This document shows positions 1 through 41,901 of a DNA stretch of 41,901 nucleotides, piece by piece. The stretch covers positions 1 through 41,901 of the forward strand of contig JANXAL010000038.1 in assembly GCA_025062325.1 (NCBI GenBank), read 5' to 3'. The position numbers and the translations under genes were made by a program. The DNA is from Roseiflexus sp. (GTDB lineage: Bacteria > Chloroflexota > Chloroflexia > Chloroflexales > Roseiflexaceae). The notes under the pieces are model-generated. The model was given only the letters and a program-made list of their open reading frames with translations. It ran no database searches and had not been told where the DNA came from. The number at the start of each line of letters is the position of its first letter. Position 1 is the stretch's first letter.

Positions 1-190
1 CGTCCTGCGCAAGGGCTTTAGCCCGCAGATCAAAGGACGCGCGGCGCGGCAGCACAGGTTTACCGGACCCATCTTACATTAGCCCTGGCTGAGGTCATAC
101 AAGCCTCTGGGGCCTCCCCGTCCTGAGCGAGGGCTTGAGCCCGCAGCTCAGAGGACGCGCGACCTGGTGGTCCAGGTCTGCCGGATTTAT
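1..190 (+). repeat. Two copies of composite hairpin repeat (family A)
   Basis: Two related copies start at 1 and 119. Each reads CGTCCTG(A/C)GC-(A/G)AGGGCTT followed by AGCCCGCAG and then a return arm ending AGGACGCGCG, so each can fold into a nested stem-loop. Between them lies a second hairpin module, CAAGCCTCTGGGGCCTCC. The same family recurs near 2155-2345, 14430-14480 and 20345-20455, the last in inverted orientation. I see no gene in 1-240 apart from these repeats; the ORFs across it are by-products. Confidence 0.75.
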
Positions 191-242
191 TTGTTAGTCG
201 CAGGCTATGGAAGGCGAAGACAAATATTGCAGGAGTGATGGC

Positions 243-569
243 ATGCTGATCCGTCGCATCAATCCCGAAACACTGGCAGCGCAGACCGGTCTGCCGGTCG
301 AGATGGTCCAGGACTTGATCGATCTTGGACTGATCAGAGCGTTTGCCGAACCGGACGAAGACGACCTGTGCGAATTGCGCCGCGTGCGCCGTCTGATCGA
401 GACGCTGGGTCTCTCCCACGAGGCGATAGATGTCGTACTCCAGATGCGTCGCCGCCTGGTGGCGCTGCAGCACGAAGTGGCGCGGCTGCGCGCCGAACTC
501 GCAGAACGCCGCCGCACTGAACGCGCTGTGGTCTGGATCGAAGCGGAATGGGTCGAAGAGAGGGAATAG
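243..569 (+). CDS. CbpM-like MerR-type helix-turn-helix protein
   Basis: A protein of 108 aa. It opens MLIRRINPETLA followed by a helix-turn-helix-like stretch (AQTGLPVEMVQDLIDLG, about residues 12-28). A region like the CbpM/MerR family follows (RRVRRLIETLGLSHEAIDVVLQM) and then a basic coiled coil of about 30 residues. CbpM-type proteins bind and modulate the DnaJ-like chaperone CbpA, so a chaperone-modulator role is the family-based inference; a small MerR-like DNA-binding regulator is the alternative. I chose the ATG at 243 because AGGAG lies 7 nt upstream; an in-frame ATG at 207 has no such site. The gene is 23 nt ahead of the rhomboid gene and probably cotranscribed with it. No DnaJ gene is visible in the window. 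Confidence 0.7.
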   Translation: MLIRRINPETLAAQTGLPVEMVQDLIDLGLIRAFAEPDEDDLCELRRVRRLIETLGLSHEAIDVVLQMRRRLVALQHEVARLRAELAERRRTERAVVWIEAEWVEERE

Positions 570-592
570 CCTGATAGACGGAGATTCTCTGT

Positions 593-1288
593 ATGCTCCC
601 TCTCTACGATACTGTCCAGGCGCGATCTTTTCCCTTCGTCAACTGGTCGCTGATTGTCGCCAATATCGCTATCTTCCTGGTGGAAGTCGCGCTCGGCGCT
701 GATGCCGAGTGGTTTGTTGCGGCGTTGGGCGTCGTTCCTGCCCGCCTGCTCGCCAATCCGGGACCGGATCAGATCGCCACGCTGTTCACCTCAATGTTCC
801 TCCATGGCGGCTGGTCGCACCTGCTCAGTAATATGCTGGCGCTCTACATCTTCGGCGACAATGTTGAGGACCGCATGGGGGGTGGGCGCTACCTGGCATT
901 CTATCTCATTTGCGGAGTAATCGCCGCGCTCACCCATGTGTTCTTCAACCCGGATTCGCCCATTCCGACGATTGGCGCGAGCGGCGCAATCAGCGGCGTG
1001 CTTGGCGCGTACCTGATCCTCTATCCGACGGCGCGGGTCATTACGCTGATACCGGTCTTCTTCCTCCCCTGGTTCGTCGAAATCCCGGCGCTGGTCTACC
1101 TGGGAATGTGGTTTCTGTCGCAGTTGCTCAACGGCACGCTGGCAATCATTATCGGCGCGCAGGGATTCGGCGGCGTGGCGTGGTGGGCGCATGCTGGCGG
1201 CTTTGTCGCTGGCATTGTGCTCGTGGGTTTGTTCATTCGGCGCCGCAACCGACGGCGCGTCTATGTGGACGAGTACTGGCCCTGGTGA
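593..1288 (+). CDS. Rhomboid family intramembrane serine protease
   Basis: A 231-aa polytopic membrane protein with about six hydrophobic segments. It carries the rhomboid signature: HGGWSHLLSNM (residues 71-81, with the conserved His and Asn of the oxyanion region), GASGAISG with the catalytic Ser at about 130, and AHAGGF with the partner His at about 200. Rhomboids cut transmembrane helices within the bilayer. The length fits the basic bacterial six-helix form without extra domains, and the tail is Arg-rich and cytosolic-looking. It sits 15 nt before the next protease gene and 23 nt after the CbpM-like gene, so the three probably form one operon concerned with membrane and protein quality. 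The natural substrate cannot be told from the sequence. Confidence 0.93.
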   Translation: MLPLYDTVQARSFPFVNWSLIVANIAIFLVEVALGADAEWFVAALGVVPARLLANPGPDQIATLFTSMFLHGGWSHLLSNMLALYIFGDNVEDRMGGGRYLAFYLICGVIAALTHVFFNPDSPIPTIGASGAISGVLGAYLILYPTARVITLIPVFFLPWFVEIPALVYLGMWFLSQLLNGTLAIIIGAQGFGGVAWWAHAGGFVAGIVLVGLFIRRRNRRRVYVDEYWPW

Positions 1289-1303
1289 TGGTGGAGGTCG
1301 CCC

Positions 1304-2143
1304 GTGGACCTGATAGGACTGTTCTGGATTTTCCTGATCATTTCATCGTTGCAGCCGGTGATTCGCCAGAAAATGCTGGAAGCCGGACGCCTGCGCCTGA
1401 TCGAACGCATCGAACAGCAGCGTCAGAGCCGGGTCATAGTGCTGATCCACCGCCAGGAAACCCTCAGTCTGCTCGGTTTCCCGCTGGTGCGCTACATCGA
1501 CATCGACGACTCGGAAGCCGTGCTGCGGGCAATCAAAATGACCGATAAGGATGTGCCGATTGACCTGGTACTGCACACGCCGGGCGGGCTGGTGCTGGCA
1601 GCGGAGCAGATTGCTAGTGCGCTGCGCAAGCATCCGGCGAAGGTCACGGTGTTCGTGCCACACTATGCAATGTCCGGCGGGACGCTGATTGCGCTGGCAG
1701 CGGATGAGATCGTGATGGACGAGAATGCCGTTCTCGGACCGGTAGACCCGCAGTTGGGGCAGCAGCCAGCGGCATCGATTCTGAAGGTGCTGGAACGCAA
1801 GCCGATCAGTGAGATCGAGGACGAGACCCTGATTATGGCGGACATCGCCGAGAAGGCGATCCGCCAGGTGAAGGCGACGGTTATCGAGTTGCTGGCGGAT
1901 CGCATGGGCGCCGAAAAAGCCGAGCATATCGCCAACATGCTGGCGACCGGCGTCTGGACGCACGATTACCCGATCAGCGTGCGCGAAGCGCGCGACCTCG
2001 GGCTGCCGGTCAGCACCGAGATGCCGCCGTTGATGTATCAGTTGATGGGGCTGTACCCGCAGACGGCGCAACGGCGTCCGTCGGTCGAGTATATCCCGCT
2101 CCCCCGCTCGCGCGAACCGGAGCGCCGCCGGGCGCAGCGGTAG
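1304..2143 (+). CDS. SDH/SppA-like ClpP-fold serine protease, membrane-anchored
   Basis: A 279-aa protein with an N-terminal hydrophobic anchor (about residues 3-20) and a ClpP/crotonase-fold domain. HTPGG (91-95), AMSGGTLIALAADEIVM (Ser at 124 as likely nucleophile) and GPVDPQLG (145-152) match the SDH-family (serine dehydrogenase proteinase, DUF114) and SppA-type peptidases. Such enzymes degrade peptides or membrane-protein remnants at the cytoplasmic face. The start is GTG, with GGAGG about 7 nt upstream and no better ATG. The tail, after about 250, is Arg/Pro-rich. It directly follows the rhomboid gene, which supports a joint role in membrane protein turnover. The exact substrate is unknown. 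Confidence 0.88.
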   Translation: MDLIGLFWIFLIISSLQPVIRQKMLEAGRLRLIERIEQQRQSRVIVLIHRQETLSLLGFPLVRYIDIDDSEAVLRAIKMTDKDVPIDLVLHTPGGLVLAAEQIASALRKHPAKVTVFVPHYAMSGGTLIALAADEIVMDENAVLGPVDPQLGQQPAASILKVLERKPISEIEDETLIMADIAEKAIRQVKATVIELLADRMGAEKAEHIANMLATGVWTHDYPISVREARDLGLPVSTEMPPLMYQLMGLYPQTAQRRPSVEYIPLPRSREPERRRAQR

Positions 2144-2390
2144 CATCAGCTGAGTTCTTGAAAGCCCCTGGGGAGCTGAATAGGACACGGATTCACACGG
2201 ATGAAACGGATTCGCGCGGATCTGTGAGGAGATGGCGCGAATTCGCCCGCAATCGCGCGTTATTCTCTGGCGCCTGAGCAACGTCCAGTGCGCGGGCCAG
2301 CCCCGCAGGGGCTTGCACGTCCTCAGCGAGGGCTTCAGCCCGCAGCTTTCTCAATCCGCTCCTGGCGGGCGGCTGGAAGGAGCAGCCTCT
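2144..2390. repeat. Intergenic repeat cluster (families A and B)
   Basis: This gap carries a partial family A hairpin (GAAAGCCCCTGGGGAGCT near 2160 and CGTCCTCAGCGAGGGCTTC near 2320, followed by AGCCCGCAG). It also carries one copy of repeat family B (GGACACGGATTCACACGGAT, followed by GAAACGGAT and CGCGCGGAT, 2184-2222). Family B also occurs near 3850-3900 (inverted), 16800-16850 and 40425-40470. I see no other gene or promoter here. Confidence 0.65.
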
Positions 2391-2669
2391 ATGTGCAGTT
2401 ACCAGGACCAGACGATCATTACCCTTTCTCGTGAGGAATTGGAAGCATTGCTGCGTCGGGTCGTGCGGGAAGGGCTAACCCGTCTGCTCAAGGCGCAGCC
2501 GCTCTCGCCGCTTGATGACTGGGGCCACGAGGGCCCGGACGACCCGGACGGCGATACCGCTCTGCTGGCGGAGGCGCAGGATCAAATTGAGCGCGAGCGC
2601 ACTGCGCCGTCGCCACGCATCGACAGGGAAAGGGCCAGGGATGTTTTGGCAAACTCTCACATTTCTTGA
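2391..2669 (+). CDS. Small acidic hypothetical protein
   Basis: A 92-aa protein that I do not recognise. It starts at an ATG preceded by AAGGAG at 8 nt, which makes this start better than the longer in-frame ATG at 2232 whose first 50 codons cross repeat DNA. Residues 9-35 (TLSREELEALLRRVVREGL) form a predicted amphipathic helix. An acidic Asp/Gly/Pro linker and a charged C-terminal helix follow. Small Chloroflexota proteins with this architecture are sometimes toxin-antitoxin antitoxins, but no toxin gene is adjacent, so no function is assigned. Its last 13 nt overlap the 3' end of the convergent MetE-like gene. Confidence 0.5.
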   Translation: MCSYQDQTIITLSREELEALLRRVVREGLTRLLKAQPLSPLDDWGHEGPDDPDGDTALLAEAQDQIERERTAPSPRIDRERARDVLANSHIS

Positions 2670-3709
2670 GACCCCCGCATCCGCCCGATCAAACCGGCCA
2701 CCTCGCGCGCCAGGCGGAAGGAGGGTTGTACCATGCTCACCGGCATCAATCCCAGTCCGCACGTCGCTGTCACCAGCGTGTGCCGCGCCATGTCGACCTC
2801 CTCATTACCTCCAGCAGTTGCAATGATCCAGTTCGTCAGCAGATCGGCGCTGCGCACGTCTGCCAGATCGTGCAGCGTCGGAACTAATCCAAACGCCAGC
2901 AGACCGCCGTTTCGGACGAATGCGCGCACCTCTGCGCCAGCGCAACACAGCGCCGCCTGCTGATACGCATCGAACGACACGACATCCGCACCGGTCCGGC
3001 AGAGCAACGCAACCGGCGGCGCACCGTCCGGCAGCGACGCGCAGCAATGCACCCCGACGAGCGCGCCCGTCGCCTGGATGCCGCGCACCACTGACTGCAA
3101 TGCGCGCAGCGCCTCTCCCGTCGCGTCCCGGTCCGGCAGCAGCGCCAGGTACGGCTCATCGATCACGATCAGCACCGGCGTGCGCCAGCGCACCAGGCGT
3201 TCGATCTGCCAGATCGCCAGGCGCTGAATGTATCCGCCAATCGCCTCAAGCGCGGTCGGGTCGTACACGACGGGCTGCCCTGCAAAAAACAGCAGCGCTG
3301 CCAGCGTCACCGGACCGGTGATCTGCCCCTTCAGCGCCACGGCGCGGGGAAAGGCGCCCGCCGCCAGCGCCGCCTCAAACGCGAAAAATCCGGCGGCAGC
3401 GGACGGCAACAGTTCGGCGCTCACCGTCGCCAGCCGATGCAGCAGTTCGGCATACCCGCCGGGATGGGCGATTCGGTAGCCATAGGAACTGCCATGCGGC
3501 AGCAAGAGGTCGCTGAACGGCATCAGCGCCTGTTCGATCATGCGCTCCTCCACAGCGCGCTGCGGCAGTTGGGGCCAGAATGGGATCTCCGGCGCTACCC
3601 TGGCAACCAGGCTCACCGCTTCACCAGCGTCGGTGTGCGGCAGACTGCCAACGCCGGTCACGGCGCCGTCACCCAGCGCCCGGCAGGAAAGAATCTCGCT
3701 CAGGTGCAT
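2657..3709 (-). CDS. Core-MetE-like (cobalamin-independent methionine synthase/UroD-superfamily) protein
   Basis: A 350-aa TIM-barrel protein of the UROD/MetE superfamily corresponding only to the C-terminal catalytic half of MetE (the full enzyme is about 750 aa). GVGSLPHTD near the N terminus, VIDEP mid-protein, a GVHCCA motif (His-x-Cys zinc ligands) and a late TATCGLG Cys are the family's zinc-site signatures. Where MetE has the third ligand Glu, this protein reads SFDAY with Asp. The motif FWPQLPQR marks a stand-alone subfamily often annotated as methionine synthase-like, of unproven function. I prefer ATG 3709 over GTG 3736 because GGGA precedes it. It is the last gene of the riboswitch unit, 201 nt beyond the chelatase gene, which suggests corrinoid-linked methyl transfer; that is inference. 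Confidence 0.72.
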   Translation of the reverse strand: MHLSEILSCRALGDGAVTGVGSLPHTDAGEAVSLVARVAPEIPFWPQLPQRAVEERMIEQALMPFSDLLLPHGSSYGYRIAHPGGYAELLHRLATVSAELLPSAAAGFFAFEAALAAGAFPRAVALKGQITGPVTLAALLFFAGQPVVYDPTALEAIGGYIQRLAIWQIERLVRWRTPVLIVIDEPYLALLPDRDATGEALRALQSVVRGIQATGALVGVHCCASLPDGAPPVALLCRTGADVVSFDAYQQAALCCAGAEVRAFVRNGGLLAFGLVPTLHDLADVRSADLLTNWIIATAGGNEEVDMARHTLVTATCGLGLMPVSMVQPSFRLAREVAGLIGRMRGSQEM

Positions 3710-3729
3710 GACGATATTTCCCGGAAAGG

Positions 3730-3905
3730 GTGACACAAAGGCGCAAAGCCTTACAATCCGTACTCATCCCTTCGCGCCTGTCTTCCTGACCTTATCAAAC
3801 AGGCTCTCACAAAGGCACGAAGGTGCAAAGGTTTCGCAATCCGGCGTCATTAATGCGATTCGTCCGAATCCGTCTCAATCCGTCCACATCCGTGTCCCAT
3901 CACAG
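3730..3905. repeat. Dispersed repeats between chelatase and MetE-like genes
   Basis: The gap holds two units of the CACAAAGGCACGAAGGTGCAAAG type (about 3735-3757 and 3812-3836) and an inverted family B copy (ATCCGTCTCAATCCGTCC and following, about 3850-3897). Similar CACAAAG/CACGAAGG stretches occur at 10322-10345 and 16920-16950, and inverted near 12510-12540. No gene is visible. The repeats could separate expression of the MetE-like gene from the chelatase, but I see no clear terminator. Confidence 0.6.
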
Positions 3906-3910
3906 CAGCT

Positions 3911-6900
3911 TTACGCAGTATATACCCCTTCCAGGCGGTCTTCAATCTGGCTGCGCAGCGCAAGCAACCGCGCCAGGTCATTGTCATCTGGCTGCCAGTA
4001 GCCGCGATTGTGCGCTTCCAGCAGACGATCGATGACTTCCAGCAGAGCGTAGGGGTTGTTCTGCTCGATCCGCCGCCGCAGCGCTTCATCGGCGATCAGG
4101 CAGCGATTCGCAGCATCGAACAGCGCCGGATCGACCGCTTCTGTCGTTGCTGCCAGGCCGACCATGTGCTCCAGGCGTTTCGCAATCTGCTGCGCGCCGT
4201 GGTAATCGTGCGCCAGTATCGCGTCCAGCCAGCGCGGGTTCAGCAGGCGGGTGCGCAGCCCACGTTGAATGGCGCGCTGCAACGGTTCGGCGCGGATGCG
4301 CCCCTCGGTCGTGTCGGCGACCATGAGGTGCGCCTGACGACCGGCTGCCGTCCTGACGCTGCACGCCAGCCCGCCGTAGAATTCGTAGTAGTGGTCAAGG
4401 TCGGTCATTTCGTAGTCGCGCGAACTGCGCACCTGGCTGATCAGTTCGACCTGGCTGAGTTGTGCGGTGAGGAGGTCGGGTTTCGCCTCGCCATACCGCC
4501 GCCGCGTGTAGACGTAACGCAGACTGTCCACATAGCAGGCTGCCAGTTCCGCCGGACTCTGCCACGCCTGGCTTTTGATCAACTGATCGACGCCTGCGCC
4601 GTAGAGTGTGTTTTGCGGACCGAACAACCGCGCGGTCGCCAGATCGTCGGCATCGTCATGGCTCAACCCTTGCGCCCGCAGTTCGTCGTAGAGATGACGG
4701 GTATGCGCGCGCACCGGGTTGTGTGCGTCGTCTTCGTCCTGCGCCGCGACCAACCCTACTGCTTCGTGCAGCAAGTCGATCAGGTTGGGAAACATATCGC
4801 GGAAAAAGCCGCACATTTGAATGGTCACATCCACGCGCGGGCGCTTCAGTTCGGCGAGCGGCACGACTTCCAGCCGTGTCTCCCACACGCCCCGGCGCAC
4901 GAGCCGCACCCCCAGGTACGCCAGGATCTGCCCGACCGTCTCGCCCTGCGTTTTGGCGGTCTCCAATCCCCAGAGAACCACTGCCGTGCGCCGCGGGTAC
5001 GCGCCGTGGGTCTGCCGGTAGTGATCCAGGGTGGCGGCGGCGATCGCGGCGCCGCGTTCCAGCGCCGCTGCTGTCGGCACGCGGCGCGGATCGAACTGCA
5101 CCAGGTTGCGCCCGGTCGGCAGAATATCCGGCGAGCGGAACAGATCGCCACCTGGCCCGGCGGGCAGGTAGCCACCCGTTAGCGCGTGCATCAGCCCACC
5201 CGGTTCATCGCACTGGCGCAACCCGTCGCGGATGGCGCAGGCAGCAGCGTGCAACGCCTGCCATGCCGGATCACGGTGAGTCAGTGGTCGCCCTTCGAGC
5301 ACGTGCGCCTGCACCCAGGCGCGCGCCGCCGCCTCCAGCCGCGCCAGCAGCTCAGCGTGGCGTTCCGGCGCTTCCCAGATCGTGGTCCACGGCATGCGCA
5401 GATCGCGGCAGATCAGCTCGAACAACGAAGGGCGCTCCCCATCGGCGGTGCGCAACGTCTGAACCAGAAACTCACGCACTTCCTCGTCGGTGTAGCGTTG
5501 ACCGAAGCAGTGCATGCGCCCCGGAATCAGGCTGCTCTCATATTCGTAGAGGGTCTGTTCGAGCGCCTCAATGCCTTCCCAGGTCCATCCCAGCCGCTGC
5601 ACGCGCTCGATGATGTCGTTCAGAATCGACGCCTGCTGTTCAGGGTTGAGACTGCCCGCCTGCGCGTAGTCGTTCAGCAATGCGCGCACCTCCGCCAGGT
5701 CGCCATAGAGTTCGCTGCGAATGAACGGCGGCGGCAGGTGGCTGATGATTGTCGCGTGCGCGCGACGCTTCGCAATCATCGCCTCGGTCGGATTGCCGCT
5801 GTAGTAGATGTAGAGGTGTGGCACATCACCGATCAGGTAATCCGGGAAACACGCGCCGGAGACGGCTTTTTCCTTGCCAGGCAGAAACTCAAGCGTGCCG
5901 TGCGTGCCGAGATGGATGATGACATCAGCGCGGAACACGTCTTCAAGCCAGCGGTAGAACGCGACATACTGATGGTGCGGCGGCAGGCGCGTGTCGTGGT
6001 ACTGCTGAATGCGCTGCTCACCCGTGCCGCGCGCCGGTTGCACGCCGAGGAAGATGTTGCCGTTGCGCACGCCTGGTATCCGCAGCCCTTCTCCCTCGCG
6101 CATGATCTGCCCTGGCGCTTCTCCCCAGAATGCTCGGATCGCGTCCCACTGCGGGCAGGTGCGCGTCAGCGCATCATATGTCGCCGGTTGAACGATGACG
6201 TCGTGATCGGGTCGTTCCGGTCGCTTCCACTGCGGCGAGTTGATCTGAGCGCCAGCAATGAAGCGTTCCTTCAGTTCAGCCGCACTCCACGGCGTCACAG
6301 TGTACCCCTCATCTGCTAGTCGCTGCAGAATCGCCGCCAGCGAGGCGAAACTGTCGAGAAACGCGCCACACCCGACATTCCCTTCGCCCGGCGGGTAATC
6401 GTAGGTGATGATGGCAATGCGCTTCTCGGCATTCGGTTTCCGGCGCAACGCCACCCAGCGCTGCACTCGCCCGATGAGACGCTCGACGCGCTCATCAATC
6501 AAGGTCAACTCCTCGAACCCCTGACCGTTCGCCTGCATCGCGCCAATGGGATACGTTTCGATGCACCCATCAAGTTCCGGCAGGAAGATTGAAATCAAGA
6601 ACTCACCTACCTGCGTCCCTCGATCATCCGCCTGCCATTCGGTCACGGTACGCTTCGTCAGCACGAAGGGGTGCAGCATCGGAACGTCGAGCGCGCGGAG
6701 CAGCGCCAGCGCGCCTTCGGGATCTCCGCCCATCGGTCCCTGCCCCAGGCGAAAAGCGAGCAGATTGATGATCAGATCAGCCTGCGGTCGTCCGTCCGGC
6801 GCCAGGATCGCCCGCAGGCGCTCCAGGTCACTCCCGACGGCGCGCGACAGCGCAATGGGAACCACGTTGCAGACTGACCGCAGCCGCTCGATCAACTGCC

Positions 6901-7624
6901 CGGCGACCGGGAAGAGATCAACGGGATAGGTCGTATTTCTCAGCAGGAGTGCGACAGTCGGGCGATGGGGGTCGGGCGGAAATGCGGCGTGATACTGTCG
7001 CAGGTCGGCATAGATCCGACGCGCCGTCGGATCGAAGATCGCAACCTGCTCCAGCGTGCGCGGCGGTTCCGGTTTCGGCAGATCGCCAAAACCCAGGTAC
7101 TCGCGCGCCAGCAGGCGCAGCATCTGCTCGCAATTCTCCGGGTCGGCGAACTGCCAGTATTTGACCAGCCAGAGGTAGTTGCGCATATCGCGCAATTTCC
7201 CCACCGGCAGGAGTGAACCGACCTTCTCCATCATTGCCGTCATGCGCTGGATCGCGTCCAGCGATGGCAGCTCACCCGACTCGCTCTCCTTCGCCATACC
7301 CGCCATTGAAAAGCCGCCCAACCGTGTTAGCGCGCGGGTGGTCATGCTGTCGCCGTTCAGAACGACGATATGACCGGAGAAGCCAGCAATCCGTTTGGTC
7401 AGCGCACTGCTCAAATCTCTGGGAGCGCCCATCAGATCGAGCAACAGCATATCGGCACCCTGGACCGACTCCAGGATCGGCGCCCAGTCCGCAGGGCGCA
7501 GAGCATCGCGCCCGATGTAGTGCAATCGCAGATGGAGGCGCTCGCGCCACGGCGACTGATGACCAAGCGCCTGCACCTGATTCAGACCGACGGTGCTGAC
7601 GGAGATGATCGTAATGGTGCGCAT
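3911..7624 (-). CDS. CobN/BchH-family metal chelatase large subunit
   Basis: A 1237-aa protein of the tetrapyrrole metal-chelatase large-subunit family: CobN inserts Co2+ into hydrogenobyrinate diamide, BchH/ChlH inserts Mg2+ into protoporphyrin IX. The family core is clear: HLGTHGTLEFLPGK (about residues 571-584; the His and Glu correspond to catalytic residues in ChlH), then DVPHLYIYYSGNPTEA and AKRRAHATIISHLPPP, and GFFRDMFPNLIDLL further on. Length fits CobN (about 1250). The YYSGNPTEA stretch is BchH-like, so sequence alone does not fix the metal. The riboswitch and ECF context favour cobalt/corrinoid work, and a dechelatase role is possible. ATG 7624 has GAGGA 5 nt upstream and overlaps the ecfA 3' end by 43 nt. 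No AAA+ partner (BchI/D, CobS/T) is in the window. Confidence 0.85.
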   Translation of the reverse strand: MRTITIISVSTVGLNQVQALGHQSPWRERLHLRLHYIGRDALRPADWAPILESVQGADMLLLDLMGAPRDLSSALTKRIAGFSGHIVVLNGDSMTTRALTRLGGFSMAGMAKESESGELPSLDAIQRMTAMMEKVGSLLPVGKLRDMRNYLWLVKYWQFADPENCEQMLRLLAREYLGFGDLPKPEPPRTLEQVAIFDPTARRIYADLRQYHAAFPPDPHRPTVALLLRNTTYPVDLFPVAGQLIERLRSVCNVVPIALSRAVGSDLERLRAILAPDGRPQADLIINLLAFRLGQGPMGGDPEGALALLRALDVPMLHPFVLTKRTVTEWQADDRGTQVGEFLISIFLPELDGCIETYPIGAMQANGQGFEELTLIDERVERLIGRVQRWVALRRKPNAEKRIAIITYDYPPGEGNVGCGAFLDSFASLAAILQRLADEGYTVTPWSAAELKERFIAGAQINSPQWKRPERPDHDVIVQPATYDALTRTCPQWDAIRAFWGEAPGQIMREGEGLRIPGVRNGNIFLGVQPARGTGEQRIQQYHDTRLPPHHQYVAFYRWLEDVFRADVIIHLGTHGTLEFLPGKEKAVSGACFPDYLIGDVPHLYIYYSGNPTEAMIAKRRAHATIISHLPPPFIRSELYGDLAEVRALLNDYAQAGSLNPEQQASILNDIIERVQRLGWTWEGIEALEQTLYEYESSLIPGRMHCFGQRYTDEEVREFLVQTLRTADGERPSLFELICRDLRMPWTTIWEAPERHAELLARLEAAARAWVQAHVLEGRPLTHRDPAWQALHAAACAIRDGLRQCDEPGGLMHALTGGYLPAGPGGDLFRSPDILPTGRNLVQFDPRRVPTAAALERGAAIAAATLDHYRQTHGAYPRRTAVVLWGLETAKTQGETVGQILAYLGVRLVRRGVWETRLEVVPLAELKRPRVDVTIQMCGFFRDMFPNLIDLLHEAVGLVAAQDEDDAHNPVRAHTRHLYDELRAQGLSHDDADDLATARLFGPQNTLYGAGVDQLIKSQAWQSPAELAACYVDSLRYVYTRRRYGEAKPDLLTAQLSQVELISQVRSSRDYEMTDLDHYYEFYGGLACSVRTAAGRQAHLMVADTTEGRIRAEPLQRAIQRGLRTRLLNPRWLDAILAHDYHGAQQIAKRLEHMVGLAATTEAVDPALFDAANRCLIADEALRRRIEQNNPYALLEVIDRLLEAHNRGYWQPDDNDLARLLALRSQIEDRLEGVYTA

Positions 7625-9054
7625 ATGTTCCTCGTGTAGCGATGCGAAGAAGCGCGCAGGAAATACTCCTGCGCTACCGACGAGTCGCCATCGCTGCGAA
7701 TTGTTCCGTTCGCAATCCAGACGACTCGATCCCCAAAGGCGCTGGCGCAGCGCCAGTCGTGTGTGACGACGATCAGCGTCAAGCCCCACTGCTGCCGCAG
7801 GGCGCTGAGCGCTGCCAGCATGCGCTCGACGCCGCCGGTATCCTGACCGACCGACGGTTCATCGAGCAGCAACACATCAGGGCGCATCGCCGTCATCGCC
7901 GCCAGCGCCACCAGTCGCTTCTGACCGGTGCTCAGCGCGTGCGGGTGACGATCGGCGAGCGGCGCCAGCCCAAAGAGCGCCATAACCTCGTCTGCAATTG
8001 CAGGACTGGCTGCCTGCACCGCAATCTCGGCGCGCACGCTGTCCATGAACAACTGACTATTCGGATTCTGGAACACGTAGCCGATCCCGCGCAGCAACGA
8101 CTGACGGCGCTCCAGTCCGTAGCGCAGTCGCCCGCGCTGCGGCTTGAGCAAACCCGCGATGACGCGCAGCAATGTGGTTTTGCCGCACCCGTTTTCGCCG
8201 AGGACGACGATCTGCTCGCCGCGCTGCACGGTCAGCGTCAGATCGCGCAACACCGGTTCACCGCCATACCCGGCGCTCACAGCGTCCAGTTCAATCGCCA
8301 CTTCCGCCTGTGACTGCCGGGGAGAAGCGGCGGAAAGGTTCATGCGGCGGATCAGTCGCTCGACGTGGACCAGCGCCTCGTCGTGCGGCAGGTCGAGCGT
8401 CACGCGCCCGTCCTCGATCCAGACCAGGCGTGTGGCATACGGCAGAACGACATCGAGGCGGTGCTCGGCGACAACCACCAGCGCACCCTGCGACGCCAGA
8501 TCGCGGAGGGCGCCGAGCAGGCGGGCAGCGCCAGCCGCATCGAGATTGGCAAGCGGCTCATCGAGCAACAGCACGCGCGGATTCATCGCCAGCGTCGCGG
8601 CGGCAATCAGGCGCTGCTGGCCACCGCCGGAGAGAGTCGCCGTCGGCTGTGCGGGGTCAAGACCGAGCAGCGCGCAACTGCGGTCGATCCGACGCTGAAT
8701 ATCTTCAGGCGACACGCCCAGATTTTCGCACCCGAACGCAATCTCATCCTCAACGCGCAGCGTCACGATCTGACCCTCGGCATCCTGTGCGACCGTCCCG
8801 ATGAGACGGGCAATCTGCGCAACCGGCTGCCCGATCAGCGGCGTTCCGTCGAGTGTAATCTGCCCATGCATCTCGCCGGCAAGCGCGGCGCTGCCGTTGA
8901 TACAGTTCAGCAGCGTCGATTTTCCGACACCGCTTACACCGGCAAGCACGACGAATTCACCGCCGCGCAGATCGAGACGCAGACCTTTGAGCGTCCACTC
9001 ACGCGCGGTTGCGTAGCGGAAGCGAAGATCGGACACGGTCAGGTGAAGAGCCAT
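7582..9054 (-). CDS. ECF transporter fused double ATPase (A-A')
   Basis: A 490-aa protein with two complete ABC ATPase domains. Domain 1 has Walker A GVSGVGKST (39-47), signature LSGGGQQR (142-149) and Walker B LLLDEP (162-167). Domain 2 has GENGCGKTT (287-295), LSTGQKR (374-380) and LLLDEP (395-400). It is the energy module of an energy-coupling-factor importer, with EcfA and EcfA' fused in one chain. It overlaps the T-component gene by 16 nt, a sign of translational coupling. The C-terminal 20 residues read over the start of the chelatase gene and look like a non-conserved tail. Together with the neighbouring T and S proteins it should power uptake of one small substrate. Confidence 0.93.
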   Translation of the reverse strand: MALHLTVSDLRFRYATAREWTLKGLRLDLRGGEFVVLAGVSGVGKSTLLNCINGSAALAGEMHGQITLDGTPLIGQPVAQIARLIGTVAQDAEGQIVTLRVEDEIAFGCENLGVSPEDIQRRIDRSCALLGLDPAQPTATLSGGGQQRLIAAATLAMNPRVLLLDEPLANLDAAGAARLLGALRDLASQGALVVVAEHRLDVVLPYATRLVWIEDGRVTLDLPHDEALVHVERLIRRMNLSAASPRQSQAEVAIELDAVSAGYGGEPVLRDLTLTVQRGEQIVVLGENGCGKTTLLRVIAGLLKPQRGRLRYGLERRQSLLRGIGYVFQNPNSQLFMDSVRAEIAVQAASPAIADEVMALFGLAPLADRHPHALSTGQKRLVALAAMTAMRPDVLLLDEPSVGQDTGGVERMLAALSALRQQWGLTLIVVTHDWRCASAFGDRVVWIANGTIRSDGDSSVAQEYFLRASSHRYTRNICAPLRSSPSAPSV

Positions 9055-9740
9055 TGCACACTTGCAACCCCAATAACCAGCATCATCAGCAGAGCCGCCA
9101 CACCATAGTCGCGCCCCTGGAGCGCCACCGGTCGATAGACCGTCGCATGCGGGTCGCCGGTGAACGCGCGCGTCTCCAGCGCCAGCGCCAGGCTCTCGGC
9201 GAGGGTCAGCACCCGGATCAGGAGCGGCACGACCAGCGCGCGGTAGAGGATGCGCGGCGGCGTGCGCTGCAGCGACAACCCGCGCACCTGCATCGCATCA
9301 CGAATGCGCATCGCCTCACCGACCAGCGTCGGGATCGAGCGCACCGTAATGAGCAACCCGATCGCCACAATCGGCGGCGCGCCCACCTGTCGCAGGACAC
9401 GCGCCAGTTGCGTCGGATCGATTGTCCAGGCGAGCGCTGTCGTCAAGCCAAGCAGACTGATCCTGCCAAAGGTCATCAGACCGCCAGTTATGCCACCGCC
9501 GAACATCGCCGCCAGCGCGCCAATCAGCGCCGCCAGCGGAACGACGATCAGCGCAGCACGGGCAAGCAGCGCGCCATAGCCGACAATGATGAACAGCAAC
9601 GCCAGCCCTGCCACAAATGGCAGTAGCGTAGACGCATCACGCAGCAACAACCCGAAGGTCAGCGCGACCACTGCACAGGCGACGCTAAGGAGCGGATGCA
9701 GCGGTCGCGCCACTGACAGCAAAAACACTCGCTGGATCAT
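9039..9740 (-). CDS. ECF transporter transmembrane T component
   Basis: A 233-aa membrane protein of the EcfT/CbiQ family with five to six hydrophobic segments. The two cytoplasmic coupling-helix motifs that dock on the ATPases are present as short Ala-Arg-Gly-like signatures: AMQVRGL and ALETRAF, in the C-terminal third. It links substrate capture by the S component to ATP hydrolysis by the fused A-A' protein. The start ATG has GGGTG just upstream. It lies 11 nt after the S-component stop and overlaps the ATPase gene, so S-T-A is one tight unit. Confidence 0.9.
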   Translation of the reverse strand: MIQRVFLLSVARPLHPLLSVACAVVALTFGLLLRDASTLLPFVAGLALLFIIVGYGALLARAALIVVPLAALIGALAAMFGGGITGGLMTFGRISLLGLTTALAWTIDPTQLARVLRQVGAPPIVAIGLLITVRSIPTLVGEAMRIRDAMQVRGLSLQRTPPRILYRALVVPLLIRVLTLAESLALALETRAFTGDPHATVYRPVALQGRDYGVAALLMMLVIGVASVQWLFT

Positions 9741-9751
9741 GCGTCACCCGC

Positions 9752-10297
9752 TTACGCGCGCAGCACGCCCGCCACCCGCAATTCCTGCCCCAGCCGCAAC
9801 CCCATCCAGGCGCCAGTAAAACTCAGCAGCGCCGTGCCGCCCAGGACCGGCACAAACACCCACGGATTCGCCAGGAAGTGCGCAATCGTGGGACCTCCGA
9901 CCACGGTGCCGATCCCCAGACTGACCAGCGCCGTCAGCGGCATGTACAGACCCGCAGCCAGCAACACGGCGTTGGTGCGCTGATAGGAGCGGAACACCGC
10001 CAGCGCAATCAGTTCCGCCAGCACGCCTGCGATGACGTTAGTGGCGAACATCACCCACGACATCATCAGCAGCACCAGCCCGACGAAGAACACCACAATG
10101 ACGAGCGTGCCCGGCTGACGAACCTTGAGCAGCGCTACTGCCAGCAGCAGACCGTAGAAGAGCGACGGCGCGAGCGAACGAATGCCAGGGATGGGAAGCG
10201 CGATCACCAGTGGGACAACCAGAAAACTCACCGCCAGCAGACAGGCAGCGACGACTGCCAGGAAAACGACATCACGAAGCGCGAATCGGGCGAACAT
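9752..10297 (-). CDS. ECF transporter S component, MptD/Trep_Strep-like
   Basis: A 181-aa very hydrophobic protein with about five to six membrane helices, in the position of the substrate-binding S component directly before the T and A genes. Its character (YGLLLAVALLKVRQPGTL, ELIALAVFRSYQRTNAVLLAAG) resembles the MptD/Trep_Strep group of S components, whose substrates are mostly unknown. It is not CbiM-like: the conserved N-terminal MHI metal-binding start of CbiM is absent. The substrate is therefore open; a corrinoid precursor, a tetrapyrrole or a cobalt chelate would fit the unit. ATG 10297 is chosen because GGGAGG lies 6 nt upstream. Longer in-frame starts lack a ribosome site and cross repeat DNA. 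Confidence 0.75.
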   Translation of the reverse strand: MFARFALRDVVFLAVVAACLLAVSFLVVPLVIALPIPGIRSLAPSLFYGLLLAVALLKVRQPGTLVIVVFFVGLVLLMMSWVMFATNVIAGVLAELIALAVFRSYQRTNAVLLAAGLYMPLTALVSLGIGTVVGGPTIAHFLANPWVFVPVLGGTALLSFTGAWMGLRLGQELRVAGVLRA

Positions 10298-10384
10298 GGT
10301 GAACCTCCCTTCTAATAAGCGCACACAAAGACACGAAGGTACAAAGATTCGCATATGAAGCCCAACCGATGACATCCTCGGCGC

Positions 10385-11203
10385 TTACAACATATTTCCG
10401 ACACGCCACACCACCACGCCGACCGTCTGCGGGTAGGCGTAGCGCCAGCCGTCTTCATGCCGATGCAGGAGCGGCAGCAACCCCTTCTCCAGCGCGTCGA
10501 GCGCGTCGGGCGACGCATCCGGCGCGAGCGTCTGCGCAATGTCGCGCGGCGTTGCACCGGCGAACACGCGGGTTTCACGGGTGATCCGCACCTCAGCCGC
10601 CAGCCCCATCTGCCAGAGCGTTCCGGCAATCAGCAAATGGCTAGGATACGGCGACTCCGTCCAGGTCCCACAGATAGCCTCGATCAACGGACGATGCGGC
10701 GGGCTGCCGCCAACGCCGCTGACGATCACCAGCGCCCGGCGCGCGGCGGTCACCATTTTTTCCAGCGCCGCGCGCAGATCGATCAGGCGATAGAGCGACC
10801 AGGCGGCAAGCACGACATCGTGCGGAACAACTGTCGCATCCTGCCAGTCGACCTCGAGGAAAGTGATATTCGTGACGCCGCAGGCATGCGCCTTGCGCCT
10901 GAGCACCGCGAGCATCGCCGCCGACTGATCCAGCGCGGTGACGTGGCGCACCCGCTCCGCCAGCGGCAGGGTGAAGCGTCCGGTTCCGGCGCCGATGTCG
11001 AGCAGGGTATCGTTGGGATGCACCAGGTCACGGATGAGCGCCAGCGTCTGCGCAATCGCGGACGCATCACCGGCGCGCTCATCGTAGCGTTCGGCGTACT
11101 GCTGCCAGAACGCACGATCTGCAACAGGATCGAGCCGTGCATCGGGTCGCCGTCGCATACTGGCGGCCCACGCAGCGGCAAAATCGAAAAGCTCGTCGGG
11201 CAT
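10385..11203 (-). CDS. Class I SAM-dependent methyltransferase
   Basis: A 272-aa protein with the Rossmann-type SAM-binding motif LLDIGAGTGRFTLPLAERV (about residues 87-105), the acidic post-motif VTALDQS and a further FLEVDWQD motif. This is a methyltransferase-11/25-type domain. It has no similarity that I can see to the sequence-typical CobA/CbiE-type corrin methylases, so it probably modifies something else. It is the first long gene after the riboswitch. ATG 11203 has GGGGGAA 7 nt upstream and is preferred to ATG 11245, which would start inside the palindrome described below. Gene order suggests a partner role to the ECF importer and chelatase; the substrate is unknown. Confidence 0.82.
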   Translation of the reverse strand: MPDELFDFAAAWAASMRRRPDARLDPVADRAFWQQYAERYDERAGDASAIAQTLALIRDLVHPNDTLLDIGAGTGRFTLPLAERVRHVTALDQSAAMLAVLRRKAHACGVTNITFLEVDWQDATVVPHDVVLAAWSLYRLIDLRAALEKMVTAARRALVIVSGVGGSPPHRPLIEAICGTWTESPYPSHLLIAGTLWQMGLAAEVRITRETRVFAGATPRDIAQTLAPDASPDALDALEKGLLPLLHRHEDGWRYAYPQTVGVVVWRVGNML

Positions 11204-11227
11204 CGATGCGTTCCCCCAGATACCGAG

Positions 11228-11246
11228 AATGAGAGTGACTCTCATT
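11228..11246. promoter_or_regulatory. Fur/Zur-like palindromic operator
   Basis: AATGAGAGTGACTCTCATT is a perfect inverted repeat (9-bp arms, 1-bp centre). It matches 13 of 15 positions of the classical Fur-family pattern TGATAATNATTATCA when the degenerate fourth and twelfth positions are allowed (TGAgAgTnAcTcTCA). It lies 25 nt upstream of the methyltransferase start and about 195 nt downstream of the riboswitch. Binding here would act inside the leader as a roadblock or on an internal promoter, for which I see no strong -35/-10 pair. The repressor is not in the window. Confidence 0.6.
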
Positions 11247-11336
11247 GCGCTTAAACCATACCTCGACCATCTTGCGTCCGGCGGAGGCTTCGACGGGCTC
11301 AGCCAGTCCCGCCTGCGCAATCAGCGCCCGTCTGGT

Positions 11337-11408
11337 TCAAGCGCGGCGAGCAATTACAGTAGGGAACGCGGGGGTGCTGTGTAACGTGGAGAATGCAGTT
11401 AGGAACAT
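11337..11408 (-). CDS. 23-codon leader ORF directly behind the riboswitch
   Basis: This short ORF begins MFLTAFSTLH and ends VIARRA. Its ATG is preceded by AAGGAGGAG (11413-11421) at about 4-5 nt, the strongest ribosome-binding site in the whole unit. It sits 33 nt after the riboswitch's conserved 3' part, exactly where a riboswitch-controlled start is expected, yet ends after 23 residues, 133 nt before the methyltransferase. It may be a leader peptide through which the riboswitch acts at the level of translation, or the stub of a lost first gene such as a small cobalt-transport protein. I see no recognisable domain. Confidence 0.5.
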   Translation of the reverse strand: MFLTAFSTLHSTPAFPTVIARRA

Positions 11409-11440
11409 GGTTCTCCTCCTTGGCTCGAGAAGGGTTGACC

Positions 11441-11570
11441 ACAAAGCATCGCGGCAGGCGTCCTGGCTTCCGGCGAAACCGCCGGTTACAGTTGCGGCAC
11501 AGCGCTGGACTTGCACCAGCTTCCACCTTTACGCCCTGGCATCCGGGCCTGCGGGTCACCGCGATGTTTG
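11441..11570 (-). ncRNA. Cobalamin riboswitch
   Basis: On the - strand this stretch reads GGTGACCCGCAGG, then AAAGGTGGAAGCTGGTGCAA, GTCCAGCGCTGTGCCGCAAC, TGTAACCGG, and finally GGAAGCCAGGACGCCTGCCG. These are the hallmarks of the B12 element, including the GCCGCAACTGT core and the terminal CCAGGA-x-GCCTGCC B12 box. Adenosyl- or related cobalamin binding normally represses the genes downstream. The promoter lies just upstream and the leader ORF with its strong Shine-Dalgarno just downstream. A terminator hairpin is not obvious, so translational control is likely. Confidence 0.93.
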
Positions 11571-11593
11571 AGAAGTTTATCACTACGAATAGC

Positions 11594-11622
11594 ATTATAT
11601 GCGCTGATCGACCATCCGACGA
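11594..11622 (-). promoter_or_regulatory. Promoter of the riboswitch unit
   Basis: A perfect TATAAT -10 (minus strand, 11599-11594) sits 17 nt downstream of a weak -35 (TCGTCG, 11622-11617). Transcription would begin about 15-20 nt before the riboswitch core, as expected. Confidence 0.65.
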
Positions 11623-11680
11623 GAGGGCATGGCGCTACTCTGGTTGAAAATCGTTAACGGGAGTGGGGAGGGGGAAGTAA

Positions 11681-12242
11681 CTCACAAGTGTAGAGTTTTT
11701 GGAGCGCGATAGATGTTTGCTGCATCCTGACGCCCTGTTTCCCCTCATCCTCCTTGCCCTCTTCTCCCACAAGGGGAGAAGGGGGCAAGGGGGCGTCCCG
11801 CTGCCTGAAACGGGCGATGCAACACGAGGGGGTGCCGGAAAAATCTACACTTGTGAGGTGGGGAGGGGGGAGTAACTCACGAGTGTAGAGTTTTTGGAGC
11901 GCGATAGATGTTTGCCACATCCTGACGCTCTGTTTCCCCTCATCCTCCTTGCCCTCTTCTCCCACAAGGGGAGAAGGGGGAGTCGGGGCGTCCGGTTGCC
12001 TGAAATCAGCAATGCAACCAGGAGGCTTGCGAAAAAATCTACATCTGTGAGATGGGGAGTGGGGAAGGGTTCTCAAGTGTAGGCTTTTAGGGTGCGAAAT
12101 GAGTTTGCCGCATCCTGACGCCTGTGTTCCTCTCATCCCCCTGCCCCCTTCTCCCACAAGGGGAGAAGGGGGAGTCGGGGCGTCCGGTTGCCGGAAACGA
12201 GCGATGCAATAGAAGGGCGTGCCAAAAAATCTACACCTGTGC
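11681..12242. repeat. Three tandem MITE-like palindromic elements
   Basis: Three head-to-tail copies lie at about 11681-11857, 11876-12051 and 12071-12242 (172-177 bp each, repeating every 192-195 bp). Each starts CTCAC(A/G)AGTGTAGAG-TTTTT and ends GAAAAA-TCTACA(C/T)(T/C)TGTGAG, so the ends are inverted repeats of about 20 bp. The centre is a perfect hairpin, CCCTTCTCCC-ACAA-GGGGAGAAGGG, and the inner arms (GCATCCTGACGCCC and GGGCGTCC) are also partly complementary. No protein is encoded; a 270-codon ORF across the copies is an artefact of repeat periodicity. The design is that of a miniature inverted-repeat element. Confidence 0.85.
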
Positions 12243-12311
12243 GGTGGGGAAGGGGGAGTGGTGTCGGGTATCTCTGAGCTTTTGCGCCTTCGTACCGGGA
12301 ATGGGAGGTGT

Positions 12312-12600
12312 GAGGCGTGAGGCGCGAGGCAAGAGGCAAGCGGCGAGCGGGAGCGCCTCCAGGTACAGCCTGATCGCGCAAGGTGAGAGGCAAGAGGCGC
12401 GAGGCAAGCGAGGACACCTCCAGGTACAGCCTGATTGCGCAAAGTAAGCGGCAAGCGGCGCGCCATGGCTGGCTGAAAGGTGCAAACGGGAAGGTGGAAT
12501 GTGTAATCCGTCCTTCGTGCGTCTTTGTGTCCTTCGTGAATGACCGCAGCGCGCGGTGCGAGGCAAGAGGCGCGAGGCGAGCGGGAGCGTCTCTATGCCC
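12312..12600 (+). repeat. Heptanucleotide STRR-like repeats and a 61-bp direct repeat
   Basis: Runs of 7-mers of the form G(A/C)GGC(A/G)N occur at about 12312-12345, 12386-12408, 12449-12462 and 12560-12590 (for example GAGGCGT GAGGCGC then GAGGCAA GAGGCAA). Two copies of CCTCCAGGTACAGCCTGAT (at about 12356 and 12417) lie 61 bp apart among them. Related heptamers occur between nuoA and nuoB (21266-21345). They resemble the short tandemly repeated repetitive sequences known from cyanobacteria. No gene is seen in 12243-12710. Confidence 0.7.
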
Positions 12601-12633
12601 GTGTTGATCGTGCGAAGACCCGCTGGTGCAGGT

Positions 12634-12662
12634 CTGGCAACTGCGGTTCTATCCGTTATAAT
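12634..12662 (+). promoter_or_regulatory. Promoter for the antitoxin-like gene
   Basis: CTGGCA (12634-12639), a 17-nt spacer and a perfect TATAAT (12657-12662). The start codon at 12711 lies about 48 nt past the -10 box. Confidence 0.65.
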
Positions 12663-12710
12663 GCGGGCGAATATCCATCCACAAACCTCGCAGAGAAACG
12701 GACATGCCCG

Positions 12711-13022
12711 ATGGCAACGACAGAAATCCCCACACTTGATTACGTGCTGCTCCTGGCGACACGCCTTTCTGCAGAGGACAGGCTTCGACTCATTGCATAT
12801 CTCGCGCTGCAGTTAGCTGAGACTCCGCGCTCCACGACGGCAACCGCAGATGATCAGTCCTTTGCACACCGCATGTCGCAGGTACGTCAGAAGATCCTGT
12901 CCACCATGGCAACTGTGGACGATCATCCCCTTCTGGAACCGGAGGATCTGATTGCAGAGCCGAAGACGCTTGGTCCCGCAACGCAGGACAGCGCCGTGAT
13001 CATCAGTGAGATTCGACGCTAA
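12711..13022 (+). CDS. VapB-like antitoxin candidate, orphaned
   Basis: A 103-aa protein. Its N-terminal half (LDYVLLLATRLSAEDRLRLIAYLALQLAE) resembles the helix pattern LSxEERLRLIxxL common in antitoxins paired with PIN-domain toxins. The middle is polar and the C-terminal part acidic (DDHPLLEPEDLIAEP), as expected of a disordered toxin-neutralising tail. The 1-nt stop/start overlap (TAATG) with the PIN fragment downstream is typical of vapBC operons. I chose ATG 12711 because the longer in-frame ORF crosses heptamer repeats and the promoter. No strong Shine-Dalgarno is visible. Family membership is inferred from context and helix pattern, not from a diagnostic motif. Confidence 0.55.
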   Translation: MATTEIPTLDYVLLLATRLSAEDRLRLIAYLALQLAETPRSTTATADDQSFAHRMSQVRQKILSTMATVDDHPLLEPEDLIAEPKTLGPATQDSAVIISEIRR

Positions 13023-13243
13023 TGTACATCATATTCCATGAGCTAGATCGCGCGCTGGCGCACGCCGCAGCCGAGCTTGCCCGCACTCATCGCTTGCGCG
13101 GAGCGGATGCAGTGTATGCAGCGGTTGCGCTGCAGCACGGCGCAACTCTTGTCTCCCGCGACCGCGAACACCTTAACCGTCTGGCAAGCATTGTTCCTGT
13201 CTTGCACCCTTCGGCGGCCTTAATGGGGCTTACCACATCATAG
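13022..13243 (+). pseudogene. Truncated PIN-domain (VapC) toxin
   Basis: A 73-aa product that matches only the C-terminal half of a PIN-domain RNase: HRLRGADAVYAAVALQHGATLVSRDREHL carries the late conserved Asp residues (GADAVYAA and SRDREHL). The first half, which should contain the first catalytic Asp and the Glu of a toxin of about 135 aa, is missing. The MYIIF start could be the original start joined to an internal helix by a deletion. Catalytic activity is not expected. It overlaps the antitoxin stop by one base, so the pair is a decayed vapBC module. Confidence 0.7.
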
Positions 13244-13362
13244 CATCGCTGTCAGAATCCGACCACCGGGGCTATGTCGATCAATGCGGGACTGCCCTGG
13301 TGAAGGGCGACCACGGGAGGTGGCGCGCCCCTGCCGCCTAGTGGTCACACCGGGCAACCACG

Positions 13363-13689
13363 CTCTCAGGTAGGCTTTTTGGCGTGCGAAGCGGATTTGC
13401 CGCACCCCGACGCCCTTTGTCCCCTCATCCCTTCCACCCTCTTCTCCCACCCCCCTTCGCCCCCCGCACGCGGGGGGTTGGGCGATTGCAACGATTGCGG
13501 TTTTTGCTGCTCCTCCTTCGCTCCTCGCATCCGGGGGGTTGGGGCCCGCCTGCCGGTTGCGGTCAGCCCGTAGACTCTTCGCCCCCCCGCATGCGGGGGC
13601 TGGGGGGGAAAAGGGAGAGTTTGCGCATCCCAACGCTCCAAGCGGGTGATGCAACATAAAGGCTCACTGGCAAAATCTCCACCTGTGAG
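13363..13689. repeat. Expanded MITE-like element with internal hairpins
   Basis: Related to the tandem elements at 11681-12242. It starts CTCTCAGGTAGGCTTTTTGG, shares the GCACCCCGACGCCCTTTG and CCCCTCATCCCTTCCACC segments, and ends CAAAATCTCCACCTGTGAGG. The middle is expanded by three hairpin units spaced about 60-65 bp, each of the type CGCCCCCCGCA(C/T)GCGGGGGG-TTGGG (about 13455, 13520, 13582). The flanks (13263-13345 and 13690-13740) hold a further repeat, GGGGCAACCACAGGGGTTGC and CGCGCCC(C)TGCCGCC. I see no gene in 13244-13775. Confidence 0.7.
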
Positions 13690-13775
13690 GGGCAACCACA
13701 GGGGTTGCCCCGACGCTAGCGCGCCCTGCCGCCCATTTTCGTAGACAGTTAGCCGTCGCCCGTGTTTCCGCATAC

Positions 13776-14153
13776 TCACAGCGTGATTACCTGATCCGGC
13801 GGACTCCCGGCGAGCGCTTCGTACAACTGCGGGAAGCAGCCAGCAACTACGCCCTCGACCAGTCCTTTCGCTTTGACCTGCCCGAGACCACACTGCGTGA
13901 AATCGCCCTCCCCAAGATCGCGCTCAATGGCGCAGCGGTCGCACACCATCAGGAGAATGTTCTGCTCCTTTGCAATCTTCGCCAGGCGCTCCCCGATCGG
14001 ATCACCCTTGCGCAACACGTACAGGTTGTCGTCGAAAAACATCATCCCAACCACCTGCGCGCCGTGTATACCCTGTTCGAGTTGCGGCAGGATCATCTTG
14101 CCGAGTTTGTACGTCGCCGACATATCGCTGGCGAACACGTATGCGACTTTCAT
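13776..14153 (-). CDS. DsrE-like small protein, possibly SaoD-related
   Basis: A 125-aa protein with a DsrE/F-type alpha/beta pattern: KVAYVFASDMSATYKLGKMILPQ, then VVGMMFFDDNLYVLRKGD, then an NILLMVCDRCA strand carrying two Cys, then QCGLG. The protein ends PPDQVITL. DsrE-like proteins handle sulfur transfer, and a related group (SaoD) occurs near selenium or redox genes; I recall the resemblance but cannot confirm the subgroup. ATG 14153 has AAGGAAGG 5 nt upstream, and the longer in-frame start lacks a site. Its own strong promoter and a palindrome lie at 14268-14296. The conserved Cys pair suggests thiol or metal chemistry. Confidence 0.65.
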   Translation of the reverse strand: MKVAYVFASDMSATYKLGKMILPQLEQGIHGAQVVGMMFFDDNLYVLRKGDPIGERLAKIAKEQNILLMVCDRCAIERDLGEGDFTQCGLGQVKAKGLVEGVVAGCFPQLYEALAGSPPDQVITL

Positions 14154-14267
14154 ATGCGCCTTCCTTTTCAGTAAAACCCCGATAGAACCACAACCGTCGG
14201 CGGTCACGCCGTGTGCTGCACCGGAGAGAACTTCGTGGTGAGCGATTGGTTTTGCTCATCGCCACAA

Positions 14268-14296
14268 ATGATAGTTTATATCATCTATGTTGTCAA
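14268..14296 (-). promoter_or_regulatory. DsrE-gene promoter with overlapping palindrome
   Basis: On the minus strand: TTGACA (14296-14291), a 17-nt spacer and TATCAT (14273-14268). The -10 box and spacer are covered by the perfect palindrome ATGATA-N5-TATCAT (14268-14284), so a bound repressor would block RNA polymerase. A near-identical site lies at 15367-15383. Confidence 0.75.
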
Positions 14297-14423
14297 ATCG
14301 CTTTGGAAAGCTGCTACCTTCGCTGCGCCTGGCGGCTGGTGGATCCTACGCGCTCGGCGACTTATGGTTTTTGAATAATTATTCCGCTATCCGCCTACCC
14401 GCCCGGTGGCTGGTGAAAAGAAA

Positions 14424-14763
14424 ATAAGGCGCTGCAGGCTGAAGCCTTGGCTGAGATCGTACAAGCCCCTTCAGGGCTTCTCATGCGTGTAGATTTTTTC
14501 GGCAAGCCCTTGCATTGCATCACCCGTCTTGAGCGTTGCGATGCGCAAACTCCCCCTCTCCCCACCCCTCTGCATGCAGGGGGCGAAGAACGTGACGCGC
14601 CAGCGCTTGGAAATCCTCCCCCCTACTCCCCCGCATGCAGAGGACGAGATTTCGGTGACGGGCGCGATATGTGCGTGGAACCCCCAACCCCCCGCACGCG
14701 GGAGCGAAGGGGGGTGGGAGAAGGAGGCAGGGGGATGAAGGGGAAAAGAGCGTCGGAACGTGG
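14424..14763. repeat. Family A fragment and truncated MITE-like element
   Basis: Positions about 14425-14480 carry the GCCTTGGCTGAGATCGTACA part of family A and its AAGCCCCTTCAGGGCTT hairpin. From 14481 an inverted relative of the palindromic element starts (GTGTAGATTTTTTCGGCAAG), with hairpin units CCTCTGCATGCAGGGGG and CCCCCGCACGCGGGAG inside. Its other end stops near 14763 at the 3' end of gpx without the second terminal repeat. I see no gene in 14297-14765. Confidence 0.65.
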
Positions 14764-14765
14764 TT

Positions 14766-15269
14766 TCACTGAACAGCAACCGACGCTGGCTCGCGCAGCA
14801 GCGCAACGATATCGCGCTCTATCTTTTCGGGAGTGTCAATCGGGGCGTAACGGCGGCGCACCTTTCCCTGGCGATCGACCAGGAATTTGGTGAAGTTCCA
14901 CGGGATCGTTGGAATGCCCAGGAACCCCGGCTTCTCCTTTTTCAGCAGAGCAAACAAGGGGTGAGTGTTTGGACCGTTGACGTCAATCTTCTCGAAGATC
15001 GGGAAACTGACTCCGTAGTTGCGCGTGCAGAACTGCCGGATGGCATTGGGATCGTCGTACTCCTGCCCGGCGAACTGGTCGCACGGGAATCCGAGCACTG
15101 CGAACCCCTCGTCCCGGTAGCGACGATAGAGCGCTTCAAGACCAGCATACTGCGGCGTAAACCCGCATTTGCTGGCAACGTTGACGATCAGCAGCACCTT
15201 GCCGCGGTAGTCACTGAGCGGCTGCGGCGTGCCGTCAATCAGATTGGCGGTAATGTCGTATATGCCCAT
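14766..15269 (-). CDS. Glutathione peroxidase (Cys type)
   Basis: A 167-aa protein of the glutathione/thioredoxin peroxidase family, which reduces hydroperoxides with thiol donors in the cytoplasm. The active-site segment NVASKCGFTPQY has Cys at 35 in place of selenocysteine. FPCDQFAGQE (61-70) and IPWNFTKFLVD (about 122-132) carry the conserved Gln, Trp and Asn of the catalytic tetrad. The length is normal. The second Cys in FPCDQF suggests thioredoxin-dependent, resolving-Cys chemistry. I chose ATG 15269, with AGGAG 10 nt upstream. It is divergent from the fmdB-cobW pair and shares an intergenic palindrome with it, which suggests a stress- or metal-responsive control. Confidence 0.94.
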   Translation of the reverse strand: MGIYDITANLIDGTPQPLSDYRGKVLLIVNVASKCGFTPQYAGLEALYRRYRDEGFAVLGFPCDQFAGQEYDDPNAIRQFCTRNYGVSFPIFEKIDVNGPNTHPLFALLKKEKPGFLGIPTIPWNFTKFLVDRQGKVRRRYAPIDTPEKIERDIVALLREPASVAVQ

Positions 15270-15347
15270 GACGTGAACTCTCCTGGTCAATGTGTGCAAT
15301 ACCTGTGCAATCTCAGTATGCCTGGTTTTGAGCGCCATGTCAAATCA

Positions 15348-15383
15348 TTGACATTCCCTTTCATAAGTGATAGCATATATCAT
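15348..15383 (+). promoter_or_regulatory. fmdB-cobW promoter with operator shared with DsrE gene
   Basis: TTGACA (15348-15353), a 17-nt spacer, then TAGCAT (15371-15376) as -10. A palindrome GTGATA-N5-TATCAT (15367-15383) covers the -10 box. It differs from the site at 14268-14284 by one arm base. It also lies in the leader of the divergent peroxidase gene, so both directions could be controlled. Confidence 0.65.
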
Positions 15384-15412
15384 AAACGTATCCTGGCAAT
15401 ACGGACGAATCT

Positions 15413-15655
15413 ATGCCGCTCTACACCTACACCTGCCCGGAGTGCGAGATTGAAGTCGAAGAACTCCGCCCGTCCTGGCGCGCCGATGATCCGGTCGAGT
15501 GCCCGGTCTGTCACGGGTTATGCGCCCGCAACCTGAGCACCTTCAGTATCCGGTCGCGCAGCGCGTCAACGCCGATCTACGCCAGCCCGGAGCAGGTTGC
15601 GCGCGCACTCCACGGTCCTGGCTGCCCGTGTTGCGTCCCGCGACGACGATCGTGA
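15413..15655 (+). CDS. FmdB-type zinc ribbon protein
   Basis: An 80-aa protein that opens MPLYTYTCPECEIEVEELRP with a second pair CPVCHG, the four-Cys zinc ribbon of the FmdB/CxxC regulatory family (Cys at 8, 11, 30, 33). The C-terminal tail has an extra Cys cluster, GPGCPCC, before a basic end. FmdB-like proteins are presumed regulators or chaperones of metal or C1 enzymes, without a firm mechanism. It is 28 nt ahead of the CobW-type GTPase gene and probably cotranscribed with it. The extra C-terminal Cys cluster might bind metal, which fits the GTPase neighbour. Confidence 0.85.
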   Translation: MPLYTYTCPECEIEVEELRPSWRADDPVECPVCHGLCARNLSTFSIRSRSASTPIYASPEQVARALHGPGCPCCVPRRRS

Positions 15656-15683
15656 CATCGTCATATGTTCAGGAGAACCAGCT

Positions 15684-16796
15684 ATGTCTATTCAAGCGCC
15701 CTTGCAACCGGTTCCGGTGACCATTCTCACCGGTTTTTTAGGCGCCGGAAAGACCACGCTGCTCAACCGAATCCTCCACGCCGACCATGGTTTGAAAGTG
15801 GCGGTGCTAGTGAACGATTTCGGCAGCATCAATATCGATACGCAGCTCGTCGTCGGCGTCGAGGGGGAAACGATTTCGCTCGCCAACGGCTGCATCTGCT
15901 GCACCATCCGCAGCGACCTGCTCAAGACAGCGCTGCTTCTGCTGGATCGCGCCGACCCGCCCGAATATCTCATTATCGAGGCGAGCGGCGTGAGTGATCC
16001 ATGGGCAATGGCGGAGACGTTTGACCTTCCCGAATTGCGTCCCTTCTTCCGGCTCGACTCGGTTATCACAGTGGTTGATGCAGAGTATGCGAGGCGGCAG
16101 CAGTACTACGAGGATCTGATTATCCATCAGATCAGCGCAGCGGATGTGGTGGTGCTGAGCAAGGTCGATCTCGTCAGTGAGGAACAGCGAGCCGAGGTTG
16201 AACAGTGGGTGCGCCAGATCGTGCCGCGCGCACGCATCCTTCCCGCCGTCCACGGCGATGTGCCGATGAGTCTGATCCTTGGCGTCGGTCGCTACCGGCT
16301 TGATGTGCAGCCGCATGTTGTCCTCTCTCGCCATGACCACGCTCACGACGCGCACCATGACCACAATCACGATCACGGTCCGCACTGCGATCACGACCAT
16401 GATCACGATCATCACCACGACCATAGCACCGAGTTCAGTTCATGGAGTTATGTCAATGATCAGCCATTCAGCCTGAAGAAGCTGCGCACTGCGCTGCAGG
16501 ATCTGCCAGCGACGATCTTCCGCGGCAAGGGGATTCTCTACCTGGCGGAAACGCCGAAACGTCGCGCTATCCTTCAGATCGTCGGGGTGCGAATTACGGT
16601 AACGGTCGGAGAAGCGTGGGGCGATGTAATTCCTGGCACGCAGATGGTGTTCATTGGAACCCCCGGAGGACTGGACGGCAATCAACTCAAGGCTGCGTTC
16701 GACGCATGCCTGACCGACGCGCCGGTGCAGGAGCAGGTTGCCGGGCAGCAATCGTGGTTCCGCTGGCTGTTTGGCGGCGCCTCTGGTACAATGTAA
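15684..16796 (+). CDS. CobW/COG0523 G3E-family metallochaperone GTPase
   Basis: A 370-aa GTPase. Walker A is GFLGAGKTT (17-25), the metal-binding GCICC motif is at 69-73, the guanine motif SKVD at 159-162, and a long His/Asp-rich run (about 217-247) precedes the CobW C-terminal domain. Proteins of this family deliver Zn2+, Co2+ or other metals to client enzymes, and the His-rich run is a usual metal store. ATG 15684 has AGGAG 8 nt upstream. The client and metal are not fixed by sequence; Zur-type zinc homeostasis or B12 metal supply are the usual options. The promoter is shared with fmdB. Confidence 0.93.
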   Translation: MSIQAPLQPVPVTILTGFLGAGKTTLLNRILHADHGLKVAVLVNDFGSINIDTQLVVGVEGETISLANGCICCTIRSDLLKTALLLLDRADPPEYLIIEASGVSDPWAMAETFDLPELRPFFRLDSVITVVDAEYARRQQYYEDLIIHQISAADVVVLSKVDLVSEEQRAEVEQWVRQIVPRARILPAVHGDVPMSLILGVGRYRLDVQPHVVLSRHDHAHDAHHDHNHDHGPHCDHDHDHDHHHDHSTEFSSWSYVNDQPFSLKKLRTALQDLPATIFRGKGILYLAETPKRRAILQIVGVRITVTVGEAWGDVIPGTQMVFIGTPGGLDGNQLKAAFDACLTDAPVQEQVAGQQSWFRWLFGGASGTM

Positions 16797-17018
16797 TTGG
16801 TGGAACACGGATATGCACGGATCGAGACGGATCCGCGCGGATGGCTGGATATGCTGATAGGAGTCGCCTCACCCGTGCTCATTCGTGCGCTTCATAGCTG
16901 ACCTGTTGCACTGCTGCGATCCACGAAGAACACGAAGGGATACGAAGGCTGCTTCTCTAAGCCCATAGCGATACAGCGTTTTCTGAAAGATCACAACTGC
17001 ACCCCGGAGACCTGCTGC
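16797..17018. repeat. Family B repeat and CACGAAG-type repeat
   Basis: GGAACACGGATATGCACGGA at about 16803, followed by CGAGACGGATCCGCGCGGAT, is a full family B copy. CCACGAAGAACACGAAGGGA at about 16920 belongs to the CACGAAGG family. No gene is seen. Confidence 0.6.
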
Positions 17019-17972
17019 TTGACCCGCCAATCGCTCGAGAAATATCAGGTCCTCATCTATCTGGCTTCAATCTCTGCCGGTTTGATTATCGGTTTTATCT
17101 CGCCCGAGACAGGCGCAGCGCTGGAAACGGCGCTCTGGTACGTACTCGGCGCGCTCATTTACGCAACGATGACGCAGATACCGCTGACGCATCTGCGCGA
17201 CGCCTTTGCCGATGCCCGTTTTCTGGCAGCAGCGGTTATCGGCAACTTCATCATCCTGCCCCTGGCAGTCTGGGGACTGATCCTTTTAGCGCCCGATAAC
17301 TCTGTAGTGCGTCTGGGCATTGCGATGGTTTTGCTGGTTCCGTGCACCGACTGGTTTATCACCTTTACCCACTTGGGAGGCGGCGATACGAAGAGCGCCA
17401 TCGCTTTCGCGCCGCTCAGTCTGCTGCTGCAAATGCTCCTGCTGCCCCTGTATCTGTGGGTTTTGCTTGGCGGAGAGATGGCGATAACGCTTGCCACCGG
17501 CGATATGCTCAAAGCATTTCTCGGATTGATCGTCCTGCCGCTACTGGCAGCGCTAGCGACGGAACGGTGGGTCGAGAGCGGCAGCAATCGCGCTTTTCTG
17601 ATCGAACGCCTCGGCTGGCTGCCGGTTCCGCTGCTTGCCATCGTTGTCTTCATCATTGCTGCGTCGCAGGTCTATCTGGTTGCGGGTTCAGTCGCCTGGC
17701 TGAGTCCGCTGCTGCTCATCTTCGGCGCGTTCCTGATCGTTGCAAGCGCCATTGCGCGGTCGATGGCCGCACTATTCCGACTGCCAGCGCGCCAGGGACG
17801 GGCGTTGGCATTCAGTTTCGGCACCCGCAACTCGTTCGTGGTGCTGCCGCTAGCGCTGGCGCTCCCGCCGGGCTTCGAGGTCGCGGTTGTCGTGATTGTG
17901 TTCCAATCGCTGGTCGAGCTGTTCGGCATGGCCATCTATCTGTGGTGGGTGCCACAGCGCCTGTTCCCTTAG
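17019..17972 (+). CDS. Arsenite-type/bile acid:sodium symporter family exporter
   Basis: A 317-aa membrane protein with about ten hydrophobic helices of the BASS/ACR3 superfamily. The segment VLLVPCTDWFITFTHLGGGD, with its Cys in helix 4, matches arsenic-resistance-type members, in which this Cys is needed for arsenite export. The late motif GTRNSFVVLPLALALP is the cross-over helix pair region. Export of As(III) is the best guess; bile acid-type or other anion transport is the alternative. The start is TTG (17019), with GGAG about 9 nt upstream and no better ATG before the first helix. No arsR or arsC lies nearby. Confidence 0.75.
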   Translation: MTRQSLEKYQVLIYLASISAGLIIGFISPETGAALETALWYVLGALIYATMTQIPLTHLRDAFADARFLAAAVIGNFIILPLAVWGLILLAPDNSVVRLGIAMVLLVPCTDWFITFTHLGGGDTKSAIAFAPLSLLLQMLLLPLYLWVLLGGEMAITLATGDMLKAFLGLIVLPLLAALATERWVESGSNRAFLIERLGWLPVPLLAIVVFIIAASQVYLVAGSVAWLSPLLLIFGAFLIVASAIARSMAALFRLPARQGRALAFSFGTRNSFVVLPLALALPPGFEVAVVVIVFQSLVELFGMAIYLWWVPQRLFP

Positions 17973-18552
17973 ATGGAGTTAGGTGTTAGAGGTTAGGGTT
18001 GGGGACGTTTTCCGAGAAATCAGCGTTCTACGTAGACGCGCCCTTTGAATGCCGCATCTCCAAAAGACTGGCCGGGGAGGAACGGGTATGAAACGGCGAG
18101 CATTTCAGCGAGCAGAACGCCACCGCCAGAGTCTACGCTGCCCAAAGCGCACTTCCACCTGACGCCGCTCCATTCGTTCGGAACAGAGACATCGGGACGG
18201 GTTGCCGACCTGGCATAACACGTCATCCTTAATCAGGTGCGCGGATGTCTCTGCCCGCCCCCGAGGGCGTATCCATCATTCTTGCTGGATACTTGAACAT
18301 TATGCTGGGAATGCGCCGGGGTTGCAGACGCTGCCTCGCCTCGCTCGTTGGGAGCCGGGGAAGAGAACGTTCGGACAGCAAGCTCCACAATTTCGTTTTG
18401 CACCGTATCCATTGCCTCATTCGCCAGTTCAAGGCGCAAGGCGCCGGACGCGCAACGGGCGTCGATCATTTCCATGCGCTTATTCGCTGATCGCATTCGC
18501 TGACCACGCGAGAGAGCGCATCTCCGGTTCGCGGTTCTTTAGTTTTTGGTTC
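17973..18552 (-). other. Gap with possible degraded gene (18020-18496, minus)
   Basis: Two ORFs lie in one frame on the minus strand, 18496-18233 (87 codons, MRSANKRMEMIDARCASGAL...) and 18226-18020 (68 codons, ...RWKCALGSVDSGGGV and LSYP-like stretches). They are separated by a single TGA and two codons. The amino-acid use (ELANEAMDTVQNEIVELAV) looks protein-like, but I recognise no family. It may be the remnant of one gene interrupted by a stop, or chance. I see no promoter or repeat in the rest of the gap. Confidence 0.3.
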
Positions 18553-19599
18553 TCAGTTCTCGGTTCTTCTCATCCTGTGCAGCGCCAGTAGATCGGACAG
18601 GATCGCAAAGCCCGTGGCGACCCCGCCCGCCCCAGGACCAATGATAGTTACGTCACCCAATAGATCGGTACTGATCATCAGAGCATTGGTCGCTCCATCG
18701 ACGCTAGCCAGCGGATGTTCGACCATCAGCCGCATTGGACGCACGGCTGCCCGCACGGTCTGACCGTCCCGCCAGACGCGCGCAATCAGTTTCCAGCGTT
18801 CGCCTGCCACTGCTGCAGCCGCGACCATGTCGTGCGTGATGCCGGTAATCCCTTCACGCTCAACGTCTGCCGGAGTCAGGCGCGCGTCCATCAGGACATT
18901 CGCCAGGATGGCAGCTTTGCCTGCGGCATCGTACCCCTCCACGTCGCCGGTCGGATCGGCTTCAGCGTACCCCAAACGTTGCGCTTCCGCCAGGGCGCTG
19001 GCATAGTCCATTCCGCGCTCCATTCTGGTCAGAATGAAATTGGTTGTGCCGTTCACAATTCCGCGCACTTCCTGGATCTCGCACCCTGCAAGGTCGCTCC
19101 ATCCTAGGCGCAGTGCTGGCGTTCCCGACATCACGGTGGCTTCGAAGCCGAGCATGACGCCGCGCTCTTCCGCGAGACGGCGCAGTTCAGCAAAGTGGAG
19201 CGCAATCGGCCCTTTGTTGGCAGTGATAACGTGCATCCCGCGCGCAATTGCCTCCCGGATATGCGTCGTCGCCGGTTCGCCTGTCGCCATATCGGTCGGC
19301 GACGCTTCCACCAGCACATCGGCATCTGCCTGGGCAATCATCTGATCGGCGCTCCAGGCGCACGCGCCCGGCAATTCACCGACCGCATTCGACGCCGCAG
19401 CACGTAGCAACGTTGCCGCATCTATCCCATTCGGCTCGTACACACACCAGCGCCGGGTGCAGACGGCGACAATGCGCACATCGACGCCGTAGCGATTGAC
19501 AAAACGCTGATGGTGTAACGACAAAATTTCGGCAAGTCCGCGACCAACGCTCCCAAAGCCTACCAGGGCAAGGCGGTATGTCGCAACTGTTGATCTCAT
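18553..19599 (-). CDS. hom: Homoserine dehydrogenase
   Basis: A 348-aa protein with an N-terminal NAD(P)-binding motif LVGFGSVGRGLAEIL (about residues 12-26), TANKGPIALH (nucleotide and substrate region), IVNGTTNFILTRM and the catalytic AEADPTGDVEGYDAAGKAAIL. It reduces aspartate semialdehyde to homoserine, the branch point to Thr and Met. Like many short forms it lacks the C-terminal ACT regulatory domain, so feedback control by Thr is likely weak or different. It is divergent from the GNAT gene across a 113-nt region with no clear riboswitch. No hom partner (thrB, thrC) adjoins it. Confidence 0.95.
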   Translation of the reverse strand: MRSTVATYRLALVGFGSVGRGLAEILSLHHQRFVNRYGVDVRIVAVCTRRWCVYEPNGIDAATLLRAAASNAVGELPGACAWSADQMIAQADADVLVEASPTDMATGEPATTHIREAIARGMHVITANKGPIALHFAELRRLAEERGVMLGFEATVMSGTPALRLGWSDLAGCEIQEVRGIVNGTTNFILTRMERGMDYASALAEAQRLGYAEADPTGDVEGYDAAGKAAILANVLMDARLTPADVEREGITGITHDMVAAAAVAGERWKLIARVWRDGQTVRAAVRPMRLMVEHPLASVDGATNALMISTDLLGDVTIIGPGAGGVATGFAILSDLLALHRMRRTEN

Positions 19600-19712
19600 C
19601 AGCTCATTCCTAAGTGTAACGCACTGCGTTATAAAAGTCGAGAAATGTCAACCCTACTCAGGTGTGATCGAGTGTATCATAGCACACGGAGGTATCACAG
19701 GTAGAGGAAACT

Positions 19713-20276
19713 ATGACGACACGCACTGAATCCAGCCACTTTGTTCGGGGTCATGGCTCTGTAACCGTTACTACCCGCAAGGGGCGCGAGGTGCGCATCA
19801 GGCATATCTGCCCGACCGACGCGGGGTTGCTGGTCGATCTGTTTCACCATCTCTCGCCGGAAACACGGCGCTTCCGATTCTTTACTGCGCTGCCCGATCT
19901 GCCGGACGACATCCTGTGGCGCGAGGCGCGACGCTACGCCGATTTCAATGAACGGCAACAGGCGGCGTTCATTGCACTGGCGCGCGAGAATGGGGAAGAG
20001 CACGCCATCGGCGTTGTGCGTTTTGTGCTCGATAAGAACGACCCCGATACCGCTGAGTTTGCAATTGTGCTGCGTGATGACTATCAGCGTGAAGGGTTGG
20101 GGACGATTATGCTCGACCTGCTCATTCAGCTGGCGCTGGTGCGCGGCATCAAGCGTCTGCGCGGCATCTCCCTGGCAGATAACGAAGGAGTGCATCGCTT
20201 GATCCAGAAATGCGGCTTCCCGGTTGAGAGCCGTACCTCTCATGGCGAAACAACGCAGATCATCTATCTGGAGTGA
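19713..20276 (+). CDS. GNAT family N-acetyltransferase
   Basis: A 187-aa protein of the Gcn5-related acetyltransferase fold: VRIRHICPTDAGLLVDLFHHLSPE, a central FAIVLRDDYQREGLGTIM with the acetyl-CoA loop Q-R-E-G-L-G, and ADNEGVHRLIQKCGF near the end. The layout recalls the acetyltransferase domain of Pat-type lysine acetylases that modify acyl-CoA synthetases, but without the large CoA-ligase part. The substrate is not known. GAGG upstream supports the ATG (GGTAGAGGAAACT-ATG). It is divergent from hom. Confidence 0.85.
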   Translation: MTTRTESSHFVRGHGSVTVTTRKGREVRIRHICPTDAGLLVDLFHHLSPETRRFRFFTALPDLPDDILWREARRYADFNERQQAAFIALARENGEEHAIGVVRFVLDKNDPDTAEFAIVLRDDYQREGLGTIMLDLLIQLALVRGIKRLRGISLADNEGVHRLIQKCGFPVESRTSHGETTQIIYLE

Positions 20277-20796
20277 TGGCTCGATCCTCTGGAATGCCTA
20301 CAGTCTGGACCTTCTCAAGAATAAGAAACACATCCGATAGACGACTCGCGCTGCCAGGTCGCGCGTTCTCTGAGCTGCGGTCTCAAGCCCTCGCTTAGGA
20401 CGTGGAAGCCCCAAAGGGGCTTTGATGAGCTCAGCAAGGATTTCAGCCCGCAACGTTCAGAATGCTGGTCTATTTATGAGCCCATGCTCAGGGCAGGCGC
20501 GTCTCTTCGGGACGTTCACGCGCTTAGCGCGGGCTAAGCCCGCAACGGTCGGTCGCACCGAGAGTAGGAGCAGCGCCAGCGTCCCATGGTTCAACGTCCG
20601 GCGTTCTCCTTTGAACCTTCCCGCCATCGCACCTGCCACATTCTTACGAGTGCATTGTCGTGCGCTGCCTTTCCGCCACGCAACGGGTAACTCTGCGGCA
20701 AACGCCCACGAGAAACGCCCCGACCTTGCCTGCAACCTTCCACTGGCAACCTTCCCACGTTCGATATGCAATGTTTCCATGTTTACACATACTATC

Positions 20797-20822
20797 TGCA
20801 ACCTGTAGTTGCAGCCTTTTTA
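20797..20822 (+). terminator. Rho-independent terminator before nuo
   Basis: CTGCAAC-CTGTA-GTTGCAG forms a perfect 7-bp stem with a 5-nt loop, followed by CCTTTTT. It stops + strand transcription coming from the GNAT side just before the nuo promoter. Confidence 0.7.
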
Positions 20823-20831
20823 CCAGTTTGT

Positions 20832-20861
20832 TTGCGATTTCACGAAGGGTTGTGATATACT
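20832..20861 (+). promoter_or_regulatory. nuo operon promoter
   Basis: TTGCGA (20832-20837), an 18-nt spacer, and TATACT (20856-20861) with TG at -14/-13 (TGTGATATACT). The start codon of nuoA lies 45 nt downstream. It follows directly on the terminator. Confidence 0.65.
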
Positions 20862-20906
20862 CAACAGCGTTATTGCACCCGCATTCCCCAGAAGGAGCGC
20901 AGTCCG

Positions 20907-21263
20907 ATGTTGGCAAACTACGCATTTATCGGCGTGTTCTTCATTGGCGCGATCATCTTCCCGCTCGTGCCACTGGTGGCCGCATACCTGCTCGGTCCCA
21001 AACGTCCCACGCCGATCAAGCTCGACACGTATGAATGCGGGCTGGAAGCAGTTGGTGATATTCGGGTGCAGTTTAAGATTCAGTACTATTTGTACGCTCT
21101 GGCATTTGTCATCTTTGATATCGAGGTCGTTTTCCTCTATCCATGGGCAGCCGCATATGGGCAAGTAGGACTGTTCGCACTGATCGCAATGGCAATCTTT
21201 CTAGTCATCCTGGTTGGCGGTCTAGTGTACGAATGGAAGAAGGGTGCGCTGGAGTGGGTATAG
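20907..21263 (+). CDS. nuoA: NADH-quinone oxidoreductase subunit A
   Basis: A 118-aa membrane subunit with three hydrophobic helices. The signature loop [20 protein letters not shown] carries the ECG motif of the NuoA/ND3 loop that senses quinone binding. [14 protein letters not shown] is the second conserved block, with the helix-2 acidic residues. It is the first gene of the complex I locus, with AGAAGGAGCGC just upstream of the ATG. Confidence 0.97.
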
Positions 21264-21369
21264 AGGTTGAGAGGCGGGAGGCGAGAGGAGCGAGGCGAGA
21301 CAATACTCGTCGGCAGCCTGGGGGCAAGAGACTCGAGACGAGAAATGAGCGGCGGGAGGGAGATGAGCA
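21264..21369 (+). repeat. Heptamer-rich insert between nuoA and nuoB
   Basis: GAGGCGG GAGGCGA GAGGAGC GAGGCGA and similar 7-mers fill much of the 106-nt gap, as near 12312-12600. nuoA and nuoB genes usually abut, so a repeat expansion here is likely. GGGAGGGAGATGAGC before the nuoB ATG may serve as ribosome site. Confidence 0.55.
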
Positions 21370-22176
21370 ATGTCTGATGACCGCGATATTCAGCTTGAAG
21401 CGGAAAAGCATGGCGTCTTTTTGACGACTATTCAGCGATTTTATAACTGGGGTCGGCGCTCTTCAATCTGGCCCCTGTCGTTTGGTCTTGCATGCTGTGC
21501 CATTGAGATGATGGCGACCGGACTGGCGCGCTTCGACCTGGCGCGCTTCGGCGCCGAGATGTTTCGCGCGTCGCCGCGCCAGGCAGATCTGATGATCGTC
21601 GCGGGGACGGTAACGAAGAAGATGGCGCCGCAGGTGGTGCGCCTCTATAATCAGATGCCCGAACCGCGCTATGTTATTTCAATGGGCGCCTGCGCTACAT
21701 CCGGCGGTCCGTTCCGCGATGGGTATAATGTGCTGCGCGGCATCGATCTCTTGATCCCGGTCGATGTGTACATTCCGGGATGCCCGCCGCGCCCTGAAGC
21801 CCTGCTCCACGCTTTGATGACCCTGCAAAAGCAAATCGACGCGCAACGCATCAATCAGGTGCGCTGGTATGGCAGGCGCGAAGCGAAGGAATATCCGGTG
21901 CCGACGTTCGGGAAGCACGGGCTGGAGATCGATGGCAAACTGGTCGATCCGGTTGGCGGGTTGCCGCTCATCAGTCCGTATACCTCGCCAACCCAGGGCG
22001 AAATGCGCTCCGGTATGATCGAACACCCTGAATTGGTGCGCCAGTTCCCGATCATGGACGACACCGTCGAGCTGGAGTCACCCTATAAAGCGAAAGGCAT
22101 TTCGCCAGAGATTGAACACAACGACCTGAAACGCCCTGCTGTCGAGGTAGACCATGCCAAGGATGAGCAGCGCTGA
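21370..22176 (+). CDS. nuoB: NADH-quinone oxidoreductase subunit B
   Basis: A 268-aa peripheral subunit carrying the terminal N2 [4Fe-4S] cluster next to the quinone site. Ligands are Cys42-Cys43 (GLACCAIEM), Cys108 (GACATSGG) and Cys138 (PGCPPRPE). The core ends at about residue 165. Then comes a C-terminal extension of about 100 residues, partly conserved in style ([12 protein letters not shown], then acidic and Lys-rich), longer than in E. coli NuoB (220 aa). Its last 23 nt overlap the start of nuoC, so the two are translationally coupled. Confidence 0.97.
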
Positions 22177-22723
22177 ACTCAAAGAGCGACTGGCACGCGA
22201 TCTGCCGGGCGTCTTGATGCCGACCCGCACCCGCACGCAGACGGGGAACAGCAACCAGGCGTCGGCTGACGATGGGAAGGCGGCGCGCCATAAGCGGGGA
22301 GAACACGCTCCTGTCGATCTATTAGCCACCGACGATGCCGTGGTGTATCCTGAGCGTCTCCTAGAAGTGGCGCGCTACGTGCGCGACGTCCTCGGCTACG
22401 AGTTGCTCTCGAATATCACGGCGGTCGATTATCTCGCCGATGGCGTCATCGAAATGGTGTACCATTTCTATCATCTCGACGGCGGTCCCGCCCTGGTTAT
22501 TAAGACCCGCGTGCCGCGCGACAATCCGGTCGTGCCATCACTGACCAATGAATGGCCCGGTGCGAATTTCCAGGAGCGTGAGGCTTATGACCTGTTTGGC
22601 GTCGTATTTACCGGTCATCCGAATCTGACCCGCATCTATATGTGGGATGAGTTTGAGGGATGGCCAATGCGCAAAGATTTTCCCAAGCAAGGCGATAAGT
22701 ATTTCGGCGAGAGTGAAGAGTGA
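22154..22723 (+). CDS. nuoC: NADH-quinone oxidoreductase subunit C
   Basis: A 189-aa 30-kDa-type subunit. The C-terminal block [17 protein letters not shown], followed by [20 protein letters not shown], is the family signature. It is separate from NuoD here, unlike the fused NuoCD of E. coli. The first 45 residues are Arg/Thr-rich and look unstructured. The start overlaps nuoB by 23 nt. It belongs to the peripheral Q module. Confidence 0.96.
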
Positions 22724-22743
22724 TAACGTGCGGGATGTGAGCG

Positions 22744-23868
22744 ATGCTTCAAACGCAAGAACTCCAGATCAATATCGGTCCGCAGCACCCGTCGACCCAT
22801 GGCGTCTTCCGGATGATTGTTACCCTTGACGGCGAGACGATCGTCGATCTGAAGCCAGTCTTCGGGTATCTGCACCGCAACCACGAGCAACTGGCGGAGG
22901 TTTCGACCTACATTCAGTCGATGCCGTACACCGACCGCCTTGATTATTTCAACTCGATGGCGAATAACCACGCGCTGGCGCTCGCCGTTGAAAAGCTGGC
23001 TGGCATCAGCGTGCCGCAGCGTGCCGAGTATATTCGTGTGCTGATGGTCGAACTGACCCGCATCCTGAACCATGCCTCAGCCATTGGCTTCCTGCTGAAC
23101 GATATGGGCGCCTGGCAGACGCCGCTCATGTTCGGCATGCGCGAGCGGGAAAAGATCCTCGACCTGTTTGAGATGGCAAGCGGTGCGCGGATGATGTGCA
23201 ACTACTTCCGCTTCGGCGGTGTGTGGCGCGATCTGCCGCCTGAGTTCATCCCGCAACTCAAGGAGCTAATGCAGGGACTGCCTGCCTTCTTCGATGAGTT
23301 TGAGCGCCTACTGAAGGAAAATGAGATCCTGCTGTCGCGCACGGTGAACGTTGGCATTCTGCCGAAGGAAGTCGCTGTCTCATACAGCGTCACCGGTCCG
23401 GTGCTGCGCGCGTCGGGCATTCCGTACGATGTGCGCCGCGCCGAGCCGTACAGCGTGTATGGCGAACTTGACTTCGACATCCCGATCGGGTCAGTCGGGG
23501 ATGTGTATGACCGCTTTCTGATCCGCATTGAGGAGATGCGGCAGAGTTATCGCATTCTGCAGCAGGTGATTGAACGTTTGCCCGACACGACCGGCGGGCA
23601 TATCAACCCGGCTATGGCGAGCATTAGTAAGCAGAAGGCGCTGCGCCCGCCACCTGGTGACGTATATGCGCGCATTGAGTCGCCCAAAGGAGAATTGGGC
23701 TTCTACCTTGTGAGCGATGGCAGTGAGCGACCGTACCGCTACAAGGTGCGTGCGCCGTCGTTCATCAACCTGACGCCGCTCGGCGATATGTGCCGCGGTC
23801 ATAAGGTCGCCGATGTGGTGGTCATCCTCGGCAGCATCGACATTGTGATGGGTGAAGTGGATCGGTGA
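22744..23868 (+). CDS. nuoD: NADH-quinone oxidoreductase subunit D
   Basis: A 374-aa 49-kDa-type subunit forming most of the quinone pocket. Visible blocks are [42 protein letters not shown] (with the conserved Tyr and His region) and a C-terminal DIVMGEVDR. The length is close to the stand-alone NuoD norm (about 380-400). The gene follows nuoC after 20 nt. It is followed by a 327-nt gap, so nuoI begins a second segment of the locus. Confidence 0.97.
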
Positions 23869-23895
23869 CGCATTGAGTGTTGAACGTTTCCGGTA

Positions 23896-23918
23896 GAGAC
23901 GTTGCACCGTAACGTCTC
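23896..23918. repeat. Dispersed hairpin repeat GAGACGTTGC type
   Basis: GAGACGTT-GCACCGT-AACGTCTC forms a perfect 8-bp stem. Relatives sit directly after the second nuoM (33668-33688) and in the 40968-41070 gap (41018-41040, perfect 10-bp stem GCGACGTTGC). Similar hairpins are common intergenic repeats in other phototroph genomes; a transcription or mRNA-end role is possible but unproven. Confidence 0.65.
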
Positions 23919-24060
23919 CAAATGCGTGGCAAACGGCGCAGGAGCGCTCCCCCGTGGGGGTCTGGCAAAGAATGGTGATGCTCCTCTCGGCGCTCTCTGT
24001 GTCTCCGTGGCCCAAGAAACGGCAAACGGGACAAGCATACACGAGGGTTGACAGTATCGT

Positions 24061-24089
24061 CCTTGATTTGAAACTTAACCTGGGATAAT
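24061..24089 (+). promoter_or_regulatory. Internal promoter candidate before nuoI
   Basis: Extended -10 TG-G-GATAAT (24081-24089) with a weak -35 (CCTTGA at 24061, 17 nt spacer). It lies 107 nt before nuoI in a 323-nt gap without a gene, so nuoI onward may be expressed separately. The rest of this gap holds the hairpin repeat and a degraded stretch CTCTCTGTGTCTCCGTGG. Confidence 0.45.
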
Positions 24090-24195
24090 GCAAAATAGTC
24101 CAAACAAACGCAAGAATCGATCGAGATGCACCACGTGCGTGCAGGATGCGACGCTTCGAGCGTAGTGCTGAAAGCAGAGTAAGGGTGCAGCCTTG

Positions 24196-25383
24196 ATGAC
24201 GACTGAGATACAGACCGAAACGACAGAGATCCAAACGACTCGAGGCAAGGTGTATGTTATCGATCGCGGCCGGACCACATTGCGCGCCGGGCAAGGGTTG
24301 TTGACGGGCCTCGAGGTCGTGTTTCGCCATTTCCGCGATGCGCTGACGCGCAAGCTGGAAAGACCGAGCCAGCAGACGGGCGTTTTTACTGTTCAGTACC
24401 CAGAAGAACGTCTGAAGCTGCCAGAGGCGTTTCGCAACTTTCCGATTCTCCTCTATGACGACGAAACCGGGCAGGAGCTGTGCACCTCGTGCTTTCAGTG
24501 TCAGCGCATCTGCCCGCCGCAGGTCATCCATATGACGCAGGCGCGCGATCCGGCAACTGGCAAGCCGGTTCCGGCAGTTGCTGAGTTTCTGATCGAGTAC
24601 GACGCCTGCATGAGTTGCGGTCTGTGCGCGGAAGTCTGCCCATTCGACGCTATTAAGATGGATCACGAGTTTGAGTATTCGACCGACGTGCACGGCGGGT
24701 TGACGCTCAACAAGGAAGCGTTAAACCGCCCAATCTCCTACTACGAAAAGATTGCGCCGACGTTCTGGGCAGAGGTAAAGGACAGCGCGATGAAGAAGCT
24801 GCAGGGCAACATGAAGCGCCGTCCTGACCTGATCGGCGTCGCGCCGCAGATGATCGAAAAGATCAAGGCGAAACGCGCTGAAGCTGCCGCTCAGGCGCCC
24901 GCTCCCGCCCCTGCAGCGCCTGAAGCCGCGCCAGTCGATAAAGCTGCCCGCCTGGCAGCCGCACGCGCCCGGGCTGCCGAAAAGGCCGCCGAAGCGGTTC
25001 CCGAACCGGCAACCGACAGCGCACCGACCGACAAAGCCGCCCGCCTGGCTGCCATTCGCGCCGCCAATGCCGCCAAGAAAGCGGCTGCCGAAGGCGCCGC
25101 GCTAGCCGCCGACGCTGCGCCGCCTGCTAGCGGCATGCCTGCCGACAAAGCCGCCCGCCTGGCTGCCATTCGCGCCGCCAATGCCGCCAAGAAAGCGGCT
25201 GCCGAAGGCGCCGCGCCAGCCGCCGACGCCGCGCCGCCTGTGGTGGAAAGCGCCGCGCCAGCCGCCGACGCCGCGCCGCCCGCCAGCAGCATGCCTGCTG
25301 ACAAAGCCGCCCGCCTGGCTGCCATTCGCGCCGCCAATGCCGCCAAGAAAGCGGCTGCGCAACGCGATGGAAGCGAAGAATAA
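24196..25383 (+). CDS. nuoI: NADH-quinone oxidoreductase subunit I with repetitive tail
   Basis: A 395-aa ferredoxin-like subunit carrying two [4Fe-4S] clusters: CTSCFQCQRICP (from Cys96) and CMSCGLCAEVCP (from Cys138) are the N6a/N6b ligands. The core ends by about residue 220, near the normal NuoI size. A tail of about 165 residues follows, rich in Ala and Pro and built from four copies of DKAARLAA(I/A)RA(A/R)NAA, often continued as KKAAAEGAA. The DNA of the last three copies (from 25030, 25144 and 25300) is nearly identical, so the expansion is recent. Such a tail is unusual for NuoI. I chose ATG 24196; TTG 24193 is the alternative, with AAGGG upstream. Confidence 0.93.
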   Translation: MTTEIQTETTEIQTTRGKVYVIDRGRTTLRAGQGLLTGLEVVFRHFRDALTRKLERPSQQTGVFTVQYPEERLKLPEAFRNFPILLYDDETGQELCTSCFQCQRICPPQVIHMTQARDPATGKPVPAVAEFLIEYDACMSCGLCAEVCPFDAIKMDHEFEYSTDVHGGLTLNKEALNRPISYYEKIAPTFWAEVKDSAMKKLQGNMKRRPDLIGVAPQMIEKIKAKRAEAAAQAPAPAPAAPEAAPVDKAARLAAARARAAEKAAEAVPEPATDSAPTDKAARLAAIRAANAAKKAAAEGAALAADAAPPASGMPADKAARLAAIRAANAAKKAAAEGAAPAADAAPPVVESAAPAADAAPPASSMPADKAARLAAIRAANAAKKAAAQRDGSEE

Positions 25384-25397
25384 TAGGTGAGCACCCT

Positions 25398-26759
25398 ATG
25401 ACAGATATCCTGCGATCATGGATTGGCGGCGCCCTTCCCGACTGGCTGATCGTTTTGATCGCCTATCTGCTGGTGACGCTCATTGTGCTGTTCTACGCCG
25501 TCGGGAATTTCATCATGATGGTTTGGGCGGAACGACGCGTGATTGCGCGCATGCAGGATCGCCTCGGTCCAAACCGGGTCGGGCCAGCCGGGTTGCTGCA
25601 GCCGATCGCCGATGCGGTCAAGATGTTCACCAAAGAGGACATTGTACCGCGCAACGCTGATCGCTGGGTCCATCTGCTGGCGCCGATTGTCGCGCTCGCA
25701 CCGGTGGCGATGATGCTCGCCGTCGTCCCATGGGGGCGCGGTTGGGAACCGATTGATCTGAACGTTGCACTGCTCTACATCGTGGCGGTATCGGCGGTGT
25801 CGGGCGTTGGGTTGATGATGGCGGGTTGGGGGTCGAACAACAAGTTCGCGCTCCTCGGTGCGATGCGCGCAGTTGCGCAACTGGTCTCCTACGAAATCCC
25901 GGCAGTCACTGCGCTGCTGACGGTTGTCGTTCTGGCAGGCGGAATGTCGCTGCTGGATCTGCCCTACATGCAGGCAGGCGTGCCGATCATGGGCGCTACC
26001 ATTCTCTGCGGCGATCCGGCAGGGTGTTCACCGCTGCTGTACAGCACCGTCACGTCGTTTCCTGGTTCGCCGAATGAACCGGTGCAGGCGCTCGACCTAG
26101 GTTTGGGTTGGTGGGTGTTTACGCCGGTCGGGTTTCTTGGCTTCCTCGTCTTCTTCATCGCAGCGCTCGCCGAAGGTGAACGCACCCCGTTCGATATTCC
26201 CGAAGCGGACTCGGAGATTGTCGCAGGTTACATGACCGAGTACAGCGGCATGAAGTTTGCAACGTTCTATATCGCGCAGTACATCCTCAACTTCGCGCTG
26301 TCGGCGCTTGCGGCCACCGCGTTCCTCGGCGGATGGCAGGGACCGGGAGTTGCGGCGCTGGCGAATATGGGCGGTCCATGGGTGCATGTCGCAGCGGCGC
26401 TGTCGGCCTTCTACCTGCTTGCGAAAATCTGGATTCTGTTCTTTGTGATGATCTGGCTGCGCGGCGCCTTTCCACGGCTGCGCGTTGACCAGTTGATGGA
26501 CTTTGCCTGGAAATTGTTGCTGCCGCTCGCGCTGGTCAATATCGTGTCGGCATCGCTTATGGTGGGGCTGACGCAGTGGACGAGCGCGCAGTGGGGCGGA
26601 TTGGTCAACCTGGACGGGTTCGCTCCCTGGCAACGTCAATTGATCGCCGTGCTAGTGACGGCGATTATCAACATTGCCGCCGCTTACTGGATTCTCGCCA
26701 TCAACCAGCGCCCTAGAGAGGCGGAGTGGGACGAAGAGGAACTGGTCATCGCGCCCTGA
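25398..26759 (+). CDS. nuoH: NADH-quinone oxidoreductase subunit H
   Basis: A 453-aa membrane subunit joining the quinone site to the proton-pumping arm. Key blocks are ERRVIARMQDRLGPNRVGP (quinone entrance loop) and the acidic AEGERTPFDIPEADSEIVAGY with YMTEYSGMKF. It is longer than E. coli NuoH (325 aa) because of an insertion (about 200-235, GDPAGCSPLLYST...) and a long C-terminal part, as in Actinobacteria. It follows nuoI after 14 nt. Confidence 0.96.
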   Translation: MTDILRSWIGGALPDWLIVLIAYLLVTLIVLFYAVGNFIMMVWAERRVIARMQDRLGPNRVGPAGLLQPIADAVKMFTKEDIVPRNADRWVHLLAPIVALAPVAMMLAVVPWGRGWEPIDLNVALLYIVAVSAVSGVGLMMAGWGSNNKFALLGAMRAVAQLVSYEIPAVTALLTVVVLAGGMSLLDLPYMQAGVPIMGATILCGDPAGCSPLLYSTVTSFPGSPNEPVQALDLGLGWWVFTPVGFLGFLVFFIAALAEGERTPFDIPEADSEIVAGYMTEYSGMKFATFYIAQYILNFALSALAATAFLGGWQGPGVAALANMGGPWVHVAAALSAFYLLAKIWILFFVMIWLRGAFPRLRVDQLMDFAWKLLLPLALVNIVSASLMVGLTQWTSAQWGGLVNLDGFAPWQRQLIAVLVTAIINIAAAYWILAINQRPREAEWDEEELVIAP

Positions 26760-26798
26760 TATCAATATCAGCATCGGTCGTCATATTTGGTATTTTGT

Positions 26799-27452
26799 AT
26801 GAATACGCTTATTACCGTTCTCTTTCTGATCTTTGCCGCGATCATTCTGGCGTCTGCGATTATGACCGTCACGGTAAAGAATATCGTGCATGCCGCGCTC
26901 TGGCTGATTTCATCATTCTTCGGCGTTGGCGCGCTCTATCTATTGATGGAAGCGGAGTTCCTCGGCGTCGCGCAGGTGCTGATCTACGTCGGAGCAGTGT
27001 CGATTCTGATCCTGTTTGCCATCATGCTGACGCGCGATCTAGAAGGCAGCCAGAACCGCCAACTGACGCCGCGCTGGTGGATTGCGCTGATCGTTCCAGC
27101 AGCGCTCTTCAGTCTCCTGATTGTGCCGACGGTTATGACCCATGCATGGCAACTCCCGCCGCCTCCGCCAGCCGGGCAACCGCCAGCCATCTCTGGTGCG
27201 CAACAGATCGGCGCAGCATTTATGCGCGAATATTTACTGCCATTCGAAGTAGCGGCGATCCTGCTGACAGTTGCGATGATCGGGGCGATCGTTGTCGCCT
27301 TTGAGGAGCGCGAGCGCCGCCGCCGCGTGCTGACGCTGGCAGAACAGGTGCGCCTGCGCCAGCGACAACAGCAGCGGCAGCAGCCCGCACCGCGCCCCGA
27401 ACCGGCGGCGACTGCTGTCCAGCCGTCCGAGGCGACGGGCAGTGAGACGTAA
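26799..27452 (+). CDS. nuoJ: NADH-quinone oxidoreductase subunit J
   Basis: A 217-aa membrane subunit with five helices (MNTLITVLFLIFAAIILASA onwards; EAEFLGVAQVLIYVGAVSIL is the hallmark pi-bulge helix). The C-terminal 50 residues are a Arg/Gln/Pro-rich soluble tail. I chose ATG 26799, which gives the family-typical start; TTG 26787 would add four residues. No clear Shine-Dalgarno is visible, so translation probably depends on nuoH, which ends 39 nt earlier. Confidence 0.92.
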   Translation: MNTLITVLFLIFAAIILASAIMTVTVKNIVHAALWLISSFFGVGALYLLMEAEFLGVAQVLIYVGAVSILILFAIMLTRDLEGSQNRQLTPRWWIALIVPAALFSLLIVPTVMTHAWQLPPPPPAGQPPAISGAQQIGAAFMREYLLPFEVAAILLTVAMIGAIVVAFEERERRRRVLTLAEQVRLRQRQQQRQQPAPRPEPAATAVQPSEATGSET

Positions 27453-27503
27453 TCGTGGCAACATCTGTTCCTTCTCTGCTGTGGTTCTGCATCGAGGCGT
27501 GTT

Positions 27504-27830
27504 ATGCCGTCAATCACTGAGGCGGTTCCGCTTCCCTGGGTGCTCACGCTGGCTGGCGCACTGTTCTGCGTCGGATTGTTCGGCGCTCTCTCGCGGCGTA
27601 ATACAGTCGGCATCCTGCTGGGCATCGAATTAATGCTCAACGCCGTTAATATCAATTTGGTCGCGTTCTGGCGCTACCTGGAGCCGAATGTCGTCGCCGG
27701 GCAGACATTTGCGCTGTTTGTGATTACCGTCGCTGCGGCAGAAGCCGCGGTTGGTCTGGCAATGATCATTGCGATCTACCGGGCGCGCCAGACGGTCAAC
27801 GCCGATGAGGTCGATAGTTTGCGCGGTTAA
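27504..27830 (+). CDS. nuoK: NADH-quinone oxidoreductase subunit K
   Basis: A 108-aa three-helix subunit. [18 protein letters not shown] contains the conserved helix-2 Glu and [15 protein letters not shown] the second Glu, both in the proton path. It is homologous to MrpC. The start ATG is preceded by GAGG. It precedes nuoL by 9 nt. Confidence 0.95.
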
Positions 27831-27839
27831 GGACTGCGT

Positions 27840-30023
27840 ATGGGATGGTTTCTTCAGAATGCCTGGCTCATCCCGCTACTGCCGCTGATCGGGTTCGCGG
27901 TCATTACGCTGACGCCGATTCAGCGCAATAAGAACGCGAGCGCCTGGTTGGCGACGCTATTGATGGTCGCTGCGACAGTCATCGCCCTCGGCACAGCCAT
28001 CGAAGTCGCCAGCGGCGTGAAGATTGCAGCGGACGGCACAGTTGCGGCGCATACGGAAGAAAAGGCGTATGCCGCCGAGCCTGCCGCCGACAAAGGCGCC
28101 GGGCACAAGTTCGAGTGGCACGATCCAAATATCGTGCGCACCATTCGCTGGGCGCCGGCTGGCGGTGATGTTCCCTTCACCATGGGGTACATCATCGACC
28201 CGGCGGTGGCGGCAATGCTGGTGATGGTGACAATCACCGCCACCTGCATTCACCTGTTCTCAGTCGGCTACATGGCGCACGACCCGCGCCAGGCGCGCTT
28301 CTTTTCGTTTATCTCGCTCTTCACCGCTGCCATGCTGGCGATGGTGATGGCGAGCAACCTGCTCCTGTTCTTCATGGCGTGGGAGATTATGGGTCTGTGC
28401 TCGTACCTGCTGATCGGGTTCTGGTACGATAAGAATTACGCCGACCCGAACCAGATTACCCCGCGCCAGGCGGCGATTAAGGCATTCATCACTACGCGCA
28501 TCGGCGATGTGCTCTTCATGATCGGTCTGGCATGGCTGTGGACCGAAGCCGGAACGCTCGAACTCGGCACAGGACCGGGGCAGGTGTTCAACCCCGAGCT
28601 GCTCGAGCGCTTGGCGACGACCACGACCGGCATTGGGATCAGCGCCGCCACCGGCATCGCGCTGCTGATCTTCAGCGGCACAATCGGCAAATCGGCGCAG
28701 TTCCCGCTCCACGTCTGGCTTCCCGATGCGATGGAAGGTCCGACGCCGGTTTCCGCTCTCATCCACGCTGCCACAATGGTCTCAGCGGGGGTGTTCCTGA
28801 CGGCGCGCACCTTCCCGATCTTCCAGGTCAGCGACGCCTTGCCGATCGTTGCAACGATTGGCGCGTTCACGGCGCTCTTTGCTGCGCTGATCGCTGTCGG
28901 ACAGTTTGACATCAAGCGCATTCTGGCGTATTCGACCCTCTCGCAATTGGGGTTCATGGTTGCGGCGCTTGGCATTGGCGGCTGGGTGGCGGCGCTGTTC
29001 CACCTGCTTACCCATGCCTTCTTCAAGGCGCTCCTGTTCCTCGGATCCGGCTCGGTCATTCACGGCATGGAAGCGACCGTCGGGCACGACTCGAATACGG
29101 CGCAGGATATTCGGAATATGGGCGGGTTGCGCCGCTTTATGCCGGTAACGTTCCTGACGTACATGGCCGGCTTCCTGGCGCTCGCCGGGTTCCCTGGTTT
29201 CGCTGGCTTCTGGAGCAAGGACGAAATCCTGGCGGATGCGTTCCGCGCCAACACGCTGGTGTGGGTGACGCTCAGCCTGGCATCGCTGCTGACGGCGTTC
29301 TATATGACGCGCCAGATTATGGTGGTGTTTTTTGGAACCTTCCGCGGGCATCACCCACGGCAGCAGCCGTATGCCTTCATCTCGCACGACAACCATCACC
29401 ACGAAGCGCACGACCCGCACGAAAGCCCCTGGACGATGACTGTGCCGCTGGTTATTCTGGCGCTGTTCGCGGTGTTTGCCGGCGTCGTCAACCTGCCGTT
29501 CGACGGCTTCCACCATCTGGCGGATTTCTTCGGGCAGGAAGCCGGAAAACTGAACCTGCTAGTCATGGGAATCTCCAGTGCGATAGCGATTGGCGGCATC
29601 TTCCTGGGATGGCTGGTGTACCGTAACGCCTTCACAGCGTCCGCTGAGGAAGCCGATCCGCTGGAGCAGATGATGCCCGGCATCTTTACGGTGCTCAACC
29701 GCAAGTTCTACGTCGATGAACTGTACGCCGCAACATTCGGCATCGCTGCTGCAGCGCTGGCGCGTATTTGGACCTGGTTTGACGAACATGTGATTGACCG
29801 CATCGTGATCGAAACGGGACGCTTCACCCAGTTCCTAGGGCAGGTCAATTTCATCATCGACGATGCGATGCTGAACGACGGCGCCGACCTGATGGCGACC
29901 GGCACGCAGGTTGCTGGCGACCGTACCCGCCGCGCGACGACCGGCAAGGTGCAGGACTATGTGGCGCTGGCGTTCGCGGGAGCGGTTGTGCTCGGTGTCC
30001 TGTATCTGTATCTGGTGCGTTGA
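27840..30023 (+). CDS. nuoL: NADH-quinone oxidoreductase subunit L (antiporter-like)
   Basis: A 727-aa distal proton-pump subunit, longer than E. coli NuoL (613 aa). The conserved helix motif FMAWEIMGLCSYLLIGFW (Glu of the channel) and GTIGKSAQFPLHVWLPDAM, followed by EGPTPVSALIHAATMV (Lys and His), are present. Two inserts stand out: an acidic/His loop at about 60-115, and a His/Pro-rich loop (about 500-525, HHPRQQPYAFISHDNHHHEA). The C-terminal part contains the lateral amphipathic helix. It is followed by 412 nt of repeat-rich DNA before nuoM. Confidence 0.96.
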   Translation: MGWFLQNAWLIPLLPLIGFAVITLTPIQRNKNASAWLATLLMVAATVIALGTAIEVASGVKIAADGTVAAHTEEKAYAAEPAADKGAGHKFEWHDPNIVRTIRWAPAGGDVPFTMGYIIDPAVAAMLVMVTITATCIHLFSVGYMAHDPRQARFFSFISLFTAAMLAMVMASNLLLFFMAWEIMGLCSYLLIGFWYDKNYADPNQITPRQAAIKAFITTRIGDVLFMIGLAWLWTEAGTLELGTGPGQVFNPELLERLATTTTGIGISAATGIALLIFSGTIGKSAQFPLHVWLPDAMEGPTPVSALIHAATMVSAGVFLTARTFPIFQVSDALPIVATIGAFTALFAALIAVGQFDIKRILAYSTLSQLGFMVAALGIGGWVAALFHLLTHAFFKALLFLGSGSVIHGMEATVGHDSNTAQDIRNMGGLRRFMPVTFLTYMAGFLALAGFPGFAGFWSKDEILADAFRANTLVWVTLSLASLLTAFYMTRQIMVVFFGTFRGHHPRQQPYAFISHDNHHHEAHDPHESPWTMTVPLVILALFAVFAGVVNLPFDGFHHLADFFGQEAGKLNLLVMGISSAIAIGGIFLGWLVYRNAFTASAEEADPLEQMMPGIFTVLNRKFYVDELYAATFGIAAAALARIWTWFDEHVIDRIVIETGRFTQFLGQVNFIIDDAMLNDGADLMATGTQVAGDRTRRATTGKVQDYVALAFAGAVVLGVLYLYLVR

Positions 30024-30435
30024 ACAGGGAGTGAGGTCTGCCCGCCCCGCCCGGCGACTAGAGTCATGGGCTCTGGTTGCCGAAGCCCGCCTGCGCGGGC
30101 CGGACCGGGCTATAGGTGGTTCGGGGTTGCCTCCGCAACATCGGCGGCAGAATGGCTGCGACAGTTGCCAGCCCACGCCGCCCCGCCGATCCAGGTGATT
30201 TCTCGTGCGGACAGACGCCCGCGTTGAGGAGCGCAGATGGTTGCGGACAAGCGCCCGTCACTCATCACTTATCACTCGTCACTCACGAGCGAGACGCCCG
30301 TGTTCCCAAGAGGAGCGCAGATGGTTACGGACGAGCGCTCGTCACTCATCACTCATCACTCGTCACTCACCAGAGTGACGCCCGCGTTCCTAGAAGAAGC
30401 ATAATGCAGTTACGCGCAGTACATGCGGTGAATCC
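30024..30435 (+). repeat. Tandem 84-bp repeat between nuoL and nuoM
   Basis: Two copies of a unit starting GAGGAGCGCAGATGGTT at about 30226 and 30310, plus a partial copy before them. Each holds CGTCACTCATCAC(T)TATCACTCG and ends near ACGCCCG(T/C)GTTCC. The first part (30024-30225) has GCCCGCCTGCGCGGGC-type palindromes. ATG 30404 opens a frame that is not that of nuoM. I see no gene here. Confidence 0.65.
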
Positions 30436-32136
30436 ATGGCATACCTGGCATACGCATCGACACCCTGGCTCACACTCCTCATCCTGTCGCCGCTGGTCGG
30501 CCTGGCGCTGACCGGTCTGGCGGGTGCGCTGCGACTCGATGATCGGACGGTGAAGATCGGCGCAACCGCGTGGTCGACCATTCCCCTGGCGCTGGCGATT
30601 GTCGTCTGGGCTGGATTCAATCCGAATGCGACCGCCGATGGGCAAGGGGTGGTGCAGTTCGTCGAGAAGGTCCCGTGGGTGCAGGCGATCCGGGTCGATT
30701 ATTTTGTCGGGGTGGACGGCATCAGTATGCCGCTGGTCATTCTCACAGCAGCTATGACGCCGGTGGCAATGCTGGCATCGTTCAACATCACGGAGCGGGT
30801 GAAACTGTACACTGCGCTCATGTTCCTGCTGGAAGCGGCGATGCTGGGGTACTTCCTGGCGCTCAATTTCTTCTTCTTCTTTATTTTCTGGGAGTTCAGC
30901 CTGGTACCGGCGTATTTCCTCATCCAGGGATGGGGACGCCGCCACGCTGCCGACGCCGACCCGGAGCGCCGTCGCCGCGATGCCGCGCTCAAGTTCTTTG
31001 TCTATACGATGGCCGGGTCGATCGGCATGCTGCTGCTCTTCCAGTTCTTCTATGTTGCTACGGCTGCCGCCGGCATCCCAACGTTCGACCTGATCACGCT
31101 GGCGCGCCTTGGCCAGGGGTTGACCGTCGAACGAGCGCCGCTCGATCCGGTGGACCTGACGCTGCGTGAGATTATCTTCAATTATGTCGAGCAACTGGGG
31201 ATTGCCGATGTGCTTGGGCGCTACCCGCTGCTCTACACATCGATTGCGTTCTGGGCAATCTTTATCGCATTTGCGATCAAACTCGGCATCTGGCCCTTCC
31301 ACACCTGGCTGCCCGACGCCTACAGCGAAGCGCCGCCAGCCGCGTCCATCCTGCTGGCGGCAGTAATGTCGAAGATGGGCGCCTACGGCATGCTGCGCCT
31401 GATGCTGCCGCTGGTTCCCGATGCGGCACAGTATTTCGGTCCGGCTATCGGCGCACTGGCGCTGATCGGCGTGGTGGCGGGCGCCTTCGGCGCGCTCGGT
31501 CAGCTCGGCGGCGACCTCAAACGCCTGATCGCCTATACCTCGGTCAACCACATGGGGTACGTCGGGCTGGCGGTTGCCGCAGCCGCAACCGTTGGCGCGG
31601 CGGATGTCGCCGCCCGCGCAACCGCGATCAACGGCGCGCTGTTCCAGATGGTGGCGCATGGTCTTTCGACCGGCGCGCTCTTCCTGCTGGCGGGCATGCT
31701 CGCCGAGCGCACCGGTTCTGATGAGATGGGATCGCTTGCCGGGTTGCGCACTACGATGCCGGTCTTCGCCGGGGCGATGGGGGTGGCGACGTTTGGCAAC
31801 CTGGGATTGCCCGGTCTTGCTGGGTTTGTCGGCGAATTTTTCATCTTCCGCGGCGTGTGGGCGTCGCTGCCGCTCTTCGCGCTTCTGGCAACCATTGGGC
31901 TGATCGTGACGGCGCTGGCTTTGCTGCGGATGTACGGGCAGATCTTCCACGGCAAAACCAACGAACGCAGCGCTATGCCCGACGTGCGCATCGTCGGGCG
32001 CGAATTTCTGGCAGTGGCGCCGCTGTTGATTGCGCTCGTGATCCTGGGCGTGTACCCCGCGCCAATTATGGATCTGTCGAACCAGACGGCGACCGCACTG
32101 GCGGAAGTGTTCACCCGGGTGGCGGGAGGGGCATAA
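30436..32136 (+). CDS. nuoM: NADH-quinone oxidoreductase subunit M, first copy
   Basis: A 566-aa antiporter-like proton-pump subunit. FFFFIFWEFSLVPAYFLIQ carries the conserved channel Glu, IKLGIWPFHTWLPDAYSEAP the Lys region, and GLPGLAGFVGEFFIF the late conserved Glu of NuoM. It has an insertion (about 205-255, ARLGQGLTVERAPLDPVDL) absent from the second copy. The ribosome site is weak (GGTGA, 5 nt before ATG). It is 8 nt from the second nuoM, so the two are cotranscribed and clearly not recent duplicates. Confidence 0.93.
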   Translation: MAYLAYASTPWLTLLILSPLVGLALTGLAGALRLDDRTVKIGATAWSTIPLALAIVVWAGFNPNATADGQGVVQFVEKVPWVQAIRVDYFVGVDGISMPLVILTAAMTPVAMLASFNITERVKLYTALMFLLEAAMLGYFLALNFFFFFIFWEFSLVPAYFLIQGWGRRHAADADPERRRRDAALKFFVYTMAGSIGMLLLFQFFYVATAAAGIPTFDLITLARLGQGLTVERAPLDPVDLTLREIIFNYVEQLGIADVLGRYPLLYTSIAFWAIFIAFAIKLGIWPFHTWLPDAYSEAPPAASILLAAVMSKMGAYGMLRLMLPLVPDAAQYFGPAIGALALIGVVAGAFGALGQLGGDLKRLIAYTSVNHMGYVGLAVAAAATVGAADVAARATAINGALFQMVAHGLSTGALFLLAGMLAERTGSDEMGSLAGLRTTMPVFAGAMGVATFGNLGLPGLAGFVGEFFIFRGVWASLPLFALLATIGLIVTALALLRMYGQIFHGKTNERSAMPDVRIVGREFLAVAPLLIALVILGVYPAPIMDLSNQTATALAEVFTRVAGGA

Positions 32137-32143
32137 GCATCGT

Positions 32144-33667
32144 ATGAACCTGATTGATCTGCCAGCAAACGTTCCGTGGCTCAGCCTGATCTGGCTCAGC
32201 CTGGTAATCCCGACACTTATCATTGCGTTGATGAAGCCGGAGCAGAAGGAGGAGATCCGCATCGTCGGCACGGTCTTCTCATTCATCTCGCTGGCGCTGA
32301 CGCTGCTCGTCTATCTCGCGTATGACTACCGCAGCCCGGAGAAGTTTCAGTTCCTTGAAGAAATTCCCTGGCTGCCAGAACTTGGCATCAACTACATCCT
32401 CGGCGTCGATGGCATCAGCCTGCCAATGCTGCTGCTCAACGGCATTGTGATTTTCACCGGTGCGCTGATCAGTTGGAACATCGAGGACCGGGCGCGCGAG
32501 TACTGGGCGTTGCTGCTGCTGCTGGCCGCTGGCGTGTACGGCGTCTTCGTATCGCTCGATCTCTTCCTGCTCTTCATTTTCTACGAACTGGCGGTGCTGC
32601 CAATGTACCTGCTGATCGGCATCTGGGGGAGCACGCGCAAAGAGTACGGCGCGATGAAACTGACGCTTTACCTGATGGGCGGGTCAGCATTCATTATTCT
32701 TGGAATGGTTGCCATGTACTTCAGCGGCATGCTGCGCACCTTTGATATGCGCCTGCTGGCGCAGTCGGCGCTGTTCAGCCGCGATGTGCAGATTGTCTTC
32801 TTCGTGCCGCTCTTTCTAGGGTTCGGGGTGCTGGCAGGCATGTTCCCGTTCCATACCTGGTCGCCGACTGGTCACGTCGCTGCGCCGACTGCGGTGTCGA
32901 TGCTCCACGCAGGCGTGCTGATGAAACTGGGGGCGTATGGCTGCCTGCGCGTGGCAATGTGGATCTTTCCCGAAGGCGCCAACTACTGGCTGCTGCCGAT
33001 TGCTATTGCTACGTTGATCAACGCCGTGTACGGCGCAACCATCGCCATGATGCAGCGCGACTTCAAATTCATGATCGGCTACTCATCGGTCAGCCATATG
33101 GGATTGACGCTCATGGGGCTGGCAGCGGCGAACACGATTGGTCTGACTGGCGCGGTGCTGCAGATGTTCGCGCACGGCGTGATGACTGCGCTCTTCTTCG
33201 CAGTTGTCGGGCGAATGGTGTATGACCGAACCCACACCCGGCAGTTCCCCGAACTCGGCGGATTGTTCTCGGTGATGCCGTTTGCGGCGATTGTCTTCAT
33301 CATTGCCGGGTTGTCGTCGATGGGTATGCCAGGGTTGGCGGGGTTCTGGGCGGAGTTCAACATCTTCATGGGCATGTGGCAACGATTCCCGCTGATCGCA
33401 GTGCTGGCGGGCGTTTCGATCCCGATCACGGCGGGTTACATTCTGATGGCCGCATACCGGGTGTTCTTCGGCGAAATGAAGAATCCTGAGTTCCGCCATC
33501 TGCCCAAGATCACCGTACAGGAGTATGTCGCCGGGGTCATTCTGGTAGCGGTGCTGATTATCAGCGGCATTTACCCGGCATACCTGACTGAACCGATCGA
33601 GGCGAGCGTGCAACCAATCGCCGAGGCATTGGCACGCGCCGGGACGCTGGGGGTGCGATACCCATAG
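32144..33667 (+). CDS. nuoM: NADH-quinone oxidoreductase subunit M, second copy
   Basis: A 507-aa NuoM, closer to the usual length (about 500). LFIFYELAVLPMYLLIG carries the channel Glu, GMFPFHTWSPTGHVAAPTAV the Lys/His-equivalent helix (note GVLAGMFPFHTW without the usual Lys just before), and GFWAEFNIF the late Glu. It differs much from the first copy, so two distinct NuoM types occupy the locus. Two-NuoM complexes with an added antiporter subunit are known from other bacteria (2M complex I) and proposed to pump more protons. Confidence 0.93.
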   Translation: MNLIDLPANVPWLSLIWLSLVIPTLIIALMKPEQKEEIRIVGTVFSFISLALTLLVYLAYDYRSPEKFQFLEEIPWLPELGINYILGVDGISLPMLLLNGIVIFTGALISWNIEDRAREYWALLLLLAAGVYGVFVSLDLFLLFIFYELAVLPMYLLIGIWGSTRKEYGAMKLTLYLMGGSAFIILGMVAMYFSGMLRTFDMRLLAQSALFSRDVQIVFFVPLFLGFGVLAGMFPFHTWSPTGHVAAPTAVSMLHAGVLMKLGAYGCLRVAMWIFPEGANYWLLPIAIATLINAVYGATIAMMQRDFKFMIGYSSVSHMGLTLMGLAAANTIGLTGAVLQMFAHGVMTALFFAVVGRMVYDRTHTRQFPELGGLFSVMPFAAIVFIIAGLSSMGMPGLAGFWAEFNIFMGMWQRFPLIAVLAGVSIPITAGYILMAAYRVFFGEMKNPEFRHLPKITVQEYVAGVILVAVLIISGIYPAYLTEPIEASVQPIAEALARAGTLGVRYP

Positions 33668-33688
33668 AGACATTGCGTTACAACGTCT
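33668..33688. repeat. Hairpin repeat after second nuoM
   Basis: AGACATTG-CGTTA-CAACGTCT is an imperfect relative of the hairpin at 23896-23918. The rest of the gap to nuoN (33689-33857) is a GC-rich repeat, GGCGCGCCGCCGCGCCC and GGGCACGCCGCCGCGCCCG; no gene is seen. Confidence 0.55.
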
Positions 33689-33857
33689 GTACATCGCAGG
33701 TAGGACAAGATAGAGGCGCGCCGCCGCGCCCCCAGGGAGAAACAGGTAGAAGAAGGTAGGGGCACGCCGCCGCGCCCGCACGGACGACGCCGTGCCCTCC
33801 CCGGCGCACCTGACAGGGTGCAGGTTAGTCATTGCACGTGGGAAGGTCGAAGATCAT

Positions 33858-35480
33858 ATGTCATTCCAGATCACCGATATTCCGCGCATTCTGCCAGAGT
33901 TGATGCTCTTGCTGCTGGGGCTGATGGTGCTCGGCTCCGATGTTCTGACGCGCTGGGGACGCGGACCGCAAGCGCAGCTCGAACGCGCCAGAGAAGCTGG
34001 TCAACTGACCGCTATTGGGTTGGGGCTGATCTTCATCGTTGGACTGGTGCAGAGTCGCTTCCTCTTTACCGTGCCCGATCCAAGCGGTGGACCGCTGGAT
34101 GTGCTGCTGACCCTGGGGCGTAATTTACAGGCGGGAGGACCAGGGGGATCGCCAATCCTGGGCGCGTTTGCGACCGATGAGTTTACAATGGTCGCACGCC
34201 TGACCTTTATTGGCGCAGCGTTCCTGACGACCCTGCTGGCGATGGGGTATCGGTTGACCGCGAACCCCGGCGAGTTCTACGGACTGTTGATCTTTTCGAC
34301 GCTCGGCATGTCGATCATGGCAGCAGCGACGGAGTTCATCCTGGCGTACCTGGCGCTGGAGTTGTCGTCGATTTCGCTCTACGTCCTTGCCGGGTACTTC
34401 CGCGAAAGCGAACGTTCGCCGGAAGCGGGACTGAAATATTTCCTGTTCGGGTCGCTATCATCAGCGATCTTCCTGTATGGCATCAGCCTGGTCTATGGAT
34501 TTGTCGCCAGTGAGAACCAGAAAGCGGGCGGCACACCGATCGTCGCCACACTCTTTTCGGAAGTCGGGCGCTTCGCAACCGGCGATGCCGCCAGCAGCCC
34601 GCTGCTAATCCTCGGCATGCTCTTCGTCATCGCTGGCCTGGGGTATAAGATTTCGGTCGTGCCATTCCACACCTGGGCGCCGGATGTCTATCAGGGCGCA
34701 CCGCCGCCGGTGACTGCCTTCCTCTCGACGGCGTCGAAGGCAGCGGGGTTTCTGCTCCTCTACCGACTGCTGACGACTGCATTTCCCGGGGCGGTTGGAA
34801 CGCCACGTTTGGAAGAGTTCAGCGGCTGGACGAGTGTGCTGGCAATCCTGGCGCTGGTGACGGTGATTGTCGGGAACCTGGCAGCGCTGCCGCAGACCAA
34901 TGCGCGTCGCCTGCTGGCGTACTCCTCAATCGGGCATGCCGGGTTTCTGTTGCTGGCAGCGCTGATCTGGTCGTCGACCTCACCGGCGGATCGCGCGTTT
35001 GGAACTGCTGCATTGATCTACTATCTCATTGTCTACACCCTCACGAACCTGGGCAGCTTCGGCGTGCTCGCCGTGCTGACCAACGCGTTGGGCAGCGACG
35101 ATCTGGGCGCAATGCAGGGGCTGTGGCAGCGCAACATGGTGCTGACGCTGATGATGACGATTCTCATCCTGTCGCTTGCAGGCATTCCACCGCTCGCCGG
35201 GTTCTGGGCGAAGTTCTTTGTGTTCATGGCTGGGTACCAGGCGGGCGCCGTGCCACTGGTGACCATCGCAGTCATTATGACGGTTGTCAGTCTGTACTAT
35301 TATCTGCGGTTTCTCAAAGCTATGTGGATCCTGCCAGCGCCTGAGACTACGCCGTTCAAGACGCCGCCAGTCGCCAATGCGGCAATCATTGTATCAACTG
35401 TGCTGGTTGTGCTGCTCGGTTTACTGCCTAATCTGATCTGGGGAACGATTAGCACTGCGGCAAGTGTTGCAGCGCGGTAG
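33858..35480 (+). CDS. nuoN: NADH-quinone oxidoreductase subunit N
   Basis: A 540-aa antiporter-like subunit, the third pump protein. EFILAYLALELSSISLYVLAG carries the channel Glu, GYKISVVPFHTWAPDVYQGAPPPVTAF the Lys/His block, and LAGIPPLAGFWAKFFVF the late conserved stretch (Lys in place of Glu in NuoN). The ATG at 33858 sits just before the first hydrophobic helix; the longer in-frame start (33792) would add repeat-derived residues. It ends the complex I locus. Confidence 0.95.
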   Translation: MSFQITDIPRILPELMLLLLGLMVLGSDVLTRWGRGPQAQLERAREAGQLTAIGLGLIFIVGLVQSRFLFTVPDPSGGPLDVLLTLGRNLQAGGPGGSPILGAFATDEFTMVARLTFIGAAFLTTLLAMGYRLTANPGEFYGLLIFSTLGMSIMAAATEFILAYLALELSSISLYVLAGYFRESERSPEAGLKYFLFGSLSSAIFLYGISLVYGFVASENQKAGGTPIVATLFSEVGRFATGDAASSPLLILGMLFVIAGLGYKISVVPFHTWAPDVYQGAPPPVTAFLSTASKAAGFLLLYRLLTTAFPGAVGTPRLEEFSGWTSVLAILALVTVIVGNLAALPQTNARRLLAYSSIGHAGFLLLAALIWSSTSPADRAFGTAALIYYLIVYTLTNLGSFGVLAVLTNALGSDDLGAMQGLWQRNMVLTLMMTILILSLAGIPPLAGFWAKFFVFMAGYQAGAVPLVTIAVIMTVVSLYYYLRFLKAMWILPAPETTPFKTPPVANAAIIVSTVLVVLLGLLPNLIWGTISTAASVAAR

Positions 35481-35524
35481 GGCGTTTTTATACTGCAAAA
35501 GCATGAAGACGCAAGGGTTCAGGT

Positions 35525-36091
35525 ATGAGCGACACAAACATTCAGTCGTCAAACGATGTCACTTCTCCTTTCCGGCATTGGGAAGCATCACATATCACGC
35601 CCGGCGAAACGCTGTTCGAGCGCTTGGTCGATCAGGCGCGCGCTGCTGATCGGGCGCAACACGGGACATCGAACCAGAACGATTTCGAGACGCTGGTGGA
35701 TCGCCTGATTGAGCAGGCGCAGGCGGCTGGCGCGTTCGACAATCTGCCCGGCGCTGGCAAGCCGCTTCGCTACGATGACGACGCGCTCACTCCTGAAGAT
35801 ATGCGCGCCGGATTCCGCATGCTGAAGAATGCGGGCTTCGCACCGCTCTGGATCGAAACGCGCCGCGACATTGACGCCGAGCGTGCTCGCATTTCCGCCT
35901 GGCTTCACGACGCCAACCGACGCTGGCCACGCCTCCCATCCGCCATTCGTGCCCGTTTACGCGCTGAGTATCGGGAGATGCTCACCAACCTGCAACGTCA
36001 GATCCTCTCGTATAACCTTATGTCACCTCCCGCTGCAGGGCAGCTCGAGGGTCTGCGCATCGAGGAGGAGATGCGCAAGCTAGGGGAATAG
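35525..36091 (+). CDS. DUF1992/DnaJC28-like protein
   Basis: A 188-aa protein with the DnaJ-homologue subfamily C member 28 conserved domain (DUF1992). The signature NLPGAGKPLRYDDDALTP, followed by EDMRAGFRMLKNAGFAPLWIETRRDI, is clear, and a long basic C-terminal helix follows. No J domain is present. Proteins of this family are widespread and uncharacterised, possibly co-chaperone-like or vesicle-associated. The gene lies 44 nt after nuoN and could be read from the nuo transcript. GGTATGAGC around the start lacks a strong Shine-Dalgarno. Confidence 0.82.
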   Translation: MSDTNIQSSNDVTSPFRHWEASHITPGETLFERLVDQARAADRAQHGTSNQNDFETLVDRLIEQAQAAGAFDNLPGAGKPLRYDDDALTPEDMRAGFRMLKNAGFAPLWIETRRDIDAERARISAWLHDANRRWPRLPSAIRARLRAEYREMLTNLQRQILSYNLMSPPAAGQLEGLRIEEEMRKLGE

Positions 36092-36105
36092 GAGACCGTC
36101 AACAA

Positions 36106-36135
36106 TTGCGTAACTTCGATGGTGTACAATACTAT
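36106..36135 (+). promoter_or_regulatory. Promoter of the membrane sensor gene
   Basis: TTGCGT (36106-36111), an 18-nt spacer and TACTAT (36130-36135), in an AT-rich stretch inside the first codons of the longest ORF, which is why the start at 36181 is preferred. Overlapping -10-like boxes TACAAT and TATAAC are also present. Confidence 0.5.
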
Positions 36136-36180
36136 AACATAGCGTGGCACCCTGTACCCTATTCGAGACGCGCAAACAGT

Positions 36181-38115
36181 ATGACGGATCTGCCATTTCT
36201 GACGAGTCTGCTCCTTGCTATCAACGATCTTCTGGCATCAGCTGTTCTGATCGTTTCATTCTCGCTTTTAGCCTACCTTGTGCTCCAGAACCGCTACACG
36301 CCGATTGCACGTGCGCTCGCCGTGTTGCTCGGCAGTATCGTTGTCGTGTTTGGCGGCGACGTCCTGACCCAGCAGGTACAACGCGAGGAGACGCTGCAGG
36401 TTCTGCTGCGCGCCCAATGGCTCGGTATTATTGGCGTACCAGCAGGGTATATCCACCTGGCGGACGCGCTGCTCGATTTCAGTGGACAGCATCATCTGCG
36501 ACGGCGCTGGAGCGTTCCGCTTGCATATGCGATCAGCATCGCGTTCCTGGCACTGGCATGGGGCACCGACTTGATCGTGCGCGACGGCGTACAGGTGCAA
36601 CCAGTTGCGCAGTTCAACGCTGGTCCGCTCTTCTGGCTTTTCACTGTCTACTTCGCGCTCGCTTGTCTCGTTGGGCTGGCCGCCGCACTGCGGGTGCGCC
36701 AGGCGGCGCTGACGCCGACCCTGCGCCGACGTATGACCTACTTGAGCCTGACATTTGCAGGTCCCGCAATTGCGGTCTATCCATTCCTTATTATTCCAGG
36801 ACCGGAGTATTTCATTCCATTTGCGCTCGTCCTGTTCCTGGTGGCAGTCGGCAACATCGCGGTCATGCTGATGACGACGGTGATGGTGTACAGCATCGCC
36901 TTCCAGGGTTTGCCGCTGCCCGACCGTTTGATCAAGCAGGATTTCATCCGCTGGGTTTTGTATGGGCCTTTCGTCGGCATCTGCATTGCGCTGTTTCTGC
37001 GCACAACCCCGGCGCTGGCGCGCTGGCTGGGGTTGCCAGAGCAGGCGCTGCTGACCGCAGGCATAGTGATCATGACGGTAATTATGCCGCTGTTTGTCAA
37101 CCGTCTGAAGCCATACCTCGATGCACTGGTGTACGCACAGGATCACGCAGAGATTGATTACCTGCGCGCCCTGCCGCGCAACACCTTCACTCGGGCCGAT
37201 CTGCGCAGCCTGCTGGAGAATACGCTTGTCGTCGCGTGCGGAGCACTGCGCTCAGAGACTGGGTTTATCGCCGCGCCAGACGATGCTGGCGGCTATACGG
37301 TGAAAACTCTGGTCGGGTCGCGCCAGGCAGTGCGACGTTTTGTCAATGAGCATCCGCTTGTCGATCTGATGGGGCAGCTATCGCGGTTGCCGCCGCGACC
37401 GGCAGGCGACACGCCGCCAGTCGAGACGTTCTTGCGCGTTGAAGGGTTCTGGCTGCTGCCGCTCCGCTCGCCCGACGGGACGCTGCTCGGTTGTCTTGGG
37501 ATTGCTTACCCGCACGATACGCTCAGCGCCGATGCACGCCGTCTGATCGGGGCGCTGGTGCACCGGATGGAACTGGCGCTTGAGACAGTACAGATGCAGC
37601 AGCGGTTGTTCAACACGCTGCGCGGGCTGGCGCCGGACATGCAGTCGCTCCAGCATTTGAGCACACAGCTCGAACAGGCGACGCCAGCATCACTTCAGGC
37701 GCTCGAATCGGACGTGGCGTCGCTGCCTGAGTTTCCGCAACTGGTTAAAGAAGCGCTGGCGCACTACTGGGGAGGACCGAAGCTGTCGGAAAGCCCGCTT
37801 CTGGGGTTGCGGACGGTGCGGCGGGTGCTGGAAGAGCAGGGGGGCAGCCCGACGCGCGCGTTACAGGCAGTACTGCGCCAGGCCATCGAAAACCTGCGCC
37901 CTGACTCACAGCTCGATCCGTCAGCCCAGGAGTGGCTGCTCTACAATATTCTGGAGATGCGCTTCCTGCAGGGACGGCGCATCCGCGAGACTGCCGACCG
38001 CTTGGCGATAAGCGAGTCTGATCTGTATCGCAAGCAACGGATCGCCGTGGAGGAGGTGGCGCGCCAACTGGCGTTGATGGAAGAGGCGGCGAATCGGGTG
38101 GCGATCGAAAGGTAA
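36181..38115 (+). CDS. Membrane sensor protein with GAF-like region and Fis-type HTH
   Basis: A 644-aa protein in three parts. About 300 residues hold seven to eight hydrophobic helices (LTSLLLAINDLLASAVLIVS onward), like the 7TM/MASE-type sensor of histidine kinases. Residues about 320-480 look like a GAF domain (NTLVVACGALRSETGFIAAP, GFWLLPLRSPDGTLLGCLGI). The tail (about 595-640, GRRIRETADRLAISESDLYR) is a Fis-like helix-turn-helix with a terminal coiled coil. There is no kinase, GGDEF or phosphatase domain. The simplest reading is a membrane-anchored one-component regulator that binds DNA directly. I recognise no characterised family. The start is ATG 36181 because the promoter lies upstream of it. 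Confidence 0.7.
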   Translation: MTDLPFLTSLLLAINDLLASAVLIVSFSLLAYLVLQNRYTPIARALAVLLGSIVVVFGGDVLTQQVQREETLQVLLRAQWLGIIGVPAGYIHLADALLDFSGQHHLRRRWSVPLAYAISIAFLALAWGTDLIVRDGVQVQPVAQFNAGPLFWLFTVYFALACLVGLAAALRVRQAALTPTLRRRMTYLSLTFAGPAIAVYPFLIIPGPEYFIPFALVLFLVAVGNIAVMLMTTVMVYSIAFQGLPLPDRLIKQDFIRWVLYGPFVGICIALFLRTTPALARWLGLPEQALLTAGIVIMTVIMPLFVNRLKPYLDALVYAQDHAEIDYLRALPRNTFTRADLRSLLENTLVVACGALRSETGFIAAPDDAGGYTVKTLVGSRQAVRRFVNEHPLVDLMGQLSRLPPRPAGDTPPVETFLRVEGFWLLPLRSPDGTLLGCLGIAYPHDTLSADARRLIGALVHRMELALETVQMQQRLFNTLRGLAPDMQSLQHLSTQLEQATPASLQALESDVASLPEFPQLVKEALAHYWGGPKLSESPLLGLRTVRRVLEEQGGSPTRALQAVLRQAIENLRPDSQLDPSAQEWLLYNILEMRFLQGRRIRETADRLAISESDLYRKQRIAVEEVARQLALMEEAANRVAIER

Positions 38116-38155
38116 CGTTTCGGGGGGAAGGGTTTGTGTAAAGAGACCAAGTATT

Positions 38156-38771
38156 ATGGTCAACCCACCTGCTCTCTCCTATTCCACCGTTTACCACATT
38201 TATACCCGTGGAACCAATAAAACAAATATCTTCAACGAGGAACGAAACTATGATGATTTCTTGACGTTATGCGAGAAATACATTCCTCCAGTAGCGTATA
38301 ATACGCATATTGCCTCTTGAAGAATCATTTCCATCTTCTCATCAAAACCAAATCCAAAAAGAGATTGATACGTGGGCGGCTTCCCAGGATAAAACCAGGG
38401 TCATGCCATCACTTCAGTTCTCCCATTTGCTCAATGGTTATGCCAAAGCGATCAATAAGACATATGGTCGTGTCGGAAGTCTGTTCCAACATCCCTTTGG
38501 ACGTGCGGTCGTGACTGACAAAGGGCATTTCCGCAATACTATGCTCTATATCCATCTGAACCCTCGCAAACATGGGTTTATCGACGACTTTCGCGTCTGG
38601 CCCCGTTCGTTGTATCCGCTGCTCATCTCCGACTCGCCGACATTCCTGGCGCGTCCTCCAGCGCTCGACTGCTTCGGCAGACGCCAGTCCTTCGAGCGGG
38701 CGCACGGTGTGCATGAGCACAACGCTAGCTGGCTGAATGTCGAACTCGAAGAGAACCTTGAGGCAGCGTAA
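38156..38771 (+). pseudogene. Frameshifted Y1 (REP-associated/IS200-like) transposase
   Basis: Three reading frames together give one HUH Y1 transposase. The first 54 codons (from ATG 38156, ...VYHIYTRGTNKTNIF) stop with TGA at 38318. The next piece, CLLKNHFHLLIKTKSKK (from about 38311), holds the HxH metal motif HFHLL. The last piece, FSHLLNGYAKAINKTYGRVG, ends with HLNPRKHGFIDDFRVWP. At least two frameshifts are needed, so it is inactive. HLNP and the RAYT-type layout place it with REP-associated tyrosine transposases. Its first part is clearly more AT-rich than neighbouring genes, consistent with a mobile origin. The likely intact length is about 205 aa. Confidence 0.82.
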
Positions 38772-38919
38772 CGTTGCACTGCTCCTCATCGCTTTCCCCT
38801 ACTCGTGGTACAATATTCGCTACAGTTGACACAAAATACTCGACGGCGCGCTGGCGCCGTTTGAAGGTCGTTCAACATGCCCCTGTTTGTATCCCGGAAG
38901 AGATAGAAAGGTAACTCCC
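38772..38919 (+). promoter_or_regulatory. Intergenic leader of dihydrolipoamide dehydrogenase gene
   Basis: Contains -10-like TACAAT (38811-38816, GTGGTACAATATTC) without a convincing -35, and a TTGACA (38826-38831) without a matching -10 17 nt downstream. A promoter is likely here but cannot be fixed. No gene is seen. Confidence 0.3.
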
Positions 38920-40335
38920 GTGACCGACACCCTCTACGATGTGGTAGTCATCGGCGGCGGACCGGGCGGTTATGTGGCTGCCATCCGCGCCGCGCAACTC
39001 GGCTTGAAAACCGCAGTCGTCGAGCGCCAGGCGATGGGCGGCGTCTGCCTGAATGTCGGGTGTATTCCAACAAAGGCGCTGCTCCACACTGCCGATCTGC
39101 TCGAGGAACTGCGCGAGGCGAAGCGCTTCGGCGTGGTCGTCGAGGGCGTGTCGCTCGACTGGGAGGCGACGCTGCGCCAGAAAGATACAGTGGTCAAGAC
39201 GATGACCAGCGGCGTTGCCTTCCTGATGAAGAAGAATAAGATCGATGTCATCAACGGCTTTGCCCGCCTCGCCGGGCGCGGGCAGGTCGCTATCAGCACG
39301 GCTGAAGGGCAACATCGCACGGTCACAGCGAAGAACATCATCGTCGCCGTCGGCGCGCGCCCCCGCGAGATCCCGGCAATCGGCGCAGTGTTCGACAATG
39401 ACCGGATTCTGTCGTCAACCGGCGGACTGAATATTCCCAGCGTGCCGAAGTCGCTCCTGGTCGTTGGCGCGGGTGCGATTGGCGTTGAGTTTGCGTCGAT
39501 GTACCGCTCGTTCGGCGCCGAGGTGACGCTCGTCGAAATGCTGCCGCGCATCGTACCGCTTGAAGATGAGGAGGTCAGCGCTGAACTGGCGCGCGCGCTC
39601 AACCGCCGCGGCATCAGGATCTTTGCCGGTTCAAAACTCAACAGCCTTGAAAAGATCGACGGCGGTGTCGTGGCGCGCCTGGTCGATGCACAAGGCACTG
39701 AGCATACGCTCACCTTCGAACGTGTACTGGTAGGGGTCGGTATTGTGCCTAACACGAGCGACATCGGGCTGGAGGAGATCGGCGTAGCGATGGACCAGCG
39801 CGGGTTCATCAAGGTGGACGACCATATGCGCACAAATGTCGAGGGTATCTACGCCATCGGCGATTGCGCCGTCACCACCCCCTGGCTGGCGCACAAGGCA
39901 TCTGCCGAGGGCATCGTCGCTGCTGAAACCATCGCCGGGCATCATACGCAGCCGCTTGATTACCACAAGATCCCATCGTGCACCTACTGCAATCCGGAGA
40001 TCGCCAGCGTTGGCTTGACCGAAGCGCAGGCGCGCGAGCAGGGGTATGACGTGAAGATTGGCAAGTTTGCGTTCACCGGCAACGGCAAGGCGACAATCCT
40101 TGGTCAGCGGCAGGGGTTTGTGAAGATCGTCGCTGACAAACAGTACGATGAGGTGCTCGGCGTCCACATGATCGGTCCGCGCGTCACCGAACTGATCGCC
40201 GAGGGCGGTCTGGCGCTGTCGCACGAGGCGACCGCCGAGTCGATCATGCGCACCGTTCACGCCCATCCGACTTTGTACGAAGCGATTGTCGAGGCGGCGC
40301 ACGCGGCGGCTGAGGGTGCTGCAATTCATATGTAA
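38920..40335 (+). CDS. lpd: Dihydrolipoyl dehydrogenase
   Basis: A 471-aa flavoprotein disulfide reductase, the E3 of 2-oxoacid dehydrogenase or glycine cleavage complexes. The FAD site is VVIGGGPGGYVAAIRAAQLG (residues 9-28), the redox-active disulfide Cys43/Cys48 is in CLNVGCIPTK, the NAD site is VGAGAIGVEFASMYRSFG, FAD contact is IYAIGDC, and the active-site His-Glu is in HAHPTLYEAIVEAA. The start GTG 38920 has AAAGG 8 nt upstream. No other subunits of the complex are nearby, so it is a free-standing E3 gene. Confidence 0.96.
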   Translation: MTDTLYDVVVIGGGPGGYVAAIRAAQLGLKTAVVERQAMGGVCLNVGCIPTKALLHTADLLEELREAKRFGVVVEGVSLDWEATLRQKDTVVKTMTSGVAFLMKKNKIDVINGFARLAGRGQVAISTAEGQHRTVTAKNIIVAVGARPREIPAIGAVFDNDRILSSTGGLNIPSVPKSLLVVGAGAIGVEFASMYRSFGAEVTLVEMLPRIVPLEDEEVSAELARALNRRGIRIFAGSKLNSLEKIDGGVVARLVDAQGTEHTLTFERVLVGVGIVPNTSDIGLEEIGVAMDQRGFIKVDDHMRTNVEGIYAIGDCAVTTPWLAHKASAEGIVAAETIAGHHTQPLDYHKIPSCTYCNPEIASVGLTEAQAREQGYDVKIGKFAFTGNGKATILGQRQGFVKIVADKQYDEVLGVHMIGPRVTELIAEGGLALSHEATAESIMRTVHAHPTLYEAIVEAAHAAAEGAAIHM

Positions 40336-40601
40336 TCCCTGTGAGGAACAGCCTTCGGGCCTTTGTGAGAGAAGCAATCAGCCGGACGACGAAAGTGTCG
40401 CTTTTTCCTGTAAGTATGGCTTGTGATGGAACACGGATGCGCACGAATTGGGACGGATGGGGACGGATTGGGCTATGCACGCTGTTCAACAGGTGGATGC
40501 CAATCGCTCGTCCTGACCGACGTCCGCACAATCTGCTCTGATGGCGCAATCCCGATGTTCGGGTGGATGTTCATCACTCTATCAGGAAGAGGACTCGCAC
40601 C
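40336..40601. repeat. Family B repeat in gap after lpd
   Basis: GGAACACGGATGCGCACGAA (at about 40427), followed by TTGGGACGGATGGGGACGGATTGGG, is a family B copy. The rest (40480-40560) is anonymous; the ORFs across it are weak and in repeat-like DNA. No clear promoter is seen. Confidence 0.5.
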
Positions 40602-40967
40602 ATGCCGATCATGATCAATCTGACCTCCGCCGAACATGGCGGCACATCGCTCTCGTGCGGTACGCACGGCGATTGCGGCGTCAATTGCGATTGCGGGTGC
40701 CCGTATACCGGCATGGAAGAGAAGGGCAAAGTCGAGTTAATCGCCGACGTTGAGCGGCGCTATCCGAACGAGTGGCTAGTCTTTGTCATTCCTCCCAGCG
40801 AAGACGACTTCGCCCCTGAACGCGGAATGCTCGTCGCTCACAGCACCGACGATGCTGAGGTGTTCGAGGCGATCACCCGCATTACGCACAACCAAGTGGT
40901 CCACGTCTATTTCAATGGAACGATGGAAGCGTACCAGAAGTGGATGGATGAGGAGGTTGAAGGTTAA
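40602..40967 (+). CDS. Cys-rich small protein with DUF5678-like C-terminal half
   Basis: A 121-aa protein that I do not recognise firmly. The N-terminal 40 residues contain a Cys cluster, SLSCGTHGDCGVNCDCGCP (five Cys, spacing C-x5-C-x3-C-x-C-x-C), that could bind iron or zinc or form disulfides. The second half (YPNEWLVFVIPPSEDDFAPE, then GMLVAHSTDDAEVFEAITRI) resembles DUF5678-type beta/alpha domains that sit after a Cys or degradation-signal region. The start ATG 40602 has AGGAAGAGG about 10 nt upstream, and the longer in-frame ORF adds non-conserved-looking residues. It is convergent with the SDR gene. Confidence 0.6.
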   Translation: MPIMINLTSAEHGGTSLSCGTHGDCGVNCDCGCPYTGMEEKGKVELIADVERRYPNEWLVFVIPPSEDDFAPERGMLVAHSTDDAEVFEAITRITHNQVVHVYFNGTMEAYQKWMDEEVEG

Positions 40968-41017
40968 GGGTTGCAGATGTTGCACCTTGAATGGAGTGGC
41001 GTCGAACGTTGCCGATA

Positions 41018-41040
41018 GCGACGTTGCATCGCAACGTCGC
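41018..41040. repeat. Hairpin repeat GCGACGTTGC
   Basis: GCGACGTTGC-ATC-GCAACGTCGC, a perfect 10-bp stem with a 3-nt loop, lies between two convergent genes. It is the best-preserved of the three copies in the window and could act as a bidirectional 3' stabiliser or terminator-like structure, although it has no T-run. Confidence 0.6.
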
Positions 41041-41070
41041 TCTTCTATCCAAACGTTATTACCGACAACC

Positions 41071-41706
41071 TCACAAATCCAGATTCCCCCTGTGCCCCTC
41101 GGTGTATGCACGGAGCACGGCAGCAGCCACATCAGCAGGGGTATGTGCGCCTTTCGGCAGGCGGAACGGGGCTTTGAGCCATAGCGGCGTATCCACTGCG
41201 CCAACCCGCACATTCGTGATGCGCCGGTCGCGTACTTCTTTCCCCAGTACCGTCACATATGCGTCGAGTGCCGCCTTGGATGCAGCGTAGGCGCCCAGTT
41301 TCGGCAGCATAATCCTGTCCACATACGCACCAATAAATACCAGATGCCCGCCTGCCGGCACTAACGCCAGCGAGTGGGTCACTGCCAGATGCGCGCCGGT
41401 GACATTCGCGCTCAGGATGCGATCCCACTCAGAGGCGGTCGTATCTGCCAGCGGCTTGCCAAGCATGTCGCCAGCCGCGTAGACCCACAGATTCACCACG
41501 CCATCCGACTGCTGCGCTGCCCACAGCGCTGCCGCCGCCACATCCGCGTCGCGCGCCAGGTCGGCGCTGTACGCTTCGGCTGCCGTGCCGCTCAGCGCCG
41601 AAGCGTCGCGCACAATGCCCAGCACACGCCAGCCATGCTCACTTAGAGTGTCAACCAGCGCGCGACCAATCCCCCCAGCCGCGCCCCAGATCAGTGCAGT
41701 TTGCAT
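41071..41706 (-). CDS. Short-chain dehydrogenase/reductase
   Basis: A 211-aa NAD(P)-binding Rossmann protein. The N-terminal GAAGGIGRAL motif (residues 8-17), AANV-like strand LSANVTGAH, and the catalytic YAASK (about 138-142) with the upstream Ser-equivalent region FIGAYVD identify the SDR family. It is slightly shorter than the classical 250 aa. The substrate is unknown. ATGGAGGAACCAT-ATG shows a good ribosome site (AGGA) at the start. It is divergent from the beta-propeller fragment. Confidence 0.85.
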   Translation of the reverse strand: MQTALIWGAAGGIGRALVDTLSEHGWRVLGIVRDASALSGTAAEAYSADLARDADVAAAALWAAQQSDGVVNLWVYAAGDMLGKPLADTTASEWDRILSANVTGAHLAVTHSLALVPAGGHLVFIGAYVDRIMLPKLGAYAASKAALDAYVTVLGKEVRDRRITNVRVGAVDTPLWLKAPFRLPKGAHTPADVAAAVLRAYTEGHRGNLDL

Positions 41707-41752
41707 ATGGTTCCTCCATCCGTTTTGCTGGATGTACGTTGAGATTGGGTTT

Positions 41753-41901
41753 ATGGATGGAAGGGATGTCTATGCTCTTGCGATGAGCGGCAACCGTCTG
41801 TACGTCGGCGGCGACTTCACGAATGCTGGCGGTAACATATATGCTGACCGGATCGCCGCCCGTTTGATCGCCAGGGTGTACCTGCCGCTCGTGACCCGCT
41901 A
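41753..41901 (+). CDS. C-terminal-type beta-propeller fragment, cut by window end
   Basis: The frame from ATG 41753 reads MDGRDVYALAMSGNRLYVGG, then DFTNAGGNIYADRI, then a run ending RVYLPLVTR, and the last two bases (TA) probably begin a stop codon. VYALAMSGNRLYVGGDFTNA is one blade of the repeat used in long exported beta-propeller proteins (VxALAVSGxxLYVGGxFTxA). The end YLPLVTR looks like a short C-terminal motif. A whole gene would need many blades, so this is probably the remnant of a deleted longer gene, or a start within a gene whose upstream part is gone. No ribosome site is evident. Confidence 0.45.
   Translation, partial: MDGRDVYALAMSGNRLYVGGDFTNAGGNIYADRIAARLIARVYLPLVTR

Follow-up and report, generated by a model that had tools for sequence, protein, structure and literature searches.

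The closest described counterparts of the system analysed here are the 11-subunit complex I-like enzymes lacking NuoEFG, which share the gene set nuoABCD(I)HJKLMN and use NuoI as the point of electron entry. The excerpted text of the report on them calls their direct electron donor an open question, proposes a docking platform and mentions no repeat tail on NuoI (PMC11238625), whereas in the one order in which we found it by our sampling this subunit bears 1 to 6 copies of a short tag. In Chloroflexus aurantiacus, a second complex I cluster (Caur_1976-1987) has a duplicated nuoM and no nuoG, with no biochemistry given; the 2011 genome paper, as excerpted, lists this cluster with nuoDE and a distant nuoF, so that only nuoG is missing, and mentions no tail (PMC3150298). 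This assignment of nuoDE and nuoF is a caveat to a strictly NuoEFG-less view of the tailed complex I. The distant 'nuoF' (Caur_1185; PMC3150298) may, by analogy, be a hydrogenase gene, since the second NuoF-type domain of the genome studied here adjoins a hydrogenase-like ORF. Tagged NuoIs are present in records named Chloroflexus.

Repeated tails and short docking peptides have precedents elsewhere. Ala/Lys-rich repeated units at the C-terminus of a redox subunit, as in this NuoI, are found in RnfC/RsxC, the tail of E. coli RsxC being built of units of the DPRKAAVEAAIARAKARK type. The repeat region of CsoS2 has a Rubisco-binding role. It holds conserved repeated motifs within a disordered protein (PMC11365436, in part); the likeness to NuoI is one of description and the carrier proteins are others. 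The encapsulation peptides of bacterial microcompartments are described, in the excerpted source, as short helices joined to core proteins through a disordered linker (PMC12339742). The same layout appears here in the predicted helices and low-confidence linkers of an AlphaFold2 model of NuoI and, by sequence, in the N-terminal unit of a ferric-reductase-like protein; again the likeness is descriptive, and the NuoI-type tags differ in being often multi-copy, strongly cationic and carried by membrane proteins. Finally, MsrQ-like flavinylation-associated systems have a PF01794-type protein beside apbE, as does, with a PF01794 match below cut-off, the genome studied here, and an NAD-binding domain is reported for 1437 of 1797 clusters in the excerpted text (PMC8238504), whereas the carrier described below bears the tag and, in the one such protein scanned, no NAD-binding domain was found.

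The window, a contig of 41,901 nucleotides from a 4.7-Mb Roseiflexus genome, carries a complex I operon in which the NuoI gene sits between nuoD and nuoH:

20907..35480, forward strand: complex I operon with nuoA, B, C, D, I, H, J, K, L and three Proton_antipo_M genes (Pfam matches of the ORFs)
24196-25383, forward strand: NuoI gene, a two-cluster core followed by a long Ala-rich tail
24196..24852, forward strand: NuoI core with two CxxCxxCxxxCP [4Fe-4S] motifs (Pfam Fer4 families; NuoI/NDUFS8 structures among the matches; Cys motifs)
24853..24936, forward strand: basic stretch, then an Ala/Pro linker, ahead of unit 1 (sequence; genus pN 0.166)
24937..24990, forward strand: unit 1, diverged, DKAARLAAARARAAEKAA (DNA repeat and profile; predicted AlphaFold2 helix 247-263)
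24991..25029, forward strand: linker 1, Ala/Pro/Glu rich (genus pN 0.220)
25030..25083, forward strand: unit 2, DKAARLAAIRAANAAKKA (DNA repeat and profile; predicted AlphaFold2 helix 277-302)
25084..25143, forward strand: linker 2 (sequence and DNA repeats)
25144..25197, forward strand: unit 3, core DNA equal to that of unit 2 (DNA repeat and profile; predicted AlphaFold2 helix 314-335)
25198..25299, forward strand: linker 3, with an internal repeat spaced 42 bp (DNA repeat family D3; genus pN 0.285)
25300..25353, forward strand: unit 4, C-terminal (DNA repeat, profile, pN 0.008 / pS 0.482; predicted AlphaFold2 helix 366-390)
25354..25383, forward strand: short C-terminus past unit 4, and stop codon (sequence)

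By gene order, the three Proton_antipo_M genes are taken as two nuoM-like genes and nuoN. An ATG is available as start codon at 24196, which corrects the earlier note made from the sequence of this window. Both cysteine motifs are invariant across the alignments, and the top NCBIfam match is TIGR01971, with 84.4 bits against a curated cut-off of 113.05; judged by these matches, we regard the protein as a diverged NuoI. On the window contig, a domain search with the NuoF type as the check for an NADH module found no NuoF-type domain. The same genome encodes a canonical NuoI paralog without the tail, in a cluster that has a NuoF-type gene (contig C106) and, by eye, nuoG. Two NuoF-type domains are present in this genome, one in that canonical cluster and the other on G000:C6, where it adjoins (at about 5000-8900 of locus L302) an ORF resembling, by eye, the large subunit of a NiFe-hydrogenase; this second domain may belong to a hydrogenase diaphorase. 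Since no more than a single NuoF-type domain occurs in families f2 and f3, we rejected the second NuoF as a universal partner of the tailed complex I. Downstream of nuoN, the window (35525-40335) encodes a DnaJC28-domain protein, a 7TM histidine kinase and a dihydrolipoamide dehydrogenase-like protein. Of the six genomes compared, only the congeneric one has this set near nuo, and the dehydrogenase (38887-40335) was rejected as a linked partner on the same count.

The four tail units begin (at the D of DKAARL) at 24937, 25030, 25144 and 25300. The earlier note had placed on this NuoI a repeat tail of four units, three of them nearly identical in DNA and spaced 114 and 156 bp apart. Unit positions and DNA repeats bear out both the tail and the two spacings, to which one of 93 bp between units 1 and 2 is to be added; units 2 to 4 are identical over 48 nt, longer copies of 121 nt are 92% identical and linker copies of 35 nt are 94-97% identical. 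The count of four needs qualification, as three units are good and unit 1 is degenerate (KAARLAAARARAAEKA; 21 bits against 35-39 bits for the others). With a profile built from 20 units, including three window units and the ferric-reductase-like peptide introduced below, E values were 1.5e-10 to 2.3e-9 for units 2 to 4 and 5.9e-5 for unit 1; these values are partly circular because the profile contains three of the window units, a circularity from which the DNA repeats are free. Nothing in Pfam exceeded a cut-off over the tail, no solved relative of the unit was found at E<=10, and an exact-pattern scan of viral contigs for the unit returned 0.

A total of 221 units, comprising 117 distinct 16-mers, yields the consensus KxA[RK]LxA[IM][RK]Ax[NK], anchored on K1 and L5 (R and M were permitted at these anchors and never observed; 1 of 222 matches failed the rule). 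L5, I8, R9 and mostly N12 are conserved across families, and the mean charge of the unit is +4.8. The linkers are 33% Ala and 19% Pro. In an AlphaFold2 model, each of the four units falls on a predicted helix, pLDDT by block reaching 94, while the linkers mostly have pLDDT <50; the model was built from 28 sequences, with a mean pLDDT of 56.7 and a poorly modelled core, and we therefore make no claim on packing. The support that this model gives to helical units on disordered linkers is modest because Ala-rich helices are easily predicted, and a structure search with it, which returned no match at E<=0.001, is uninformative at such low confidence. A single conserved helix face was not significant (p 0.81 at 100 degrees); the best period of conservation was 155-160 degrees, with scan-corrected p 0.22 over 14 positions and 0.73 over 16 positions, so no binding face is indicated. 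The hydrophobic moment of 0.37 was not above that of shuffles (p 0.24).

The units bear the marks of both recent expansion and selection. Identity of unit DNA was 0.783 within a genome, against 0.690 with other genomes of the family and 0.618 with other families, a contrast that upholds the recent expansion proposed earlier and is consistent with units having been repeatedly duplicated or homogenised inside individual genomes. Within the genus the two values lie close together (0.801 within a genome vs 0.769 between genomes). Substitution rates were compared over six genomes of the genus, which give 15 non-independent pairs, with approximate alignments for the linkers. The last unit had pN 0.008 and pS 0.482, the NuoI core 0.021 and 0.434, and the first unit 0.113 and 0.627, whereas the three linkers had pN values of 0.166, 0.220 and 0.285 with pS of 0.43-0.62. 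Unit 4 is thus under the strongest purifying selection among the stretches compared: constraint on the last unit is at least that on the iron-sulphur core, and that on the first unit is far looser. These data support the tail as a conserved, selected element and not the product of drift, and for the last unit a neutral low-complexity tail was rejected. As to random variation of the units among close relatives, named in the earlier note as what would count against a function, their number does vary, loss included, but their sequence does not vary randomly.

Across the order, 64 NuoI frames carried 0 (4 frames), 1 (3), 2 (22), 3 (9), 4 (18), 5 (7) or 6 (1) units, two of the four zero-unit frames being cut by contig ends and one masked. 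Leaving out the masked gene and the six that are cut, and counting in the separately read gene of genome G079, gives 58 complete unmasked genes, and 56 of these carry 1-6 units, the last of which ends <=15 residues from the stop in 53 of the 56. The six genomes of the genus have 3-5 units on NuoI. The two complete genes without units belong to G008 and G079; the tail is therefore dispensable in some lineages. Both genes (loci L016 and L246, respectively) lie in otherwise similar clusters and make ready-made natural controls. Within the order, 67 of 82 genomes had the unit. A wider sample of 400 genomes from the phylum, the one phylum sampled for units, yielded 37 with the unit, every one of them a member of the order. 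Tailed-type NuoI and unit were both found in 64 of the 82 genomes and neither in 14, while 3 had the unit only (the fragmented assemblies G016, G041 and G060) and 1 the NuoI only (G079); this co-occurrence is confounded by shared descent. Outside the class, the best NuoI matches (E<=1e-35) were 42-54% identical, in frames of about 200-290 residues, two being longer.

The unit is also found outside complex I. By way of its tail, the full NuoI query also matched a second protein encoded in the same genome (E 6.5e-4), and at E<=1e-4 the unit profile found in this genome NuoI and that protein only, the next match having E 6.5. The second carrier, whose N-terminus reads MTDEKAARLATIRAANAAKREW, is ferric-reductase/MsrQ-like, albeit below cut-off (PF01794, E 1.2e-4, 22.6 bits against a cut-off of 28; MsrQ NCBIfam, E 9.3e-4, 18.7 bits against 130), and its N-terminus was matched as well by 0 of 5000 shuffled units. 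Its gene is preceded by a PepSY-domain gene and apbE and followed by a haem-binding-domain gene. Within the genus, its unit too is under constraint, with pN 0.049 and pS 0.567, next to 0.033 and 0.453 for the transmembrane core of the same protein. The unit is present in 11 of the 21 orthologues read from 30 loci and absent from the other 10; among further orthologues, three of family f3 have two units each and two more have none. Most of the genomes without units have a homologue of this protein.

A third carrier, with frames of 190-224 residues, has two units at its N-terminus, followed by an Ala/Pro linker and a membrane segment resembling a glycine zipper (PF13441, E 2.7e-5, below the cut-off). 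Of the 82 genomes, 15 encode it at E<=1e-20, and 14 of the 15 belong to families f2 and f3. All ten of the proteins read had two units, as have those at loci L077, L083, L084, L086, L088 and L091; the unit profile contains no glycine-zipper peptide. In three of the four loci displayed (L077, L083 and L084) an upstream gene resembles, by eye, an acyl-CoA dehydrogenase gene, and in two (L083 and L084) a downstream gene looks like that of a mutase. When the matches of 18 genomes were listed to E<=10, all those at E<=0.01 fell in the NuoI, ferric-reductase-like and glycine-zipper families, one of them (G014:C74) being a fragment assigned to its family by resemblance. The unit is thus shared by unrelated proteins and, from these matches, appears to behave as a modular docking tag.

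The reading that we prefer, though tentatively, is that the NuoI tail is a flexible arm with several helical docking tags for a common cytosolic partner, most likely a soluble electron donor. The arm would display several copies of one short tag of about 16 residues, strongly positive and probably alpha-helical, kept apart by the Ala/Pro-rich linkers, and how many of them there are (1-6) may set how avidly the arm binds. Because the tag also occurs on other membrane proteins of the order, it would most likely bind a partner common to them. The positive-inside rule, together with the membrane carriers, suggests the cytosolic side for the tag. We infer that this partner may be a ferredoxin, a flavodoxin or a flavoprotein/oxidoreductase, which the tags would concentrate beside electron entry sites; a soluble donor seems likeliest since the complex I cluster, by the NuoF check, shows no NADH module of its own and the haem-type, MsrQ-like carrier shows no NAD(P)H domain. 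Against the preferred reading stand the glycine-zipper carrier, which has no known redox role, the 12 ferric-reductase-like orthologues that were read and have no tag, the two tail-less NuoIs, the three genomes with a unit but not this NuoI, and the looser first unit. The docking arm suggested in the earlier note fits in so far as the conserved, selected tail belongs to the NuoI whose cluster shows no NuoF gene on its contig, and is missing from the canonical paralog, whereas the RnfC parallel drawn alongside it is compositional only. Bolder, and in our view rather doubtful, is the extension that the unit is an address tag, specific to the order, through which membrane redox enzymes without an NADH module all draw on the same cytosolic electron donor.

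The main rival, since encapsulation peptides share the architecture, is that the helices of the NuoI, ferric-reductase-like and glycine-zipper proteins bind each other and so cluster membrane proteins. Such peptides, short helices on disordered linkers, form trimeric bundles according to the excerpted source (PMC12339742), and the tag sits at either end of different proteins via linkers that are predicted to be disordered or are Ala/Pro-rich. Bundling of like with like would however be unfavourable at about +4.8 net charge per unit unless a counterpart were present, and G008 has a ferric-reductase-like protein with a weak tag but a tail-less NuoI, which leaves this explanation unlikely, if worth considering.

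It is more improbable that the units are amphipathic cationic helices that pin the tail to anionic membrane lipid. Their charge of +4.8 and predicted helix would suit this role, as would the carriers, which lie in the membrane themselves or, like NuoI, form part of a membrane complex; these carriers are however already in or at the membrane, the hydrophobic moment is not above that of shuffles, and lipid binding would not demand L5, I8, R9 and mostly N12 so conserved across families. A slippage-prone low-complexity expansion without function is very improbable for the units: the high-GC Ala-rich code, the copy number of 0-6, the recent duplications, the two natural tail-less genes and the freely drifting first unit would agree with it, but not the pN of 0.008 against a pS of 0.48 in the last unit, nor the same peptide on unrelated proteins while linkers of similar composition drift. 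Slippage may nonetheless explain how long the linkers are and, in part, how many units there are. Least probable of all is kinship between this tail and the RnfC/RsxC repeats, with ferredoxin docked likewise: both are Ala/Lys/Arg-rich short units with spacers at a redox-subunit C-terminus, but the one RnfC tail compared, that of E. coli RsxC, scored no better than its own shuffles by HMM and by ungapped scores (656 of 2000 shuffled tails matched as well), and RnfC_N has no match in the NuoI's own genome; homology to the E. coli RsxC tail was thus rejected, and the resemblance that the earlier note had pointed to is one of Ala/Lys composition, an analogy of kind whose descent is unsupported at the sequence level.

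Helical tags on a disordered arm are a known architecture, whereas the tag itself appears new to the open-access literature searched: no description of it or of the NuoI tail was seen in titles and abstract openings. If the address-tag extension holds, the tag would lead straight to the electron donor of a complex I lacking NuoEFG, and changes in copy number could adjust, over evolution, how well each enzyme competes for it. A conserved peptide on the electron-entry subunit, present also on another membrane protein of a redox family, offers a ready bait for the partner, and the naturally occurring arms, which range from 0 to 6 units, suit tests of the effect of valency.

Repeats also occur elsewhere in the window. 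A tandem array with a period of 195 bp and 3.1 copies lies at 11663-12259, and similar-looking repeated stretches were seen by eye in contig C143 (L245). Short direct repeats occupy the gaps around the nuoM-like genes at 30226-30390 and 33697-33784: two copies of 84 bp containing TCACTCA heptamers, and 1.9 copies of 46 bp.
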